Shown in pieces: positions 1 to 64,000 of a DNA stretch of 64,000 nt; positions within the stretch are counted from its first letter, which is position 1; every line of letters starts with the position of its first letter. Origin of the DNA: Sulfuricurvum sp. (lineage in GTDB: Bacteria; Campylobacterota; Campylobacteria; Campylobacterales; Sulfurimonadaceae); assembly GCA_030694265.1 (NCBI GenBank), contig JAUXYP010000002.1:1-64000 (forward strand). The letters run 5' to 3'. Position numbers and translations under genes: made by a program. Under the pieces are notes generated by a model. The model saw only the letters and a program-made list of their open reading frames with translations. It did no database searches and was not told where the DNA came from.

Positions 1-141
1 AAGAACGTAGGTACTGATGTTTCCTTTATGTACGCTACAAGCCCTGATGTTAGTGTAAGTGCTGCATCAGTTGCTTTAGGAACATTGACAGTTAAAAATG
101 ATCAAATGGCTGTTGCCGCTAATCTTAACCTCGCGTTCTAA
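1..141 (+). CDS. C-terminus of an outer-membrane beta-barrel protein (partial)
   Basis: The window opens inside a gene. Frame 1 is open from base 1 to a TAA at 139-141 and gives 46 residues. The residues alternate polar and hydrophobic, and the protein ends in NLNLAF with a terminal Phe, the usual signature of a beta-barrel recognised by the BAM machinery. A porin of the Campylobacterota major outer-membrane type is likely, but the barrel body lies outside the window, so the family is inferred only from the tail. Confidence 0.5.
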   Translation, partial: KNVGTDVSFMYATSPDVSVSAASVALGTLTVKNDQMAVAANLNLAF

Positions 142-149
142 AGCTTTTA

Positions 150-170
150 GCCTGCTTTCTGCGGGCACTC
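150..170 (+). terminator. possible terminator of the porin-like gene
   Basis: GCCTGC (150-155) pairs with GCGGGC (161-166) through one T-G wobble around a 5-base loop. It starts 8 bases after the stop codon and is followed by the pyrimidine stretch ACTCTCTTTT rather than a clean T run. Position supports a terminator; the tail is weak. Confidence 0.35.
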
Positions 171-324
171 TCTTTTCACAATCCCTTCACATTTTTTCAC
201 TTTAATTTTACAGAGTAACTTTAGGATCAAGTATTTCATAAAGTAACACTCATTGGTTTACTGTTACTACTTTACAGATAAAATAGTTCAATTCGTTTCA
301 TACAAGGAAGAATTGATACTCTTG

Positions 325-350
325 TGATAAAATAGCAACGAACACGTTCG
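325..350 (+). promoter_or_regulatory. candidate promoter and small palindrome before the DUF302-like gene
   Basis: TGATAAAAT (325-333) is a -10-like box of the Campylobacterota type, about 50 bases before the start codon. Just downstream, CGAAC-AC-GTTCG (339-350) is a near-perfect palindrome that could be an operator at the transcription start. Both are pattern calls only. Confidence 0.3.
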
Positions 351-383
351 CTTGTTGTAGGCGAAAGATGAAAGGGAGAATTA

Positions 384-1394
384 ATGTTTAATCGATTATT
401 GATGGGCGCTGCGGCGTTATCATTGGCGGCAACGGTCGCATTTGGTATTCAAGGGGTAAAGTTTTACGTCGGTGAAGGCGATAAATCCGAAGCGTATATG
501 AGTATGGTCAATGAAAAAATTCAAGATGTTGGATTTGTATTATCTGATCCGCATGAGCATATTGATAATGCATATGAGACAAAATGGGGTACACCAACAC
601 AAACTGTAAAAGGGGTAACGGGGCCACACCCTGATTTTGATCCAACATTCAAACGCACATTGGACAACCTTGGATTCTTCTCGGTTACCAATGACAAAGT
701 CGTTGGGCCATTGTTGATGAAAGAGCCATCATTGGGTGGTTTTTCCCCATTTAATTTTCACATCTATAAAAAACAAGGCGAAAACAAAACCTATGTTGGT
801 CACGTTATGCCTGAGACGATGCTAGACATTGTTGGGATCAAAGACAAAGATGTACGCTCTAAATTTGTCGCTTCATTCGCAGGATTGGATAAATTGACAG
901 AAAAAGAGATTGGTTCAACAGTCCAAATTATTGATTATAAAGCTTTGCCTGCAAAGCCGATGATGACATTTGAAGTTCCGTTTGACCGTGCTGGTGGAGT
1001 AGAGGCATTTGTTAGTGACTTCCAAGGGCGATTTGAAGAGAAATTTGAAGAGAAGAAATACATTATTGCGGGTTATAAGAGCATGACTGACGCGATGGCA
1101 AATGCTGAAGTTAAATTTGATCGTTTTGATGCGTATTGGGTTTATTCACTTTGTCACTTCCGATTCTCTGAGGGAATTTTTAATCATGGCCGTCCTGATG
1201 CCGGTACCTTTGCACCATGTTCAATGTACATGTATATTGACAAAGGTTCAAATAAAATGATGGTAGGTATGCCACGTCTTGAGAACTGGATTGCTGTAAT
1301 GGGGATTAATGACCCAAAAATGGTTGATTCTATTTACACTTTGGATAAAGAGATCGTTAATATCATGAAAGAATTGGGAGCAACAGAATTATGA
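384..1394 (+). CDS. exported DUF302-like two-repeat protein, paralogue 1
   Basis: A 336-residue protein with an N-terminal signal peptide (Ala/Leu-rich, about residues 1-21), so it acts in the periplasm or envelope. The body holds two related halves. A segment at about 120-152 (FSPFN, then IY, G.NK, VG and VGI) recurs at about 276-308 as FAPCS with the same spacing. Only the second copy carries cysteines (Cys257 in SLCHF, Cys279 in APCSM). The pattern resembles DUF302 domains. Two paralogues with the same LCH/APCSM signature lie at 7243-8214 and 8311-9339 on the other side of soxCDYZ. GGGAG at 374-378 supports the start. The stop overlaps the next start by 4 bases (ATGA). Function unknown; a role linked to periplasmic sulfur oxidation is inferred from location only. 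Confidence 0.65.
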   Translation: MFNRLLMGAAALSLAATVAFGIQGVKFYVGEGDKSEAYMSMVNEKIQDVGFVLSDPHEHIDNAYETKWGTPTQTVKGVTGPHPDFDPTFKRTLDNLGFFSVTNDKVVGPLLMKEPSLGGFSPFNFHIYKKQGENKTYVGHVMPETMLDIVGIKDKDVRSKFVASFAGLDKLTEKEIGSTVQIIDYKALPAKPMMTFEVPFDRAGGVEAFVSDFQGRFEEKFEEKKYIIAGYKSMTDAMANAEVKFDRFDAYWVYSLCHFRFSEGIFNHGRPDAGTFAPCSMYMYIDKGSNKMMVGMPRLENWIAVMGINDPKMVDSIYTLDKEIVNIMKELGATEL

Positions 1395-2221
1395 AAAAAA
1401 TATTAGCACTTACTGCGGTAGCTTTTGCTATCGTATTTAGCGGATGTTCAGCAACTGCACCAAAAATCGAAGGTGGCGTTGCCGTTGATAAAGTGGTTTC
1501 TGCATACAGAACTGGAGCCTATGTTGATGTTGAGACGGCGAAATCTAAATTAGCAGCTGCTGGCTTTGAAATCGTTGGTACGTATAAACCAGCTGAAAAT
1601 GGCACGACTATTTTATATACCAATGCAGCAATGAAAGCAGATGCCAATAAACCATCACGCGGTTTTGCAGCTGTAGGGCGTATGTTGGTAGATGATGAGC
1701 GTAAACAAGTGCATATTGCTAATCCTATTTATTTTAGTAAAGCATACTTGCAAGACGAGTACAATCATGCTACAGCATCTGCCACGTATACTTCTTTAGA
1801 GAAGGCCTTTGGACCATTGAAAAACTCTGAAGATCAATGGGAATTTGCTAAATTGGCTGATTATCACTTTATGATCGGTATGCCGTATTACAAGGATATG
1901 GGGGTTGTCGGTACAGGTACAACCGCTGCCTTGTTAGGAAAAGCAAAAGCGGCAAAAGGGATCATTGTTGAGCTTGGCGCTGATCGTTATCTTGCATTCA
2001 TAGAGTTAGATAAGCGCACGAATGCATTTGTTAAAAAGATTGGAACCGATAAAGCTGAGCTCCTTCCATGGCCAGTATTGATTGAGAATGGAGAAGCAAA
2101 AGCATTGAAGGCTGAATACCATATTGCGATTAGCTATCCATTACTAGACCTTGGCGGATTCGCGAACATTATGACTGTTCCTGCTGGAGTTTTGAAAAGT
2201 TTAGAAAAAACATTTAAATAA
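1391..2221 (+). CDS. predicted lipoprotein coupled to the DUF302-like protein
   Basis: A 276-residue protein whose signal peptide ends in a lipobox VFSGC (Cys19), so it should be lipid-anchored in the envelope. The start overlaps the upstream stop by 4 bases, implying translational coupling and a joint role. Residues about 38-60 (AYRTGAY, then KLAAAGFE) recall the start of DUF302-type domains, but the LCH/APCSM cysteine signature of the neighbouring paralogues is absent. I do not recognise a named family beyond this weak resemblance. A good terminator follows. Confidence 0.6.
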   Translation: MKKILALTAVAFAIVFSGCSATAPKIEGGVAVDKVVSAYRTGAYVDVETAKSKLAAAGFEIVGTYKPAENGTTILYTNAAMKADANKPSRGFAAVGRMLVDDERKQVHIANPIYFSKAYLQDEYNHATASATYTSLEKAFGPLKNSEDQWEFAKLADYHFMIGMPYYKDMGVVGTGTTAALLGKAKAAKGIIVELGADRYLAFIELDKRTNAFVKKIGTDKAELLPWPVLIENGEAKALKAEYHIAISYPLLDLGGFANIMTVPAGVLKSLEKTFK

Positions 2222-2234
2222 TTCTCGCACACCT

Positions 2235-2260
2235 ATCTTCCCTTATCGGGGAGATTTTTC
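2235..2260 (+). terminator. rho-independent terminator
   Basis: ATCTTCCC (2235-2242) and GGGGAGAT (2248-2255) form an 8-bp stem with one T-G wobble and a 5-base loop. TTTT follows directly, 14 bases after the lipoprotein stop codon. This separates the DUF302-like/lipoprotein pair from the downstream genes. Confidence 0.8.
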
Positions 2261-2320
2261 TCATTACTTCTTAGCTATTATTTTACATATATACGCATCA
2301 GGATACCTTTTGGAGAAAAA

Positions 2321-2680
2321 ATGAAAACTAAGTTACAACACGAGTTAAATAACTATCTTGACTCCAAGGTCACATTCGCTCCATATTACAAATCAATGAA
2401 GCAAATCGTGAGCTCAACTCTATTTGAAGAACAATTTCAAGAGATCTTGGATGGATTAGAAAAAGAAGATGGCAACAGTGCAAAAAGCTTTAAATTATAT
2501 CTTGATACGGTTATACTCAATATGCAAAGCAAAATTGCAAAATATAAGCCATCTATCTATTTTGAGGATGAAAAAGTCAAAGAGATAGAAAATCAGGGGT
2601 ACGTGATACCATTTTACACTGATGAGGCAGATGAAACCTATGTGCTTCTTGGTGTATACAAGAAAAATGACCAATCATAA
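2321..2680 (+). CDS. RelE/ParE-superfamily-like protein without a visible antitoxin
   Basis: A 119-residue protein. The second half (residues about 70-115) has the arrangement seen in RelE/ParE toxins: a helix pair, then SIYFEDEKVKEI, GYVIPFY and TYVLLGVYKK, matching the central and C-terminal beta strands of that fold. The usual C-terminal catalytic basic residues cannot be assigned by eye. GGAG at 2312-2315 supports the start. No antitoxin-sized gene precedes it (2222-2320) or follows it (2681-2930), so if it is a toxin relative it stands alone. It may have been repurposed or be inactive. Confidence 0.5.
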   Translation: MKTKLQHELNNYLDSKVTFAPYYKSMKQIVSSTLFEEQFQEILDGLEKEDGNSAKSFKLYLDTVILNMQSKIAKYKPSIYFEDEKVKEIENQGYVIPFYTDEADETYVLLGVYKKNDQS

Positions 2681-2930
2681 CGATATTTAATCAAGAGTGG
2701 TATTTTTTTAGTGATTCAGTTTAGAAAATGAGTCACTTTGTAACACACGTGTTTAAATATACTATATGAGCAATGCCTATTAGTTTAAATTACTGTAGTA
2801 TTATATTCGGGATAAGTTGGTGATAAAAAAATATACATTTCTAAGGTATAAACTAGTATTGTATTAATCGCTTTATTAAGTGGTGCCAACAAATGGAAGC
2901 CACTCCATTCAATCAGAAAAGGAAGAAAAG

Positions 2931-4220
2931 ATGAATAACAAAGATTCTTTATCTAATGAGAAAAAATTAGATAGAAGAGATTTTTTTAGAAAAACAGCTG
3001 CTTTGTCCGCAACTGCATTAGCTGGAACCAGTATTTTTGCAGATGATGATGCAATTATGAAAACTCCAGAGTGGGCGACAAAATGGGGTGACCCGGTTAC
3101 AACTAACTTGTACGGTGTGCCTTCAGCGTATGAGCATAATGTCACACGAAGAAGTACAGAGCTATTGTCTTCAGGTAACTTTAGAGCAAGTATTGCGGTA
3201 ACTCCGATACATGAGTCTAAGGGTATTATTACGCCAAATGGTCTTTTCTTTAGCCGTTCACATGGCGGAACTGCTCATATTGATCCAGAAGAGTATCGCT
3301 TGATGATTCACGGATTGGTTGAAAAGCCTATCGTTCTTACATTAGCAGAACTTAAGCGTTACCCAAGTGTTACGCGTATTCACTTTATTGAATGTCCGGC
3401 TAATGGCGGACAAGAGTGGAGAGCAACACAGTTTAACTCTGTTCAGTTCGCTAAAGGGTTTATGGCTTCTGCTGAATGGACAGGTGTTTACGTTAAAACT
3501 ATTTTAGAAGATCTTGGAATCAAGCCAGATGCACAGTGGATGCTTGCTGAGGGTGGAGACAGTTCTAAAATGGGCCGAACAGTACCTATGGATAAAGTTC
3601 TTGATGATGCAATGATCGTATGGGGACAAAATGGTGAAGCACTTCGCCCAGAGCAAGGTTATCCTGTGCGTTTACTTCTCCCAGGCTGGGAAGGTAACTT
3701 ATGTGTTAAGTGGCTTCGACGTTTAGAGTTTGCTGCTGAGCCATGGTATTGTAAAGAAGAGACATCTAAATATACTGCACTCAAGCCTACGGGTAAAGCA
3801 ATACAGCATTTTTATGCAAATGAAGTAAATTCAACTGTAGTTTCTCCATCTCCTGAAATTCCATGGACTGACCTCAAAGATGGTGCAGTGGTAGAGATCG
3901 AAGGTCTTGCATGGTCAGGAATGGGTACGATTACGGGGGTAGATTTCTCGCTAGACGGAGGAAGAACGTATGTTCAAGCGGAACTAAAAGGTTTGGTACT
4001 ACCTAAATCGTGGACGCGTTGGAGCTACATGCATACGTATAAAAAAGGTGAAAAACTCCTACTTACATCTCGTGCTATGGATGATGCAGGATATATTCAG
4101 CCAACAATCGATGAAGAAACGTCTGTCATGGGTGTTGAATCTGTATATCATAGAAATGCAGTTGAAACATGGGAAGTAACAGAAAATGGAGAGGTAAATC
4201 ATGTTCAAATTAGATCGTAA
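2931..4220 (+). CDS. soxC: SoxC, molybdenum subunit of sulfane dehydrogenase SoxCD
   Basis: SoxC belongs to the sulfite oxidase fold family and, with SoxD, oxidises the sulfane sulfur of SoxY-bound intermediates in the periplasm. I chose the ATG at 2931, preceded by GGAAG (2921-2925), over an upstream GTG at 2880. It gives 429 residues starting with a Tat signal (RRDFF at 15-19), as expected for a cofactor-loaded export substrate. The molybdenum-ligand cysteine is in the IECPANGG motif (about Cys155). The C-terminal Mo-co dimerisation domain shows GLAWSGMG and DFSLDGGRTY. It overlaps soxD by 20 bases. The 250 bases upstream hold several TATTAT/TATAAA-like boxes, none decisive. Confidence 0.93.
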   Translation: MNNKDSLSNEKKLDRRDFFRKTAALSATALAGTSIFADDDAIMKTPEWATKWGDPVTTNLYGVPSAYEHNVTRRSTELLSSGNFRASIAVTPIHESKGIITPNGLFFSRSHGGTAHIDPEEYRLMIHGLVEKPIVLTLAELKRYPSVTRIHFIECPANGGQEWRATQFNSVQFAKGFMASAEWTGVYVKTILEDLGIKPDAQWMLAEGGDSSKMGRTVPMDKVLDDAMIVWGQNGEALRPEQGYPVRLLLPGWEGNLCVKWLRRLEFAAEPWYCKEETSKYTALKPTGKAIQHFYANEVNSTVVSPSPEIPWTDLKDGAVVEIEGLAWSGMGTITGVDFSLDGGRTYVQAELKGLVLPKSWTRWSYMHTYKKGEKLLLTSRAMDDAGYIQPTIDEETSVMGVESVYHRNAVETWEVTENGEVNHVQIRS

Positions 4221-5352
4221 ATTAATCCTATCTGCTTCGGTATTTACGGCAGCAGCACTATTTGTAGCGGGCTGTGCAGGCGGCGGTCTTGGGTTTTCAA
4301 ACTCAAACAGTACGCATGCACAACCTAGTATTGACGGCGGTGTCTTTTACCCTGTAGCAAACGGTAAAACAGGCCCATATCTTATTGATCGCGTAGCTGC
4401 GCCTATGAAGATCAATAACGGTCGCATTCCAACTGCTAATGAGCTAAAAGCTTGGGACACTGACGTCATGGCAGATGGCACAGGCTTACCTGAGGGTCAT
4501 GGAACCGCATCTGAGGGTTCAGATGTCTATGATTCGAAATGTGTTTCGTGTCATGGTGATTTTGGTGCTGGCGGAGCTGGATACCCATCATTGGCAAAAG
4601 GAAATGCATACAGCATGATGGAGACTTTGAAGAGTCAAAGAAGTGTTGATGGTGCAGATGGCCCAAATCGTGTATTTGGAGTTTATTGGCCAAAAGCAAG
4701 TACACTTTGGTGGTACATCAAAGACGGTATGCCTCATCAAGCGACTGGGACTTTGACTGAGGATGAAGTCTATGCGCTTACAGCGTACATTCTTAAGTTG
4801 AATGAAATTAAGATTGATGGCGTTTTGGTCGATGATGATTATGAACTGAATCGTGAAAAGTTTTTAAAGATTGTTATGCCAAACAATGATGGATTTGAGC
4901 CAAATATTGCGGGTCCGAAATCTCTTCCGGGAATTCGTGCGTATTATGCAAATCCAGCAAACTTTGGTGCAAAAAAGGTTCAACCGTCTGCACGTTGTAT
5001 GAAGGATTGTCAAAAACCTACCGTTAAAAACGTTTATGTAACCAATGGCGGTATCAAAGATTTCGTTCCTCCAATGGCCACTGCTAGAGATTTACCAAAA
5101 GTAGAGTCTAAAGAATTTAATGTTGCAAAAGCGTATGAAGAAAACTGTGCGGCATGTCATGCTAACAAGAGCATGGGAGCTCCTGCTATTGGAGACGCGA
5201 AAGCATGGGCAGCTGTCAATAAAAAAGGGATGGATGCTGTTTACAAAAACGGTATTAACGGGATCAATGGTATGCCTGCAAAAGGCGGAAGTAACTTGTC
5301 AGAAGCAGAATTTAAATCGGTTGTTGATTACATCATCAGCTTAAGTAAATAA
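4201..5352 (+). CDS. soxD: SoxD, dihaem cytochrome c subunit of sulfane dehydrogenase
   Basis: A 383-residue c-type cytochrome that takes electrons from SoxC. Two haem-binding motifs are visible: CVSCH at 114-118 and CAACH at 316-320, each followed by a Met-containing segment (GMPHQ, GMPAKGG) that can give the distal ligand. The N-terminus has a hydrophobic stretch ending in FVAGC (Cys25), a lipobox, so this SoxD is probably membrane-anchored as a lipoprotein. The start lies inside the end of soxC (20-base overlap) and soxY follows after 16 bases, so the three are co-transcribed. Confidence 0.92.
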   Translation: MFKLDRKLILSASVFTAAALFVAGCAGGGLGFSNSNSTHAQPSIDGGVFYPVANGKTGPYLIDRVAAPMKINNGRIPTANELKAWDTDVMADGTGLPEGHGTASEGSDVYDSKCVSCHGDFGAGGAGYPSLAKGNAYSMMETLKSQRSVDGADGPNRVFGVYWPKASTLWWYIKDGMPHQATGTLTEDEVYALTAYILKLNEIKIDGVLVDDDYELNREKFLKIVMPNNDGFEPNIAGPKSLPGIRAYYANPANFGAKKVQPSARCMKDCQKPTVKNVYVTNGGIKDFVPPMATARDLPKVESKEFNVAKAYEENCAACHANKSMGAPAIGDAKAWAAVNKKGMDAVYKNGINGINGMPAKGGSNLSEAEFKSVVDYIISLSK

Positions 5353-5368
5353 AACAAAAGGAATCACC

Positions 5369-5821
5369 ATGGAAAGAAGAAAATTTTTAGGTTTTGGAAT
5401 CTTTGCAGCAGCAGCTGCATTAGTTCCAGGAACTCTTAGTGCAGAAGATTATAGAAAGACTAAGCCAGCCGTTTGGGCAGCTCATACTATAGAAGATGCA
5501 ATAGCAAAAATGTACGGTACCAGTACAACTATCGAGCAAGGTGTTACGTTGACTGCTCCGGATGTTGCGGCGAATGGCGGTGCGGTTCCTGTTGATTTCT
5601 CATCAGATATCGCTGCAAAATCAGTTGCAGTATTTCAGAGTTCAAACCCTGAAGCTGCGGTATGTGCAATGACTCTGAATGAAAACAGCGTTATTGATTT
5701 CTCAATCAAAATGAAACTTAAGCAAAGCGGTACAATTGTCGTTGTTGTAGAAGGTAAAGACGGTAAACTGTATTCAGCGAAAAAGACGTTGAGCGTTGCA
5801 CTTGGTGGTTGTGAGGGCTGA
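5369..5821 (+). CDS. soxY: SoxY, sulfur-carrier protein
   Basis: SoxY carries the sulfur substrate on a C-terminal cysteine arm while the Sox enzymes act on it. This 150-residue protein begins with a Tat-type signal (ERRKFLGF) and ends in GGCEG, with the carrier Cys148 three residues from the end. The canonical arm is GGCGG, so the residue after the cysteine is changed to Glu. The length is normal for the family. It lies between soxD and soxZ with an AAAGGA site. Confidence 0.9.
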   Translation: MERRKFLGFGIFAAAAALVPGTLSAEDYRKTKPAVWAAHTIEDAIAKMYGTSTTIEQGVTLTAPDVAANGGAVPVDFSSDIAAKSVAVFQSSNPEAAVCAMTLNENSVIDFSIKMKLKQSGTIVVVVEGKDGKLYSAKKTLSVALGGCEG

Positions 5822-5868
5822 TTGCCCTTTTCACGCGTATAAAAAATAATCGTATTAAAGGAAAATTC

Positions 5869-6162
5869 ATGGAAATTAAAGCAAAATTAAAAGACGGTAT
5901 CACAACTGTTAAAGCTATGGCAAAACATCCTATGCTTACTTATGATACAGCAAAAAAACAAGGTGTAGAAGCTAATTTTATTACTCATATCACTGCAACT
6001 GTAAACGATAAGGTTGTACTTGATATGTCAACAAGCCAGTTTCTATCAAAAAATCCTATCTTTAAATTTTCATTTAAAGGTGCTGCTGCAGGTGATAAAA
6101 TCGTTATGACTTGGGTAGATTTACTGGGCGCAACTGAAACTTCAGAGTCAGTTATCAAATAA
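5869..6162 (+). CDS. soxZ: SoxZ, partner of SoxY
   Basis: A 97-residue protein without a signal peptide, consistent with SoxZ being co-exported with Tat-directed SoxY. It has the immunoglobulin-like SoxZ pattern: an N-terminal IKAKLKDG strand, HPM in the first third, and a C-terminal GAAAGDKIVMTWVD segment. SoxYZ is the heterodimer on which thiosulfate oxidation takes place. AAAGGA before the start and a 47-base gap from soxY fit one transcript. A strong hairpin follows. Confidence 0.9.
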   Translation: MEIKAKLKDGITTVKAMAKHPMLTYDTAKKQGVEANFITHITATVNDKVVLDMSTSQFLSKNPIFKFSFKGAAAGDKIVMTWVDLLGATETSESVIK

Positions 6163-6180
6163 TTCCTATTATTTCCCTAT

Positions 6181-6210
6181 GAGAAAATGGTGCAGACCAT
6201 TTTCTCTCTT
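6181..6210 (+). terminator. hairpin after soxZ, likely attenuator or terminator
   Basis: GAGAAAATGGT (6181-6191) and ACCATTTTCTC (6196-6206) form a perfect 11-bp stem with a 4-base loop, followed by TCTT. It lies 18 bases after soxZ. The tail is only partly T-rich, so it may reduce rather than end transcription into the thioredoxin-like gene, or protect the sox mRNA 3' end. Confidence 0.65.
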
Positions 6211-6227
6211 ATAAGATGGATACTCAT

Positions 6228-6716
6228 ATGCATAAACTAATCATAAACCTTTTTTCTGTTATTCTTGTGTTAAATATTTCTCTTTTTGCAAGAAGTATAG
6301 ATATTAATACGATTGTAAAAAATTCTATTGGGACAAATAAATATGTATTTATTTTTCTTCACAGGACAGACTGTGGGTATTGTGAGAGTATGCAAATGTT
6401 TACGCTTGATGATGATCCTATAAAAGAACTTATAAAAAAAGATTTCGTTTTTCTTCACATTAATATTAGTGAAGATGATGTCGTTAAGTATAAGGATTTT
6501 ACTGGAAATGGGCGTGCTTTTGCAAAATATGTAGGTTATAATATTTATCCATCCTCTCTATTTTTAAACAGTGCGAATGAGATAATTTATGCTATTCCTG
6601 GATATCAAGACAAAGATCAGTTTATGGTAACATTGAAATATGTTGACAGTGGCGTATATAAAACAATGGGTTATCAAACTTTCAAAAAAAAGATGGGTAC
6701 AATAAAAAAACCATAG
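6228..6716 (+). CDS. periplasmic thioredoxin-like protein of the sox cluster (SoxW-like)
   Basis: A thioredoxin-fold protein with a redox motif CGYC (residues 49-52 counting from this start) and a later YPSS segment where thioredoxins carry the cis-Pro loop. The signal-like N-terminus (MHKLIINLF) places it outside the cytoplasm. I prefer the ATG at 6228 over that at 6216. The upstream one lies only 10 bases after an 11-bp hairpin, leaving no room for a ribosome site, and the downstream one starts exactly at the signal peptide. SoxW/SoxS-type thioredoxins keep SoxY reduced; that role is inferred from position. Confidence 0.7.
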   Translation: MHKLIINLFSVILVLNISLFARSIDINTIVKNSIGTNKYVFIFLHRTDCGYCESMQMFTLDDDPIKELIKKDFVFLHINISEDDVVKYKDFTGNGRAFAKYVGYNIYPSSLFLNSANEIIYAIPGYQDKDQFMVTLKYVDSGVYKTMGYQTFKKKMGTIKKP

Positions 6717-6745
6717 CTTATTTAGACTAGGATCAGGGGTGTTAT

Positions 6746-7177
6746 ATGTCAGTAGAACCTCGAGTTTTAGCACTCTTTGTCTCTGTTAACAATGAAAAAA
6801 AAAGAGTACAAAAGGAGAAGCTTGAATTGGACGAAAACGGTGTCTTAGAGGATAAATTTTATGCTAAGAATAACAATCGTTTAATCTTGATCACTTCTGT
6901 AAACGCATATGCATTGGCAAAAAGCAATGGTGTTGATTTAGAATATGGCAGCCTAGGTGAAAATATATTGATAGATCAAAATATCAATACATTAGCTACA
7001 GGCGAACAGTTTAAAATCGGTGAAATAGTTTTAGAAGTTACCCAAAATTGTACTCTCTGCAATGGTTTATCGATTCTCGATCCAAAGCTGCCTGAGGTAT
7101 TAAAAAATGATAGAGGGTTATTTGCAAAAGCTATTACAAGTGGAATAATAAAGAAAGATGATATTATAATTATCTGA
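6746..7177 (+). CDS. MOSC-domain protein
   Basis: A 143-residue protein matching the MOSC (molybdenum cofactor sulfurase C-terminal) fold: GSLGENI at about 68-74, GEQFKIGEIVLEVTQ, and NCTLCNG at 101-107 with Cys102 and Cys105, where MOSC proteins keep a conserved cysteine. MOSC domains handle sulfur transfer to, or binding of, molybdenum cofactor. Next to soxC, a molybdoenzyme gene, a role in SoxC cofactor maturation is a reasonable inference. AGGGG (6735-6739) supports the start. No signal peptide is seen, so it should act in the cytoplasm, before Tat export. Confidence 0.75.
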   Translation: MSVEPRVLALFVSVNNEKKRVQKEKLELDENGVLEDKFYAKNNNRLILITSVNAYALAKSNGVDLEYGSLGENILIDQNINTLATGEQFKIGEIVLEVTQNCTLCNGLSILDPKLPEVLKNDRGLFAKAITSGIIKKDDIIII

Positions 7178-7242
7178 TTTCTTGAGTTAGTTTGTTGTTT
7201 AAATGTGCCGAAAATCACATTCATATTATATAAAGGGCGAAA

Positions 7243-8214
7243 ATGAAAAACATATTCAAGGCTATGCTTGTTGCTATACTCGCAATAGGAACAATGGGCA
7301 ATGCGGCAGGAAAGACAAAGTCTGTAGAAGTTAACAAAGGTCAAAGTGTTCAAGTTTATAGCGCTCCTAATACAGCTGGTGCTATTACAACCAAAACTAT
7401 CGATGAAGCTTTTGAAAAAAGTGGTCTTACTATGGGCGGAGACAACAATATGAATTCCCCTTTTGAGAAAAGATTTGGTAAGGTTCATTACAAAACATAC
7501 AATTTAGCAATGTTTTCTAATACGGACCTCACAGTTAAATTGATCAAAAAATACCCTAAATTCGGTTCTTTGACGCCATTAACGATGTCAATTTGGTCTG
7601 ACGATACGAAAAATACGATGAATATTGCTACGCTTACCCTAACTGGTATGTCAAAAGCAGTAGGAATCCCTGAAAATGATCCTGATTTGATGGCTTATGC
7701 AGCTATGGTCAAAACGGCATTGAATGCAGCACTGCCAAAGGGTGGATTCCAAAAAACGAACTTTCCTATCGTAGATAAAAAATCATCATTTAAGCAAGAA
7801 TTTACTGTGGATATTTCAGAAACTGATCCTGCTAAGATTCAAGAAATCAAGGGAAATATTGAGGCTGCATTTGAGGGTGAAATGGAGCCATTGGGCTTTT
7901 TGTTACCAAACTATATGAATCTGCAAACGGACGTTTTTGATGGTCTTGGATTCAATGAGTATGATATCTATGTAACGTATTCTATCTGTAAATTTGATGT
8001 TATTTATCCAGTTTCAAAAGATTCCCCTGCTGCTGGCGCGTGGGCTCCTTGTTCAATGTATATTTATCATAGAAAAGGTGAAGACAAAATCCATATCGGA
8101 TACTTGGGTGTTGACAGCTGGATCACTAGCTTAGGCATGACAGATAAAGAGGGAATTGCTAAACTTTATGAAGCTCAAGGGATGATCACTAAAATCCTTG
8201 AAGGTTTGAACTAA
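7243..8214 (+). CDS. exported DUF302-like two-repeat protein, paralogue 2
   Basis: A 323-residue protein with a signal peptide (cleavage near residue 22). It shares the signature of the protein at 384-1394: SICKF (Cys249) and APCSM (Cys270) in the second half, and a cysteine-free related segment LTPLTMSIW in the first half. It is the most divergent of the three paralogues. AAAGGGCG precedes the start. It follows the MOSC gene by 65 bases, so it may be read from the sox transcript. Function unknown. Confidence 0.65.
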   Translation: MKNIFKAMLVAILAIGTMGNAAGKTKSVEVNKGQSVQVYSAPNTAGAITTKTIDEAFEKSGLTMGGDNNMNSPFEKRFGKVHYKTYNLAMFSNTDLTVKLIKKYPKFGSLTPLTMSIWSDDTKNTMNIATLTLTGMSKAVGIPENDPDLMAYAAMVKTALNAALPKGGFQKTNFPIVDKKSSFKQEFTVDISETDPAKIQEIKGNIEAAFEGEMEPLGFLLPNYMNLQTDVFDGLGFNEYDIYVTYSICKFDVIYPVSKDSPAAGAWAPCSMYIYHRKGEDKIHIGYLGVDSWITSLGMTDKEGIAKLYEAQGMITKILEGLN

Positions 8215-8231
8215 TTTACGGAATAAATTTG

Positions 8232-8254
8232 CTTGCCCAATGATGGGCAAGTTT
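8232..8254 (+). terminator. possible terminator between two DUF302-like paralogues
   Basis: CTTGCCC (8232-8238) and GGGCAAG (8245-8251) make a perfect 7-bp stem with a 6-base loop. Only TTT follows before AAAT, so the tail is short. It lies 17 bases after the stop. Confidence 0.5.
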
Positions 8255-8310
8255 AAATACTAAAGCAAATAATACGATTTGTTTTATCTTTAAACTTTAG
8301 AGGATGCAGC

Positions 8311-9339
8311 ATGAAATTATTGAAACAAATTATTCCGACACTATTCCTTAGCGTGACGATTATGACATCATTGAGCGCAAATGATGAATACATTCCAAGC
8401 AATAACAAAAATCTTGCGGTTGAATATACTTTGGATAACAAGGATATTGTATTTGATAAAGCTTTTTTTGATTTTACTGTAAAACCTTTGGAAAAGATAG
8501 GTTTTTTTCTGAGTGATCCGCATCATAACGTGAATCTTGTCTATGAAGAATTAAAGGGTGAAACTTCTTTGAGTCAGTTATCATTCTCCTCTCTTGTCAG
8601 TGATGATAAGGCAAGACCTCTTTTTAACAAAGACCCTAGAATAGGTGGTTTTACCCCATTTAACTTGGTTATTTATAGAAAAAAATCAGATATGAAAACG
8701 GTTATAACCCATATTACGCCAGAGGCTGCGCTGGATATACTTCATATAACTGATAAAGATGTCCGAGATCAATACATTGCTATGTATAAGCCGCTTGATG
8801 AATTGATAGAAAAAGAGTATGGTGGCAATGCTAAAAAAAGCTATACAAAAATTCAAGGCTATGCTAAAAAGAATATGATGAACTTTGAGATACCTTTTGA
8901 GCAACCGGAGGATATTGATGACTTTTTTGAGAAATTTCAAGAAAAATTTGAAACAACATTTCAAACCAAGGGCTATATCATTGCCGGTTTTTACAATATG
9001 AAGTCCAGTTTAAATTCCGACAAAGATGTACTTCCTATTTACTCCAATTTTGTAGTTTGGTCCCTTTGCCATATCCCATTTTCTTATACCATTTTTGATG
9101 GTAAAGATCCATTACCTGAAGCGGCGGTTTTTGCACCATGCTCTATGTACGCGTACATAAAAGAAGGTGAAAATAAGATAGTCATTGGTATGCCGACACT
9201 AACTGCCTGGGCAGCAGCTTTAGGGATTACAGACAAAGAGAAGCTTCAAAAAATAGACGAGCTTGATGCGGAAATCCCAGCAATCATCAGAGGGCTGGGA
9301 GGCGTTGATGTATCTAACGCGAATCCTTTAACGAAGTAA
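8311..9339 (+). CDS. exported DUF302-like two-repeat protein, paralogue 3
   Basis: A 342-residue protein with a signal peptide ending near SLSAN. It resembles paralogue 1 closely: LSDPHHN against LSDPHEH, IGGFTPFN against LGGFSPFN, KGYIIAGF against KKYIIAGY, SLCHIPFS (Cys253) and FAPCSMY (Cys277). The first repeat again lacks cysteine. AGAGG lies before the start. Its stop codon abuts the stop of the opposite-strand gene with no base between. Function unknown; see the findings on this family. Confidence 0.65.
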   Translation: MKLLKQIIPTLFLSVTIMTSLSANDEYIPSNNKNLAVEYTLDNKDIVFDKAFFDFTVKPLEKIGFFLSDPHHNVNLVYEELKGETSLSQLSFSSLVSDDKARPLFNKDPRIGGFTPFNLVIYRKKSDMKTVITHITPEAALDILHITDKDVRDQYIAMYKPLDELIEKEYGGNAKKSYTKIQGYAKKNMMNFEIPFEQPEDIDDFFEKFQEKFETTFQTKGYIIAGFYNMKSSLNSDKDVLPIYSNFVVWSLCHIPFSYTIFDGKDPLPEAAVFAPCSMYAYIKEGENKIVIGMPTLTAWAAALGITDKEKLQKIDELDAEIPAIIRGLGGVDVSNANPLTK

Positions 9340-10377
9340 TTACTTTTTATCCATGACCTCTTTTGCACTTCTGAGGGCTGCTTTGGCAACGCTCCACGCT
9401 CGTGCTCCCATCGCTTTTGCTTCTTGCGCTGAGGCAGAGTTAATCAACTGATTTCTGCGATCATTCATCTCCTGTTTCAATCGACCAAGCTTAGTTCTTA
9501 ACAGCTCAACTGTTTCGTGAGACAAGATGGCAAGCTCTTCCGTATCAAAGCGAATGTCCTGCCCAATGATTTTGAGTTTATCAATCATGTCAGGGGAATT
9601 GTTTTTTGACAATGAGTGAACGATTTGCTCAAAGAGTGTATGGATCTGCCCTAGCTCATCTTCTATTAGCTTATACTCTTCACGGTAAAGCGCTTTTACT
9701 TCTTCAGGAACATAGAGAAGGTACTGTCGGAACTTCTCTATCGATTTATGCAGCGCTGATCGAATACCCAGCATTGAACCGCGTAAAATGGCATTGGCTT
9801 GGTTAGGCGTAGCTTCGGCAACATTGAGAGCACTTTGAAGAATACTTGAGAGTATACGGCGGATACGCACTGCATTAAGAACATTGGCATTGAGCGTTTC
9901 AAAGGTAATTTCTTTGATAATTTCATGCAGTGTTTCTTGTACATCACTCCCTTTTTCAAGAGTAGTAATAATGGCAGATTCTATCATCTCTTCAAGTAAA
10001 TCAAGAAGATCAATGGATTGGAGTTTGATGTGATGGAGCTTTTCTAGCTGAGCGCTATCGTCTCCCATGTGTTTTTCAAGGGCATTGAATAACGTATATT
10101 TAAGATGCTGCAGATCGTCGCGTTTGCGAGTAATTTGACGTTCAATACGTTCTTTTTGCGCCATTAAGTCTTCGAGAGAGTCTTGGAGTTCTGCTGTTTC
10201 TTCTTCAAGCAGTGCATTACTTAAAACTTTGAGTTCAGCGAGGCTTAACGCACTTGGCTGAAGGGACCACTCGTCATTGACAGCGGTGATAATTGTGTTC
10301 AGTTTGTCATCCATAGTGGAGGAAGGGAGAGATTTGTAGCGTGTTTTAATGTCACGCTTAAAGGTTTCTAGATCCAT
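9340..10377 (-). CDS. unrecognised helical coiled-coil protein
   Basis: A 345-residue, almost entirely alpha-helical cytoplasmic protein. It is charged and heptad-rich, with clear coiled-coil stretches at about 60-115 (EEETAELQDSLEDL, then many E/Q/R) and about 235-320. A central, less charged part (about 125-215) includes ITTLEKGSDVQETLHEI and repeated small residues. There is no signal peptide or membrane segment. It is the last gene of the leuC-mobA-moaC operon, 28 bases after the DUF493 gene. I do not recognise the family; a structural or scaffold role is only a guess. Confidence 0.6.
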   Translation of the reverse strand: MDLETFKRDIKTRYKSLPSSTMDDKLNTIITAVNDEWSLQPSALSLAELKVLSNALLEEETAELQDSLEDLMAQKERIERQITRKRDDLQHLKYTLFNALEKHMGDDSAQLEKLHHIKLQSIDLLDLLEEMIESAIITTLEKGSDVQETLHEIIKEITFETLNANVLNAVRIRRILSSILQSALNVAEATPNQANAILRGSMLGIRSALHKSIEKFRQYLLYVPEEVKALYREEYKLIEDELGQIHTLFEQIVHSLSKNNSPDMIDKLKIIGQDIRFDTEELAILSHETVELLRTKLGRLKQEMNDRRNQLINSASAQEAKAMGARAWSVAKAALRSAKEVMDKK

Positions 10378-10405
10378 GTTGTCTCCTTAGAAAGGTTTGA
10401 AAAAG

Positions 10406-10699
10406 TTATAAAACCATTTTTATATGGACATGCGCTTTGAGTGTTTCATAAAAATAGGTTCTCTCATCTTCATTATGGACTAAGAGTTCTAAGTTCATGC
10501 TGATGTACTTTCCGTTTTTACTGCTTTTTGAGGGAACAAGGGTATAAGGACGCTCACTAAAAATTTCTATGGCGGCTACTTCCAACCCTGCCCGTTCATA
10601 TCCAACTACTTTATAGCACCATGTGCAAGGGTATTCGAGTTGTAGTTTTTGCTCAAATTCGTTGATAATCTCCACTTTTGCCTCCTGATTTTGTTTCAA
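10406..10699 (-). CDS. DUF493 (YbeD-like) family protein
   Basis: A 97-residue cytoplasmic protein with the compact alpha/beta pattern of DUF493: [13 protein letters not shown], then [21 protein letters not shown], and a short C-terminal helix-strand with a KMVL tail. The SKNGKY.S segment is the most recognisable part. Function is unestablished; a ligand-binding regulatory fold has been proposed for the family. The start lies 47 bases inside the end of moaC; a later start would shorten the N-terminal extension, so it is uncertain. Confidence 0.75.
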
Positions 10700-11126
10700 G
10701 CTGAATAGGTCCGATAATCATCCCTTTGTCAATAGCTTTAAGCATGTCGTAGATGGTCAATAAGCCGATACTCGTGCCTGTCAATGCTTCCATCTCTACG
10801 CCTGTTTGACCACTGAGTTTTGCGGTAACTGTGAGTTTAAATCCTGGAAGATCCGGGAGTTCATCTATGTCACAATTGACACCGCTTAAATTAAGAGGAT
10901 GACACATCGGGATGAGATCGGATGTTTTTTTGGTTCCCATGATGGCTGCGATGACGGCGGTTTGAAGGACAGGCCCTTTTTTAGCCGTTTGATTGACAAC
11001 CGCATTAAATGCATCTTGGCTCATGGTGATCAGTCCGCTCGCAATTGCGACACGGGATGTCGTTGTTTTGTCAGATACATCGACCATTTTTGGCCGATCG
11101 CGCTCATCTAAATGGGTTAATTTCAT
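10653..11126 (-). CDS. moaC: cyclic pyranopterin monophosphate synthase MoaC
   Basis: A 157-residue MoaC of normal length. MoaC acts after MoaA to form cyclic pyranopterin monophosphate, the first stable intermediate of molybdenum cofactor synthesis. Family motifs are intact: MVDVSDK near the start, [28 protein letters not shown], and YDMLKA(I)DKGM. It lies between mobA (6-base gap) and the DUF493 gene. Molybdenum cofactor is needed by the SoxC encoded about 7 kb away. Confidence 0.95.
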
Positions 11127-11132
11127 AAGAGT

Positions 11133-11723
11133 TCACTTTAAATTATTTTTATTATTATAACGTGAAACTGCTTCTTCGTATTCATTGGGGAGATTCAAAT
11201 TTAAAAATGGATCTTCATCTGAAAATTCTACATAGTGAGTTTTAGCGGAGGAGAGGAGTTTTCCTAAGCGGTGGTCCTCTTCGCTTAGCATACGTTTTAG
11301 TTCGCTTAAGAGAGACCGATGATAAATGCCTGCCATGGGATGGGTGCCTGAGGATGTTTTTGAAATAACGGCATCATAATGGGGCGTATCAGCATCAATG
11401 AGTCTCTTTATAATCTCTTTTTCCACAAAAGGGGTATCAACGCTAAGCACGAAAATACGCTCGGTTTGTATGGCCTCAAAAGCCGCTACAAATCCTGCCG
11501 TCGGCGCAAAATCAGCATCTTTGGGATCGAGAATAAAGTTGGCGGTAAAGTCGAATTTATCGGCTTCTTTGGTTGAGATAGAAACGTGGGTGAAAAGTTT
11601 AGAGAGGCGTACATATTGAAATTGCGTGAGTGATGAATATCCGCCAAATGGGAGCAGTGATTTATCTTGCCCCATTCGGGAACTTTTTCCGCCCGCAAAG
11701 AGGATGCAGGGGAGATCGAACAT
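11133..11723 (-). CDS. mobA: molybdenum cofactor guanylyltransferase MobA
   Basis: A 196-residue nucleotidyltransferase that attaches GMP to molybdopterin. The N-terminal signature LFAGGKSSRMGQDKSLLPF is present, and VLSVDTPFV gives the metal-binding Asp. The ATG shares one base with the stop of the upstream DUF2780 gene, indicating coupled translation. A Mo-bis-MGD-type cofactor implies other molybdoenzymes in the cell, since SoxC itself uses the simple molybdopterin form. Confidence 0.92.
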   Translation of the reverse strand: MFDLPCILFAGGKSSRMGQDKSLLPFGGYSSLTQFQYVRLSKLFTHVSISTKEADKFDFTANFILDPKDADFAPTAGFVAAFEAIQTERIFVLSVDTPFVEKEIIKRLIDADTPHYDAVISKTSSGTHPMAGIYHRSLLSELKRMLSEEDHRLGKLLSSAKTHYVEFSDEDPFLNLNLPNEYEEAVSRYNNKNNLK

Positions 11724-12163
11724 TATTGTGCCAATGCTGCTTGGACGAGATTCATCATTCCAGGAGTCGTTCCGCTTTTAACATATTCCAGTAGAAAAGG
11801 GGTGAACTTACCGATCATCTCAGGTTTCATTCCCAAGGTAGAAAATTGTGATTGAACACTTCCCGTTGCGGCAGGAGCAGCGGCGAGCAACGTTCCCACT
11901 TGAGGCATCTTGGTAGTGAGGGCTTGAAAGTCTGCAGGTTTCATGTCTTTTTTCGCATCATTGAGCAGTGCAGCACTTCCTTCGATGGCTTGGGTTGGCG
12001 TTACCCCAAGATTGGTAGTGAGGTTTTTAACCAATGGGTTTGTGGAAAGTCCGGCATCGGCCATGGGCGATACGGCCTGCATGACGGAACCAAAGTCAAA
12101 TGCTACTGCATTGTGGGTTAAAAGAGTACTTAAAGCAAGTCCGATGATATGTGTGCGTTTCAT
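11723..12163 (-). CDS. exported DUF2780 (VcgC/VcgE-like) protein
   Basis: A 146-residue protein with a signal peptide ending at about NAVAF (residue 21). The body is helical with LGVTPTQAIEGSAALL and KKDMKPADFQALTTKMPQ, the pattern of DUF2780. It is secreted to the periplasm or beyond; function is unknown. It lies 19 bases after leuC and overlaps mobA by one base, so it is in the same operon although no functional link is evident. Confidence 0.7.
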   Translation of the reverse strand: MKRTHIIGLALSTLLTHNAVAFDFGSVMQAVSPMADAGLSTNPLVKNLTTNLGVTPTQAIEGSAALLNDAKKDMKPADFQALTTKMPQVGTLLAAAPAATGSVQSQFSTLGMKPEMIGKFTPFLLEYVKSGTTPGMMNLVQAALAQ

Positions 12164-12182
12164 GGAAGAATCCTTTAGTGTT

Positions 12183-13451
12183 TTATTGAATTGTATCAGG
12201 ATCGGTTATGTATCCTGTGATGGCAGAAGCGGCTGCTACGGCTGAGTTGGCAAGATACACTTTGGAAGAGCGTGAACCCATGCGTCCTACGAAGTTACGA
12301 TTAGTGGTAGCGATGGCTACTTCGTCATCACCCAATATACCCATATACCCACCCAAACATGCACCGCACGTTGGATTAGAGACAACGCCGCCCGCATCAA
12401 TGATGATGTCCATGTAACCCGCTTTCGTTGCTTCTCGTGCGATACGCTGCGTTGCAGGAGTCACGATGAGACGGACATCGGCGTGAACACGTTTGCCTTT
12501 TAGAATTTCTGCTGCGATTTTGAGATCACCCAATCGACCGTTGGTACAACTGCCGATGAATGCTTGATCAATTTTGATTTTGTCGGAAACTGCTTGACTG
12601 AGGCTATGTCCGTTAGACGGCAAAAATGGATAAGCAATAACCGGCTCTAGATTTGCGACGTCAATTTCAAGAATTTGAACATAGGTGGCGTCTTCATCTG
12701 AATAATGGAGTTTCGCTTCACGTGCGAGGGTTTTATCGGCTAAGAACTCAGCGGTGATATCATCATAGGCTACGATACCACTTTTTGCACCTGCCTCGAT
12801 GGCCATATTACACATACTGAAACGGTCGTCCATATTGAGGTGCGCAATAGTGCTTCCTGTAAATTCAAGCGTACGATAAAGGGCACCATCAACACCGATA
12901 AGGCGGATGATTTCTAGGATAATGTCTTTACCTGTGGTGTATTTACCCGGTTTTCCGCTTAAGACGACTTTGATGCTCTCCGGAACTTTGAACCAGTTCC
13001 CTCCTGTAATCATGGCAAATGCCAAATCGGTTGATCCCATTCCTGTGGAAAAGGCCCCCAATGCGCCATGCGTACATGTATGGGAGTCTGCACCGATGAT
13101 GACATCACCTGGGACAATAAGCCCTTTTTCCGGAAGAAGAGCATGCTCAATCCCCATGTCTTTTTCATCAAAAAAGTTTTTGAGCGCATATTTTTTAGCA
13201 AAATCTCGGCTGATACGGGCTTGATTGGCAGAGGCGATGTCTTTGGCCGGAATGAAATGATCCAAAACAAGAGAAAAACCATCCGGATTAGCGAGTGCTT
13301 TAGCGCCGGATTCCTCGAATGCTTTGATAGAGATAGGAGTTGTAATATCGTTACCGATAACCATGTCTATGGGACAACGGATGATTTCGCCTGCAAAAAC
13401 AGGACGACCTACGTGCTGGGAGAAGATTTTTTCTGTAATGGTTTGTTTCAT
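12183..13451 (-). CDS. leuC: 3-isopropylmalate dehydratase large subunit LeuC
   Basis: LeuC isomerises 2- to 3-isopropylmalate in leucine synthesis with the small subunit LeuD, which is not in this window. The start at 13451 (MKQTITEKIF) has AAGG eight bases upstream and gives 422 residues; a longer reading to 13475 lacks support. Aconitase-family motifs are intact: GADSHTCTHGALGAFSTGMG, GSCTNGRLGDL, and NPTCGACLGG. These supply the three cysteines of the 4Fe-4S cluster. An extended -10 box lies 37-45 bases upstream. Confidence 0.95.
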   Translation of the reverse strand: MKQTITEKIFSQHVGRPVFAGEIIRCPIDMVIGNDITTPISIKAFEESGAKALANPDGFSLVLDHFIPAKDIASANQARISRDFAKKYALKNFFDEKDMGIEHALLPEKGLIVPGDVIIGADSHTCTHGALGAFSTGMGSTDLAFAMITGGNWFKVPESIKVVLSGKPGKYTTGKDIILEIIRLIGVDGALYRTLEFTGSTIAHLNMDDRFSMCNMAIEAGAKSGIVAYDDITAEFLADKTLAREAKLHYSDEDATYVQILEIDVANLEPVIAYPFLPSNGHSLSQAVSDKIKIDQAFIGSCTNGRLGDLKIAAEILKGKRVHADVRLIVTPATQRIAREATKAGYMDIIIDAGGVVSNPTCGACLGGYMGILGDDEVAIATTNRNFVGRMGSRSSKVYLANSAVAAASAITGYITDPDTIQ

Positions 13452-13487
13452 AAGAGTTGCCTTGTTTCGGGTCAAAGTAATAGTAAG

Positions 13488-13496
13488 ATTATAGCA
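13488..13496 (-). promoter_or_regulatory. extended -10 promoter for the leuC operon
   Basis: On the minus strand TGC-TATAAT is a perfect extended -10 element (TGnTATAAT), 37 bases before the leuC ATG. It should drive leuC through the gene ending at 9340. It is divergent from the arsC promoter about 35 bases away. Confidence 0.7.
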
Positions 13497-13524
13497 TAGC
13501 GCGTCTTAGTAGGTATCAAGAAGT

Positions 13525-13530
13525 TATAAT
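13525..13530 (+). promoter_or_regulatory. -10 box for arsC
   Basis: A consensus TATAAT 23 bases before the arsC ATG, followed by an AAAAGGGA ribosome site. No clear -35 box, as is usual in Campylobacterota. Confidence 0.6.
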
Positions 13531-13553
13531 GTCAGTAAAAAAAAGGGATTTAT

Positions 13554-13904
13554 ATGACTACTATTTGGCACAATCCGAAATGTTCGAAATCGCGTGAAGC
13601 GTTGGCGCTGTTAAGCGAAACAAATTCAGAGATTGAAGTCGTAAAATATTTGGAAGCTACCCCTTCTCGTGAGGAGATTCAATCATTATTGAAAAACCTT
13701 GGTATTGGTGCTCGAGAACTTATGCGGACAAAAGAGGACCTGTATAAAGAGCTTGGATTGGCGAAAGTGGAAGATGAAGCGGTATTGATTGATGCTCTTG
13801 TTAAGTATCCAAAGCTAATCGAACGTCCTATCCTTATACAGGGGGACAAAGCAATTATTGGACGTCCAGTGGAAAAGGTTATTGAGTTTTTGAAACACAC
13901 TTAG
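13554..13904 (+). CDS. arsC: ArsC-family arsenate reductase (thioredoxin fold)
   Basis: A 116-residue protein of the glutaredoxin-linked ArsC family. The N-terminal strand ends in WHNPKCSKSREAL, with the catalytic cysteine at residue 10. The mid-section SREE..SLLKNLGIGARELMR, YKELGLA, and the IERPIL segment match the family; the Arg of RPI helps bind arsenate. It stands alone, without arsB or arsR nearby, so a role as a general YffB/Spx-like reductase is also possible. It overlaps the convergent M15 peptidase gene by 26 bases. Confidence 0.8.
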   Translation: MTTIWHNPKCSKSREALALLSETNSEIEVVKYLEATPSREEIQSLLKNLGIGARELMRTKEDLYKELGLAKVEDEAVLIDALVKYPKLIERPILIQGDKAIIGRPVEKVIEFLKHT

Positions 13905-14640
13905 GGGCTAAAAGCTCGGGGCGGTACTCGAAATGCATGGTGTCGTAGTGATACCAGCGTCCCCCCCATATAAATCCATGTTTTTCAAAAATACGGACAA
14001 TGGAGAGGGGCATGGTGTTTTTGTATCCGATTTTAGCAGTTTCGCTCGTGGCTTCCCCTTTCCAATATTGGGTTTTTGAGGGCGCTAAATCAACGGCAAT
14101 TCCGAAGCTGTGCATGGAAAGACGGTCTGTGTCTTTGATAACACGGTATTCATAGGTAGCAGCTCCCTCGGCCCAGATACGGTCACTATGGGGAAGTTTC
14201 GCTATTTCCTGACCAATGGCAAAGAGTTTTTTGTCCACTCCCTCAGAGCGATTCACGCGCAGTTTTCTATTCCCTTTGAGGGTTGGCCACTCGATTGTGA
14301 CCAGATTTTTTTCGATAGACGGTTTATCTTTACCATAGAGTGATTGGAATAAAGGTTGATAACGTAAGCGTCCCGGATCGAAGAGATAAGAGGGGGGTGT
14401 ATCAATCCCACCCGAATCATAGCTTTGGGAAAGTTGTGTTTCTAAATCAGCATTGTTGATTTTTTCATCCCAGGTTGTTTTGGACGATGAGGTACGATAA
14501 GGGAATACGGTGCCATTCTTTAAAGTAACGCTTTGATCATTGGCGGATACAACCAAATCGGGATAAGCATCTAAAAGACATTGAGGATGGGCACCTAGAA
14601 GCGTTGTGAGCCCCAGTATGCCAACAAATTTAAATTTCAT
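13879..14640 (-). CDS. M15-family D-alanyl-D-alanine carboxypeptidase-like protein
   Basis: An exported peptidase (signal peptide MKFKFVGILGLTTLLGA) of the VanY/M15 type that trims peptidoglycan peptides. The zinc motifs are visible: SMHSFGIAVDLA (His and Asp ligands) and WYHYDTMHFEYRPEL (catalytic and zinc-binding HxH region). The ATG at 14640 has a GGGGG site just upstream and gives 253 residues; an upstream start at 14688 would add residues before the signal peptide. It overlaps the preceding GGDEF gene by 11 bases and arsC by 26. A G7 run sits directly before the WYHYDTMHF motif. Confidence 0.85.
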   Translation of the reverse strand: MKFKFVGILGLTTLLGAHPQCLLDAYPDLVVSANDQSVTLKNGTVFPYRTSSSKTTWDEKINNADLETQLSQSYDSGGIDTPPSYLFDPGRLRYQPLFQSLYGKDKPSIEKNLVTIEWPTLKGNRKLRVNRSEGVDKKLFAIGQEIAKLPHSDRIWAEGAATYEYRVIKDTDRLSMHSFGIAVDLAPSKTQYWKGEATSETAKIGYKNTMPLSIVRIFEKHGFIWGGRWYHYDTMHFEYRPELLAPKCVSKTQ

Positions 14641-15931
14641 GTAGTTCCCCCACTTTCTTTTGTTTTTTTGCTCTATACATTGATTCATCTGCGGCTTTTA
14701 GCAAGGACTCCGGGTCTGTGGCATCTTGGGGATATCTTGCTAATCCAATACTTGCTTTGGCCGTAATGACGAGAGCTGAATGGATGATGATTGGCTCATT
14801 GATGGCTGCTTGTATCGCTTTTGATACCGTTTCTGCATGTTCTTGGTTTTTGATATTTTCAATAATAATGACAAATTCATCCCCACCAAATCGTGTAATG
14901 GTGTCGCTGTTGCGCAGACATGCGCGCAAATTGGTGGCAACTCCTGCGAGAAGTTTATCCCCCGCCTCGTGCCCATGTATATCATTGACTTGCTTAAAGT
15001 CGTTAAGATCGATGAAGAAGAGGGCAATGGTTGTGTTAGTGCTTTGAGCATTCTTAATTGCTTGTAGTAGGCGTTCGTCCATCGCAGAGCGGTTGGTTGC
15101 TCCGGTGAGCGGATCATGATTGGCCTGATGGGTGAGGCTATGAACGTGCTCGCTGAGCTGGGTGATGTCATGGAGGTTGGCGATATAGCTAATGAGGCGG
15201 TTGCGGTTGTAAATGGCGGTTATCACGACACTAAATACTTTCTCTGCTCCTGAGCAGTTTTTGCGGACCGTCCCTTTCCACGTATTATTGGTGTCGAATT
15301 GAGGCAATATCGCATTCATGGCTTGGATGCCCCCAAAGAGGTAGTCACCGATATGAGATTGAAGAATCTTAGTTTGATCAGAGGGGCACAGAGTAAAAAA
15401 ACTGCGGTTGGCAAATTCAATGAGCCCTTTGTGATTGGTGTAGATGATTGCTTCGCCTGAGGATTCGAGGGCGGTGGAACGCTTGCTCAAATCATCGAGG
15501 ACTTTTTTAGAGGAGGTAATGTCTTGTACCGTACAGATAATAGTGTTATTGTACTGCGTATTGCGCCATTCGCAAAATAGCTCCTCTTTTTCTTTCGTTG
15601 TGTTGAAATTTTTGGAAATACTGATCCCTTCTCTGGACGCTTTTGCTAAAATCCCTAACACATGGGAACGATCCGAGAGAGGTACGATGAGATCAAGAAT
15701 GTCTTTTCCGAGTACTTCAGCTCTGGCGTAACCGAACATTTCCTGTGCTGCATTGTTCCATTCAAGAATACGATTGCCTGAGTTTACAACGATTAGGGCT
15801 GCTGGAGAATGATGAAAAAGGGCAGCCCTCTCTTGAATTACGGACATGGCACGTTGAAGTCTGCGAATGTAGAGAAAAGAGGCGCTTGCCAAAATGAATA
15901 AAAGGAGTATGAGTAATAAATTTAATACCAT
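14630..15931 (-). CDS. membrane-anchored PAS-PAS-GGDEF diguanylate cyclase
   Basis: A 433-residue protein: one N-terminal membrane segment (about 3-22), PAS at about 35-145 (PAALIVV..NRILEWNNAA), a second, more divergent PAS at about 150-265, then a GGDEF domain. The active-site motif RFGGDEF (GGDEF at 349-353) is intact, and RNSD five residues upstream is the product-inhibition I-site. It should make cyclic di-GMP. Its PAS and GGDEF domains closely resemble those of the protein at 16018-17025, so the two look like a tandem duplication with one PAS gained or lost. Confidence 0.88.
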   Translation of the reverse strand: MVLNLLLILLLFILASASFLYIRRLQRAMSVIQERAALFHHSPAALIVVNSGNRILEWNNAAQEMFGYARAEVLGKDILDLIVPLSDRSHVLGILAKASREGISISKNFNTTKEKEELFCEWRNTQYNNTIICTVQDITSSKKVLDDLSKRSTALESSGEAIIYTNHKGLIEFANRSFFTLCPSDQTKILQSHIGDYLFGGIQAMNAILPQFDTNNTWKGTVRKNCSGAEKVFSVVITAIYNRNRLISYIANLHDITQLSEHVHSLTHQANHDPLTGATNRSAMDERLLQAIKNAQSTNTTIALFFIDLNDFKQVNDIHGHEAGDKLLAGVATNLRACLRNSDTITRFGGDEFVIIIENIKNQEHAETVSKAIQAAINEPIIIHSALVITAKASIGLARYPQDATDPESLLKAADESMYRAKKQKKVGELHEI

Positions 15932-15967
15932 GAGATGTAGAAAGAACCCTTAAAACGATTTATTAGG

Positions 15968-15973
15968 ATTATA
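15968..15973 (-). promoter_or_regulatory. -10 box for the PAS-PAS-GGDEF gene
   Basis: Minus-strand TATAAT, 37-42 bases upstream of the ATG at 15931, in the 86-base gap between the two GGDEF genes. It suggests this cyclase and the M15 gene have their own promoter. Confidence 0.5.
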
Positions 15974-16017
15974 TAATGTTAATGGTAATAGCATCATTAA
16001 AAATACAGAAAATATTA

Positions 16018-17025
16018 TTACGCGATAGAATCAGGGTACAGTGGAAGTTCCAGTGAGATCGGGGTTTTCTTGCGAATAGTTGCTTTAGCCCGCGGCTTTT
16101 TGTTTTTTGTTTTTTTCCGGAGGTACATAGCAACATCGGCAGCTTTTATAAGAGAATCGGCATCGGTGGCATCATCTGGGTAGATCGCCATCCCGATACT
16201 TGCATTGGCTACCAACGAAGACTCATTGTCCAGAATGATCGGTTCTGAAATGGCAAATTCAATCGCGGTGAGGACGGACTGAATATGTTCTTCCCCTTCT
16301 ATGTCTTCGACAATAATGATGAATTCATCCCCTCCAAAACGGCTAATTGTATCACTGTTGCGTAAGCAAGCACGTAGGGCAGATGCGATTCCAATGAGTA
16401 TTTTATCACCAGCTTCATGTCCATACTGATCATTTATAATTTTGAAATCGTTAAGATCAATAAAATAAAGGACGATTTTTGAACCGGCACGTTGCGCACG
16501 ATCAATGGCATGATGGAGTCGATCGTCCATAACCGCACGGTTTGTTACCCCGGTGAGCGGATCATGACATGCTTGATGTGTCAGAGTAGATACATGAGAG
16601 GTTATTTCGGTAATGTCACGTGCAGTGCAGAGTATGCCTGGATATTCATGATCGATTCGGCTGTTATGCCATTCACAAAAGATTTCTTTTTTCCCTTTGG
16701 TAAGATTGAAATTTTTGGAGTCACTTTTTCCCTCTTGTTTTGCCTTTAGCAAGGAGGTATGGACATGTCCTCGATCTTTCATAGGGACGAGTAAATCGAT
16801 AATGTGTCGACCGATTACTTCGGATTCCTTCCACCCAAAGGTCATTTGCGCGTTGGTATTCCATCCTACTATGTTCCATTGCTCGTCGAGCTCAATGAGG
16901 GCTGAAGGAGAAGATTGAAAAAGAGTATGGTACCGATCCTTGGTGTTAGGAGTGGCGCGTTTGATTAAATAAATGATCCACCCTGCCATTGCGATACAAA
17001 TAAGAGAAGCAGCTAGTGTTATCAA
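16018..17025 (-). CDS. membrane-anchored PAS-GGDEF diguanylate cyclase
   Basis: A 335-residue protein with one N-terminal membrane segment (about 1-20), a PAS domain (about 30-140; SPSALIELDEQWNIVGWNTNA) and a GGDEF domain with intact GGDEF at 231-235. The I-site RNSD is again five residues upstream. The C-terminus carries a basic Lys/Arg-rich extension (about 268-325) not seen in its paralogue. It should synthesise cyclic di-GMP. About 184 bases upstream are gene-free; a TATACAAT box on the minus strand at 17141-17148 is a possible promoter. Confidence 0.87.
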   Translation of the reverse strand: MITLAASLICIAMAGWIIYLIKRATPNTKDRYHTLFQSSPSALIELDEQWNIVGWNTNAQMTFGWKESEVIGRHIIDLLVPMKDRGHVHTSLLKAKQEGKSDSKNFNLTKGKKEIFCEWHNSRIDHEYPGILCTARDITEITSHVSTLTHQACHDPLTGVTNRAVMDDRLHHAIDRAQRAGSKIVLYFIDLNDFKIINDQYGHEAGDKILIGIASALRACLRNSDTISRFGGDEFIIIVEDIEGEEHIQSVLTAIEFAISEPIILDNESSLVANASIGMAIYPDDATDADSLIKAADVAMYLRKKTKNKKPRAKATIRKKTPISLELPLYPDSIA

Positions 17026-17209
17026 GGGATTATTTTAAAGCACGAACTAATGGTTCGCGAAGCAGTAATCCTGATAAAAAAAGAGATAAATATGCAGGAA
17101 CTCATGGGAACGGGCAATATCCTATAAATGATTTTGCCTTATTGTATAACGTTAAAAATAATTTCTTTATTAATCTTAGGCGTTAGTTATTGTTTAATTA
17201 TTTTATATA

Positions 17210-17986
17210 TTATTTAAACCATTCCATTATGCCCATAACGATTTCGACGCCGATGAGAACAATGATGATCCATTCCAAAAATTCGCTTCGTTTATGATTG
17301 ATGAGGTCCATCACCAGCATGACATCCTCTTTGATCTGAGAGAGTTTTGAGAGGGCGATTTCATGGCGATCATAGAGTTCCAGTACAAAGGCTAAACGGT
17401 TGTAGAGAGCTTCTGCTTGGGCATCATCCCATAAAATATTAGGTTTATCAAGCAGTAAGAGGTTGCTGACCATATCATGTCGGGTGAGGGCTAGCTGTTT
17501 GGTAAATTTGAGCAAATGAGAACGCCTGGTCATTGAAAAAGTATGAATAGATTCAACAATACGGCGGCTACGTGAGAAGAGCATATCAAGACGGTGCTCG
17601 TAGGTTTCCAATCCGACGCTTTGAGAAACAGCAAGGGCACTTATGTTGAGGCTGGTAATGGAAGTCTCTTTGAGGATAATTGCTTCATTGGTAACGCTAA
17701 AAGACGTTGAAAGGGAAGGATCGATGAGAAGGGGATAGTCTTGGTAGGGATGCGCACTCTCATCTTCAGTATGCAATGTTATCCCCAGTTTGTCTAGAGC
17801 ATCTAATATCTCTCTTTTTTCTTCGCTGATGAGCGTCAGCACTCTAAATGGGGAGAGGACAATATGGAGCTTTTGATTCAGACCATAGTAACCATTTTCA
17901 AAGCCTTTGAGCAAAACAATGTCCAAAGCATATTCTATTTTGGCATGAGTAAGAGGCTGGTCAAGATACAAGGATAGAAGATTCAT
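17210..17986 (-). CDS. RMD1/DUF155-family membrane protein
   Basis: A 258-residue protein of the family related to yeast Rmd1/Sif2. The central helical region ILKETSITSLNISALAVSQSVGLETYE and the C-terminal KRSEFLEWIIIVLIGVEIVMG are characteristic: the family ends in one membrane anchor (about 237-256) right after an LEW motif. It is probably a tail-anchored inner-membrane protein with a cytoplasmic domain. Bacterial function is not established. It is separated by 59 bases from the next gene upstream on the same strand. Confidence 0.8.
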   Translation of the reverse strand: MNLLSLYLDQPLTHAKIEYALDIVLLKGFENGYYGLNQKLHIVLSPFRVLTLISEEKREILDALDKLGITLHTEDESAHPYQDYPLLIDPSLSTSFSVTNEAIILKETSITSLNISALAVSQSVGLETYEHRLDMLFSRSRRIVESIHTFSMTRRSHLLKFTKQLALTRHDMVSNLLLLDKPNILWDDAQAEALYNRLAFVLELYDRHEIALSKLSQIKEDVMLVMDLINHKRSEFLEWIIIVLIGVEIVMGIMEWFK

Positions 17987-18045
17987 GAAAGACCTTCAGT
18001 TGTGTTTTACCGATTATAGCATGTTGATGATTACAAAAAAAGCGG

Positions 18046-18930
18046 TTATTTTCGCCCGATAATATCGAAAATATTGATCCCATCGGGGAGTTTGGTGGCA
18101 CCGTCACGGAAGCTGCGTGTATGAGAGATGAGACGCTTGAAGTGTTTACGCAGATGAAAGGCATCCGGAACATTTGGGCGGAACCAGTCACCTTTGGCAC
18201 TAAAAAGCCAGTCGATTCCTGATTTGATATCCAGCAGTGTGTAGTTGTCGGTTTGAATCAGATACTGAATCTGACGTGCCCAGCTCATAACATCAAAAGG
18301 TTCATCAAATTGTGGATCCACGGAAGCTAAACGGCGGATGAAGTACTGCGCCATTTCGAATTGTTCACTGGATGGTTTACTTTCTTCTATTTGGGATGCA
18401 CTGGCCAATGCCGGAGCATTGGAAGCGAGAGATCGGCGCATCCAGCGTTCAAACTCAGCATACCAATCAAAAGAGCGGCGATTCTCACTACGATGGTAAA
18501 GATTAAAGTCATCAAAAAGTTCACGTCGCAACCCTTCGCGGTCGCAGGCTTGGAGCGCGTAAACGTGCAGCTCCTGAAAGGCTTCGTTGGAGAGATTGAG
18601 ATAATGGTTACTGTCACTGTATTGTGTTGCTATGGCGACTGAAACAGCGCTGTCTTGCAGTGTTTGGATCGGTTCTAGGACGTATAGGATCATGACCCCA
18701 TCGGAGGTTTTTTCGCGAATCGTTTTAAGTATTTTTTTGGCTACCAGGGCATCGAGTGCATGGACAACTTCTTTGGGGCTATGACGTAAATTCTCTGCCA
18801 AAAGGGATGCGCTCAACGGCTTGAATTTTTCTCCCCACGCAAAGCTGTGACGAACGATGAGAGGAAGAAGTGCCCGTTCTAAGAGCGTTAAGTCCTCCCG
18901 ATCAATTAGTGCAATAGGGAGGGTGATCAT
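18046..18930 (-). CDS. winged-helix protein, possibly replication- or primosome-associated
   Basis: A 294-residue cytoplasmic protein. Residues about 15-75 look like a winged helix (LTLLERALLPLIVRHSF, LSASLLAENLRHSPKEVVHALDALVAKKIL), as in plasmid and phage initiators. Near 160 there is FDWYAEFERWMRRS, reminiscent of DnaT-type segments. The C-terminal part (YTLLDIKSGIDWLF, WFRPNVPDAFHLRKHFKRLI) recalls DnaD-like domains that end in a LRKHF helix. The gene overlaps 18927-19580 by 4 bases. Assignment is by resemblance only; a transcription factor cannot be excluded. Confidence 0.5.
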   Translation of the reverse strand: MITLPIALIDREDLTLLERALLPLIVRHSFAWGEKFKPLSASLLAENLRHSPKEVVHALDALVAKKILKTIREKTSDGVMILYVLEPIQTLQDSAVSVAIATQYSDSNHYLNLSNEAFQELHVYALQACDREGLRRELFDDFNLYHRSENRRSFDWYAEFERWMRRSLASNAPALASASQIEESKPSSEQFEMAQYFIRRLASVDPQFDEPFDVMSWARQIQYLIQTDNYTLLDIKSGIDWLFSAKGDWFRPNVPDAFHLRKHFKRLISHTRSFRDGATKLPDGINIFDIIGRK

Positions 18931-19580
18931 AACCGTTTTGCGCCAAGGATTGCTTGGGTTTTATGGGCGATATTTTGGGTATTTTTGGCGCGTTCTCTCT
19001 CTATCAGCAACTCGGAGTATTCGCGTTCGATACGGGCTTCAAATAATCCTCTGTCTAATGTGACGTAGTCATAAATCCATTGTTTGGTGACATTACGAAT
19101 GACATCAATATCGAGTGAGTCCAGTAACAGTTCTTGAGAATCAGCACGTTTGATTGACGTAAATTTTACATTTTCAAATCGCGTGAGGGCACTGTGCTGT
19201 GCATTGCGTTCTTCGGTGATGCTTCGGCGCAAATCGTACATAAGATTATAGAGCTTTTGGGTACGTTCCTGTGCCTCTTTTGCCAGAGGCGAGAGCTGCT
19301 CCTCGAGCAATTCTTGAGCAATAAGGGCAATTTTTTCGATTCCGGTTTTAAATGGCATCGTCCTAGTGGAGAGACGATGAAGGAAATCGCTGTAGCAAGT
19401 AACGCTGATGGGACGGATCAGTTCATCGATATGGGAACGTAAAAATACATCTTCGTCGATTTTGAAATAGTTCATAAGTGAACTGACGAATTGGCTACGA
19501 ATTTGGTCATCGGTAGGGGTAAAATGTTGCATGAAAAAGTGTAACATGTTCCGGCAAAAGATGAGATTAAAAAGAGGCAC
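18927..19580 (-). CDS. unrecognised helical protein coupled to the winged-helix gene
   Basis: A 217-residue charged, helical protein with a probable coiled coil at about 95-140 (LLEEQLSPLAKEAQERTQKLYNL). No motif was recognised. The true start may be at residue 12 or 17 (MLHFFM), since the first residues are unusually hydrophobic and lack a good ribosome site. Its end overlaps the start of 18046-18930 by 4 bases, so the two probably work together. Confidence 0.5.
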   Translation of the reverse strand: MPLFNLIFCRNMLHFFMQHFTPTDDQIRSQFVSSLMNYFKIDEDVFLRSHIDELIRPISVTCYSDFLHRLSTRTMPFKTGIEKIALIAQELLEEQLSPLAKEAQERTQKLYNLMYDLRRSITEERNAQHSALTRFENVKFTSIKRADSQELLLDSLDIDVIRNVTKQWIYDYVTLDRGLFEARIEREYSELLIERERAKNTQNIAHKTQAILGAKRL

Positions 19581-19632
19581 TTTAAAGTAATAAGAAAAAA
19601 ATGTTAGTTTTTTAAGATTTATTTCGATTAAT

Positions 19633-19638
19633 TATAAT
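19633..19638 (+). promoter_or_regulatory. -10 box for the histidine kinase gene
   Basis: Consensus TATAAT, 35 bases before the ATG at 19674, in an AT-rich stretch; AAAAGGG gives the ribosome site. The same ATTATAATA sequence read on the other strand could serve the divergent gene. Confidence 0.55.
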
Positions 19639-19673
19639 ACTATATATTCAAGTAGAAATAAAAAAGGGTTTTC

Positions 19674-21272
19674 ATGTCAAAACAGGAGCCTGAACTGATC
19701 ACGGTAGAAGCGATTAAGCAGCGCTTGAGTGACAAGGATCTTCAGTGCCATTATTATGAAGCGATTGTTAATACGACAAAAGATTTGATTGCTTTGACCG
19801 ATGGGGAACGTTTTATTGATGCGAATGCATCGATGATCTCGGTTTGTGATTCGATGGGCAAAACGATTTTTGCCGACGATTTTAGTTTTACTGATTTTTT
19901 TGAACCCATTGATAGGTTCGGCTATATTTATGAGGGGCATAACAACAAGCGATGGTACGAGCTTGCGTTGGCGTGTAGTGACGAGGGTTGTCGCGTTGGA
20001 ATCATGAAGGGTGATGCAGTGCATTCGTTCAATCTTACGTTGACGCGGCTAGAGCCTTTTGACGCAATATATGTCATGACATTAACCGATGTAACAAGCC
20101 TAATGGGGTATAAGTCGACGCTGGAAGAAGGGATTAAAAGCAGTATGAAAGACCGGGATAGAACGCAGTTTCTACTTCGTCAATACGATAAAGCAATCGA
20201 TTCGGCAACGCTTGTGTACAAATGTGATTTGAATGGTATTATCAGTTATGCCAACAAGGCGTTGAGTAAAGTGCTTTTATATGGATATGGTGAATTGCTC
20301 GGTAAACATGTTTCTATTTTTCGTGGACCGACGATAAGTGATGCAGAGTACAGTGCAACATGGAATAAGCTAAAGCAAGGAAAAATACATAGAGCAATTA
20401 CAGAAAATGTGGACAAACTCGGAGAAATACACTATTTTGATGTTACGATGGTGCCGATTCATGACGAGGAGGGTGCTATCGTTGAGTTCCTCTCTCTTCG
20501 GCATGAGATTACCGAGGTGCTGGAAGCAAAAGAATCGGCCATCAGAACACTTCAGGAAAAAAATAAATTTTTTGATCAGGTTTCTCATGAACTGCGTACT
20601 CCTCTCAATGCTATTATTAACTTCACCGATCAAGCACTTGAAAGTTTTGATGAGATTTTTTTAGATGATGAAAGCCGTGATCTTGTTAAAATGTACATTG
20701 ATCGCTCTCATAAAAATTCGCAACAACTGCTCCATCTGATTAACTCTCTCTTGGATATGGCAAAACTGCGATCAGGGAAAGAAAAATACGAGATGGTGCG
20801 TACGGATATTGTCGCATTGGTTGGCGATGTGTATGAAGCAACGGGTGCTTTGAATAGTAAAATATCTTTAGAATACCTTCTTGAACTTCCGGAGCATTCA
20901 ATTTTTATTCAGTGCGATGTACTGCGGTTGCGTCAAATACTGACAAACCTCATTTCAAACGCGATCAAGTTTACACAAAATGGGTACGTAAAAGTAAGTA
21001 TCAAAGAGGTAGGTGCTGATGAGTGCTGGATTGAAATCAAAGATACGGGTGTCGGTATTCCAGAAGATAAAATGGATCGTATCTTTGAACCGTTTGAGCA
21101 AGTAAGTACTCATGATCAGGGGACGGGTCTGGGGCTTGGAATTGTGAATGAGTACGTTAAGGGAATGGGAATGCGATTGGATGTTGTCTCCTCTCTTGGA
21201 GAGGGGAGCTGTTTTACTCTCAAGGTAATCACAACAAAACAAACAGATGGGGATGAAACATGGAAAATATAA
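19674..21272 (+). CDS. PAS-containing sensor histidine kinase
   Basis: A 532-residue cytoplasmic kinase without membrane segments. It has two PAS-like regions (about 30-145, and about 170-285 with LNGIISYANKALSK and LLGKHVS), then a HisKA domain with FDQVSHELRTPLNA (phospho-acceptor His305) and an ATPase domain with NLISNAIKFT, DTGVGIP and GTGLGLGI. All catalytic boxes are intact. The stop overlaps the start of the response regulator by 13 bases, so the two form a coupled two-component system. The signal sensed is unknown; a soluble PAS pair suggests an internal cue such as redox state. Confidence 0.9.
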   Translation: MSKQEPELITVEAIKQRLSDKDLQCHYYEAIVNTTKDLIALTDGERFIDANASMISVCDSMGKTIFADDFSFTDFFEPIDRFGYIYEGHNNKRWYELALACSDEGCRVGIMKGDAVHSFNLTLTRLEPFDAIYVMTLTDVTSLMGYKSTLEEGIKSSMKDRDRTQFLLRQYDKAIDSATLVYKCDLNGIISYANKALSKVLLYGYGELLGKHVSIFRGPTISDAEYSATWNKLKQGKIHRAITENVDKLGEIHYFDVTMVPIHDEEGAIVEFLSLRHEITEVLEAKESAIRTLQEKNKFFDQVSHELRTPLNAIINFTDQALESFDEIFLDDESRDLVKMYIDRSHKNSQQLLHLINSLLDMAKLRSGKEKYEMVRTDIVALVGDVYEATGALNSKISLEYLLELPEHSIFIQCDVLRLRQILTNLISNAIKFTQNGYVKVSIKEVGADECWIEIKDTGVGIPEDKMDRIFEPFEQVSTHDQGTGLGLGIVNEYVKGMGMRLDVVSSLGEGSCFTLKVITTKQTDGDETWKI

Positions 21273-22672
21273 AATTGCTTATTGTTGATGATGTGGAAGA
21301 CAATCGGCTTGTCCTACGCGCTATTTGTCGTAAATTAGACGGATTTGAGATTTTTGAGGCCGTAGATGGGCAGGATGCGGTTGAGAAGTGCGAAGCATTA
21401 CGACCGCACATAGTGCTTATGGATATTATGATGCCACGATTGGACGGTTTTCAAGCCTCAAAGCTCATTAAGGAGCGCTACCCTGATACGATTATTATGG
21501 CGGTAACGGCAGTCATTGATCCGAAAATGGAGGAGAATATGGCTGCTATTGGGGTAGCCGCCTATCTCCGTAAGCCTATTGATAAAGATCTTATTCGTTT
21601 AAAACTGCAAAGTTATGCCGGTGCCCTTTTGATAGGGGGACGAGAAAATAAGCCGTTGAATAACACGACTGCAATCAATCCGTTTAGTAATGAGATTCGT
21701 AATTTTAAAACCGTATTTGATATCCGAAGTATTGAAGGCATTATGGATTTTGGTGTGTGGTTATTGGTTCGTTTTGAGTGTACAAATACGACGGTATGTA
21801 CTAATGTCGATATGATTATCGAGCTTCTCTATGAGTTGTTATATATCGAAATAAAGAACAATGCAATCGTGACAATTACCATAGAAGAGAGTTTTGATGA
21901 GGTATTTATACATGCTACCTTGCCAAAAAAAGCACAGATAGATCAAAAAATAGATCATCTGATTCGCGGATTAGGAGACAGCTGTATTATCAATGAAAAT
22001 ATGGTTGCTTTTCGTGTCGGTATTATTACGGCTAAAAGCAGCGAGAGCAAGGGATGTACTCCTCCTCCGGAAGTACGTGCAATCACTAAAAAACAGGAAC
22101 AAAGTGTTCCCCAAAGCAAACCGGTCGAAAAAGTCAACGATACACGCTCGATCGGGGCAGAAGAGCAACAAGTATTACGTGAAAGCTTTGTGCATAAAAT
22201 TACGGCCAAAGAATATGTTGAAAGCATTGACGATGATGCATTTGGAGAGGTGAGCGATTTACGCGAAGCAGCACGTGAATGGACATCGTGGTTACATACG
22301 CTCAAAGAGGAAGGGACTGAAGAAAACTTTCGACATTTTACCAATGAGGTACTAGAGGTATATTATAATGCTATCAGTGCTTTGTATGAATTTTCAGGGC
22401 TTGCGTATGCGCTTATTGCTCTCTCTTCTTTGATTAAAGCAAATGCAGAGGTCCTGGTACAAGATGATGCAAAACGGGCGAGCACACTACAGTTTTTAGA
22501 GTATTTTAAAAATGATCTTTCTTCATGGGTCGAGCATGTATTTGAACTGCAAGACACGCAAGATATTCACTATCTTGACGGTTCTTTTTTCAGTTCGTGC
22601 ATGCAAATCGAGTCGATTATGACCGGGATAGAAGTGGATTTAGGGGAGGAAGGTGAAATAGAGTTTTTTTAA
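21260..22672 (+). CDS. response regulator with a long unrecognised output region
   Basis: A 470-residue protein. Residues 1-125 are a receiver domain with DD at 10-11, LMDIMMP (phospho-acceptor Asp55), the switch Thr in AVTA, and Lys in RKPI. The remaining 340 residues match no output domain I know. The middle (about 145-245) resembles a degenerate GHKL/ATPase-like half (LLVRFECTN, NAIVTITIEESFDEVFIHATLP), followed by a charged linker and a helical C-terminal domain (about 310-460). No DNA-binding helix-turn-helix is visible, so output may be through protein contacts. It overlaps the kinase gene by 13 bases. Confidence 0.8.
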   Translation: MENIKLLIVDDVEDNRLVLRAICRKLDGFEIFEAVDGQDAVEKCEALRPHIVLMDIMMPRLDGFQASKLIKERYPDTIIMAVTAVIDPKMEENMAAIGVAAYLRKPIDKDLIRLKLQSYAGALLIGGRENKPLNNTTAINPFSNEIRNFKTVFDIRSIEGIMDFGVWLLVRFECTNTTVCTNVDMIIELLYELLYIEIKNNAIVTITIEESFDEVFIHATLPKKAQIDQKIDHLIRGLGDSCIINENMVAFRVGIITAKSSESKGCTPPPEVRAITKKQEQSVPQSKPVEKVNDTRSIGAEEQQVLRESFVHKITAKEYVESIDDDAFGEVSDLREAAREWTSWLHTLKEEGTEENFRHFTNEVLEVYYNAISALYEFSGLAYALIALSSLIKANAEVLVQDDAKRASTLQFLEYFKNDLSSWVEHVFELQDTQDIHYLDGSFFSSCMQIESIMTGIEVDLGEEGEIEFF

Positions 22673-22720
22673 TTCAAAATTTCGCTAAAATACTGTGGGC
22701 GTTATGGATGATGCCTAGAA

Positions 22721-23860
22721 ATGCTCATAAAGAGGCTCCCCTTGTTAACCATTAATTCTACAGTAATCCCTCACGGAGACGAAGATCTCGGGGATAACCT
22801 TTTATATTATGACTATAATATTGACCATTTGCTCTCGCTTGGAGCGAAGGGCCTTACAATGGAAGACGAGGCCTATGTGAGTGCTTTTCGTTCGTTTGAG
22901 GGAGAAGTGTATGAGAACTACATTTATGAAAAATTGCTCCGTTATGCTGCCGATGAACCTCAAATTAAACAGTTTATTATCAAAGGTCCCCACAAGCACC
23001 GTACTCATGCGCAAAGTGATGCGTTATCGGTGAGCTGGAAGGGGCAGATTATCTATCGTGCCCGCCATAAAGAGATCGGGGAATTTGACGGATTGCTGTT
23101 TACCGATAAAGAGCTTTATTTTGTGGAAATGACTCTCGTGAAATCGGTGAGTAATCTCAAAAAACGGCTTCGTAAAAAACGGGCATTGCTCGAAGTGCTT
23201 TTTCCTCGCTACAACGTCAAAGCGTTATTGGTTCTGAATGAAGGCGCCACAGGGACATCTGAATTGCCTGAGTACGCGAGCGTATGGATGACACAGCCTT
23301 ACAGTGCACGCCACATCTTGGAGAGCTTGCGCACAAGAGCACCTAGGGCTGAGATGATGCGAGTCCAAAGTGATAAAATCGCGCATGCGGATGATCTTAA
23401 AGTTGCGGCGTTTAAATATTACAGTACCCTCACATGGATGATGCGATCGTTGCGCAACGGAGGCACTCCTGTAAATTGGGATTTTTTCCGTAGAAGTGCG
23501 ACGCAACGGTATCATGATATTTACACCAAAGTGTATGTCGGGTATATGAGTATTGAAGATTTTAAAATCCTTGCACCCAACATCTCTTTTGAGGGAAGCA
23601 ATGCAAAGCGGGCAATTGTTGCGATTGAAAAAGATCATTCGGGCGGTTATTTTCTCACCTATTTTTTACGTCATGCCGGAAAAAAGTTGGACAATGTGAC
23701 GATCACGGATGGAAATGCAAGAGCCATTAAAAAAGACCCATTAGGGATCACTCTTACAGAAATGAATCATCTCGATAAAGCAATGGATGAAAGTTTTTAT
23801 CTCAGTTTAGACCAATTACGAGAAGTTCAAAAAACGCTCAGTACTATTACCCATAAATAA
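22721..23860 (+). CDS. unrecognised protein with a possible PD-(D/E)xK-like core
   Basis: A 379-residue cytoplasmic protein. Residues about 118-140 read EFDGLLFTDKELYFVEMTLVK, an Asp followed by a strand and a buried Glu as in restriction-like nucleases (D-x(10-12)-E-x-K). Here the Lys of ExK is replaced by Thr, but a Lys-rich helix (KSVSNLKKRLRKK) follows. The segment before (EVYENYIYEKLL) could be the N-terminal helix of such a fold. The C-terminal half is unassigned. The start is ambiguous: ATG 22721 has no good ribosome site, whereas a TTG at 22742 has AGAGG six bases before it. TAAAAT at 22686-22691 is a possible -10 box. Confidence 0.5.
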   Translation: MLIKRLPLLTINSTVIPHGDEDLGDNLLYYDYNIDHLLSLGAKGLTMEDEAYVSAFRSFEGEVYENYIYEKLLRYAADEPQIKQFIIKGPHKHRTHAQSDALSVSWKGQIIYRARHKEIGEFDGLLFTDKELYFVEMTLVKSVSNLKKRLRKKRALLEVLFPRYNVKALLVLNEGATGTSELPEYASVWMTQPYSARHILESLRTRAPRAEMMRVQSDKIAHADDLKVAAFKYYSTLTWMMRSLRNGGTPVNWDFFRRSATQRYHDIYTKVYVGYMSIEDFKILAPNISFEGSNAKRAIVAIEKDHSGGYFLTYFLRHAGKKLDNVTITDGNARAIKKDPLGITLTEMNHLDKAMDESFYLSLDQLREVQKTLSTITHK

Positions 23861-23912
23861 CAAATCACTAACGTATCCATTATCCAGAATTACTCTTTTT
23901 AACGGTAAGAGA

Positions 23913-24827
23913 TCAGGGGGATGTGTCCGTTGATAGAGTACTCAAATGATAAACTTCTCCGACTTTTAACAGTTGCACAGTGAGCCAAGAGGTATCTTGT
24001 GCCACACACTCTTTGAACCATTCAAGCGGTTCCTCGAGCGGCTCATCGGAGAGATCAAATGTTCCATAATGAATAGGGATAAGCGTTTGTGCTCCCAAAT
24101 CGAGCGCTGCTTGAATCGCTTCGGGGGGATTAAGATGATTTTGATGCATGATCCACTCGGGCTTGTATGCGCCAATGGGTAAAAAAGCCTCGTCAATCTC
24201 AAAACGTTCCCCTATACGTTTAAAATGTTCTCCAGTCGCACTGTCTCCGCTGTGATAGAGCGTATGCTTTTCATTTTGTATAACATACCCTCCCCATAGT
24301 ACTTTATTCGTATCAAAGAATGTTCTACGGCTCCAGTGTTTTGCAGGAACGAGCGTAATAAATAACCCCCCAACCATGAGCGATTCCCACCATTCCATCT
24401 CGAAACACTGTTCTCGATCAATTATTTTTTTCATGTAGCGCCAAAACCCTGCGGGAGCGACGATAATCAGATCAGGATTTTGCGCCAGAAGATATAGGAT
24501 GGTGGCTTTATCATAATGGTCATAGTGGGCATGGGTAATGAGGACAACATCTGCATACAATTGCTCTTTTGGCAAGGGGAGGGGTGTTAATCGATCGTGC
24601 ATGGGGATGTTGCCAAACACTGGATCAATGGCGACAGTCGTCTCTCCAAGTCGCAACCATACAGAAGCATGCCCAAGCCACATAGCGTATTCCCCTTGGG
24701 GTAGATGTGAATGCGTGACAATGGGAACAGAACTATTGGAATGTTTCTTTTTGGAAAAAAATTTCCCTAATTGCCAGCGAAGAATTTTGACAAATGAGAC
24801 TCGTGGAGAGGTGAAATTTTCGGTCAT
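23913..24827 (-). CDS. MBL-fold metallohydrolase (NAPE-PLD/RomA/UlaG-like)
   Basis: A 304-residue metallo-beta-lactamase-fold hydrolase. Metal-binding motifs are in order: LGHASVWLRL, TVAIDPVFG, THAHYDHYD, PAKHWSRRTFFD, YHSGDSATG, and PIHYGTF. The PAKHWS and GDSATG combination matches the family containing N-acyl-phosphatidylethanolamine phospholipase D and RomA, so a phospholipid- or lactone-type substrate is possible. No signal peptide; it is likely cytoplasmic. Substrate unknown. Confidence 0.85.
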   Translation of the reverse strand: MTENFTSPRVSFVKILRWQLGKFFSKKKHSNSSVPIVTHSHLPQGEYAMWLGHASVWLRLGETTVAIDPVFGNIPMHDRLTPLPLPKEQLYADVVLITHAHYDHYDKATILYLLAQNPDLIIVAPAGFWRYMKKIIDREQCFEMEWWESLMVGGLFITLVPAKHWSRRTFFDTNKVLWGGYVIQNEKHTLYHSGDSATGEHFKRIGERFEIDEAFLPIGAYKPEWIMHQNHLNPPEAIQAALDLGAQTLIPIHYGTFDLSDEPLEEPLEWFKECVAQDTSWLTVQLLKVGEVYHLSTLSTDTSP

Positions 24828-24906
24828 AAAAAGCCAATAAGGTAAAATTATTATGTAAGAGGATTATATCTTGATTCTTGAATAATTGAAGGGGATTTTT
24901 GTATGA

Positions 24907-24995
24907 TGGCGGGCCACCAAGGATTTGAACCTTGGGAGGTTTAACCCTCGCCGGTTTTCAAGACCGGTGCATTCGACCACTCTGCCAGTGACCCG
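24907..24995 (-). tRNA. tRNA-Ser (UGA)
   Basis: Read on the minus strand, GGGTCAC pairs with GTGGCCC to form the acceptor stem. The anticodon loop CTTGAAA carries TGA (24958-24960 on +), the T arm is CAAGG-TTCAAAT-CCTTG, and a long variable arm is present as expected for Ser. Discriminator G and CCA are encoded. Last of four tRNAs on this strand. Confidence 0.95.
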
Positions 24996-25021
24996 CATAA
25001 AAATGAGCATATTTTACATTG

Positions 25022-25095
25022 TGGAGGTGGCACCCGGATTCGAACCGGGGGTCAAGGTTTTGCAAACCAGCGCCTTACCACTTGGCCATGCCACC
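25022..25095 (-). tRNA. tRNA-Cys (GCA)
   Basis: Minus-strand acceptor GGTGGCA/TGCCACC, anticodon loop TTTGCAA with GCA, T arm CCCGG-TTCGAAT-CCGGG, discriminator T as is typical for Cys, and encoded CCA. It lies 10 bases after tRNA-Leu and 26 bases before tRNA-Ser in the direction of transcription. Confidence 0.95.
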
Positions 25096-25105
25096 ACCGA
25101 TGTAA

Positions 25106-25192
25106 TGGTGCCCGGAGCCGGACTTGAACCGGCACAGTGTTACCACCGAGGGATTTTAAGTCCCTTGCGTCTACCGATTTCGCCATCCGGGC
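25106..25192 (-). tRNA. tRNA-Leu (UAA)
   Basis: Minus-strand acceptor GCCCGGA/TCCGGGC, anticodon TAA inside GGGACTTAAAATCCC, a long variable arm typical of Leu, T arm GCCGG-TTCAAGT-CCGGC, discriminator A and encoded CCA. Confidence 0.95.
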
Positions 25193-25208
25193 AACGATAA
25201 CGAAAAAA

Positions 25209-25253
25209 ATACCTCAGTTAAGACATCGAATATCGATATTTCAACTGAGGTAT
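25209..25253 (-). terminator. hairpin with T run between tRNA-Gly and tRNA-Leu
   Basis: A perfect 11-bp inverted repeat (ATACCTCAGTT at 25209-25219, AACTGAGGTAT at 25243-25253). On the minus strand it is followed by a run of T (A run at 25203-25209 on +), which is the form of a rho-independent terminator after tRNA-Gly. The loop is long (23 bases). Only 16 bases separate it from tRNA-Leu, leaving no room for another promoter. Confidence 0.65.
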
Positions 25254-25254
25254 A

Positions 25255-25329
<75 letters not shown>

Positions 25330-25348
25330 ATCTTTTTCGTGGAGTGGA

Positions 25349-25377
25349 AGTATAGCAATTTTTTGGTAGTCTGTAAA
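25349..25377 (-). promoter_or_regulatory. sigma-70 promoter for tRNA-Gly and possibly the whole tRNA block
   Basis: Minus strand: -35 TTTACA (25377-25372), a 17-base spacer, and -10 TATACT (25354-25349), ending 20 bases before the tRNA-Gly 5' end. The spacing and boxes are close to consensus, unusually complete for this lineage, as expected for a strong tRNA promoter. Confidence 0.8.
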
Positions 25378-25438
25378 GAGTTTTACTTAATTTTGTAGTT
25401 TTGTACTTTTTTGAAAGTTTTTGAGAGTTCCCCTGCGG

Positions 25439-25444
25439 TATAAT
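25439..25444 (+). promoter_or_regulatory. -10 box for ilvD
   Basis: TATAAT, 40 bases before the ilvD ATG, preceded by about 50 bases with phased T runs and no proper -35. This is the usual vegetative promoter form in Helicobacter/Campylobacter relatives. Confidence 0.65.
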
Positions 25445-25483
25445 CGTGTTAATTTAATGTATCAATTTATTCAAAGGAATTTC

Positions 25484-27172
25484 ATGCGCAGTGATACCAT
25501 CAAAAAAGGGTTTGATAAGACTCCCCACCGAAGTTTACTACGTGCAACAGGCTTGAAAGATGAAGATTTCAACAAACCTTTTATCGGAGTTGCCAACTCT
25601 CACATCGATATTATTCCAGGACACTTTTTTCTCCAAGAATACGGTCGTATTGTCAAAGAAGCGATACGTGAAGCAGGCGGCGTTCCGTTTGAGTTCAATA
25701 CGATCGGTGTTGACGACGGTATAGCAATGGGGCACGATGGAATGCTGTATAGCCTTCCAAGCCGTGAATTGATTGCAGACAGCATTGAAACGGTGATGAA
25801 TGCACATAAGCTTGATGGTTTGATCTGTATCCCTAACTGTGACAAGATTGTTCCGGGGATGCTCATGGGTGCGCTTCGCGTCAATGTTCCGACGATATTT
25901 GTTTCGGGCGGACCAATGAAGGCAGGGCATAAAAAAGACGGCACCCCGATCGATTTAGCAACGGCATTTGAGGCAGTAGGGCAACATGCCAATGGCAAAA
26001 TGTCGGATGAAGAACTGTATGAGATTGAGTGTGAAGCATGTCCAAGCGGTGGATCATGTTCGGGTATGTTTACGGCAAACTCGATGAATACGCTATGTGA
26101 AGCGATGGGGGTTGCACTGCCAGGCAACGGTACGGTTTTGGCAATGACACCGGAACGCATCGCGATGGTAAAAGTCGCGGCGAAACGTATCGTAGAGATG
26201 ACGCTGGATAAAAACAGTGAAAAATGGAATATGCGTAATATCCTCAATGAAAAAGCGATTCATAATGCGTTTGTTATTGATATGGCGATGGGCGGATCTT
26301 CTAATACAGTACTGCATCTTTTGAGTATTGCCAAAGAAGCAGAAGTTGATTTTGATATTACACAAATCAATGTGATTAGTGAAAAAGTAGCTCATATCGC
26401 CAAAATCTCCCCATCCCTTTCAACAGTACACATGGATGATATTAACCGTGCAGGTGGCGTAAATGCCGTTATGAAAGAGGTGAGTCGTCGCGGTGGTGTA
26501 TTGCATCTTGATGCGATGATGGTTACGGGTGAAACATTGGGTGAGCGGATCAAAGATGCCGTGATCAAAGATACCAGTATCATCCACACCAATGAAAATG
26601 CATTTTCTCCTGTAGGAGGATTGTCGATTTTATTTGGAAATCTTGCAGAAGAGGGTGCGGTAGTTAAGACAGCAGGAATTACCCCTAATATGCGCCAGTT
26701 CAAAGGGACGGCACTATGTTTTAACTCTCAACAAGAGGCGATTGATGGCATTATGGGGCATAAAGTAAAAGCGGGCAATGTCGTCGTTATCCGTTATGAG
26801 GGGCCAAAAGGGGGGCCAGGGATGCAAGAGATGCTTGCTCCTACGGCTCTTATTATGGGGATGGGATTGGGTGAGAGCGTTGCGTTAATTACGGATGGCC
26901 GATTCAGCGGTGCTACACGCGGAGCCTCTATCGGACATGTCAGCCCTGAAGCTGCAGAGGGAGGGGTGATCGGATTAATTGAAGACGGCGATGAGATCGA
27001 GATTGATGTTGACAGTCATCTTTTACAATTAAATGTAAACTATGAAGTGCTAGAAAAACGCCGATTGCATTTCGTTCCTGTAAAAAAAGAGATCAAGTCT
27101 AAATGGCTCAAGCGTTACAGCCTCCTCGTGTCCAATGCTTCCAACGGTGCCGCACTTAAAACAGAACTCTAA
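25484..27172 (+). CDS. ilvD: dihydroxy-acid dehydratase IlvD
   Basis: IlvD dehydrates 2,3-dihydroxy acids in valine, isoleucine and leucine synthesis. I take the ATG at 25484, preceded by AAAGGAA, which begins with the typical MRSDTIKKG and gives 562 residues, normal for the family; a longer reading to 25421 would include the promoter. Iron-sulfur cysteines are visible in PNCDKIVPG (Cys119) and [16 protein letters not shown] (Cys192 in SCSG). The C-terminal [11 protein letters not shown] and [11 protein letters not shown] motifs are intact. It stands alone as a single gene. Confidence 0.96.
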
Positions 27173-27177
27173 ATATT

Positions 27178-27198
27178 TTGCTCCATAAGGGGCAATTT
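27178..27198 (+). terminator. possible terminator of ilvD
   Basis: TTGCTCC (27178-27184) pairs with GGGGCAA (27189-27195) through one T-G wobble around the loop ATAA, and TTT follows. It lies 5 bases after the stop. The short tail makes it weak. Confidence 0.5.
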
Positions 27199-27199
27199 A

Positions 27200-27208
27200 T
27201 GCTATTAT
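27200..27208 (+). promoter_or_regulatory. extended -10 box before the GGDEF-EAL gene
   Basis: TGC-TATTAT, a near-consensus extended -10, 37 bases before the chosen TTG start at 27246. Confidence 0.45.
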
Positions 27209-27245
27209 AAAACACAATATTTTGTTAATAATTGGGAGAATAGAT

Positions 27246-29348
27246 TTGCTCGGATTTACTTATCATCCTCCAGAACCTGGAGTCGTAAAATTTAATCGAT
27301 TAATCCTAGGAATCATTATAATCCTCGGCGTTTTTTTTCAGAGGATAGAGCTTTTTTATGTCTACTTTGGCATTAATCTTTTAACGTTAGTAACAACACT
27401 CAAATTTTCCCCAACAAGCTGGATATTTTATGTCTTAAGTTATTTTACAAAAGCTACGAGCTGGACGATCTCTCCTGCCTATGAACGCTCTTATTATATG
27501 AATCAAGAGAGTGAGTGGTTTGAGCTTTTTGCAAGAATTTTTGTCTCATTGATTGCTATTGCTCTTTATCACTATAACCCGCTAGTAACATGGATTATTG
27601 GTACGTTTATGGGTGTATTTATGATGATTAGTACTTTTTTTGGATTTTGTCTTTCAGCATTGGGATATATCGGCTTTAAAAGTTTTCAAAAATCATCGTG
27701 TCTCACTCCTGTAAATGGGACTGTAACGAATCATAATTGTATTCTTGCTCGTAATGGTTTTAAACCTTATGCACGATGTGATTATTGTGAGCTTACAGCA
27801 CCTAATTGTGCAGGTATGCAATTTAACGGATTTGTATTTGCGATTGGATTTTTAGTGGCGACTTTTATGTTCATTCATGATCCTGTATGGGAAAAAGTCA
27901 ATATTGTCATGATAATCGGGCTGCTATTTTGGCTTGCACATAAGGTTACGATTAATACAGATGAACTGGCGAGCGCCGATTACAAAAATCGTAAACTCAA
28001 TACAGAGCTTCAAAATCACAGTCAATCATTGGAGATTGAGGTATTACGGCGCACTGAAGAACTTGAAAAAATGGTGAAGATAGATTCGATTACAGGGCTG
28101 GTTAATCGTTATGAATTTGAACGGAGACTAAAAGCTGTTATTGAGAGTGCGCAAAAAGATCAAATCGAGCATGTTTTGTGTTACATCGATCTAGATCAAT
28201 TTAAGATTGTTAATGATAAATGCGGTCACATTGCTGGAGATGAGTTATTACGTCAGATTGCATTAGTCTTGAAACGTTCGGCGCGCGATAGTGATATTGT
28301 TGCCCGTCTTGGTGGAGACGAATTTGGAATTATCTATATTGATTCCTCTATTGAGAGTGCACAAGAGCAAGCACAGCGGCTTCTTAATGCGATTGGTGAG
28401 TATCGCTTCAGCTGGCAGGGTAATACGTTTGGCATAGGTGCTAGTATCGGAATGGTCGGGATTACTCATGAGTGCTGTACGTTGACGAATCTTCTCTCTC
28501 AAGCGGATGCAGCATGTTATGCGGCAAAGGACAACGGACGCAATAGGATTCATGTTGCATTGCCAGATGATGCTACCATACAAGATCGTCGTAACCAGAT
28601 GCAGTGGATTGGAAGGCTTGAAGAGGCGCTGATTACGAATTCTTTCGTTTTGTACGTTCAGCCTATTGTCCCTGTATTGGATCCTTTGCAGAGACATCAT
28701 TACGAAGTTTTGGTTCGTCTCAAAGAAGAAAACAGTGATATTATTTTACCAATGGCATTTATACCGGCGGCGGAGCGGTATGGATTTATGCCAAAACTGG
28801 ATCGTTGGGTTATTGAAAATACATTTATTGCCTTTGCTAAAATACGGGATGAAGCGTCTAAGGAGGTCCATTTTAGTATCAATGTATCCGGTGCTTCCAT
28901 GGGAGATGAGAAAACAAAAGAATTCTTGAGAGGACTCTTCGGGTATTACGGAGTTCCGTATCATGTAATTACGTTTGAAATAACTGAAACGGAAGCCATC
29001 AGTAATATGGTAAATGCCCTCTTATTTATCAACGAATTTAGAGCTCTTGGATGCCTATTTGCTCTTGATGATTTTGGATGCGGGCTTTCATCGTTTTCGT
29101 ATTTGCAAAATATGCCGATCGATTATTTGAAGATAGACGGTTCTTTTGTGCATGATATTCATCTCAATACGGTTAATCGAGCAATGGTAGCTGCTATTAA
29201 TGATATTGGACACGTTATGGGAATTGAAACCATCTGCGAGTTTGTTGAGAATATGGCCGTAATGCATGTGCTTAATGACATGGAAGTAGATTATGCGCAA
29301 GGATACCACATCGGAAAACCCTCCCCGATAGAAATATTATACGCTTAA
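27246..29348 (+). CDS. membrane GGDEF-EAL cyclic di-GMP protein with N-terminal DUF4395-like region
   Basis: I choose a TTG start at 27246, seven bases after GGAG (27235-27238), giving 700 residues; a TTG at 27222 has no ribosome site. The N-terminus has several membrane segments (to about 220) resembling DUF4395, with a CDYCELTAPNC cysteine group facing an unknown side. A coiled coil leads to GGDEF with intact LGGDEF and an I-site RDSD five residues before it. In the EAL domain the signature is YEVLVRLK, so the catalytic Glu is kept but Ala is Val; DDFGCGLSSF and LKIDGSFV are intact. It could make or degrade cyclic di-GMP. It overlaps the convergent dehydratase gene by 12 bases. Confidence 0.85.
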   Translation: MLGFTYHPPEPGVVKFNRLILGIIIILGVFFQRIELFYVYFGINLLTLVTTLKFSPTSWIFYVLSYFTKATSWTISPAYERSYYMNQESEWFELFARIFVSLIAIALYHYNPLVTWIIGTFMGVFMMISTFFGFCLSALGYIGFKSFQKSSCLTPVNGTVTNHNCILARNGFKPYARCDYCELTAPNCAGMQFNGFVFAIGFLVATFMFIHDPVWEKVNIVMIIGLLFWLAHKVTINTDELASADYKNRKLNTELQNHSQSLEIEVLRRTEELEKMVKIDSITGLVNRYEFERRLKAVIESAQKDQIEHVLCYIDLDQFKIVNDKCGHIAGDELLRQIALVLKRSARDSDIVARLGGDEFGIIYIDSSIESAQEQAQRLLNAIGEYRFSWQGNTFGIGASIGMVGITHECCTLTNLLSQADAACYAAKDNGRNRIHVALPDDATIQDRRNQMQWIGRLEEALITNSFVLYVQPIVPVLDPLQRHHYEVLVRLKEENSDIILPMAFIPAAERYGFMPKLDRWVIENTFIAFAKIRDEASKEVHFSINVSGASMGDEKTKEFLRGLFGYYGVPYHVITFEITETEAISNMVNALLFINEFRALGCLFALDDFGCGLSSFSYLQNMPIDYLKIDGSFVHDIHLNTVNRAMVAAINDIGHVMGIETICEFVENMAVMHVLNDMEVDYAQGYHIGKPSPIEILYA

Positions 29349-31130
29349 GGCGTCGGGAGTAAATTCAGGAACGATATTTTTAAGAACTGCTATGGGATTG
29401 GTGGCTTCCAGCAGGGATTGAATATCACGATTGAGCTGCTCAATAGGATAGTGGGTTGATCCAGCAATCATGATCGAGGCATACGATGTCTTTTGCTCAC
29501 TCTCATCGATCAGTAACTCTTCATAGAGCTTCTCTCCAGGGCGCAAACCGCTCATCACGATCTCAACTTCTCTCTGTGCATAAAGCTTGATCATAGTACG
29601 CGCTAAATCGATGATTTTAACTGGTTCCCCCATGTCCAGAATAAACAGTTCCTTACCCTTCGCAATCGCGGCCGCCTGAAGTACGAGCTGACACGCTTCG
29701 CTGATCAGCATGAAGTAGCGGGTAATATCAGGATGGGTCAATGTTATCGGACCACCCGCTTCAATTTGAGCTTTAAACTTCGGAATCACACTGCCGCTTG
29801 ATCCTAGAACATTGCCAAAACGAACCGCCGCAATTTCACTGTTTTTTGAGGCAACATTTTGGGCATAAAGTTCAACGATCCGCTTGGTGGTTCCCATAAC
29901 ATTAGTAGGGCGTACGGCTTTATCGGTGGAGATGATAACAATCTTTGGGACGTTGTGGTCAATGGCGCTGTCGATCACGTTACAGCTGCCCTGCACGTTG
30001 TTCATGATGGCGGACTGGATATTGGCTTCACACAGAGGAACGTGCTTGTAAGCAGCCGCATGGATCACTATGTCAGGCTTCTCATCTTTTATAATGGCAT
30101 CTAGTGCCGTTCGATTTAAAATATTGCATAGGCGAAGTGTCGCTTGTGGAAGTTTTTCCCCGATTTGATAGAGATTGTATTCGCTATGATCGATTAAGAT
30201 GAGCTTCTTCGCACCAAAATGGTCACATTGCAGCGATATTTCACTCCCGATGCTTCCTCCAGCCCCTGTGATCAAAACCGTTTTTCCTTGAATAAACTCT
30301 TCTATAACCTGGGTATTAAGATCTTGCGGATGACGGGCCAAGAGGTCTTCAATGGAAAATTGTTTTAGAGATGTGGTATTGTTCTCAAGTATCACTGAAC
30401 GCTGTATATCGTGTATGTTGTATGAAGTCAGTTGATTAAGGAGGCTTTTGAGGGCATCTTGGGAAAGATCAATCGTAATGGCAACACTTTGTATATCATA
30501 CGTTTTACACAACCGTTCGAGTTGCTGGGGAGGGTAGATTTTTACCGTATCCATATAAGATCCACATAAATTAAAAGTGGACGGTTCCCACGCAATGATG
30601 GCTTGTATGGAATAGGGGATATCCCCATTTTTCGCACTTTTAATCAAGGCTACGGTTTTGTGATTGCTTCCGATGATAATCATGGGTTTGGTGGACATTT
30701 TGGATTGCTGTTCTGATACGAAACGCTTGGAGAGACGCAATGCTCCAACCAGTAAGAGAGACAGAACAAAATCAATTGCAATGATACTTCTCGGAAGAGG
30801 TAAAAAAGTTTCTTTGAAAGATACGAAAATAAGTAAAAAAAGTCCTGTTGCAAGGATATGTGCCAATATTATCTGTTTTGCATTATGAAGACTAAAATAG
30901 CGCCAAGTAAGATGGTATACGCCGACAAGATAAAGACTTCCCCATTTTAAAAGGGTTAATGTAAAAAAAGTGAGATAAAAATGATTCATAAATTCGGTAG
31001 GAACTGAAAAATCAAATCGCAGAGCGTAAGCAAAATGAAGCGATACAAAAAATAAAACAAAATCGGCACCCATAAAGAAGATTAATCTCTTGGCAAAACT
31101 GGGCGCGAATAAACCTTTTTTTTCTTGCAT
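29337..31130 (-). CDS. membrane UDP-GlcNAc 4,6-dehydratase (PglF/WbpM/FlaA1-like)
   Basis: A 597-residue protein with four N-terminal membrane segments (about 15-120), a CoA-binding-like middle region, and a C-terminal short-chain dehydrogenase domain: GAGGSIGSE for NAD, then TDKAVRPTNVMGTTKR with the Met-x3-Lys pair that replaces Tyr-x3-Lys in this class. It removes water from UDP-GlcNAc to give the UDP-4-keto-6-deoxy sugar, the precursor of D-QuiNAc, D-FucNAc or bacillosamine. The length matches PglF (about 590). It lies 3 bases after pglB. No PglE/PglD aminotransferase or acetyltransferase is in the window, so bacillosamine is not supported here. Confidence 0.9.
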   Translation of the reverse strand: MQEKKGLFAPSFAKRLIFFMGADFVLFFVSLHFAYALRFDFSVPTEFMNHFYLTFFTLTLLKWGSLYLVGVYHLTWRYFSLHNAKQIILAHILATGLFLLIFVSFKETFLPLPRSIIAIDFVLSLLLVGALRLSKRFVSEQQSKMSTKPMIIIGSNHKTVALIKSAKNGDIPYSIQAIIAWEPSTFNLCGSYMDTVKIYPPQQLERLCKTYDIQSVAITIDLSQDALKSLLNQLTSYNIHDIQRSVILENNTTSLKQFSIEDLLARHPQDLNTQVIEEFIQGKTVLITGAGGSIGSEISLQCDHFGAKKLILIDHSEYNLYQIGEKLPQATLRLCNILNRTALDAIIKDEKPDIVIHAAAYKHVPLCEANIQSAIMNNVQGSCNVIDSAIDHNVPKIVIISTDKAVRPTNVMGTTKRIVELYAQNVASKNSEIAAVRFGNVLGSSGSVIPKFKAQIEAGGPITLTHPDITRYFMLISEACQLVLQAAAIAKGKELFILDMGEPVKIIDLARTMIKLYAQREVEIVMSGLRPGEKLYEELLIDESEQKTSYASIMIAGSTHYPIEQLNRDIQSLLEATNPIAVLKNIVPEFTPDALSV

Positions 31131-31133
31131 ACG

Positions 31134-33281
31134 TTAAATTTTTAGTTTGAATATTTTTGTCATAGGACTCATAACTACAGGTTCAAAGAGATTTTTGTCG
31201 TAGTTTTCAAAGACAAACATCTGTATGTATTGAGATGTTAAATAATAATCGTCAAGAACAAGAAACTGGCCGTAACTCGCCATATAAATAACGCTTAAGC
31301 CCTCAGATGCAAAATTTTGTTGGTTAACGTGAACTTTTTGATTTTTATCGTAGCCTACTTGATAAAAAGATTTGATTGGTAAACTTTGTGCACCTACTTT
31401 AAGAGTACTTGTAGCTTTTATAATAGAGAATCCCTGTCCGAGTTCAAGCGTTTTACCTGTGTCCTGAACCGATCGCGTAGTATAAAAGAACGGCTGCTGA
31501 GTCTGATTTTTACCTGTAAGATCAAGATTACTAAAGAGTGCTACGGTAGGGAATATTTCCATCATCCGTAGAGGTAAATAGAGATAGACATCACGTGTTT
31601 TTTTAGGCATTTTGTAATCAGGAAGCGCCAGTGCTGTGACAAAATCACTTGAGTCTTTAAAGCCTTCTTTGCCCATCATATATTCAAAATCTGTATTATA
31701 TTTTGTTGTTTTAGTTTTGCTAGGGTATTTAGTAGATTGATCCGCATTATTAAATTGAATCTCTGTGTATTCTGTATAGAGACGCATCATATGCGCTGCG
31801 GAAGCAGAATTTTTAGCAGTTAAGACAAATGAGGCTGGATAGTTTACATCACCTGAATGTTTCCCTCCATCTATCCATGTTTTAACATCGCCGTAGTAAC
31901 GGATAGGAAAACCATAGTCCCACCATGCTACAACATAATCTTCACCTGAAGTAATTTTATTTAATTGATCTAGAGCTTTAACTTCATTAGTTGCCATAAC
32001 GGTTGGCATTATGTATTCTTTTATGTGGGTATAGTTAGGATATAGCACCCCGATGGTTAAAAGTGTTATTGTTGCGTAGCGTAAAGTTGTGATTTGGATG
32101 AATCTGGATAGGTAAATAATTAGATATGCAAGTCCAAGCGCCATAGCTGGAACAGCATAAATTGTAAAACGTAAACCTGAAGACATCGCGATGAATCCAA
32201 GTCCAGCGAGCGGAAGGGTAATTAAAAGAGGGCGATATGCAATAATAGCCATAATATAGCCAACACATGCAAGAACAAAAGTAATAACATCTCCGCTAAT
32301 TCGTTCAGCAAAAAGCGTGAAAGGAATATGCCCCGCTTCCCTTACCGTTGACATAACATTATAAAAACTGAGTGATGAACTAGTAGTATTCTCAGTTGCT
32401 CCATGAAAAACATACATGCTTAGCAGTGATAATATTGGATCGATCCCTCCGGTTGCAGCGTAAATTCCAATGATTACTATAAAAATTGGCCAAAATAATT
32501 TTTGTGAAAGTTCACGTTTGAAGTGAAAAAAAGTAAAAAGCGCAATTGCTAAAGCAATTTTAGCCATAAAAGGCAGAGCTAAAATACCTATAAGAATAAA
32601 AAGTGAAATTTTATAAAGATACGTATTTTTACGATCAAATATTAGAGTGTAGCCTATAATCATGATAAAAAGAGCTGTATCGAGTGCATATGCTTGAGGA
32701 TACCACCATTGGTACACAGCGATAGAGATTGTAATGGGGATGAGGTATCGATTACGTTGATGGGTTAATGCGAGAATTAAGGAGTAAGTTTCCATGACGG
32801 GTAATACGATATTTAGCATATCGGAATCATAGTATCCTGTCATTGTTCGATTGTAATAGCTGTGAGCGATGGAACCAATTAGTGCTGCAATAAAGCCCAT
32901 AGTTGTTTGGTTGAGTGCCCTTCCGATTAGAATCAGCGGTATGACAATAAGCGAACCGATGAAAGAGGGCATGTACAGCATCAGAGTTTCGAAACTTATT
33001 GGAATGATTTTTGACAGTAGCGCTGTTATTATTGACATAGGATTATCAATAGGAGATAAATCATGTTTTTCGTGATTTCCCTGTAAGATGTCACGGGCTC
33101 CTTCAGCGAAAAAATAACCATCATTGGTACTGATCATTAGTTCGTTATTCCAGTGAAACTGCGGAACAGAACTTACTTCATTAACCCAAATAAATCGCAT
33201 TGTGACAGAGAAAAGATAGGCAACAGCTATAAGAATGAATAAGGTGCGTAAAGAGGTATACTCTTCTTGTAGTTTTAGCAT
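31134..33281 (-). CDS. pglB: PglB/STT3-family N-oligosaccharyltransferase
   Basis: PglB moves a lipid-linked glycan onto Asn of periplasmic proteins. The start MLKLQEEY at 33281 gives 715 residues, matching C. jejuni PglB (713); a TTG at 33341 would add 20 residues without a ribosome site. The catalytic WWDYG motif is at about 453-457, followed by DVKTWIDGGKHSG. The first metal-binding region reads STNDGYFFAEGARD near the N-terminus, and NYDKNLFEPVV near the C-terminus matches the Campylobacter protein. About 13 membrane segments precede the soluble C-terminal domain. A PglK-type ABC flippase is absent; Wzx-type flippases are present instead. Confidence 0.93.
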   Translation of the reverse strand: MLKLQEEYTSLRTLFILIAVAYLFSVTMRFIWVNEVSSVPQFHWNNELMISTNDGYFFAEGARDILQGNHEKHDLSPIDNPMSIITALLSKIIPISFETLMLYMPSFIGSLIVIPLILIGRALNQTTMGFIAALIGSIAHSYYNRTMTGYYDSDMLNIVLPVMETYSLILALTHQRNRYLIPITISIAVYQWWYPQAYALDTALFIMIIGYTLIFDRKNTYLYKISLFILIGILALPFMAKIALAIALFTFFHFKRELSQKLFWPIFIVIIGIYAATGGIDPILSLLSMYVFHGATENTTSSSLSFYNVMSTVREAGHIPFTLFAERISGDVITFVLACVGYIMAIIAYRPLLITLPLAGLGFIAMSSGLRFTIYAVPAMALGLAYLIIYLSRFIQITTLRYATITLLTIGVLYPNYTHIKEYIMPTVMATNEVKALDQLNKITSGEDYVVAWWDYGFPIRYYGDVKTWIDGGKHSGDVNYPASFVLTAKNSASAAHMMRLYTEYTEIQFNNADQSTKYPSKTKTTKYNTDFEYMMGKEGFKDSSDFVTALALPDYKMPKKTRDVYLYLPLRMMEIFPTVALFSNLDLTGKNQTQQPFFYTTRSVQDTGKTLELGQGFSIIKATSTLKVGAQSLPIKSFYQVGYDKNQKVHVNQQNFASEGLSVIYMASYGQFLVLDDYYLTSQYIQMFVFENYDKNLFEPVVMSPMTKIFKLKI

Positions 33282-33352
33282 AGGATTTGTTGCTCCGTGT
33301 TTTAGTAGGTGTATTTTAGCCAAAAGAAATGGGTTTATCAATGGAAAGGAGA

Positions 33353-33919
33353 TTAGTGTGTCACCCCATCTTTACGCAATACCTTTAAAAATGTCAAAAG
33401 AATAATTTTAAGATCAAAAGCGAAAGATTGCCGCTGCATATATTCGGCATCAAGCGCCACTTTTTGTGGTATTGGTAATTCATCCCGTCCATTGATTTGT
33501 GCCCATCCGGTTAGTCCTGGAGTTAGGATATGAACATCTTTAGCAGTACGCTGCGCGATTAGATCGGCTTGGTTAAACAATGCAGGGCGGGGTCCCACAA
33601 AACTCATATCCCCCTTTAAAATATTCCACAACTGCGGCAATTCATCCAAGCTACTTTTGCGTAAAAATGAGCCAATAGGAGTTAGCAAGCGCTCTGGATT
33701 CTTTAATAAATGAGTCGCAACAGCGGGGGTATCAAACCACATACTGCGGAATTTTGGCATTAAAAAGAGTTGGTTGTTTTTTCCTACTCGTTGAGACCAA
33801 TATAAAATAGGCCCTTTAGAGGTGAAGCGAACCATAAGTGCTACGATTACGAATGGAATTGTAAGCAGTATTGCAGCAACAAATGCTAACATGATGTCAA
33901 AGAGTCGTTTGAGTGTCAT
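33353..33919 (-). CDS. monotopic phosphoglycosyl transferase (PglC-like)
   Basis: A 188-residue sugar transferase that loads a sugar 1-phosphate onto undecaprenyl phosphate and so starts glycan assembly. An N-terminal re-entrant hydrophobic helix (about 10-30) is followed by QRVGKNNQLF, KFRSM, SLDELPQLWNILKGDMSFVGPRP, PGLTGWAQING and LDAEYM. The DE pair in SSLDELPQ supplies the catalytic acid. It is the short, PglC-type form without the extra domains of WbaP/WcaJ. Its start overlaps the epimerase gene end by 4 bases. The likely donor is the UDP-6-deoxy-HexNAc made by the neighbouring dehydratase and reductase. Confidence 0.9.
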   Translation of the reverse strand: MTLKRLFDIMLAFVAAILLTIPFVIVALMVRFTSKGPILYWSQRVGKNNQLFLMPKFRSMWFDTPAVATHLLKNPERLLTPIGSFLRKSSLDELPQLWNILKGDMSFVGPRPALFNQADLIAQRTAKDVHILTPGLTGWAQINGRDELPIPQKVALDAEYMQRQSFAFDLKIILLTFLKVLRKDGVTH

Positions 33920-34773
33920 AGATTATTACCTGTAATCATAGCTTTGATTCCTTCTGCGGTACTGTAAGGATTCCTGAACCCAAGTTTTTTCTTAGTTTCT
34001 GTATTGTCAACAATAAGATTCCCAAATAGACGCTGATGAAATGTCGGCTTGAAATATTTGAGTAGATTTTCAAAAAAGGGTATATCAATAAGGTAGCATT
34101 TTTTCCCTAAAGAGGTTGCAATTTCACGGATAAATTCGGTTGTCGAGAGAGAGGTGTCATCGCACGCTAAAAAAATTCCAGCTTCACGGCGCGCTAATAC
34201 TTGCGCTATCAACGCGCATAGATTTCCGACATAGACCATGCTTCGTCGATTTTTGGTATTTGCGAATGGTAAAATTGGGACTTTACTAATCAGCTTGATG
34301 AGGTTCTTTATATTCGCTTTGACCCCTGTACCGTATACGATTGGAGTCCGGATAATGGATACTGTAAAATGTTCATCTGAGAGTTTTTGGAGTTCTAGCT
34401 CGGCGTGCCATTTACTTTGACCGTAATCATCTTGTGGATGGCAGGGTGTTTTTTCTGTATACGCAGTGTCACTTTCATCTCCGTAAACTTTGACCGTACT
34501 CATAAAAATAAAATGCCTTACACCAGAATCTTTGGCTTTTTTAGCCAACTCTAAAGTTTGTATTACATTAACCTTTTCATATTCATTAGAGTTTGCCCCA
34601 CCCATCTGATGCACCAATGCTGACAGGTGAACAATTGTATTTAGACCACTTAAATCTAAGCTATCAAAATTATTTTTTAAAAACGAAAAAGTTTTTATTT
34701 GATATTCTAAGCGATATTTATCTAGAAAATAACTTCCTATAAAACCATTTGCACCGGTGAGTAAGATTTTCAT
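33916..34773 (-). CDS. NAD-dependent sugar epimerase/reductase (WbpV-like)
   Basis: A 285-residue short-chain dehydrogenase: TGANGFIGSYF for NAD(P) binding, STVKVYGD, and DYGQSKWHAE with the catalytic Tyr-x3-Lys. By context, a WbpV-like C4 reductase converting UDP-4-keto-6-deoxy-GlcNAc to UDP-D-QuiNAc or UDP-D-FucNAc fits, between the phosphoglycosyl transferase (4-base overlap) and a glycosyltransferase (3-base gap). A plain UDP-HexNAc 4-epimerase is the alternative. Confidence 0.8.
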   Translation of the reverse strand: MKILLTGANGFIGSYFLDKYRLEYQIKTFSFLKNNFDSLDLSGLNTIVHLSALVHQMGGANSNEYEKVNVIQTLELAKKAKDSGVRHFIFMSTVKVYGDESDTAYTEKTPCHPQDDYGQSKWHAELELQKLSDEHFTVSIIRTPIVYGTGVKANIKNLIKLISKVPILPFANTKNRRSMVYVGNLCALIAQVLARREAGIFLACDDTSLSTTEFIREIATSLGKKCYLIDIPFFENLLKYFKPTFHQRLFGNLIVDNTETKKKLGFRNPYSTAEGIKAMITGNNL

Positions 34774-34776
34774 GAT

Positions 34777-35985
34777 CTAATGCCCCTTTAATAATTCAAG
34801 TAAAGAGTCAACTATATGCTCTTTATTAAAAGTAGTATTTGTAAGATACTCACAATTTGTTGTAAACTCTTGTATTTTTTTAGTATCTGCATCTATACAT
34901 TTTATAAACGTTTCTTGTATTTCAGAAAGATCATTTGGTTTTGCACAATAACCTAAATTATTATCCCTTACAATATCTGCTGCATCTCCATTGATAATTG
35001 CCATAATGGGTTTGCTTGCAGCAATATATGTTTGAACCTTCGCGGGAACAGTTAGTGAAAATATCGGCTCGTCAACTAGTGATACTATCAAAAAATCACT
35101 AGAAGCAAAATACTTATACATTTCTCCTCTAGGTTTTTTACCCCAAAATACAATGTTTATAAAATTATTCTCATTCACTAAATCCTGCAAGGCTGTACAA
35201 TAAGAGCCATCTCCTATTATATTTAATTGAGCTTTTTGAATATATTCATGTGGTAATGAGCCAAACGCTTTGATGATGTTATCAAGATTTTGTACTTTGC
35301 CTACATTCCCAGCAAAAGTAAAATGCACCTTTACGTCTTTGCTAAACTCAAAAGGAGATAAGCTTTTATCTAACTCATCTGCCCAATTTGGCAAATATTT
35401 TATCTCTTGAGTATCATCGATGTAATTCTTGACTTTATCTGTAAAGCCTTTTCCTGAAACAGCGAAATTGCTACTATTTTTGTACACAAACCGTACAAAA
35501 TTATCCAGTATGAAACTTAAAAATTTTGTTTTTTTAAATCCATAGGCATAAACACTATCTGGCCATACATCTTGAATCCACAAAGTTACTTTTTTACGAT
35601 AAAACTTTTTCAGTAAAATAGCTGGTACCATTCCCGTTAAAGCAGCGATATCAAATCCAAAAATATAGTCATATTTTTTTCCAATTTTTAAGCTTATGAT
35701 ACTTCCTAGAAACATAAAAACAAAATACTTTAGTAATTTTTTAAATAAACTATCTCTGTATCCAGTAACAGCTTTCACTCTATAGACATTCATACCCGCA
35801 TAGGTATCTTTATAGTACCATTTATTTTCATAGCCTGGAAATGTTTCACCTAATGGGTAAGTAGGAGTTTGAGTTAAAATATCTACCTCGTAACCTTTTT
35901 GTTTCCAAGCAAGAGCGATTTCATTGATTTTGAACTCTTCAGGGTAAAAGTATTCAGTAACAATTAGTATTTTATTATTTTTCAA
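34777..35985 (-). CDS. glycosyltransferase family 4, WbuB-like
   Basis: A 402-residue GT-B glycosyltransferase. The N-terminus ILIVTEYFYPEEFKINE, the WIQDVWPDSV segment, FTFAGNVGKVQNL in the donor domain, and SLTVPAKVQTYIAASKPIMA are the pattern of WbuB, which in Escherichia coli is linked to FnlABC and L-FucNAc transfer. L-HexNAc genes (FnlA, FnlC) are present upstream in the same operon, so a UDP-L-6-deoxy-HexNAc donor is a sensible inference. It overlaps the flippase gene by 11 bases. Confidence 0.8.
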   Translation of the reverse strand: MKNNKILIVTEYFYPEEFKINEIALAWKQKGYEVDILTQTPTYPLGETFPGYENKWYYKDTYAGMNVYRVKAVTGYRDSLFKKLLKYFVFMFLGSIISLKIGKKYDYIFGFDIAALTGMVPAILLKKFYRKKVTLWIQDVWPDSVYAYGFKKTKFLSFILDNFVRFVYKNSSNFAVSGKGFTDKVKNYIDDTQEIKYLPNWADELDKSLSPFEFSKDVKVHFTFAGNVGKVQNLDNIIKAFGSLPHEYIQKAQLNIIGDGSYCTALQDLVNENNFINIVFWGKKPRGEMYKYFASSDFLIVSLVDEPIFSLTVPAKVQTYIAASKPIMAIINGDAADIVRDNNLGYCAKPNDLSEIQETFIKCIDADTKKIQEFTTNCEYLTNTTFNKEHIVDSLLELLKGH

Positions 35986-37498
35986 TTAATTCACGCTCTT
36001 TGTAATTTAATAAAGCCATCATAGATACTTTATATTTAGGTGGCAACATAGTCCAGGAAAACAGTATATACAAGAACGAGGCAGCTGTAAAAAAAGCCGA
36101 CTTTAGTAAAAGTGAGTCAATAAAATTAGTAACAATAAAAGCGACTAAAACATTTGGAATTAGAACTAAGAGAAAATGTTTTTTTTGTATTTTAAAATTT
36201 AAAGTAATTTTTCCTTTAGCCGTATTTTCTATGCATTTTGGCAAATAGCGCGTTGAAATCAAAAATATAGCCAGAAACATCCCCAGCGCTAGACCACTTA
36301 AGCCTATTGTATAGATTGAAATCGAAGATACAACAATATTTACCATAACCTCTTTCCATTGAATTTCTATAATACTTTTTATTTCTCCGATACTATACAG
36401 AAGAGTTATATAAGAGTTTACATAGCCAGTAAAATAAAAAAAAGAACCCATTAATAAAACAAATAAAGAACCTATATAAAACTCTTGAGAACCTGTCCAA
36501 AGAGCTATGATGTCAGACATAAAGTATAGTGTTCCAATCCAAATAAATCCACCTAGAAAGGGTAGTAATAAAAGCATCAGATTAAAAATCCTTTCAATGT
36601 CTTTCCATGAATTATCAGCAAAATATCTTCCATATAATGGTGCGATAACAGTATTTACAATGATATAAGCATAAAGTATATATATATAAATTTTCATATT
36701 TAAACTATAAATGGTAACATATTCCAAAGATAGTATATGACTAACTAAGAATATGCCTACTCCCCATATAAGGGTTTGAGTTAGTGATAATTGAAAAAAT
36801 AGCATCCCACTCTTCAGTAGGTCAATAGAATCTATTTTTTGTGTTGTATCCCTTACTTTTATCAGGTCATATCGTATGTAAATATGGATAAAAGATACCA
36901 AGCTGACTAATAAATCTAAAAAACCAGCCCAAAATGCAAAAAACACGATATTCTTATCAGCATAAACAACAAAAACTACTAGTGTAAAATTAACCAAAGG
37001 GTTGATTATTTTATAGAATTTTTCTAAATAAACTTCGTGAAATCCTATAAAAGTTACTAAGGAAATATCAAAAGGAATCTTAATAAGTGCAAAAATAATA
37101 AAAATGTAAAATACATTGAGTACATCTTCTTTATTCAGCGTGTAAACATCGCCTAATACAATACGCCAATCATGAATAATCATCCCTGCAACAGATAAAA
37201 GAATCAAAGTAAATACTACAATCAGACATAAAATAAAAAAGTTCTTCTTAACCATATAGGCATTAAAAACAGCATCTTTACTTTTGGCCAACAAAACAGC
37301 TAACGACTCAGGCAAACCAAAACGAATATTATTTAAGTAAGTAATAACCCCATATATGAGCATTAGTAAAGCAAAATAATCTGCTTGAAAATGATTCAAG
37401 AGCATGGGCGTAGTTAAAAGCCCTGTGACAAGATAGACAGATATATAAAGATAACTGAAAGAGAGACTTTTAAAAAAAGTATTTTTATACTTTAGCAT
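35975..37498 (-). CDS. wzx: Wzx-type polysaccharide flippase
   Basis: A 507-residue membrane protein with about 12-14 hydrophobic helices and the N-terminal pattern of the MOP/Wzx family (YLYISVYLVTGLLTTPMLL). It should flip lipid-linked repeat units across the inner membrane. It overlaps the downstream glycosyltransferase by 11 bases and the upstream polymerase-like gene by 7. A second flippase-like gene lies at 58936-60378. Confidence 0.8.
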   Translation of the reverse strand: MLKYKNTFFKSLSFSYLYISVYLVTGLLTTPMLLNHFQADYFALLMLIYGVITYLNNIRFGLPESLAVLLAKSKDAVFNAYMVKKNFFILCLIVVFTLILLSVAGMIIHDWRIVLGDVYTLNKEDVLNVFYIFIIFALIKIPFDISLVTFIGFHEVYLEKFYKIINPLVNFTLVVFVVYADKNIVFFAFWAGFLDLLVSLVSFIHIYIRYDLIKVRDTTQKIDSIDLLKSGMLFFQLSLTQTLIWGVGIFLVSHILSLEYVTIYSLNMKIYIYILYAYIIVNTVIAPLYGRYFADNSWKDIERIFNLMLLLLPFLGGFIWIGTLYFMSDIIALWTGSQEFYIGSLFVLLMGSFFYFTGYVNSYITLLYSIGEIKSIIEIQWKEVMVNIVVSSISIYTIGLSGLALGMFLAIFLISTRYLPKCIENTAKGKITLNFKIQKKHFLLVLIPNVLVAFIVTNFIDSLLLKSAFFTAASFLYILFSWTMLPPKYKVSMMALLNYKERELIEK

Positions 37499-38934
37499 CT
37501 TCTATTTTTTTTATACCATAAAGACAATATTTTGTTAGCCCCATAAATTATAAAAAGATTTAAAAATATAGTTCCAAACAACAGATAGCTTTGTGAGGGC
37601 ACATATCCAAAGTGAATAAATCTATACGCGATTACTTGACCTATCAAAGCCGCAAGTATTTGATTATTTTGGCCTAATTTATAGGCTAGTAATTCTATTA
37701 AAGCCGAACAAATCCCTAAAATGAATAAAGCTAAAAAGAGGAACAGCGTAGACCCTGGATAATAAAAAAAAGCGATAAATCCTGGAAACGATACCGTGTG
37801 CTGATATATTTCATCTGAATTCTTATACCTTGATTTTATGAATGTATCATAAAAACTTGACTCGTGCTCTACATAACGCTCCTTTAAAGCGCTACTCAAT
37901 AGATCCCAACTTTTCCCAGAGCTACTTGATATGGCCAGTAACCCTTCCATTCCAACAGAACGATTAACAAGCAAATAAACTGTTGTTTGTATGCTATTTA
38001 TTAAATTAAAGTTCTTAATTGCATGAATGCTCGAATCTACAATTTTTGTTTGATATTGCGACTGTGATTGCGATGTTGCTTGAGCTTGATCTCTTAGCTT
38101 ATCAACTAAAGGCAGTGATATTAAAAATAGCATAATTAGTATAGAAATTAATAAAAATAGGTATTTTACATTTATTCTTATAGTATGAGTTTTTGTAAAG
38201 TGTATAAAACCTAAGCCCAATGCACTTGTGTTTAACAGTACTCCCCTGCTTAATAAAGACATATTGGTTATTGCTGCTTCAACTAATGTTAAAATTGGTA
38301 CAAAATAGACAATCTTCTTCTTTAAGCTGAATTCATATTTTAAAATTAGTGCTGCAAAAGATGATAATCCAAATAGGAGTAGCCAGGTGTAAACACCTGT
38401 TATGATTACAGGAATACCAACTGGTTTTTCTCCACCCCTCTGATAAATCGAAAAGTATAAATTTGTTATTGCAATTGTTATAAACACTAAGATGTATGCA
38501 ATAAGTACTTTTTTTCTATGCATACTGTAAAAAATAAATAAACTGCTATTTTCAGTTTCTTTTTCTGGGTATATAAAAATAAACTTTTCTCTTATTAGGC
38601 TAGCTATGAGTAGAGCAGTAAAGGCTAAACTAGCAATTAAGAGCGCATGATCAAATTCCAATCCCGATCCAGTAAACGAACCTACACTTTCACTAAAGTG
38701 ACCATCAAAAAATATTACATTTACGGTAGTTTTAAACCAAAACCCTAACCACAGAAAAATACCTATAAACGTATCGAAATAAATTGCGTTTTTTCTAAAA
38801 CCAAAATACAAGAGGAGATTAGAAGTTATTGAAAAAAGTAAAAATACAGAAGAATCCCCTGTATATTCATTAATAGCAAAAGCAGTACTTATTCCCACAA
38901 GAGAAATGAAAATAATTAAAAAACGAAAGTCCAT
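37492..38934 (-). CDS. O-antigen polymerase-like membrane protein (Wzy candidate)
   Basis: A 480-residue integral membrane protein with about 12 segments and larger loops, one near residues 280-360 (RDQAQATSQSQSQYQTK) that is probably periplasmic and polar. Sequence conservation is low in Wzy proteins, so the call rests on topology and its place beside wzx. It could polymerise the repeat unit. A 61-base gap with a hairpin lies between it and the next gene upstream. Confidence 0.6.
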   Translation of the reverse strand: MDFRFLIIFISLVGISTAFAINEYTGDSSVFLLFSITSNLLLYFGFRKNAIYFDTFIGIFLWLGFWFKTTVNVIFFDGHFSESVGSFTGSGLEFDHALLIASLAFTALLIASLIREKFIFIYPEKETENSSLFIFYSMHRKKVLIAYILVFITIAITNLYFSIYQRGGEKPVGIPVIITGVYTWLLLFGLSSFAALILKYEFSLKKKIVYFVPILTLVEAAITNMSLLSRGVLLNTSALGLGFIHFTKTHTIRINVKYLFLLISILIMLFLISLPLVDKLRDQAQATSQSQSQYQTKIVDSSIHAIKNFNLINSIQTTVYLLVNRSVGMEGLLAISSSSGKSWDLLSSALKERYVEHESSFYDTFIKSRYKNSDEIYQHTVSFPGFIAFFYYPGSTLFLFLALFILGICSALIELLAYKLGQNNQILAALIGQVIAYRFIHFGYVPSQSYLLFGTIFLNLFIIYGANKILSLWYKKNRRC

Positions 38935-38962
38935 AATCTTAAAAACCTTTAATAGTTAAATT

Positions 38963-38977
38963 AGCGATTTTATCGCT
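38963..38977 (-). other. small hairpin between two membrane-protein genes
   Basis: AGCGAT (38963-38968) and ATCGCT (38972-38977) form a perfect 6-bp stem with a 3-base loop, in one of the few real gaps of the glycan operon. Only a weak AATTT tail follows on the minus strand, so it may be an attenuator or mRNA stability element rather than a full terminator. Confidence 0.35.
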
Positions 38978-38995
38978 TTCATGTCAATAAAAAGC

Positions 38996-40222
38996 TCATT
39001 CATGCCGTTTTCGATTAGATGATTCTAAATAGTACCAATAAATTGATGATGCAAACATGAAGGTAAATGGCGAAAAATACCCCATCCCTCTAACAAACAT
39101 ATAGGAACTGAATAGAATAAAAAATGAACTAAAGAAAATATCCTTAGATTTTTTGAGCTTTGAACTTTTAAATGTAACTAACGTTTTTATTAAATAATAT
39201 ACATATATCAATGTAAGTATTATACCTATAATTCCTAATTCACCTAAAACTTTACCAAATAAAAATGATCCATCATTAAAACATAAAAGAAAACCATGCA
39301 TAGCCTGCATTGCCATAGCCGTATATTCTCCAGTTGGACCCATGTAGCCAAAATTATTAAATCCTATTCCTAAACCATACGAATGAATAAAATCTAAATA
39401 CCCTCTTTCTAATCCTGATAAATAAACAAGTACAGATAAATTGTCATCATGTGAAGTTGCAGTAAAAAAATTTATCCTAGTTGATATGTAATAAAGGATA
39501 TCGCTTGGAAATAATGTTAAAATCGTTATCCCTGTGAATACTGCTGTAATCAAATATTTCACTTCAAGAATACAAAACATAATTATAAAAGTGCCCACTA
39601 GCAACGATAAGTTAGGTAATAAAATACCTAAAATTAGAAGTAACAAAATATATAGTAATTTATATTTTACATCTAAAAAGTACAGATAAGCTAAAGCTAT
39701 TGGGGTAAATACCATAGAAAAATGTGAAGGTTCACTATAAAAAAGCATTGACTTTGTATAAACAGGAGCCAAATTATATTTTATTAAAATTACACTAAGA
39801 TACCCCACTGTCAACATTAAATAAAATAATATTTTTACTGTTTCAAAAACGTGAGCATCTTTTGTATTTGCAACAAATTTAACAAACATAAACGATGTTG
39901 AAATTAGAATGCCAAATAATCCAATAGATGGGAGTATGCGCAAGAAGTTTGGCTCATTTCCGAATAACATATAAACGAATAAGGTGTGTATTAATAAAAA
40001 GATTATTGGAAGACTGGCATTTTTTAAATATTCTTTTTTAAACGAATAAACAGTTGTATTTGAATAGTAAATTGTAATCCATGATACTATCATTATAATT
40101 GTAAGTCCGATTGAGATAGATAATTCAAAATACAAGTATAGCGCTGTTGGCAGTATTAGCAAAAGACTTATTATAAACAAAAGCCTATTCTCTTTAATGA
40201 AGTTTTGTGAGGACAACTTCAT
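38996..40222 (-). CDS. O-antigen ligase/polymerase-like membrane protein
   Basis: A 408-residue protein with about 11 hydrophobic segments and a large polar loop late in the sequence (about 270-320, FIHSYGLGIGFNNFGYMG), the layout of WaaL/Wzy-type proteins. The GLGIGFNNFG segment resembles the conserved G-x-G-x(2)-N loop of this superfamily. With the gene at 37492-38934 it may supply polymerase and ligase functions; which is which cannot be decided by eye. It starts 1 base after the RmlD-like gene ends. Confidence 0.6.
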   Translation of the reverse strand: MKLSSQNFIKENRLLFIISLLLILPTALYLYFELSISIGLTIIMIVSWITIYYSNTTVYSFKKEYLKNASLPIIFLLIHTLFVYMLFGNEPNFLRILPSIGLFGILISTSFMFVKFVANTKDAHVFETVKILFYLMLTVGYLSVILIKYNLAPVYTKSMLFYSEPSHFSMVFTPIALAYLYFLDVKYKLLYILLLLILGILLPNLSLLVGTFIIMFCILEVKYLITAVFTGITILTLFPSDILYYISTRINFFTATSHDDNLSVLVYLSGLERGYLDFIHSYGLGIGFNNFGYMGPTGEYTAMAMQAMHGFLLCFNDGSFLFGKVLGELGIIGIILTLIYVYYLIKTLVTFKSSKLKKSKDIFFSSFFILFSSYMFVRGMGYFSPFTFMFASSIYWYYLESSNRKRHE

Positions 40223-40223
40223 A

Positions 40224-41054
40224 TTATGTATCTAATCCATTAATCATATCTCTAACCATGCAATCATAATCAGGAATGGTATAATTAATTTCTTTTCTAG
40301 TATCTATAAAGCTTTTATCTATCCTCTTTCCATCAATTGCTATTATCTCAATGTTTTTTTCAGTGTATTTTTTAAATAAATGTAAAAGTTCATTTTTATT
40401 TATCGATTTATTATTCGTGAGGTGATACAAACCAGTGACATTATTATCAATGGCCCATTTTATACCCTTAGCAAGTTCAAGTGTTGTTACTCCTGACCAA
40501 ATTGCCTTTGTAAAGCCATGAATTGTTCCACTTTGTTTCATAAACCATTGAAAAAGGCCTTCACCGTTGTCTTTTAGCTCGGGTCCTATGAGAGAAGTTC
40601 TTATTGTTAGATTAGTGTCATCAAGAACCTCGCCTAAGATTTTTGTTTTTGCATACATATCTTCGCCATCTTTATAATCATCTTCAATATAGTTACCTTT
40701 TTTCCCAGAGAATACACAGTCAGTAGATATATGGACTAATTTTGCATTGATACTTTCTGCGATATCTTTGAGCCTATGTGGGAGATAGCTATTGATAAAA
40801 ATAGCACCCGTGAGATTCATATTCACGCTATTTATTAATAGACCAATGCAGTTGACAATAAAGTCTGGGTTAATATCGATAATAGTTTCAGAAAGTAAAT
40901 GCTCATTTCTAACATCTAATATAATGGTTTCTTCTCTGAGCTTATTTTTATATGAAATATCTACAATTTCATATTCATTAAATTGCAAAAAATATTTTAC
41001 AACTTGATGACCCAACATACCTGTTGAGCCTAATATGAGAACTTTTCGCTTCAT
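40224..41054 (-). CDS. RmlD-like nucleotide-sugar reductase (WbvR candidate)
   Basis: A 276-residue SDR of the RmlD type: GSTGMLGHQVVKYF for NADPH, HISTDCVFSGKKGNY, and DMYAKTKILGE with Tyr-x3-Lys. No rmlABC genes are in the window, so dTDP-rhamnose synthesis is not supported here. Next to FnlA and FnlC homologues it fits WbvR, the C4 reductase that gives UDP-L-RhaNAc on the way to UDP-L-QuiNAc. It lies 4 bases after the epimerase gene. Confidence 0.75.
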   Translation of the reverse strand: MKRKVLILGSTGMLGHQVVKYFLQFNEYEIVDISYKNKLREETIILDVRNEHLLSETIIDINPDFIVNCIGLLINSVNMNLTGAIFINSYLPHRLKDIAESINAKLVHISTDCVFSGKKGNYIEDDYKDGEDMYAKTKILGEVLDDTNLTIRTSLIGPELKDNGEGLFQWFMKQSGTIHGFTKAIWSGVTTLELAKGIKWAIDNNVTGLYHLTNNKSINKNELLHLFKKYTEKNIEIIAIDGKRIDKSFIDTRKEINYTIPDYDCMVRDMINGLDT

Positions 41055-41058
41055 CTTA

Positions 41059-42192
41059 CTATTTACTCCAAACTACTCTATTAATATAATCTGTATACGA
41101 TACGATAATACGCAATACTTTTTCAGCAACATTAGGCATCGAGTAATCTGCGACTAACCGTAATGTTCTTTCATCATCACGTTGCTGTGTTTCCAAAATC
41201 TTCAGCCCTTGTAAGATACGGTCTTTTTTTAAACCCACCATCATTACGCTCGCTTCTTCTATAGCTTCTGGGCGCTCATGTGCTTGACGAATATTTAGTG
41301 CTGGAAAATTAAGAATCGAGGACTCTTCTGAAATCGTACCGCTATCAGAAATGACTGCCTTGGCCTGCATTTGTAATGCTACATAATCGTTAAAACCCAA
41401 GGGCTTCATTAGTTGAACATGTTTGTCAAATATGACGCCTGTTTGTTCAATACGGTTACGTGTTCTTGGATGTGCAGAAACAATAATTGGCATTTTATAA
41501 ATATCTGCTATCGTGTTTAAGGTATCAACTAAATCAAAAAAGTTCTGATCGGAAGCAATATTTTCTTCTCGATGAGTCGAAACCACAAAATAGTTTTTCG
41601 ATTCTAAACTCAATTCTTTTAGAATATTGGATTCTTTAATTTTTTGCATTTGACTGTGTAAAACTTCATACATTGGACTACCGGTTTTTATTACCTGATC
41701 AGGTGATTTTCCTTCACGTAATAGGTATTCACGGGCAATATCACTATAGGTGAGATTGATATCACTGACATGATCAACAATTTTTCGATTTGTTTCTTCT
41801 GGTACTCGTTGATCAAAACAACGATTCCCAGCTTCCATATGAAAAATGGGAATTTGTCTTTTTTTAGCAGGAATTGCACATAAGCAACTATTGGTATCGC
41901 CTAAGATAAGAAAAGAATCCGGGTTTTCTTTTTCTAAAATTGGATCGATAGCAATAAGAATATTTCCGATTGTCTCTGTGGAGTTTTTGCCCGAAGCATT
42001 GAGAAAATAATCTGGTTTTCGTAAATTAAAATCTTTGAAGAATACTTCATTAAGTTCATAATCGTAGTTTTGTCCTGTATGAACTAAAATGTGTTCGATC
42101 GCGGCAGAGGATTCCAGCACTTTGATAACACATGAAAGACGAATAATCTCAGGTCGCGTTCCAACAACAGTCATTACTTTTAATTTTTTCAA
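41059..42192 (-). CDS. fnlC: UDP-HexNAc 2-epimerase (FnlC/WbjD/WbvD-like)
   Basis: A 377-residue non-hydrolysing 2-epimerase of the WecB superfamily: VVGTRPEIIRLS at the start, HTGQNYDYEL, LGDTNSCL, HMEAGNRCFDQRVPEETNR, HREEN, and SDSGTISEE for UDP binding. The extended HMEAGNRCFDQRVPEE with YDYEL is typical of the branch acting on UDP-L-6-deoxy sugars. It performs the last step to UDP-L-FucNAc or UDP-L-QuiNAc. It lies 2 bases after the CapF-like gene. Confidence 0.85.
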   Translation of the reverse strand: MKKLKVMTVVGTRPEIIRLSCVIKVLESSAAIEHILVHTGQNYDYELNEVFFKDFNLRKPDYFLNASGKNSTETIGNILIAIDPILEKENPDSFLILGDTNSCLCAIPAKKRQIPIFHMEAGNRCFDQRVPEETNRKIVDHVSDINLTYSDIAREYLLREGKSPDQVIKTGSPMYEVLHSQMQKIKESNILKELSLESKNYFVVSTHREENIASDQNFFDLVDTLNTIADIYKMPIIVSAHPRTRNRIEQTGVIFDKHVQLMKPLGFNDYVALQMQAKAVISDSGTISEESSILNFPALNIRQAHERPEAIEEASVMMVGLKKDRILQGLKILETQQRDDERTLRLVADYSMPNVAEKVLRIIVSYTDYINRVVWSK

Positions 42193-42194
42193 TT

Positions 42195-42971
42195 TTATAC
42201 CTTTAAAAAGTGGGTACCAGAGTGTTCCCGGTTCTCCGGTGCGTCTAAAAAGCTCAAATACGTTGTGTATAAGGCACGTTCAAATTCATTTCCTGCGGGG
42301 GGGATTTCTAAGCTGTTTCGATTCTTTTTGAAAGCATGTAAAAGAGATACTATCTCCTCCAAATTTTTATGATATATTCTATCTATGTTGCAATATGCTG
42401 ATGTCTTGGAATGATGCTGTAGGTGTTCTACAAAGGAATTAATGACATCATCTATATAAACTAAACTCAGTAGTGCTTTTGGATTATCGACGTTTATAGG
42501 TAAATCATGTGTCATGTTATAACACCAGGTTGCGATAACAGTATTGTAGTTTGGTTTGGACCACTTTCCAAAAATATTGGGGAGCCGATAAATGAAAATC
42601 TCTGCTCCGGTTTGTTTTGAATAGGCTAGTACTGCTTCTTCAGCTCGTAATTTACTTTTTCCATAATCATTATCTGCTTCTGCCTGAGTGGAAGAGCTCA
42701 AAAGAATAGGTGTGTTTTTCTGATGTTTTTTTAACAGCGTAACTAATCTTTCGGTTAAGCCGCTGTTTCCCATATAAAATTCATGAGCTTCTTTTGGGCG
42801 ATTGACCCCAGCTAAATGATAAATAAAGTCTGCTTGCTGTACAAAAGAGTCTAACTCATCTTCATTTCTTCGAGTCAATAAAAGTAGGTTTAAATCATTT
42901 TTCTTACGTAACACCGAGATAAGATTTTTGGCAATAAACCCATCTGCTCCGGTGATTAGAATGTTCATCAA
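42195..42971 (-). CDS. CapF/FnlB-like SDR lacking the C-terminal cupin domain
   Basis: A 258-residue protein matching the N-terminal reductase half of CapF/WbjC: ITGADGFIAKNL, YHLAGVNRP, DNDYGKSKLRAEE with Tyr-x3-Lys, and FERALYTTYLSFL, which normally lies just before the second domain. CapF proteins usually continue for about 110 more residues as a zinc cupin that epimerises C3. Here the gene stops at about 20 residues past that point, and fnlC begins 2 bases later, so the cupin is absent rather than frame-shifted. A G7 run (42297-42303) lies in the last fifth of the gene. It overlaps fnlA by 4 bases. Confidence 0.8.
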   Translation of the reverse strand: MMNILITGADGFIAKNLISVLRKKNDLNLLLLTRRNEDELDSFVQQADFIYHLAGVNRPKEAHEFYMGNSGLTERLVTLLKKHQKNTPILLSSSTQAEADNDYGKSKLRAEEAVLAYSKQTGAEIFIYRLPNIFGKWSKPNYNTVIATWCYNMTHDLPINVDNPKALLSLVYIDDVINSFVEHLQHHSKTSAYCNIDRIYHKNLEEIVSLLHAFKKNRNSLEIPPAGNEFERALYTTYLSFLDAPENREHSGTHFLKV

Positions 42972-43993
42972 ATAGCACCAAACTCTTTTAAATCATGTTG
43001 AATCTCATGTAAATCCAATAGCATGTTTATTAATGATACTTCATCCAGTTGCTGGGTGTTATGCGAATGGTATTCATGTGCTTGCGTTACGACTTCAGTT
43101 CCATCTTCAACAAATTGATTGTAGTTAAGGTCTCTGGTATCTGCCGGAATTCGATAGTATTCCCCCATATCTTGCGCATGTACCATCTCTTCGCGCGTCA
43201 AAAGTGTTTCGTAAAGCTTTTCCCCGTGGCGCGTGCCAATGACTCTTATTTCATGCTCAGGGTTTTTAAGCAACTTTTTTATACTTTTACCAAGTAATTC
43301 TATTGTAGCAGCAGGTGCTTTTTGTACAAATATATCGCCATTCGTAGCATTCTCGAAAGCAAAAAGAACAAGTTCAACTGCTTGATCAAGGCTCATCATA
43401 AAGCGTGTCATACTTGGATCTGTTATAGTGATAGGCTTACCTGACCGGATCTGTTCTATAAAAAGAGGAATAACTGATCCTCTTGAAGCCATCACATTGC
43501 CGTATCTGGTACACGATATGATGGTTTCATCATCCCTAAGATTCCGTGACTTGGCAACAGCAACTTTTTCCATCATCGCTTTGCTTACACCCATAGCGTT
43601 GATTGGATAGACTGCTTTGTCTGTACTGAGTACTACGACTTTTTTCACCCCTTCGCGTATGGCTGCATTCAGTACATTTTCAGTACCTATAACATTTGTT
43701 TGCACGGCCTGCATTGGATAAAACTCACATGAGGGAACTTGCTTGAGTGCTGCAGCATGAAAGATATAATCAACACCTCGTACCGCATCCTCTATCGAGT
43801 TAATATCACGAACATCACCTAAATAGAATTTAAGTTTATTATTGGAATATTGTTTACGCATATCTTCTTGTTTTTTTTCATCACGAGAAAAGATACGTAT
43901 TTCTTTTATATCAGTATTTAAAAAACGACGTAAAACGGCATTGCCGAAAGAACCTGTTCCACCGGTAATTAGTAGTATTTTATTTTTAAACAT
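42968..43993 (-). CDS. fnlA: UDP-GlcNAc 4,6-dehydratase/5-epimerase (FnlA/CapE/WbjB-like)
   Basis: A 341-residue soluble SDR: ITGGTGSFGNAVLRRF, DVRD, STDKAVYPINAMGVSKAMMEK (Met-x3-Lys catalytic pair), and RFMMSLDQAVELV. Length and motifs match CapE/FnlA, the inverting dehydratase that opens the UDP-L-FucNAc/L-QuiNAc pathway from UDP-GlcNAc. It is soluble, unlike the membrane dehydratase at 29337-31130, so the locus appears to feed two separate 6-deoxy-HexNAc branches. It overlaps the CapF-like gene by 4 bases. Confidence 0.88.
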   Translation of the reverse strand: MFKNKILLITGGTGSFGNAVLRRFLNTDIKEIRIFSRDEKKQEDMRKQYSNNKLKFYLGDVRDINSIEDAVRGVDYIFHAAALKQVPSCEFYPMQAVQTNVIGTENVLNAAIREGVKKVVVLSTDKAVYPINAMGVSKAMMEKVAVAKSRNLRDDETIISCTRYGNVMASRGSVIPLFIEQIRSGKPITITDPSMTRFMMSLDQAVELVLFAFENATNGDIFVQKAPAATIELLGKSIKKLLKNPEHEIRVIGTRHGEKLYETLLTREEMVHAQDMGEYYRIPADTRDLNYNQFVEDGTEVVTQAHEYHSHNTQQLDEVSLINMLLDLHEIQHDLKEFGAI

Positions 43994-44016
43994 AATTTAT
44001 ATCTCCCGCATATTTA

Positions 44017-44766
44017 TCATTTTTTTTGAAGTACCAAAAATAAACTACTTCCGAAAGGTTTTTTTACAAGAAATTTATTCTCAAATGACACCACTTTATA
44101 CAGAATATTATTTATAACATCGGAAGGTAAGTCGATATCTGATTTAATCTTACTATTTTTAAGAAAGATTAATTTGAATCTTTGCAGCATTCTTATAAAG
44201 AAAATAATTGGAGATAGTGAAAATGGCCAATATGTTTGTTTGATTACTTTATATTTGCTATTCTTAATCATTGCGTGTACCATTTTTTTATTAAATCTTT
44301 TTTTTATCCCAACAGCTTCATCATGCATGCCTCTAAAAGTATCAAAAGATGGTAAATTAAGTATAACGATTCCATTTAAATTAAGACTTTTATAGAATTC
44401 ATTTAAAATCTTTTTTTGTTCATCCAGAGTAAGAAAATACATCGTATCATTTGATATGATTATGTCATAAGCTTGATCGGTATATTTATATTGCTTTAAA
44501 TCACTAATCGAGACTTTTAAATTCTTGGATTTAGCTATATCTATAGCTTCTTTTGAAATATCAAATCCATGGAGAAAATTATATCCATTTGCAGTTAATG
44601 ATGATAACAATCCACCTGTTCCACATCCTGCATCCAATATAGAAATATTTGAGCTATTAAATTCATTTTTTATTATATTTAAAACCATATGGTGTAAGGA
44701 TTTATACCACCAATGGCTATTTTCGACGCTATCCATCTTTATGTATTCGCTTTTATTATTGATCAT
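44017..44766 (-). CDS. class I SAM-dependent methyltransferase
   Basis: A 249-residue protein with SAM-binding motif ILDAGCGTGGLLSSL (about residues 43-57), the acidic strand end GFDISKEA, and ISNDTMYFL. The N-terminal HWWYKSLHHMV is common in sugar or lipid-linked glycan methyltransferases. It follows gtrA with an 11-base overlap. It probably methylates a glycan residue; substrate unknown. Confidence 0.75.
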   Translation of the reverse strand: MINNKSEYIKMDSVENSHWWYKSLHHMVLNIIKNEFNSSNISILDAGCGTGGLLSSLTANGYNFLHGFDISKEAIDIAKSKNLKVSISDLKQYKYTDQAYDIIISNDTMYFLTLDEQKKILNEFYKSLNLNGIVILNLPSFDTFRGMHDEAVGIKKRFNKKMVHAMIKNSKYKVIKQTYWPFSLSPIIFFIRMLQRFKLIFLKNSKIKSDIDLPSDVINNILYKVVSFENKFLVKKPFGSSLFLVLQKK

Positions 44767-45139
44767 ATTTAATACCTTGAAATATATAAAACTGATAAAA
44801 TAAAAAAGAGCTAATAGAAATCACAATTAAAGCAAATAGTTGAGATAAATATTCATTATATTTTAAAATATTTATTAATAAAAACAAGATACTTAAATTT
44901 AATACAAAAATAAAAATATTTGCAATAATTGCTTTTCTGGCTGTTTTTAAGTTTATTCTATCTTTTATCTTAAAAGTGTATTTTTTGTTCAATACCAATC
45001 CCAATGCTGTACCGAGAACATAGTCAACCACCAATGCTATAATATAATGACTGCCAAAAAATATAACTATTGAGTAGGCGACATATGCTATAAAAGTATT
45101 GATAATACCTACAATATTAAAAGATAAAAACTTTTTTAT
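44756..45139 (-). CDS. gtrA: GtrA-like membrane protein with an apparent ATA start codon
   Basis: GtrA proteins are small four-helix membrane proteins thought to flip undecaprenyl-phosphate-linked sugars. The reading frame continues upstream of the first TTG (45034), and only with this extension is a full GtrA seen: KKFLSFNIVGIINTFIAYVAY, then VVDYVLGTALGLVLNKKYTF, about 127 residues. The codon at the expected Met is ATA (45139-45137). It has AAGGA six bases upstream and overlaps the gtrB stop as ATAA, where ATGA would be normal. No ATG, GTG or TTG lies in frame between it and 45034. Either ATA is used or the gene is N-terminally damaged. Confidence 0.7.
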   Translation of the reverse strand: MKKFLSFNIVGIINTFIAYVAYSIVIFFGSHYIIALVVDYVLGTALGLVLNKKYTFKIKDRINLKTARKAIIANIFIFVLNLSILFLLINILKYNEYLSQLFALIVISISSFLFYQFYIFQGIKYDQ

Positions 45140-46059
45140 AGATATTCCTTCTTAATTACCCACTGAGGGGTTCCATTTTGATCTAAATATTGCTTGCCTA
45201 GGTATTCTCCAATTATTCCTAAAAATATAAGTTGTATTCCTGATAAAAATAGGATAGATACCATTAACGATGTCCAACCTAAAGAAGCATCAGGTAAAAG
45301 TAATTTTTCAACAATAAAATATATTCCTAAAATAAAACTACATACTGAAATAGCAACACCAACCACTGTTGCTATTCTAAGCGGTTTTATAGAAAAGTTT
45401 ACAAACATGTTGAGCCATAATGAAATCAATTTTGATAAGGTATAGTTTGATTCACCCTCAACACGTTTTGTATGTTCTACTGTTTTGGTTCCGATATTAT
45501 CAGTAACTCTTAAAATTAATCCATCTATATAGGGGAATGGGCCTTTATATTTTACAATTTCTTCAACAACTTCTTTTCTAATTAATTTAAAGCTAGATAA
45601 ATATAGGCCATTGGGTTTATCCAATAGCCAGGTTGCAACTAAATCATTGAATTTACTACCTAAATTTCTAAACCAATGATGTTTTTTTTCTTCATATCTT
45701 GAATAAACTACATCATAGCCTTTATTTGCTTCATCAATTAATGCCAAAATTTCAGATGGAGGATTTTGAAAATCGTCATCTATAATAACTGTATAATCCC
45801 CAGTAGCATAATTTAATCCACATATCACAGCATTATGCTCACCAAAGTTTTTTCTCAATGCGATAAACTTAACAAAATCATATTGTTTTGTAATATTTAC
45901 ACAAACTTCTTCACTATTGTCTTTGCTTCCATCATTTATTAAAATTATTTCAAACTCATATTTATGAAGTGTTTTTTTAACTTCTTCTACTAGTGCAGTA
46001 ATGGTCATTGCGCCATTATATACAGGGATACAAATGGAAATTTTCATTTTATTTATCAT
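45136..46059 (-). CDS. gtrB: GtrB-like polyprenyl-phosphate glycosyltransferase
   Basis: A 307-residue family 2 glycosyltransferase: SICIPVYNG, LINDGSKDNS, IDDDFQNPP (metal-binding DDD), and two C-terminal membrane segments (about 230-255 and 270-295) followed by GEYLGKQYLD. This is the DPM1/GtrB pattern, making undecaprenyl-phosphate-linked hexose for side-branch addition. The start could be the ATG at 46059 or at 46047 (MKISIC); neither has a clear ribosome site. Confidence 0.85.
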   Translation of the reverse strand: MINKMKISICIPVYNGAMTITALVEEVKKTLHKYEFEIILINDGSKDNSEEVCVNITKQYDFVKFIALRKNFGEHNAVICGLNYATGDYTVIIDDDFQNPPSEILALIDEANKGYDVVYSRYEEKKHHWFRNLGSKFNDLVATWLLDKPNGLYLSSFKLIRKEVVEEIVKYKGPFPYIDGLILRVTDNIGTKTVEHTKRVEGESNYTLSKLISLWLNMFVNFSIKPLRIATVVGVAISVCSFILGIYFIVEKLLLPDASLGWTSLMVSILFLSGIQLIFLGIIGEYLGKQYLDQNGTPQWVIKKEYL

Positions 46060-46104
46060 AATTATTTATTATATTATTCATGAAATTTGTTAAGGTTCTC
46101 ATAT

Positions 46105-46470
46105 TCAATATCTTTCATCTATGTAATCATTTATATCGTAATATTCAGAAGCCATTACAAGTAAAATACAGTCATCTGTGAAGTCTTGCATTGTATGCCA
46201 ATCTTCTGCTTCAAGATAAAGAGATAGCTCAGGAGAATTCAAATGATAGGTATGGGTCTCTTTTTTTTGGTTTTCACAATAGATACTGCATTCCCCGCTT
46301 ATGCAAACTAGAAGTTGTTTTGTATTTTTATGTCTATGTCCACCGCGAATATTATTGTCAGCAGAGTAGATATAATAAACCCTCTTAATGTCAAAATCGA
46401 TAAGCTTTTCTATAACTGTTAGATTGCCTCTTTCATCCTTAAATGTGGGTAGATTAATTGTTTTTGCCAT
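46105..46470 (-). CDS. FdtA/QdtA-like sugar 3,4-ketoisomerase
   Basis: A 121-residue single cupin of the WxcM-like family: DERGNLTVIEK, RVYYIYSADNNIRGGHRHK with catalytic His pair, LLVCISGEC, and EDWHTMQDF. FdtA and QdtA convert dTDP-4-keto-6-deoxyglucose to the 3-keto isomer for 3-amino sugars. Neither the partner aminotransferase nor rmlA/rmlB is in this window, so the substrate must come from elsewhere or the protein acts on another nucleotide sugar. AAGGA precedes the start. Confidence 0.85.
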   Translation of the reverse strand: MAKTINLPTFKDERGNLTVIEKLIDFDIKRVYYIYSADNNIRGGHRHKNTKQLLVCISGECSIYCENQKKETHTYHLNSPELSLYLEAEDWHTMQDFTDDCILLVMASEYYDINDYIDERY

Positions 46471-46514
46471 ATAAAATTCCTTAATTTATAATAGAAGCAT
46501 ATCCGAATTATCGG

Positions 46515-47747
46515 TTATACTCTCTTAACTTTATGCTTGTATATCAATAAATATTCAATTATATTAATAAAAGCAACTACGAGAAGAATATAGCTTCCAT
46601 ACATGTATGCAGCTATTGGAGGATAATAAGGAGTAAAACTACTAGATAAAAGTCCTATGGCCAAAAATAAGATATATTGCTTGGAGTAAAGAAGTAATAC
46701 AATCATTAGAAAACCTAGAAAAGCGCTCGCGTAAGCGATAACTTCATTGCCCACTTTATATCCAATGGAATAAGATTGGAATATATTTAAAAGTGCGTTT
46801 TTTATAGCAAGTTTTGGATTTTCTGAAAGTATTCTAAAATATTCTTTTTTGAGGATTTGATAATATTCATCAATCAGTTGAGGATCATTGATATTGGTGC
46901 TATTCATTTTTTTTCCAGTTTGATTGTAAAAAAACTTATATCCTTCTTCGTCCGCCAATTGGATGTTATAAGGGTTTTTGTAAGCGCCTATTCCTACATA
47001 CATTGTATGCCATGGGGCTTGTGAATGGGATGGGAAGATGAGTATTAGCATTAAGAAGCTTATGCATGCCAAGATGGAACTTCTCCAACTTTCTCTATAT
47101 CCGTATAATAGAAAAATAAACAATACCAGAAAAAGAACCGTGGCGCGTACAAAATACATATAAGCCAATATGCCTACTAAAGCAAAAATCCAATATCCCA
47201 ATTTTTTATTACTGAGAAAATACCAAAGAAATACAAATGCAGGGATAACTTGCCAAAAATAATAAAAAGGGTAATTCACGAAATAAAGTACGATAGGATT
47301 TAAACCATATAGAAGGTAGAATAAAATCTTTAGATAATCTTTTTTGAAAAACTGCATGGTTGTGTAAACTATGATGATGTGTGTAGTATACTGCAGCCAT
47401 TGAACTGCTGTCAAATCTCCCAAAAAAAAGAAAATCTTTTTAGCAATAAGTAAAATGTACATAAACCCAATCGGTAGGTAATCATAGTTAATAAGAATTG
47501 TATTTGAGGGAAATTTATAATTAAACTGTTGCTCTGTAGAGAGCATGCTAAATTGCTTTATTTGATCATAATTTACATTCATGATAAAAGGATTGTTTAG
47601 ATCGAAGTTTGCAGCAGCAGAGAGGTATGGAGCAATCCAATAAGGACTCATTCCCTGATTAAAATCCATTAGCATTAAAGCAAGTAATAATCCAGCCAAT
47701 GAAATTATCCAATAGATCACTTTTAAGTTATTCTGTATCAATTTCAC
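46515..47747 (-). CDS. multi-pass membrane protein, possible GT-C glycosyltransferase
   Basis: A 410-residue protein with about 9-10 hydrophobic segments and a large polar loop at about 235-300 (YVGIGAYKNPYNIQLADEEGYKF). The layout resembles GT-C enzymes that use lipid-linked sugars in the periplasm. Placed one gene before gtrB-gtrA in the transcript, it could be the serotype-specific GtrC-type transferase of that set. No catalytic motif was confirmed. It overlaps the upstream gene by 20 bases. Confidence 0.55.
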   Translation of the reverse strand: MKLIQNNLKVIYWIISLAGLLLALMLMDFNQGMSPYWIAPYLSAAANFDLNNPFIMNVNYDQIKQFSMLSTEQQFNYKFPSNTILINYDYLPIGFMYILLIAKKIFFFLGDLTAVQWLQYTTHIIIVYTTMQFFKKDYLKILFYLLYGLNPIVLYFVNYPFYYFWQVIPAFVFLWYFLSNKKLGYWIFALVGILAYMYFVRATVLFLVLFIFLLYGYRESWRSSILACISFLMLILIFPSHSQAPWHTMYVGIGAYKNPYNIQLADEEGYKFFYNQTGKKMNSTNINDPQLIDEYYQILKKEYFRILSENPKLAIKNALLNIFQSYSIGYKVGNEVIAYASAFLGFLMIVLLLYSKQYILFLAIGLLSSSFTPYYPPIAAYMYGSYILLVVAFINIIEYLLIYKHKVKRV

Positions 47748-48810
47748 CTACTTTTGTTAAAAGTTTATTATAGCGTGCTATTGCATAATGAGTATCTAAA
47801 AAATCGCTTATATCACTCTGTATCTCATAAAAAGACTCACTGAAAAAGTCAATCATTTCTTTGAATTGTTTGCTATTTTCACACCTGGCTATGACATTTT
47901 TTGGTGCTTCAAGTAAATGTGGCAGGGATGAATAAATAAGAGGAATACCATATGATAGCAGTTGAAACGCTCGATTACTTATAGTGATGGCATCGACTCC
48001 TGGAACGGTAACATCATAAGGTAAGAGACTGCAGCAAATATCGTCGAGAACGATTTTTTCAATGGGCATAGAATCAATAAATTCTACATTTTTGTAAGTT
48101 TGCAATTGTTTTACGTTTGCTTTTGCGCCAGATTCTATGTTTCCTATAAAGCGTATAGAGACATTATTGTTCAATAAATAGGTAATCAAATGCCAGTTGA
48201 TTCTGTGATCAATATACCCCCAAAATAAAACAACATTTCTTTTTTTATTAAGCTTTTTCGGTTCTTTATATTCGGTCTCAGCCCAAGGCAAAAAAAGATT
48301 GGTATTTTTATTGAATAGTGATAGATGCTTTACTAGCGGGTACGAAACAGCAAGCACAATATCTGAGTTATTGCATGTACTTTGTAATTGCATAGAGATG
48401 GAGTTTTTCATCCAAGATTTACCTTGAGCAACAAAATCATCATTGATAATAGTGATTATTGGAGTAGATGGAAAAAGATTTTTTAAGAAATCATAGTCGT
48501 AATTAAAATTAATGATAAGGTCTTTTTTTAAAGATTTTGTCAAAAATCTTATAATAGTGCTAGCAATCAAGTTATTGAATAAGATCAAAGTATTACAAAA
48601 TCTCAATTGATGGTGAAGCAATTCAAAATGACGAAAAAATGTGACACCTTCTTCATTTCTCATGATAGTGGCTATCTGCTTGAAGCTAGACTTTTCAAAA
48701 AAGGTCACCTTGTGTCCTTGGGATACCATCAAGCGAGTAAGTTGATGCCTGAGGCGTGGAGGTTCTTCCCATAACGTTTTAGAAAAAATAAGGACGTTTT
48801 CGTATTTCAT
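47728..48810 (-). CDS. glycosyltransferase, GT-B fold
   Basis: A 360-residue protein with the two-domain pattern of GT-B enzymes. The N-terminal half has NVLIFSKTLWEEPPRLRHQL and INFNYDYDF. The C-terminal half has VVLFWGYIDHRINW, IRFIGNIES and VDAITISNRAFQLLSYGIPLIYS, where the Glu-x7-Glu of family 4 is replaced. The family is not certain; it is probably a glycan chain transferase. It overlaps its neighbours by 20 and 4 bases. Confidence 0.7.
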   Translation of the reverse strand: MKYENVLIFSKTLWEEPPRLRHQLTRLMVSQGHKVTFFEKSSFKQIATIMRNEEGVTFFRHFELLHHQLRFCNTLILFNNLIASTIIRFLTKSLKKDLIINFNYDYDFLKNLFPSTPIITIINDDFVAQGKSWMKNSISMQLQSTCNNSDIVLAVSYPLVKHLSLFNKNTNLFLPWAETEYKEPKKLNKKRNVVLFWGYIDHRINWHLITYLLNNNVSIRFIGNIESGAKANVKQLQTYKNVEFIDSMPIEKIVLDDICCSLLPYDVTVPGVDAITISNRAFQLLSYGIPLIYSSLPHLLEAPKNVIARCENSKQFKEMIDFFSESFYEIQSDISDFLDTHYAIARYNKLLTKVGEIDTE

Positions 48811-50141
48811 GATAGTTGTATTTTCTTTATAATTTCTATACCTGTTAATGATTTTACATTATTTTGGTGAAGTTCTTTTAGTGTCGGTTCATAAACTTTG
48901 CTAAGCCAAGTGGACCATTCATCAGAACAATTTCCAGGATGCCAAAGGAAAGAAAAAATACCATTATATTTTTTAATTTCACTGATCATCTTTTGCAGTA
49001 ATTTGTAAGATGTATCTTCAGATATCCTCATGTATTGCTTCAGTGTTACATCCATAGCATTTAAAGGTATTTCATACAGCTCTAAAATAGCTTCTTGATC
49101 AAGATCATATACCTGGAAGGGTAAGCAGGTACCTCTTCGAAAACCTATCATATCAACAAAGCCAAGTGTTGAATCATATTGAAAAAGTTTATTCTGATAT
49201 TGTGCTGTTTCGCAGATATTGTTCATTAGATAATGCTGCCTAACTCCATCAATATTGAAATTAAATAAATCTTTTTCTTCCTTTAAAAATAAGCTGTTTT
49301 TGTACGATGCAATCGTTGCGTGAAGCCCAACCTCAAATTTATTAAATTTAATCTTCTTCATTATGTCAACTATCACTTGATCCGTAATATTATAAAAGTT
49401 ATCTAATTTTTCTCGAATTTTGGATATAAAGAAAAAGGTTGATTTAAATCCATATTTTTTGGATTCTTCGATAAGGTAGTCAAAGCCTAAAAAATAAGGA
49501 TCGTTTGTTTGATTGTATTTACTTTTTAAAAATTCAATAAAACTAAACTTTGATGGTTTTAAAAATATTTTTGCGAGTGATTTAATACTGCTCCTATATT
49601 TATAGATACCATCCACGTCATGGCTTAGAAATAGTGCATATTCTTTATCCGACCAAATATTTTTTCTTACGCACAAAATTCCAATTTGATTTAATAACGT
49701 AATCATATAATCTCTATATTTTTCAACCATAGGTTCAGTATAAATTCGATCATTTTTGTAAAGAGAAAACTCAAAAAGAAATCTTTGATATTTGTCTCGT
49801 TTTAAATTAAGGTACTCTTCATATCCACTTAATAAAAAGAATGTACTTGCGATAATATCTTGATCGTAAGGATATACGATGTCATTAATTTTTTTTAGCG
49901 GCGATTGCGGTAGTGAGTTTTGTTTTTTATAGTTTTCCCAAAACTTCATGTCAGCTTTTAAGTAAATCTTGGATTTTAGTATGAATTCATCATTCACGCC
50001 GTAAATAATGTCAGCGTTATTTTGATTGGTTATAAATTCAAATTTAGTATCAATATATCTGAATATTTCCGTAAAGGTATATGCGGCAATTTTGTGATCA
50101 ATTTTGTGATCAAGAAATATTCTTACAATTAATTTATCCAT
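48807..50141 (-). CDS. polysaccharide deacetylase-like protein (carbohydrate esterase 4 fold)
   Basis: A 444-residue protein with a DUF7033-like N-terminal part and a C-terminal NodB-like domain: FLSHDVDG at about 172-178 (TFDD-type motif with metal Asp), FEVGLHAT (metal His), YDSTLGFVDMIGFRRGTCLPF, and FLWHPGNCSD. No signal peptide, so it would act on cytoplasmic precursors such as lipid-linked glycan. It may remove an N- or O-acetyl group. It overlaps both neighbours (4 and 8 bases). Confidence 0.75.
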   Translation of the reverse strand: MDKLIVRIFLDHKIDHKIAAYTFTEIFRYIDTKFEFITNQNNADIIYGVNDEFILKSKIYLKADMKFWENYKKQNSLPQSPLKKINDIVYPYDQDIIASTFFLLSGYEEYLNLKRDKYQRFLFEFSLYKNDRIYTEPMVEKYRDYMITLLNQIGILCVRKNIWSDKEYALFLSHDVDGIYKYRSSIKSLAKIFLKPSKFSFIEFLKSKYNQTNDPYFLGFDYLIEESKKYGFKSTFFFISKIREKLDNFYNITDQVIVDIMKKIKFNKFEVGLHATIASYKNSLFLKEEKDLFNFNIDGVRQHYLMNNICETAQYQNKLFQYDSTLGFVDMIGFRRGTCLPFQVYDLDQEAILELYEIPLNAMDVTLKQYMRISEDTSYKLLQKMISEIKKYNGIFSFLWHPGNCSDEWSTWLSKVYEPTLKELHQNNVKSLTGIEIIKKIQLS

Positions 50142-51132
50142 TTATGCTTCTATATACTTTTCGTAAACCTTGTCCAAAAAAGTATAGTGGTTTAGCAAGC
50201 CAAGAAGGTATTGATACAATTGCTATTGCGTAAGCGTATTCATGCTTCGATCCATGAAAAACAAACTGTATGTCATTCAAATTTTTTAGCGTGATGTTAA
50301 GCCCTTTGGATTTTGATGCTAATATATTCAAAAAAGCGGACTTGAGATAAAGCTTTTTGATATAGTTAAAAACACTTTGATCGATTTTGGCATGATTTAA
50401 AGCAGTTCTATATACCCTTAGCTTCCCAATTTCAGTTTCATAGAGCATTTGGCCATCTTTGTATTTCCAAGATTCAGCGGGAACTCTGCATAATACATAA
50501 TTTGGGTCTGCAACAACAAAAACATCAGCATTTTTTGAGTGCTCAAGCCATACACCTACTTGTACATAATATGTATCAAAATAATCTTCATATACAGGAT
50601 TGTCCCAAAAGTGTTTCTTCATGATTGTTGCAGGTAAAAAAGTTGGGGCAAGTTTTATCTTTTGAAAGTAGTTGATATGATCTTCAAAATACATATCATT
50701 CTGTATGCTTAACTTAGGAGGCATTACTTCATACTGCAGGGTATCATCTACAAATTTGTAATTAAAATAAATAAAATTTACTTCATCATGCTCTTTGATG
50801 ATTTCAATGGCTTTATCTATTGCACCTCTTTGGAGAATATCATCTTGACCACATAACCAAACATACTTTCCTTGGGCTTTTACTGCTGTGGCCGTAAAGT
50901 TTCTATCCATTCTTAAATTTTCTTTATTTTGATATATAGAAATAAATGGAAATTTTTCAGCATATTCTTTAGCAATAATGAATGTTTCGTCTGTTGATTT
51001 GTCATCATTTATTATAATTTCAACTTGATGATCTTTTCTCTCGACAATTAGGCTATCTAGAGTTTCCCTTAACGTTTCTTGACCGTTATATGTTGGAATG
51101 CATATACTCATTAAATACATATTTAGCGCCAT
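50134..51132 (-). CDS. family 2 glycosyltransferase
   Basis: A 332-residue GT-A enzyme: SICIPTYNGQETL, EIIINDDKSTDET, and LCGQDDIL (DxD-like metal site), followed by an acceptor domain without clear membrane helices. The start could be at residue 5 or 8 (MYLMSICIP). It overlaps the CDP-alcohol phosphotransferase gene by 10 bases and the deacetylase-like gene by 8. Donor and acceptor unknown. Confidence 0.82.
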   Translation of the reverse strand: MALNMYLMSICIPTYNGQETLRETLDSLIVERKDHQVEIIINDDKSTDETFIIAKEYAEKFPFISIYQNKENLRMDRNFTATAVKAQGKYVWLCGQDDILQRGAIDKAIEIIKEHDEVNFIYFNYKFVDDTLQYEVMPPKLSIQNDMYFEDHINYFQKIKLAPTFLPATIMKKHFWDNPVYEDYFDTYYVQVGVWLEHSKNADVFVVADPNYVLCRVPAESWKYKDGQMLYETEIGKLRVYRTALNHAKIDQSVFNYIKKLYLKSAFLNILASKSKGLNITLKNLNDIQFVFHGSKHEYAYAIAIVSIPSWLAKPLYFFGQGLRKVYRSING

Positions 51133-51854
51133 TTTAAATTATTGTTATCTAGCTCAGTATTAATTTTTATCATATATAAGATATTTTTAAGTAAATTAAA
51201 TAGAATGATAAACAGTAATATAAAAAACATATAGATAACAATTTTTTCTATAAATATAAAACCTAGGTAAATCATAAAGTTGCCCTGCATTAAAAAAAGG
51301 TTATTATATAAATATTTTTTTATTAATCTATAGGATATGTTATTTATAGAAGAAAAGAATGTTTGATCATTTTCTTTTTTTATGTGTATTGATAAAATAT
51401 TTGATCTATATTTGATCATGTATCGTAAGAATGAATAGAGTAGAAATAAGGTCGATGTCAAAAAAGTTAAAATCCAAATGTTCGATTCATTATAATATAT
51501 CCCTGCTAATAAAAATATAGTTATTATTTTTACTTGATCTGTAAAATGGTCATAAAAGCTACCCTGAGCACTTTGTTGTTTTGTTTCTCTTGCAACCATT
51601 CCATCACTAATGTCTAATAATAGTGCGAAGGTCCAAAAAGAAAAGAAGGTCCAAAAATTATTTTCAAATATAATAAAATAAAAACTAAGCAAGGCTGTGA
51701 TGTTTGATAATGTTGTTATTGTATTAGGTTTTAATTTAAGCTTTATGCATAAAATTGACAAGGGAATAGAGGCCATATATAGTAAATTAAGGAATGGAAT
51801 ATCTGTTCCAGCCCCATTGAAAAATTTTTTATAATAGGTTATTTTACTGTTCAT
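51123..51854 (-). CDS. CDP-alcohol phosphotransferase family protein, candidate phosphoramidate transferase
   Basis: A 243-residue membrane protein with the complete family signature: Asp81-x2-Asp84-Gly-x2-Ala-Arg-x8-Gly-x3-Asp102-x3-Asp106, and about six membrane segments. The family transfers a substituted phosphate from a CDP donor to a hydroxyl and releases CMP. The gene overlaps by 4 bases (ATGA) the Cj1416-like cytidylyltransferase, the step that makes a CDP-linked product. CDP-linked phosphoramidate is therefore a plausible donor. Transfer of an ordinary CDP-alcohol such as CDP-glycerol is the alternative. C. jejuni uses unrelated transferases (Cj1421/Cj1422) at this step. Confidence 0.75.
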   Translation of the reverse strand: MNSKITYYKKFFNGAGTDIPFLNLLYMASIPLSILCIKLKLKPNTITTLSNITALLSFYFIIFENNFWTFFSFWTFALLLDISDGMVARETKQQSAQGSFYDHFTDQVKIITIFLLAGIYYNESNIWILTFLTSTLFLLYSFLRYMIKYRSNILSIHIKKENDQTFFSSINNISYRLIKKYLYNNLFLMQGNFMIYLGFIFIEKIVIYMFFILLFIILFNLLKNILYMIKINTELDNNNLKWR

Positions 51855-52597
51855 ATTAGATAATCTTTGTATGCAATCAAGTCTTCAGTACTGTCAATTT
51901 CAATCCATCCACCATTGATTAATACAGGTTTGACGTTCATTAAGTTGTCTATAATCAATTGTACTAGGCTTGTCATATACATATTGTCATAATCTTTTGC
52001 ATCGTATAATTGTTTTTTATCCAAAGAATCGTAATAAGCAATTACCTTATTAATTGTATTTTTTGATATTTTGATCAGACCAATGTATTGCCCTTCTATC
52101 TCATCATAACTGTTCGCTTTTTTACCTAATTCTATAATATTGCCATCTTTTATTTTTAATGTTTCCGCATCATCTAGTGGGTTGTCCATCCTTAAAGACC
52201 ATAACTCTCTCCAGCCCTTATCCACAACAACACTGAACTCTTCTTCTGAACTTATGAGCTTTTGCAATATCTCTTTTTTATAAATTATGTCGGCATAGGA
52301 GATAATCAAGTCGTCATCCATAAACTCTTTTGCACAAAAGAGAGTTGAAACCATATTCGTTTTGTCAAAATTAGTATTCGTGAAAAAAGTACATCCTTGG
52401 TCTTTTAAGTATTCTTCCAATACTTCTTGCTTGTATCCGTTGACAATAGCTATGTTTTTTATATTACATACTTTCGCTGTTTCTAAAATATAATCAATGA
52501 TTGGTTTGTTGTTATACTCAACCATACATTTCGGTTTGTCATTGGTCAACGGTCTTAATCTAGTGCCCTGTCCGGCGGCTAAAATTATCATTTTCAT
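51851..52597 (-). CDS. nucleotidyltransferase, probable CTP:phosphoglutamine cytidylyltransferase (Cj1416-like)
   Basis: A 248-residue nucleotidyltransferase: LAAGQGTRLRPLTNDKPKCM at 6-25 (NTP loop and Lys), ISYADIIY with metal Asp, and GGWIEIDSTEDL near the end. By motif alone it could be a LicC-type phosphocholine or sugar-phosphate cytidylyltransferase. Context favours Cj1416: genes for a glutamine kinase-like and a C26 amidohydrolase-like enzyme are in the same tightly packed operon. In C. jejuni Cj1416 joins CTP and L-glutamine phosphate. It overlaps the CDP-alcohol phosphotransferase by 4 bases and lies 2 bases from the CysQ-like gene. Confidence 0.75.
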   Translation of the reverse strand: MKMIILAAGQGTRLRPLTNDKPKCMVEYNNKPIIDYILETAKVCNIKNIAIVNGYKQEVLEEYLKDQGCTFFTNTNFDKTNMVSTLFCAKEFMDDDLIISYADIIYKKEILQKLISSEEEFSVVVDKGWRELWSLRMDNPLDDAETLKIKDGNIIELGKKANSYDEIEGQYIGLIKISKNTINKVIAYYDSLDKKQLYDAKDYDNMYMTSLVQLIIDNLMNVKPVLINGGWIEIDSTEDLIAYKDYLI

Positions 52598-52599
52598 AG

Positions 52600-53349
52600 T
52601 TAAAACTCCAAATTATTTCTGCTCGCGATAAAGTAACTGTTTTTAATATTTTTTTTATTATATAGAAGTTCTGCTTTACTCCTTATATCTATCAATTTGC
52701 ATCCCGCCTCATTAGCAATGATATGCCCAGCAGCAGTATCCCACTCTTTGGTTCCGTTAAAACGAGGGTATACATCGATTTCTCCTTCTGCTAATTTACA
52801 AAGTTTAATGGAGGATCCGAAACGCAGTATATTGGTTATATTGTTATTTTTTAAGAAAGTTAACGTCTCTTCTGTAGAATGAAAAATACTGTCCGTAGCT
52901 ATTAAATCTTTTCGTGTGGATCGGTTGTAGATTTTCATATTATCTTTATAGGCACCTGATCTTTTTTGAGCAAAATAGGTTGTTGCTGAAACCGGTACAT
53001 ACACTACTCCCATTACGGGATAATTATTTTCTATTAAAGCGATATTGACCGTGAATTGCCCATTCTTGGCAATAAAGTCTTTTGTCCCGTCAAGGGGATC
53101 AACTATCCAAAAACGATTCCAAGTTTTTCTAATTTCATAAGGTACGGGAGTCTCTTCGGAAAGAATGGGGTAGGAGCTTTTACTCTGTAATAAATCTTTA
53201 ATAATAGCATCTGCAACGTAGTCTGCTTTTGTTACAGGAGAACCGTCTGATTTTTCGACTATTTCCATACTTGCAGAACTATTGTAGATGCTTAAGATGG
53301 CTTTGCCTGCTTTTTGAGCAATTTCATTCAGGACTTCTTGTGTGATCAA
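52600..53349 (-). CDS. CysQ-like 3'(2'),5'-bisphosphate nucleotidase / IMPase-family phosphatase
   Basis: A 249-residue Li-sensitive phosphatase-fold protein: LSEETP (metal Glu65/66), WIVDPLDGTKDF (Asp84, Asp87) and EWDTAAGH. CysQ removes 3'-phosphate from PAP-type nucleotides. In this operon a more specific job is possible. The C. jejuni pathway makes a 3'-phospho-CDP-amidate, whose use would release a 3'-phosphorylated CMP needing such a phosphatase. It overlaps the Cj1417-like gene by 4 bases, which supports a shared pathway. Ordinary CysQ function in sulfate assimilation cannot be excluded. Confidence 0.8.
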   Translation of the reverse strand: MITQEVLNEIAQKAGKAILSIYNSSASMEIVEKSDGSPVTKADYVADAIIKDLLQSKSSYPILSEETPVPYEIRKTWNRFWIVDPLDGTKDFIAKNGQFTVNIALIENNYPVMGVVYVPVSATTYFAQKRSGAYKDNMKIYNRSTRKDLIATDSIFHSTEETLTFLKNNNITNILRFGSSIKLCKLAEGEIDVYPRFNGTKEWDTAAGHIIANEAGCKLIDIRSKAELLYNKKNIKNSYFIASRNNLEF

Positions 53350-53984
53350 TGATAATTCTCGTTAAAAATTTTTTGTATTAAGCTCACTTCATTTTCTTTG
53401 AAAGGGGTTTCTCTTTCTGAATGCCACATTTGTCCAAAAATACGGTATTTTTTATGTTCAACTGCTTTAATTGTTCCGTCAGGCGAAGTGGCGGAGGGTA
53501 TTAAATCTTTACCTAAAGTATCGATCGCAAAATTATGAAAGGAGTTCACTTCACCAAGTTCTATAAGATCTTTTGAATAACGAGAATTTTTATTGATATT
53601 GAGATTATGGTAAACGGCCACATGTCCGGCCACTTTTCTAAAATTTGACCCAAAATATTCTGCAATCACCTGAAGTCCGCGACAAATCCCAAATAAAGGA
53701 ATACTGTTTTCAATAGCAAATTTGATTAATCCTTTCTCATACACATCTCTTTGTTTTGAAAGGGAGTTCTCATTAACACTGTTGAGATCATTTCCACCGG
53801 TTAAAAGTATTCCGTCAATTTTGAATTCTGTAAAGTAGTCGTTAAAATCTATTTCATATGGAAGTATTATTGGTAAAAAACCAGCGGTACGGATTAGTTT
53901 GGAATATTGTATATCAAGGGCTTCTCTTGTTTCATTATAGGACAAATTAGCAATTAGGCGTTGAGTAATAGCAATCTTTTTCAT
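53346..53984 (-). CDS. class I glutamine amidotransferase-like C26 hydrolase (Cj1417-like)
   Basis: A 212-residue protein of the gamma-glutamyl hydrolase group. The triad is visible: Cys101 in LFGICRGLQVI, and His188 and Glu190 in GQMWHSERE; LLTGGNDL is the conserved loop before it. In C. jejuni Cj1417 hydrolyses gamma-glutamyl-CDP-amidate to glutamate and cytidine diphosphoramidate. Overlaps of 4 bases on both sides couple it to the glutamine kinase-like and CysQ-like genes. A PuuD-type role is less likely because no putrescine genes are near. Confidence 0.8.
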   Translation of the reverse strand: MKKIAITQRLIANLSYNETREALDIQYSKLIRTAGFLPIILPYEIDFNDYFTEFKIDGILLTGGNDLNSVNENSLSKQRDVYEKGLIKFAIENSIPLFGICRGLQVIAEYFGSNFRKVAGHVAVYHNLNINKNSRYSKDLIELGEVNSFHNFAIDTLGKDLIPSATSPDGTIKAVEHKKYRIFGQMWHSERETPFKENEVSLIQKIFNENYH

Positions 53985-56314
53985 AATACTATTCTCACTT
54001 GTTTGTTGAGTGCGTCTATCTCTAGAACAGAAGCTTTACAATAGAGATCAAAATTACTCTCTCCACAGCCTATAACTGCCGGAATTCCCATTTCTGCACA
54101 ACGAATAGCCATATGGGAGTTCGCGCCTCCATAGCAGGTTAGAAGACCGCTTATATTTTTGGAGAATAGATAATCATATCCAGGATCAGCTGAACGAATA
54201 CAGACTATTTTTCCCTCAACCTGGGTACAGTGAATATTTTCTTCTAAAACTATATCTGATTCAATTTGTTTATGCGTAATGAAATTGGCTTCGCCGGGTT
54301 CAAGATAAAAACTGTATATCTCTTCCGGTTCAACTATAACACTGGGTAGTTTAATAGCTTTGGTAAATTCATAGTATTGACGATTTTTTGAAATATCTGA
54401 TTCTAAAATATCTTTGACATCTCTATGATCCAGTGTTGAATATAAAGTAAGGATTTTTTGTATATCCAAATAAGCAAGCTCTTCTCGAGTAAAACCAAAT
54501 TTTTCACCCAGTTCTTCGATATATTTTAATATTTGGCTTAAATGTTTGGTGAAAACAAATTTTGAGTACTCTCTTCCCTCAATCGAGTCTTTTATAAACG
54601 TTATTAAATGGTCGAAATTTGAGTTTAGTCCATTTTCGATAAGTAAGGTGTTTATCGTCGATACTTGATCATTAGAAAATGAAAATTGGTGTTCTTCATT
54701 ATGATCAATTGTATGTTTGGAGCTAAAATAAGCGTCATATGCCTCATCATATCGCTGTGACAAAATATCATATGTACCGGGACGTAAGTGTCCATATTTT
54801 TGCAAAAATAGATTTTTATCTAGGGTTTGAGTATCCAGAGATAAATTTTTGGATACCGTATTAAGAGACTTCAAAAATGCGTCATATTCATGTTGCGTAA
54901 TGATTTTTTGTTCTACAAAAGATTGTAAAAGCTGCACTGCTATAAAAGCCGCCCTTGCGATTCCGGCGAATGGAAGTGTCCCGTAGCGTTTTACATCTTG
55001 GATCAGCCAATATATTTTATCAATTAAAGAAAGCTCTGATTTGACGATATCATCGTATTTTTTGTTTAAACTCTCAATTTTTAGAAGATCTTTTTTATAA
55101 AGTCCATGTTCTTCATCCATGATATTGTTGGTTAACGATAAAAGAGCCTTTTCAATCGATACCAATTCTTCTTGGCTGAAACCATATTTTTTTAAAGTTT
55201 CTAATTTGTTTGAAATTCCCAAAAAATAGCATGAGAAGACAATTTTAAACTCTATTTTATCGTGATGATCCGTGTTTTGTGTCAGCATGGATAAATAGTA
55301 GTTAACCAGTTTTGAAGCAATTTCATCATCTAATGTTTTGGGTACGAACGAGTTGAAAGAAACTCTCACATCGATGAACGGAACACCTAAGAAAGAGATT
55401 AAAAGTGGATGTGAACGGAGATTTCTGTATCCGTAGTTGTCTCTTTGATATGCCCATGTTTCATCGGTGATCAGTTCTTTATATAAAGACAACGCGAGTC
55501 TTTTCGGACGAAGGCCAATGATTTCTGCAGGATTCCAATCGGGCATTACGCCGAAAATAGTTTTGTCGCCCAGTAAGTTTGGATGAGGTGCATTGAGTTT
55601 TTGGATTTTCTTGTATATTTTTTTCAAACTGGATGAGAGATCAATATGAGATAGAGACTCTTTATTCTCAGAAACGATGGCCCTGACCTGTAGAATATAC
55701 AGTTCATCATTGCTAAAAGCAAATTCGATATCTAAAAACGTATGATTAAAAATACCTTCACACTCTTTTGCTGCTTCAATCAGTCGTTGGAGTTTATTAT
55801 CGGAAAAGTTTTTACTCTCTTTGAAAGAAACAAATGTCTTTAGATTATTGCCTAAGCCGCCTGTAACACTACTGGTAGAACCGCTTTCATCATAATTTAC
55901 AATATAGTATGGGCTCAGAGTATCTATGTCAGCAGTAAAAATTACTCCTGACATAGTCACTTCTTTAATCATCGGTTGCACGAAAACTTCATCATTACTA
56001 TCAGATTTGTCTTGATACGAGTCTATGACTTGTTGTATTGCCAAATTAAGGTCATGAGAGGATGATGATTCGACATCCATAATTGAATCAAATCCGCCGG
56101 CATTGGAAGTTTGTTCGTTATCCTCATTTTGAGAAGATGACCGAACAATCACTTGCTGTTTGAAAGTTTGACGTATCTGATTAAGATAAAAGTTTTTGTC
56201 ACTTTTGTATTCGTTAACTGTAAAACGGATAAGAGGGAGAATTTTAGCTCTTGTTAAATGCGGAGCTAAAATTTCTAATGTTTTAGCTTTTGAAGAGAGA
56301 GAAAGAGTTAACAT
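53981..56314 (-). CDS. PEP-synthase-like kinase, probable L-glutamine kinase (Cj1418-like)
   Basis: A 777-residue three-domain enzyme. The N-terminal ATP-grasp region shows VIRSSSQNEDNEQTSNAGGF and TGGLGNNL. The C-terminal swivelling domain shows CYGGANSHMAIRCAEMGIPAVIG with the phospho-acceptor at about His734. A pyruvate/PEP-binding TIM barrel is absent, so it is not a PEP synthase; the long middle part is helical. Cj1418 has this plan and phosphorylates the amide nitrogen of L-glutamine using ATP, the first step to capsule phosphoramidate. The 4-base overlap with the Cj1417-like gene supports this. The 93-base gap upstream holds only an imperfect 6-bp hairpin (56363-56383). Confidence 0.85.
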   Translation of the reverse strand: MLTLSLSSKAKTLEILAPHLTRAKILPLIRFTVNEYKSDKNFYLNQIRQTFKQQVIVRSSSQNEDNEQTSNAGGFDSIMDVESSSSHDLNLAIQQVIDSYQDKSDSNDEVFVQPMIKEVTMSGVIFTADIDTLSPYYIVNYDESGSTSSVTGGLGNNLKTFVSFKESKNFSDNKLQRLIEAAKECEGIFNHTFLDIEFAFSNDELYILQVRAIVSENKESLSHIDLSSSLKKIYKKIQKLNAPHPNLLGDKTIFGVMPDWNPAEIIGLRPKRLALSLYKELITDETWAYQRDNYGYRNLRSHPLLISFLGVPFIDVRVSFNSFVPKTLDDEIASKLVNYYLSMLTQNTDHHDKIEFKIVFSCYFLGISNKLETLKKYGFSQEELVSIEKALLSLTNNIMDEEHGLYKKDLLKIESLNKKYDDIVKSELSLIDKIYWLIQDVKRYGTLPFAGIARAAFIAVQLLQSFVEQKIITQHEYDAFLKSLNTVSKNLSLDTQTLDKNLFLQKYGHLRPGTYDILSQRYDEAYDAYFSSKHTIDHNEEHQFSFSNDQVSTINTLLIENGLNSNFDHLITFIKDSIEGREYSKFVFTKHLSQILKYIEELGEKFGFTREELAYLDIQKILTLYSTLDHRDVKDILESDISKNRQYYEFTKAIKLPSVIVEPEEIYSFYLEPGEANFITHKQIESDIVLEENIHCTQVEGKIVCIRSADPGYDYLFSKNISGLLTCYGGANSHMAIRCAEMGIPAVIGCGESNFDLYCKASVLEIDALNKQVRIVL

Positions 56315-56407
56315 TTGCTTTCATACCTTCTTCTAAGAGCTAATAAAATAAAAAAATGTGGGAAAGAGCGATTGAAACTCTTTTCATACAATATACTGGG
56401 CATATGT

Positions 56408-57205
56408 TTAAGCCACTTTTTTGGCAATAACAATTATGATATTTGAAAATTGGGAAGGAAAAAATTTATTCAAAAATTTATCAAGCGCTTTCCCTACAAT
56501 ATTCAATTGAAAGCCTTTACTTCTAGCTTGTTGTTCGTTAAAACTATTTTTCTTTAGAGCTTTACTTCTTAATAAGTCAAATTTGAAGAGAAATGAAACG
56601 TTTCTAGCGTAAAAAGCATCTTCAATTTCCAAGGAATTTTTACCAAATAATGCTTTGATATCGTCAAGTGAAAATTGCAGTTTGTGAAATTTATCAAATA
56701 CTTTATTCGGATTTTGTTTTTGAACTATGTATTCTGTGAGTCGGTTTTCAATATTGTCTGCTCTTACGGATGCTAAGATTCTTCCACCTGTTTTTAATAC
56801 TCTGGCGCTTTCTTTTACCGAATCTTCTAGCATTTGTTCATCTTCAAAATTATGATAGAGCCCTAAAGCCAAGAGTGTATCAAATTCGCCGTCTTTGTAG
56901 GGCATATTACAGACGCTTCCCTCAATTACATCTGCTTCCGTGTCTTGTTTTTTTATATTTTCTACTGCTATTGGACTGTATTCTAAACCACTTATTTTGT
57001 ATCCAAGATGTTTATAATGAAAAAAAACTCTTCCTGCCCCACAACCGGCTTCTAATATCTTATGCTCTTTATCCCCTATAACCATTTGCGTATATTTGAT
57101 CGGATAAATATCCATATTTTCAAACTTTGCGCTGTCAACTCCAGAATCTGACCATCTTTGATTCCAATAGTCACTGTTTTCCAGTGCTCTGTAAACTTTT
57201 CTCAT
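56408..57205 (-). CDS. SAM-dependent methyltransferase (Cj1419/Cj1420-type candidate)
   Basis: A 265-residue class I methyltransferase. The SAM-binding motif ILEAGCGAGRVFFHY is near residue 50, then ISGLEYSPIAVENI, and ALGLYHNFEDEQM. The N-terminal RKVYRALENSDYWNQRW is distinctive. In C. jejuni two methyltransferases next to Cj1418 complete the O-methyl phosphoramidate group; this gene sits directly before the Cj1418-like gene in the transcript, so the same role is a fair inference. Only one such gene is present in this module. Methylation of a sugar remains possible. Confidence 0.75.
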   Translation of the reverse strand: MRKVYRALENSDYWNQRWSDSGVDSAKFENMDIYPIKYTQMVIGDKEHKILEAGCGAGRVFFHYKHLGYKISGLEYSPIAVENIKKQDTEADVIEGSVCNMPYKDGEFDTLLALGLYHNFEDEQMLEDSVKESARVLKTGGRILASVRADNIENRLTEYIVQKQNPNKVFDKFHKLQFSLDDIKALFGKNSLEIEDAFYARNVSFLFKFDLLRSKALKKNSFNEQQARSKGFQLNIVGKALDKFLNKFFPSQFSNIIIVIAKKVA

Positions 57206-57241
57206 GCATTTTTCCTTGTTTTGATTTTTTCTTGAATGCTT

Positions 57242-58444
57242 TCACTCTGCATCGTTCTTCTTCTTTAGTAACTTTTCATATAAGATATTGGAAATAAGTT
57301 CATTCCCTTTATTGCTATAATGACCACCATATTCACTTTTTTCAGAGTAGAGAGAATCTAGTTCATCTGAAGAATATTCTTTAAGATTTTCAAATATATC
57401 AATACATATAATATCGTCCGGAATATGGTCTATAAGAGTCTTGTAAAAATGCTCTTTTTTAGTTTGTATATATTTTACATCATCTTTTTGTGGCATCACT
57501 AATATACATGGTTTGAAATTATACTCTTTTGCTAAGGATTTAAACAATTTCAATTCTTCAATTAATAGGTCTGTGTTGTTTTTATCTTTATATAAATTTA
57601 CTCTATATTCTAAATTTTTATTCATAATGTAGTCAGTAGGTTCGTCGATCTGGCCTTTTTTAAGTGTTTCAACTGATAAAGAGAAGTTTCTTCTCAAGTT
57701 TTTAAAGAAGTGTAGTGAGTAGGGAAATGTGATTATCTCTTTTAAAAATTTATTTTTGTAAAAATAATCGTATTGTTGTATCAGCTTAATATATTTTTCA
57801 TAGGTAGTAAATTTATCTTTGCTATTAATGATATTATCGATGAGTTTTATTTTTCCGTCGGCTAAAACGTACCTTGGTTTGAAACCGAAAATATTTCCAT
57901 ACTCGTAGTAATGCTTCCAGACACTTAGAATTCGTGATATCGTATCTGGTACGACTCCGATGATGACAATTTCAGGTCGGAAATTTTCTGATTTTAATTT
58001 TGTATTTAACTTGATGAGAGCTTGATCAAATCCGTAATTTCCGACGCCAAAATTCTGGACATTTGATTGGGTAAGTAATGAGAGCTTATAGCCCCATGTT
58101 TCATTGTCGTTGACTTCACGAGCGAATGTAAATGAGTCTCCAAAAAGGGATATGAAGCTTTTTTGATGGTTGTATTCTAAATTATCACGTGCTCCTACTG
58201 CATTAATATTCCAATAAACTGTGCCGTATTTCCCTTTTTCATTGCCTGAAGTATTTGGTTGTCTATCCCATCCTAGGAGCCGATCATAGCTTTTTGAAAG
58301 TACTTTTTCCAGAATTTCTTTAGTAAATTTCGGTTTTTTATCTTTGTTTATGATATACCATTGGTTCTTTTTTCTTACATATAGTGAAAATATAAAAAAT
58401 ACAATTTCTATCAAAACGAGAGATAAAATTATTTCATTGAACAT
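57242..58444 (-). CDS. membrane-anchored SGNH/GDSL-like protein
   Basis: A 400-residue protein with an N-terminal membrane segment (about 4-24) and a likely extracytoplasmic SGNH domain: SLFGDSFTF (Ser104), NFGVGNYG (Gly/Asn oxyanion residues about 133-136), and GGHYSNKGN (His375). The catalytic Asp usually three residues before His is not evident (Tyr-Gly-Gly-His). The family includes esterases and acyltransferases acting on polysaccharides. Its gene lies between the Cj1415-like kinase (11-base overlap) and the methyltransferase, which hints at a role in placing or removing the same substituent. Confidence 0.65.
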   Translation of the reverse strand: MFNEIILSLVLIEIVFFIFSLYVRKKNQWYIINKDKKPKFTKEILEKVLSKSYDRLLGWDRQPNTSGNEKGKYGTVYWNINAVGARDNLEYNHQKSFISLFGDSFTFAREVNDNETWGYKLSLLTQSNVQNFGVGNYGFDQALIKLNTKLKSENFRPEIVIIGVVPDTISRILSVWKHYYEYGNIFGFKPRYVLADGKIKLIDNIINSKDKFTTYEKYIKLIQQYDYFYKNKFLKEIITFPYSLHFFKNLRRNFSLSVETLKKGQIDEPTDYIMNKNLEYRVNLYKDKNNTDLLIEELKLFKSLAKEYNFKPCILVMPQKDDVKYIQTKKEHFYKTLIDHIPDDIICIDIFENLKEYSSDELDSLYSEKSEYGGHYSNKGNELISNILYEKLLKKKNDAE

Positions 58445-58934
58445 TAAGAGCTTTTTTAAAAATACGAGAGGCTATCTCTTCGGGGAACAAGCCATCTTCT
58501 ATATTGTTTTCAATAGTTAAATCTGATTTATAGGGAGTTGGGAAATCTATATCTACCCCAACTATATCCTTTTTATTATCGTAAATACCTCTGCCATCTC
58601 TCTGTTTCAACGTCTCATCTGAGGCTTTTAAATAAACTTGGAAATAGTTTTCTACCCTATCTCTTATTGATTTTTGCACATCTGGAAAAATAGAGAGTAA
58701 AGCAAATACGACATTAATCTTTTGGCTATCCATATATACACAAAATTCTTCAATTCTTTTTGCATTTTTGTATCGATCTTCTATGGTATGCCCCAAATCA
58801 TTCCCCATCATCTCTCTGAAGATATCACCGTCCATAAAAACTGTATTAGAATGTAATAGTTTAATTTGTTCTGCTAAATATTTACCGACGGTACTTTTTC
58901 CCACACTGGATTTTCCGATAAGCCAAATAACCAA
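58434..58934 (-). CDS. CysC-like kinase, probable cytidine diphosphoramidate kinase (Cj1415-like)
   Basis: A 166-residue P-loop kinase of the adenylylsulfate kinase fold: WLIGKSSVGKST (Walker A, 5-15), FMDGDIFREMMGNDLGHTIEDR, and QRDGRGIYD in the lid. It starts with TTG, seven bases after GGAG (58942-58945). C. jejuni Cj1415 is annotated as CysC but phosphorylates the 3'-hydroxyl of cytidine diphosphoramidate. The rest of that pathway lies downstream in this operon and no sulfate adenylyltransferase is nearby, which favours that role. It begins 1 base after the flippase gene ends. Confidence 0.78.
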   Translation of the reverse strand: MVIWLIGKSSVGKSTVGKYLAEQIKLLHSNTVFMDGDIFREMMGNDLGHTIEDRYKNAKRIEEFCVYMDSQKINVVFALLSIFPDVQKSIRDRVENYFQVYLKASDETLKQRDGRGIYDNKKDIVGVDIDFPTPYKSDLTIENNIEDGLFPEEIASRIFKKALNVQ

Positions 58935-58935
58935 G

Positions 58936-60378
58936 CTATAACTCCTTTTTTAATTTCATAAAAAGATAAATACTGACTGGAAGTATATAAAAAAACAGCA
59001 ATAAAACAGCTTGATAAATAAAATTCGTACAAACGTAAGTCAATACTGTGTAAAAGCAAAAAGTCACTATAAAACATACTGCTAAAATTTGTAGTTTTTT
59101 ATAAATATACATAGGAATTTCTAAATCTTTGGAGATAAAATATCCTAAAATCATAGATGATAATATACTATCTAATAACATTTTTAATGCGATTCCAGAC
59201 TCATCAAGAGCTAACCCCATATCACTCAAAAAGAAAAATCCAAGCGGTATACCAAATAACATAAAAATCAAAGAGACTTTTGTGAAAAAATGCATTTTTG
59301 ATGTTGCCAAGTAATATGTTGAATATAGCTGACCTAATGATTGTGGAATTGTATATAGCATAATGAGTTGAAATACTAGGAGAGAGTCCTTGTAGGCATC
59401 ACCATATACAAAATGGATTATTTCAGAACTAAAATAAAAAAGTGAAATAGAAATGACAGAGGTGAAAATAAAAATATCATTAGAGATCAAGGTGAAATAT
59501 TTTCTTATTTTTTCAATATTGTCTTCCTTAAAGGCTTCTGCAACTTCTTTCCAAAATATTTTTAAAATAGAGGAACTTATCAATATACTTAACGTTGAGA
59601 ATTGAACAGATATTGAGAAAAAAGCTTGTCCGTGTGGACCGACATATTTTTGAATTAGCCATCTATCGAAAAGTACATAGAAAAATGACACAATCATTAG
59701 TGCGATAAGAGGTTTACTATAATTGTAATAGGCAATACAATTTTTTTTAAATTCAAATGCATTGTTATTAGTTACTAAGAAAAGGCTTTCTTTTATTTTT
59801 AGCATTAAAAATAATGCTAATACAACATAAACACAATACTCGGCAATAATTACATAGAAAATTAACTCTATAGTTAGTATATGTTCTTTTATAAAAAATA
59901 ATATTATAATCAAATGTATGCAAGCGATCAATAAGCTGATGCTTTGTGCATAATATGTTTTACGTACTGATTCAAATAGATACGTAATCATGGTTTGAAT
60001 AGAGCTTGAAAGAAAGAGTGCTACAATAGCAACAATCATTAATCTTTTGTCAATATGTTGAAGAATTAGGTGGTATATATTCTCATTTAGTAAGGATACA
60101 AGACTTAATATTGCAAAAATTTGTAGGAACTGCCATAATAAATAGATTAAATGAAATTGAATTGTTTGTTTGTGTTGGGAAATAAAAGTAAAATATGCTT
60201 TATCAGTTCCAATATTGGCATATACTAATAGAGCTGTAACGACAGAGACGATATATTGATAATTACCATACACTTCAGGCATCAAATAACGGGCTATATA
60301 GATGGAAACAATAAAATTGAATCCTGCACGTAAAATAGTAAAAATAAGTGTTATAAAATACCTATTATGTATATTCAT
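58936..60378 (-). CDS. second Wzx-type flippase
   Basis: A 480-residue membrane protein with about 12-14 hydrophobic helices. The N-terminus RYFITLIFTILRAGFNFIVSIYIARYLMPEVYGNYQY is the classic start of Wzx/MOP polysaccharide exporters. With the flippase at 35975-37498 it implies two separately assembled lipid-linked glycans, or a hybrid locus. A run of ten T on the coding strand separates it from the gene upstream. Confidence 0.8.
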   Translation of the reverse strand: MNIHNRYFITLIFTILRAGFNFIVSIYIARYLMPEVYGNYQYIVSVVTALLVYANIGTDKAYFTFISQHKQTIQFHLIYLLWQFLQIFAILSLVSLLNENIYHLILQHIDKRLMIVAIVALFLSSSIQTMITYLFESVRKTYYAQSISLLIACIHLIIILFFIKEHILTIELIFYVIIAEYCVYVVLALFLMLKIKESLFLVTNNNAFEFKKNCIAYYNYSKPLIALMIVSFFYVLFDRWLIQKYVGPHGQAFFSISVQFSTLSILISSSILKIFWKEVAEAFKEDNIEKIRKYFTLISNDIFIFTSVISISLFYFSSEIIHFVYGDAYKDSLLVFQLIMLYTIPQSLGQLYSTYYLATSKMHFFTKVSLIFMLFGIPLGFFFLSDMGLALDESGIALKMLLDSILSSMILGYFISKDLEIPMYIYKKLQILAVCFIVTFCFYTVLTYVCTNFIYQAVLLLFFYILPVSIYLFMKLKKEL

Positions 60379-60401
60379 TTAGATGTTTCCTAAAAAAAAA
60401 A

Positions 60402-62168
60402 CTATCTCGTTAACTTTAAAATTATATTTTCTAAAATGCACTTGTCTCCTATCGCCTTATTGATAAAAGACTTTCTTGCTTTTTGTGTATTCTCGGACAT
60501 CCACCAATCCAAAGGATCATGTTCTATTTCCATTAGAAAAAGTGCAGCTTTGATAGGATCAGCATGAAGAATATTTGCCTCTATTAATTCACTAAAAAAT
60601 TCGGCACCAGATTTTGAAAAATAGGCATTCTGGTTTAAAAAAACAAGAGTAGGAATATTATTCATAAGTGCTTCCAGATAACCACTCCCAATATAGTCAA
60701 TTATTACAAGTTTAGAACTCGACATTGCGTCAAGGCCACTATATACGCCTGTATCATCGTGCATTAAATCAGTATATGGTTTTAATATAGCTTTTTGATT
60801 ATAAGTAGCGATGTCTTTTACTTTCATTATTGGTGCCATTCTGTAAATCATTCTAGAAAAAATATTTTTGTCTAATGAAGAAAAAAAACTTTTTTGAAAT
60901 TCAAAGGTATATTTTGAGTCTTCACCCATGAAAAAATTATCATGAAAATAATTAGTTCTTTTTGCGTAGATTGGCGCTGTCATATAAAGTATCTTATCCT
61001 TATATTCTTTTAGATCTTTTGGATTGTTTGTTGTGTCATTTAAAAGCCCTGCTGGAGTTAGTTTGAAATTTTGGTCAAGTTGTTTATCATACCACCCAAT
61101 TGTCAGATATTCATCACATAAATCTAATGTTTCTTTAAACTCACTATTTTCAAAAATATGAGTCATTCCCCTATGCTCTGAATTGATAAACTTTACATTA
61201 TTTTCTTTTTGTAAATGAGCGATTAAAAAAGACATCGCATTATTACTAATCCAGAGTTCACTTATGACATATTTTGCTGATGAATATTGTTTCGCTTGCT
61301 TCTCATAATATGTGGCTGCTTGAAGATAATTTTCAATAAAGATATTAGGGAAGAAACTTTCAGTTGTTTTAAAAAAGAATTTATCAAATTTGTCAAAGTC
61401 ATTTTGCCATGACGATAGAAGCTGTCTTTTTTCTGTTGAGAGATTTGAATTGATAAGATCTAATGGTTGCATGTTATGAAGAAAAATTTTAAATTTACTT
61501 TTAAATATCAAGCTATGAATTCTAGAAGATGCATAGCCCACTCCTAGCAATATTACATTTGGTTTAAGGATTGACATCTTGCTATAAACATAATAGATTA
61601 TTTGTTTCACTAAAGATGGATGGGGCTCATTTATAGATGATCGGTACTTTTTTAGATCAATCAATTTTTTTTTGTCATCAACTGAACTTGGGTAATAGAA
61701 GTTTACGTATATCGCGAATAATTGCTCATTAGCAATATCGCTATAAGATAAATAAGTCCGCAAATCTTCTAAGTCCATTGGTGTATAAAAATCCGAATTA
61801 TCTAAAAGATAAAAATCGTGATTGTCGTGATCAAATCTCTCCTCAACTTGATTGTAAAATTCATAGACTAAAGAAATATATCTTTTTAATCCACGATAAA
61901 ATGTTTGCTTCCAATACTTGTCACTATTTGAAATATTATGTATTTGATTTAACCGCTCAGATAATATTTTTACATACCTTTTGTGCCGAGTTATAATGTT
62001 TTGTTCATATTCTACCCAATCAGTTAATGAGTTTCTTGGGCAATTATGTAATTTATCCACTTGTAATTCAGGATTATTAAGAGCTATAAAGTTATCTAAA
62101 ACTGCCGTCTTCCTATTAATATCACTTGGCTTAGATAGAGAAGACACTACGAAGTGCTTTTTAAGCAT
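60402..62168 (-). CDS. LIC12162-like putative transferase
   Basis: A 588-residue cytoplasmic protein. The N-terminal segment (LSERLNQIHN, then SDKYWKQTFYRGL) and the C-terminal segment (VIIDYIGSGYLEALMNNIPTLVFLN, FFSELIEANILHADPIKAA, PLDWWMSE) match what I recall of the LIC12162 transferase family of surface-sugar loci, whose substrate is unknown. The C-terminal half looks like a GT-B donor domain. The gene is AT-rich and carries an A9 run on the coding strand (61665-61673 as T on +). Its start overlaps the next gene by 8 bases. Confidence 0.6.
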   Translation of the reverse strand: MLKKHFVVSSLSKPSDINRKTAVLDNFIALNNPELQVDKLHNCPRNSLTDWVEYEQNIITRHKRYVKILSERLNQIHNISNSDKYWKQTFYRGLKRYISLVYEFYNQVEERFDHDNHDFYLLDNSDFYTPMDLEDLRTYLSYSDIANEQLFAIYVNFYYPSSVDDKKKLIDLKKYRSSINEPHPSLVKQIIYYVYSKMSILKPNVILLGVGYASSRIHSLIFKSKFKIFLHNMQPLDLINSNLSTEKRQLLSSWQNDFDKFDKFFFKTTESFFPNIFIENYLQAATYYEKQAKQYSSAKYVISELWISNNAMSFLIAHLQKENNVKFINSEHRGMTHIFENSEFKETLDLCDEYLTIGWYDKQLDQNFKLTPAGLLNDTTNNPKDLKEYKDKILYMTAPIYAKRTNYFHDNFFMGEDSKYTFEFQKSFFSSLDKNIFSRMIYRMAPIMKVKDIATYNQKAILKPYTDLMHDDTGVYSGLDAMSSSKLVIIDYIGSGYLEALMNNIPTLVFLNQNAYFSKSGAEFFSELIEANILHADPIKAALFLMEIEHDPLDWWMSENTQKARKSFINKAIGDKCILENIILKLTR

Positions 62169-63186
62169 TATTTAACTTCTCATTCAGATTTTGATAATCT
62201 TTTACTTGCCCAATATCTATCCAGTCTTCAATGATTTCATAACTCTTTATTATTTTATTCTCACGCTTCAAAGCGTCAAAAAGACTTGGCAAATCGAAAA
62301 ATTCATTTTTAGGAATATAGCTTAGTACCTGAGGATCAAGTATATAAATTCCAGTATTAATAAAAAAATCTCTAATTGGTTTTTCTTGCATATTTACTAT
62401 ATTGTTTTCCTTGTCTACTTCTATCACACCATAAGGTATTTGGTGACTATGTTTCACTATACACATTGTTGCTAGTGATTTACTTGTATCATGAAAATTC
62501 AGTAATGATAGGTAATTCATTGAGGATAGTACATCACCATTTACGACAAAAAATGATTCTTGTAAATCGCTATTTATTAAGCTTAACGCTCCTCCTGTTC
62601 CAAGCCTTTTCGTTTCTTCAGTATATTCTATCTCTATTCCAAAGTCACGGCCATCTTTAAAATAGCTTTTAATAACTTCAGATTTATAATTCACACTTAA
62701 TATAAATTTGTGAAATCCGTGATGTGTAAACATATTTATTATATGCTCTAACATAGGTTTATTGCCAACTTTAAGCATTGGTTTAGGAATGTCTTTTGTA
62801 AGATCACCGAGTCTTGTCCCAAGGCCACCTGCCATAATAACAACCCTATTCGGCCTACTTGAAATATCTTCTAAACATATAAAGTCAACAAGTTTATTAT
62901 TTTCATCAACTAGCGGGGCATGTCTTCTATGATTATTTTGTAGAGCTTTTAAAGCAGTTGCCTTACTCATTGAACTATTTAATATAAAAGGTGTTCTGTT
63001 TATAATTGAATCCAGGTTTAGTGTTTTATTAAGTACCGCTTTTCTTATATCATAATCAGTGATTAGTCCTATAAAGTTGTTGTATGTGTCGACAACTGGC
63101 AAACCAAAAATATTATTTTTATCCAATAGTTCTATTGCCTCTTCCAAGGTGGTTTTCTCACTAAGGATTAATTGATTATATTTCAT
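62161..63186 (-). CDS. CBS-domain nucleotidyltransferase (PtmE-like)
   Basis: A 341-residue fusion: two CBS motifs (about 1-112) then a sugar-phosphate nucleotidyltransferase with MAGGLGTRLGDLTKDIPKPML at 118-138, NGDVLSS (metal Asp), and EDWIDIGQVKDY. The architecture is that of C. jejuni PtmE, a glucosamine-1-phosphate guanylyltransferase that opens legionaminic acid synthesis. The CBS pair may sense adenine nucleotides. It lies 9 bases after the WbpG-like gene, which supports a nonulosonate-type or acetamidino-sugar locus continuing to the right. Confidence 0.82.
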   Translation of the reverse strand: MKYNQLILSEKTTLEEAIELLDKNNIFGLPVVDTYNNFIGLITDYDIRKAVLNKTLNLDSIINRTPFILNSSMSKATALKALQNNHRRHAPLVDENNKLVDFICLEDISSRPNRVVIMAGGLGTRLGDLTKDIPKPMLKVGNKPMLEHIINMFTHHGFHKFILSVNYKSEVIKSYFKDGRDFGIEIEYTEETKRLGTGGALSLINSDLQESFFVVNGDVLSSMNYLSLLNFHDTSKSLATMCIVKHSHQIPYGVIEVDKENNIVNMQEKPIRDFFINTGIYILDPQVLSYIPKNEFFDLPSLFDALKRENKIIKSYEIIEDWIDIGQVKDYQNLNEKLNNA

Positions 63187-63195
63187 AGTTTTTAC

Positions 63196-64000
63196 TTAGT
63201 TCCCTTTAATTTTATTAATATAGCCCTTATCAAATAAGAGAAATTTATCTTCATTTAAACTTGCACGAGAATTGATTGTATATTCTTTTTGACTGAGAAT
63301 AGATGAAATATTCTTTACATCTTCTTTTAAAGGCATTTTTAGAGTAGGTTCATTCAAGTTTAATCTTGCTAGTTTATTAAATGGCTTTAGTTTATCCAAA
63401 AACTCTTTCTCTGAAAGACCACTCCAATCTAAAAACTTGTTTAAATATTTAGGGGGAACAAGCTGATAACTGTCAATCAAGTTTAACCCATCTTGTCTGC
63501 TTAAATGATTTAATCTTATTTCTCTAGTAACATGATCAGTCACTTTCCCAAATCCATGTTTTATAAATTTAATATAATCATGTAAATCTGAGTACATAAA
63601 GCAATCTACATTGTCATATGGATTGAATGTTCTTGTTTGCAACATAGTTTCATAATTATATTTTGCTATCATCTCTTCATGCTGTAGTTTAGAATCCCAT
63701 CTTATATAATTGCCAAGATAAATACCTCTAACTCCAATAGTTTCGATCTCTTTGTCTGATGGATAAAAATGCTTGGCCATATCCCGCTCACATATTTCAT
63801 CTTTTTCTGAAATTATATCTTCAGCTTCATAGCCCATCAAATCATGTTCTTTACGATACTTTCTGGTCATCTCCACTTCATCTGTATGGGAAAACATTCC
63901 GACTTGATCTATGCCTTGATGAACACCCCAAATAATTAGTGGAATTTTAAGCTTGACTGCAATTTGAACAGGAAATGTGGTACTTCCTAGGTGATTATGC
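63196..64000 (-). CDS. N-acetyl sugar amidotransferase (WbpG/PseA/PtmG-like), 5' end outside the window
   Basis: The frame stays open to the window edge, giving the last 267 residues of a protein usually about 380 long. The segment IPLIIWGVHQGIDQVGMFSHTDEVE followed by MTRKYRKEHDLMGYEAED is the hallmark of WbpG-type ATP-dependent amidotransferases, which turn an N-acetyl group into an acetamidino group. The ATG at 63897 is internal, since conserved sequence continues before it. The partner glutaminase (HisH-like) and synthase (HisF-like) are not visible. Confidence 0.8.
   Translation of the reverse strand, partial: HNHLGSTTFPVQIAVKLKIPLIIWGVHQGIDQVGMFSHTDEVEMTRKYRKEHDLMGYEAEDIISEKDEICERDMAKHFYPSDKEIETIGVRGIYLGNYIRWDSKLQHEEMIAKYNYETMLQTRTFNPYDNVDCFMYSDLHDYIKFIKHGFGKVTDHVTREIRLNHLSRQDGLNLIDSYQLVPPKYLNKFLDWSGLSEKEFLDKLKPFNKLARLNLNEPTLKMPLKEDVKNISSILSQKEYTINSRASLNEDKFLLFDKGYINKIKGN

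Follow-up and report, generated by a model that had tools for sequence, protein, structure and literature searches.

A CDP-alcohol phosphotransferase encoded beside glutamine kinase modules as a candidate phosphoramidate transferase in Sulfuricurvum sp.

Introduction

Capsule phosphoramidate is a rare P-N modification, which acts as a phage receptor in Campylobacter. In C. jejuni, the enzymes Cj1415-Cj1418 convert glutamine, ATP and CTP to CDP-phosphoramidate 3'-phosphate (PMC11800397), and mutants deleted for Cj1421 or Cj1422 each lack phosphoramidate on one of the sugars (PMC11800397; PMC3907429). A 2014 study of phosphoramidate considered that transferases of low similarity might exist (PMC3907429). 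That a cytidylyltransferase can be matched with a phosphotransferase recruited for surface decoration has a precedent in the CMP-aminoethylphosphonate pathways, where an unusual phosphorus group is activated by PntC and surface glycans are decorated by LicD-like transferases (PMC6697681). A further precedent is the inositol-1-phosphate cytidylyltransferase-CDP-alcohol phosphotransferase fusion IPCT-DIPPS (4MND), in which an NTP transferase is coupled to the phosphotransferase that would use its product.

Here, we describe a locus of Sulfuricurvum sp. in a stretch of 64,000 nucleotides (contig JAUXYP010000002.1, positions 1 to 64,000), referred to as the window. Like the C. jejuni capsule system, it has homologues of all four donor enzymes clustered in a surface-glycan locus. 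It differs from that system in that the genome has no DUF2972 transferase, the slot being occupied by a CDP-alcohol phosphotransferase-like gene (CDP-AP), and in that the module includes a CysQ-like phosphatase, as do many modules in genomes of one family (f2). With the CDP-AP superfamily (PF01066; PIPS/PgsA1, AF2299, CPT1/CEPT1) the encoded protein shares the full catalytic signature and, by a prediction of low confidence, may share the fold, but its partner is a phosphoramidate donor pathway and not a lipid or CDP-alcohol pathway. In contrast to IPCT-DIPPS, the genes are separate and overlapping, the NTP transferase is of the Cj1416 group, a glutamine kinase is present and no inositol pathway was seen; compared with the aminoethylphosphonate pathways, the bond is P-N instead of P-C and the transferase families differ. 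Besides the genome of the window (G000), two genomes are referred to by code, namely G395 from another family of Campylobacterota and G763 from Bacteroidota.

Results

The genes of the module are on the minus strand, in the order APS-kinase-like, SGNH-like, methyltransferase, glutamine kinase, Cj1417-like, CysQ, Cj1416-like, CDP-AP and glycosyltransferase from upstream to downstream. The Cj1418-like glutamine kinase (53981..56314) scored 1009 bits with NF004508 (cut-off 501), and the Cj1417-like gamma-glutamyl-CDP-amidate hydrolase (53346..53984; PF07722) matched NF045546 with E = 8.8e-58, under the cut-off of that profile. The Cj1416-like cytidylyltransferase (51851..52597) is an NTP transferase matching PF00483/PF12804, and the Cj1415-like (APS-kinase-like) CDP-phosphoramidate 3'-kinase (58434..58934; PF01583, E = 7.7e-22) reached 119 bits with NF004041, just under the cut-off of 127. 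The kinase, cytidylyltransferase, hydrolase and 3'-kinase homologues of the Cj1415-Cj1418 donor pathway are found together in the window, the Cj1417- and Cj1415-like proteins being below curated cut-offs, and the Cj1416-Cj1418-like neighbours are those that an earlier, sequence-only reading of the window had named.

Between the Cj1417- and Cj1416-like genes, and not mentioned in that reading, sits a gene for a CysQ-like 3'(2'),5'-bisphosphate nucleotidase (52600..53349; TIGR01331, 249 bits, cut-off 228.8), for which recycling of 3'-phospho-CMP is proposed. The SAM methyltransferase (56408..57205; PF08241) is 49% identical by blastp to one preceding the G395 glutamine kinase, and O-methylation of the phosphoramidate by this enzyme is possible. 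The SGNH-like protein of unassigned role (57242..58444) is without a Pfam family and was assigned to its fold by eye on account of a GDS motif; a relative on an Arcobacter contig (L075:1223-2392; phmmer, 190 bits) lies between an APS-kinase-like gene and a glutamine kinase. Downstream, the CDP-AP gene is overlapped by a family-2 glycosyltransferase gene (50134..51132; PF00535, E = 1.4e-23), whose product is 33% identical to that of L162:1537-2571, located 3' of the G763 module.

The surrounding surface-glycan locus also holds UDP-sugar dehydratase/epimerase genes and a CBS-nucleotidyltransferase. Proteins of the LIC12162 type are common to all three loci in which the CDP-AP was found (window 60402-62168, L034:4917-6614 and L162:10651-16108). 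The CBS-nucleotidyltransferase occurs in the window and G763 loci (window entries 60402-62168 and 62161-63186, with the LIC12162-type protein), and NeuB/NeuC are additionally encoded in G763. In view of these genes, a nonulosonic-acid-type sugar may be part of the glycan that is decorated. The locus further includes a PglB-like oligosaccharyltransferase (31134-33341), which scored 599 bits with NF050801, under the equivalog cut-off of 1300. Elsewhere in the window, several paralogous secreted-protein genes (384-1394, 7243-8214 and 8311-9339) were recognised by eye near sulfite-oxidase-like and cytochrome-like genes at the window start.

The CDP-AP gene (51123..51854, minus strand) encodes a putative membrane protein of 243 aa. 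PF01066 was the sole family matched in the profile search (E = 1.7e-14, 54.9 bits, cut-off 22), which places the protein in the superfamily. The signature DISDGMVARETKQQSAQGSFYDHFTD contains the acidic residues D81, D84, D102 and D106 as well as R89, and the pattern D(x2)DG(x2)AR(x8)G(x3)D(x3)D is intact (D81, D84, G85, A88, R89, G98, D102, D106); as D(x)2DG(x)2AR(x)8-9G(x)3D(x)3D it is intact in the proteins of the window, G395 and G763 alike. The sequence-only reading had described a CDP-alcohol phosphotransferase with all four catalytic Asp, coupled by a 4-base overlap to the Cj1416-like gene, and both details were borne out. At the minus-strand junction (...CTAATATGAAC...), ATGA combines the TGA stop of the Cj1416-like gene with the ATG start of the CDP-AP gene, the overlap being exactly four bases.

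The protein scored under the NCBIfam cut-off of every curated CDP-AP family (PIPS, archaetidylinositol phosphate synthase, PgsA, PssA, ClsA), with top scores of 54 bits for archaetidylinositol phosphate synthase (cut-off 180) and 38 bits for phosphatidylinositol phosphate synthase (cut-off 170). Among solved structures, its best sequence matches were cholinephosphotransferases. A predicted model of low confidence (pLDDT 63, pTM 0.48) agrees only loosely with the CDP-AP family fold: the first 16 Foldseek matches were all CDP-APs, none below E = 0.001, and the closest folds were AF2299 and PgsA1, with a VIA Z of 10.6 to AF2299. An earlier AlphaFold model obtained from a two-sequence input was set aside (pLDDT 52). 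The descriptions of the solved CDP-AP structures listed as sequence or fold matches mention no phosphoramidate or 3'-phosphorylated donor.

These top scores and folds would also suit an ordinary CDP-alcohol/CDP-diacylglycerol phosphotransferase, for instance for inositol- or glycerol-type decoration of a lipid or glycan, which lies in a phosphoramidate locus by chance. The principal alternative to phosphoramidate transfer is a function of this kind, in housekeeping or for CDP-alcohol lipids. However, the scores are far under all curated family cut-offs, and no gene for CDP-alcohol supply was recognisable in the window besides the Cj1416-like one.

Whole-genome searches for the CDP-AP covered 1,426 sampled genomes in overlapping sets, mostly from Campylobacterota and Bacteroidota, and revealed a subfamily of three members, comprising the proteins of the window, of G395 (38-40% identity) and of G763 (32%). 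At E <= 1e-10, the CDP-AP was present in 2 of 397 Campylobacterota genomes (the window's and G395), 75 of the 397 having a glutamine kinase, and it was found in one of 198 Bacteroidota genomes (G763, E = 2.3e-37). The G395 gene directly follows the kinase, Cj1417- and Cj1416-like genes and overlaps the latter as in the window, and the G763 gene adjoins a module in which an NTP-transferase/glutamine-kinase fusion comes first and a Cj1417- and a Cj1416-like gene come after it. Direct adjacency to a Cj1416-1418-like module hence applies to all three clade members from two phyla. We estimate the chance of direct adjacency at ~0.006 per genome and at ~4e-5 for G395 and G763 together, assuming kinase modules in one fifth of the genomes and ~60 genes per surface-glycan island; with the window as the discovery case, there are two independent confirmations of the linkage.

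Denser searches of the families of the window and of G395 (104 and 228 genomes) revealed no further members. No relative was found in a pattern scan of genome contigs with a two-sequence CDP-AP alignment, which gives poor patterns, and no close relative was found in viral contigs and plasmids. At 1e-9, the CDP-AP was found neither in 180 genomes from the phylum of a Gammaproteobacteria MAG (G670) nor in 139 from that of a Fusibacter genome (G647), both sets being thin samples without a positive control.

An alternative is that phosphoramidate is transferred by another protein of the locus, i.e., the SGNH-like protein, the product of 47728-48810 or the LIC12162-type protein, the task of the CDP-AP being unrelated. 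It would agree with the occurrence of LIC12162-type proteins in all three loci, the position of the SGNH-like gene beside the Arcobacter kinase and the fact that 47728-48810 had no family match in profile searches. The LIC12162-type genes, however, accompany nonulosonic-acid-type genes, suggesting sugar transfer, the other two genes are not common to the three loci, and the constant linkage of the CDP-AP would be left unexplained, making this alternative quite improbable.

In the phylogenetic tree, the three CDP-APs formed one clade (support 95/96) that excluded housekeeping CDP-APs as well as those of aminotransferase/NTP-transferase cassettes. The Cj1416-like protein of the window clusters with its counterparts from other glutamine kinase loci rather than with NTP transferases that are linked to a CDP-AP in other cassettes; it is 79% identical to that of the Sulfuricurvum locus L074, and the G763 protein is a distant branch of the same Cj1416 group. 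Since the Cj1416 partners are on distant branches while the CDP-APs form a clade, the CDP-AP accompanies divergent kinase modules.

Linkage of the closest relatives to CDP-alcohol pathways without glutamine kinase genes, which would have spoken against phosphoramidate transfer, was not observed for the clade; only much weaker CDP-APs (30-42 bits) occur elsewhere. In the stretches read around these next nearest proteins there was no glutamine kinase, and the partner was an NTP transferase of a different clade, or none. Bacteroidota do have pairs of NTP transferase and CDP-AP without glutamine kinase, as expected for an ordinary phosphotransferase, but these pairs are distant and belong to another clade for both proteins, and the adjacency of all three clade members to kinase modules in two phyla likewise argues against a chance position. 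We therefore regard an ordinary phosphotransferase as unlikely. Weak matches from Treponema and from the order of G763 proved to belong to other cassettes and were rejected; the parts of these loci that were read had no glutamine kinase. A separate cassette of adjacent aminotransferase, NTP transferase and CDP-AP genes, of unassigned function, was observed in the order of G763 (L165:7354-8986, L177:1-2815 and L179:10311-12984).

The known transferase family PF11186/DUF2972, which includes the Cj1421/Cj1422 relatives and NF058596 ('O-methyl phosphoramidate transferase'), was found nowhere in G000 or G395 in a whole-genome search that was positive for 56 of the 75 Campylobacterota glutamine kinase genomes. 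The sequence-only reading had noted the lack of a Cj1421/Cj1422 relative for the module, which thus extends to the whole genome, and the check that it suggested, whether the CDP-AP co-occurs with Cj1416-1418 homologues where these transferases are lacking, gave a favourable answer, with the module linkage and the absence of DUF2972 from both genomes. Absence of DUF2972 alone is not telling because 17 of the 75 kinase genomes lack DUF2972 and CDP-AP alike; for the same reason, the transferase question extends beyond the CDP-AP gene. Profiles for DUF2972, two sulfotransferase-like groups, PF04464-like proteins and LicD detected no transferase in the window or in the G395 and G763 neighbourhoods. 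A 'sulfotransferase-like' match at L034:13518-13916 was rejected, the 132-aa protein covering only profile positions 15-82.

Comparison with L074 revealed 83.6% DNA identity over 4.4 kb (window 56321-51897); the match extends from the kinase into the Cj1416-like gene, ending 46 bases short of its stop codon. Past the alignment end, L074 has a PF04464 (CDP-glycerol-transferase-like) gene (E = 4.9e-10), and the window has the CDP-AP gene. This swap of two unrelated CDP-dependent families at the same position is the strongest single argument for a slot that uses the CDP product of the module.

A pattern scan yielded 80 loci with a glutamine kinase, spread over many phyla, and no CDP-AP was found near the kinase in any of them; when 50 of the kinase genomes so obtained were searched whole, a single weak CDP-AP match appeared, in Treponema (4.5e-10). 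At ~120 other glutamine kinase loci, the transferase candidates were DUF2972, sulfotransferase-like, PF04464 and LicD proteins and none was a CDP-AP; many loci had no recognised candidate by profile classification. The sulfotransferase-like candidates include PF00685/PF13469 matches in L140, L088 and L080, and profile comparison of this group with DUF2972 gave a probability of 37%, which is suggestive only. Outside Campylobacter, PF04464-, LicD- and sulfotransferase-like candidates were seen at L074:4443-5726, L035:13808-14911, L036:12688-13818, L144:5747-8032, L140:7551-8729 and L088:7531-8679. Whether the CDP-AP is a phosphoramidate transferase and, in addition, the last module gene is an exchangeable slot for DUF2972, sulfotransferase-like, PF04464, LicD and CDP-AP proteins with the same donor appears evenly balanced to us.

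Concerning the donor, the sequence-only reading had proposed CDP-phosphoramidate. With a Cj1415-like kinase and a CysQ-like 3'-phosphatase as parts of the module, the 3'-phospho form is the likely donor in the window. CysQ-like genes were found at >80 bits beside 28 of 119 glutamine kinase modules, some species being counted twice (window 52600-53349; L038-L043, L074, L077, L080, L086, L089 and others), and an APS-kinase-like gene was in the stretch read for 22 of these 28. The 3'-phosphatase probably recycles 3'-phospho-CMP, as a counterpart of PAP recycling in sulfation. On the 98-kb G763 contig, no Cj1415-like gene was found; for this reason, the 3'-phosphate would not be essential if all three CDP-APs share one reaction, and it may be optional on the donor. 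An APS-kinase-like gene was missing from the stretch read in 11 of 13 loci with a long glutamine kinase versus 29 of 106 with a kinase of normal length. Kinases of >880 aa were observed in L035, L050, L062, L127, L133 and L162 (6364-9510), that of L162 with an N-terminal NTP-transferase-like domain.

Discussion

CDP-APs have an Asp-bound metal site and proceed by hydroxyl attack on the phosphorus distal to CMP. Judged from homology, the glutamine kinase, the Cj1416- and Cj1417-like enzymes and the Cj1415-like kinase would provide (3'-phospho-)CDP-phosphoramidate. The Asp/metal site of the CDP-AP would hold the cytidine diphosphate part and an acceptor hydroxyl would attack the phosphoramidate phosphorus, yielding acceptor-O-P(O)(O-)NH2 and CMP or 3'-phospho-CMP. 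CysQ would convert 3'-phospho-CMP to CMP, and the methyltransferase may yield the O-methyl form. From signature, operon and linkage, we are fairly confident that the CDP-AP transfers phosphoramidate from this donor, whatever the acceptor.

The acceptor is probably membrane-bound since the active site of CDP-APs faces the cytoplasmic membrane surface. Alignment of the three CDP-APs revealed R89 and K109 as the only conserved Lys/Arg residues; a phosphorylated acceptor is therefore unsupported by the sequences, and a neutral hydroxyl fits. The fold and the glycan locus would point to a lipid-linked glycan, as in the sequence-only reading, with a sugar hydroxyl as the attachment site; they also allow a lipid. 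With diacylglycerol or a polyprenol as acceptor, by analogy to choline/ethanolamine phosphotransferases and their CDP donors, the product would be a lipid that carries phosphoramidate or a lipid-linked intermediate that donates it later. In favour of a lipid, the best solved-structure matches are cholinephosphotransferases, for which a CDP compound is the donor and diacylglycerol the acceptor, and the conserved residues reveal no basic pocket that would suit a phosphorylated acceptor. Yet the CDP-AP gene lies in a glycan locus, overlapping a glycosyltransferase gene, and the close relative L074 has a glycan-type PF04464 transferase in the same slot, so that a lipid acceptor seems unlikely. We infer that the CDP-AP is the terminal phosphoramidate transferase of a surface-decoration pathway with a glycan acceptor, and assign this reading a probability of about 0.57.

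As the same pairing is found in three distant genomes of two phyla, the CDP-AP probably provides a second route, besides the known one, for attachment of the phosphoramidate tag. Which family occupies the transferase slot can differ even in closely related genomes. Many genomes with donor genes are without the known transferases, and the CDP-AP is a specific candidate whose fold differs from theirs. If the proposed function is true, phosphoramidate would be a new donor type for the CDP-alcohol phosphotransferase superfamily.
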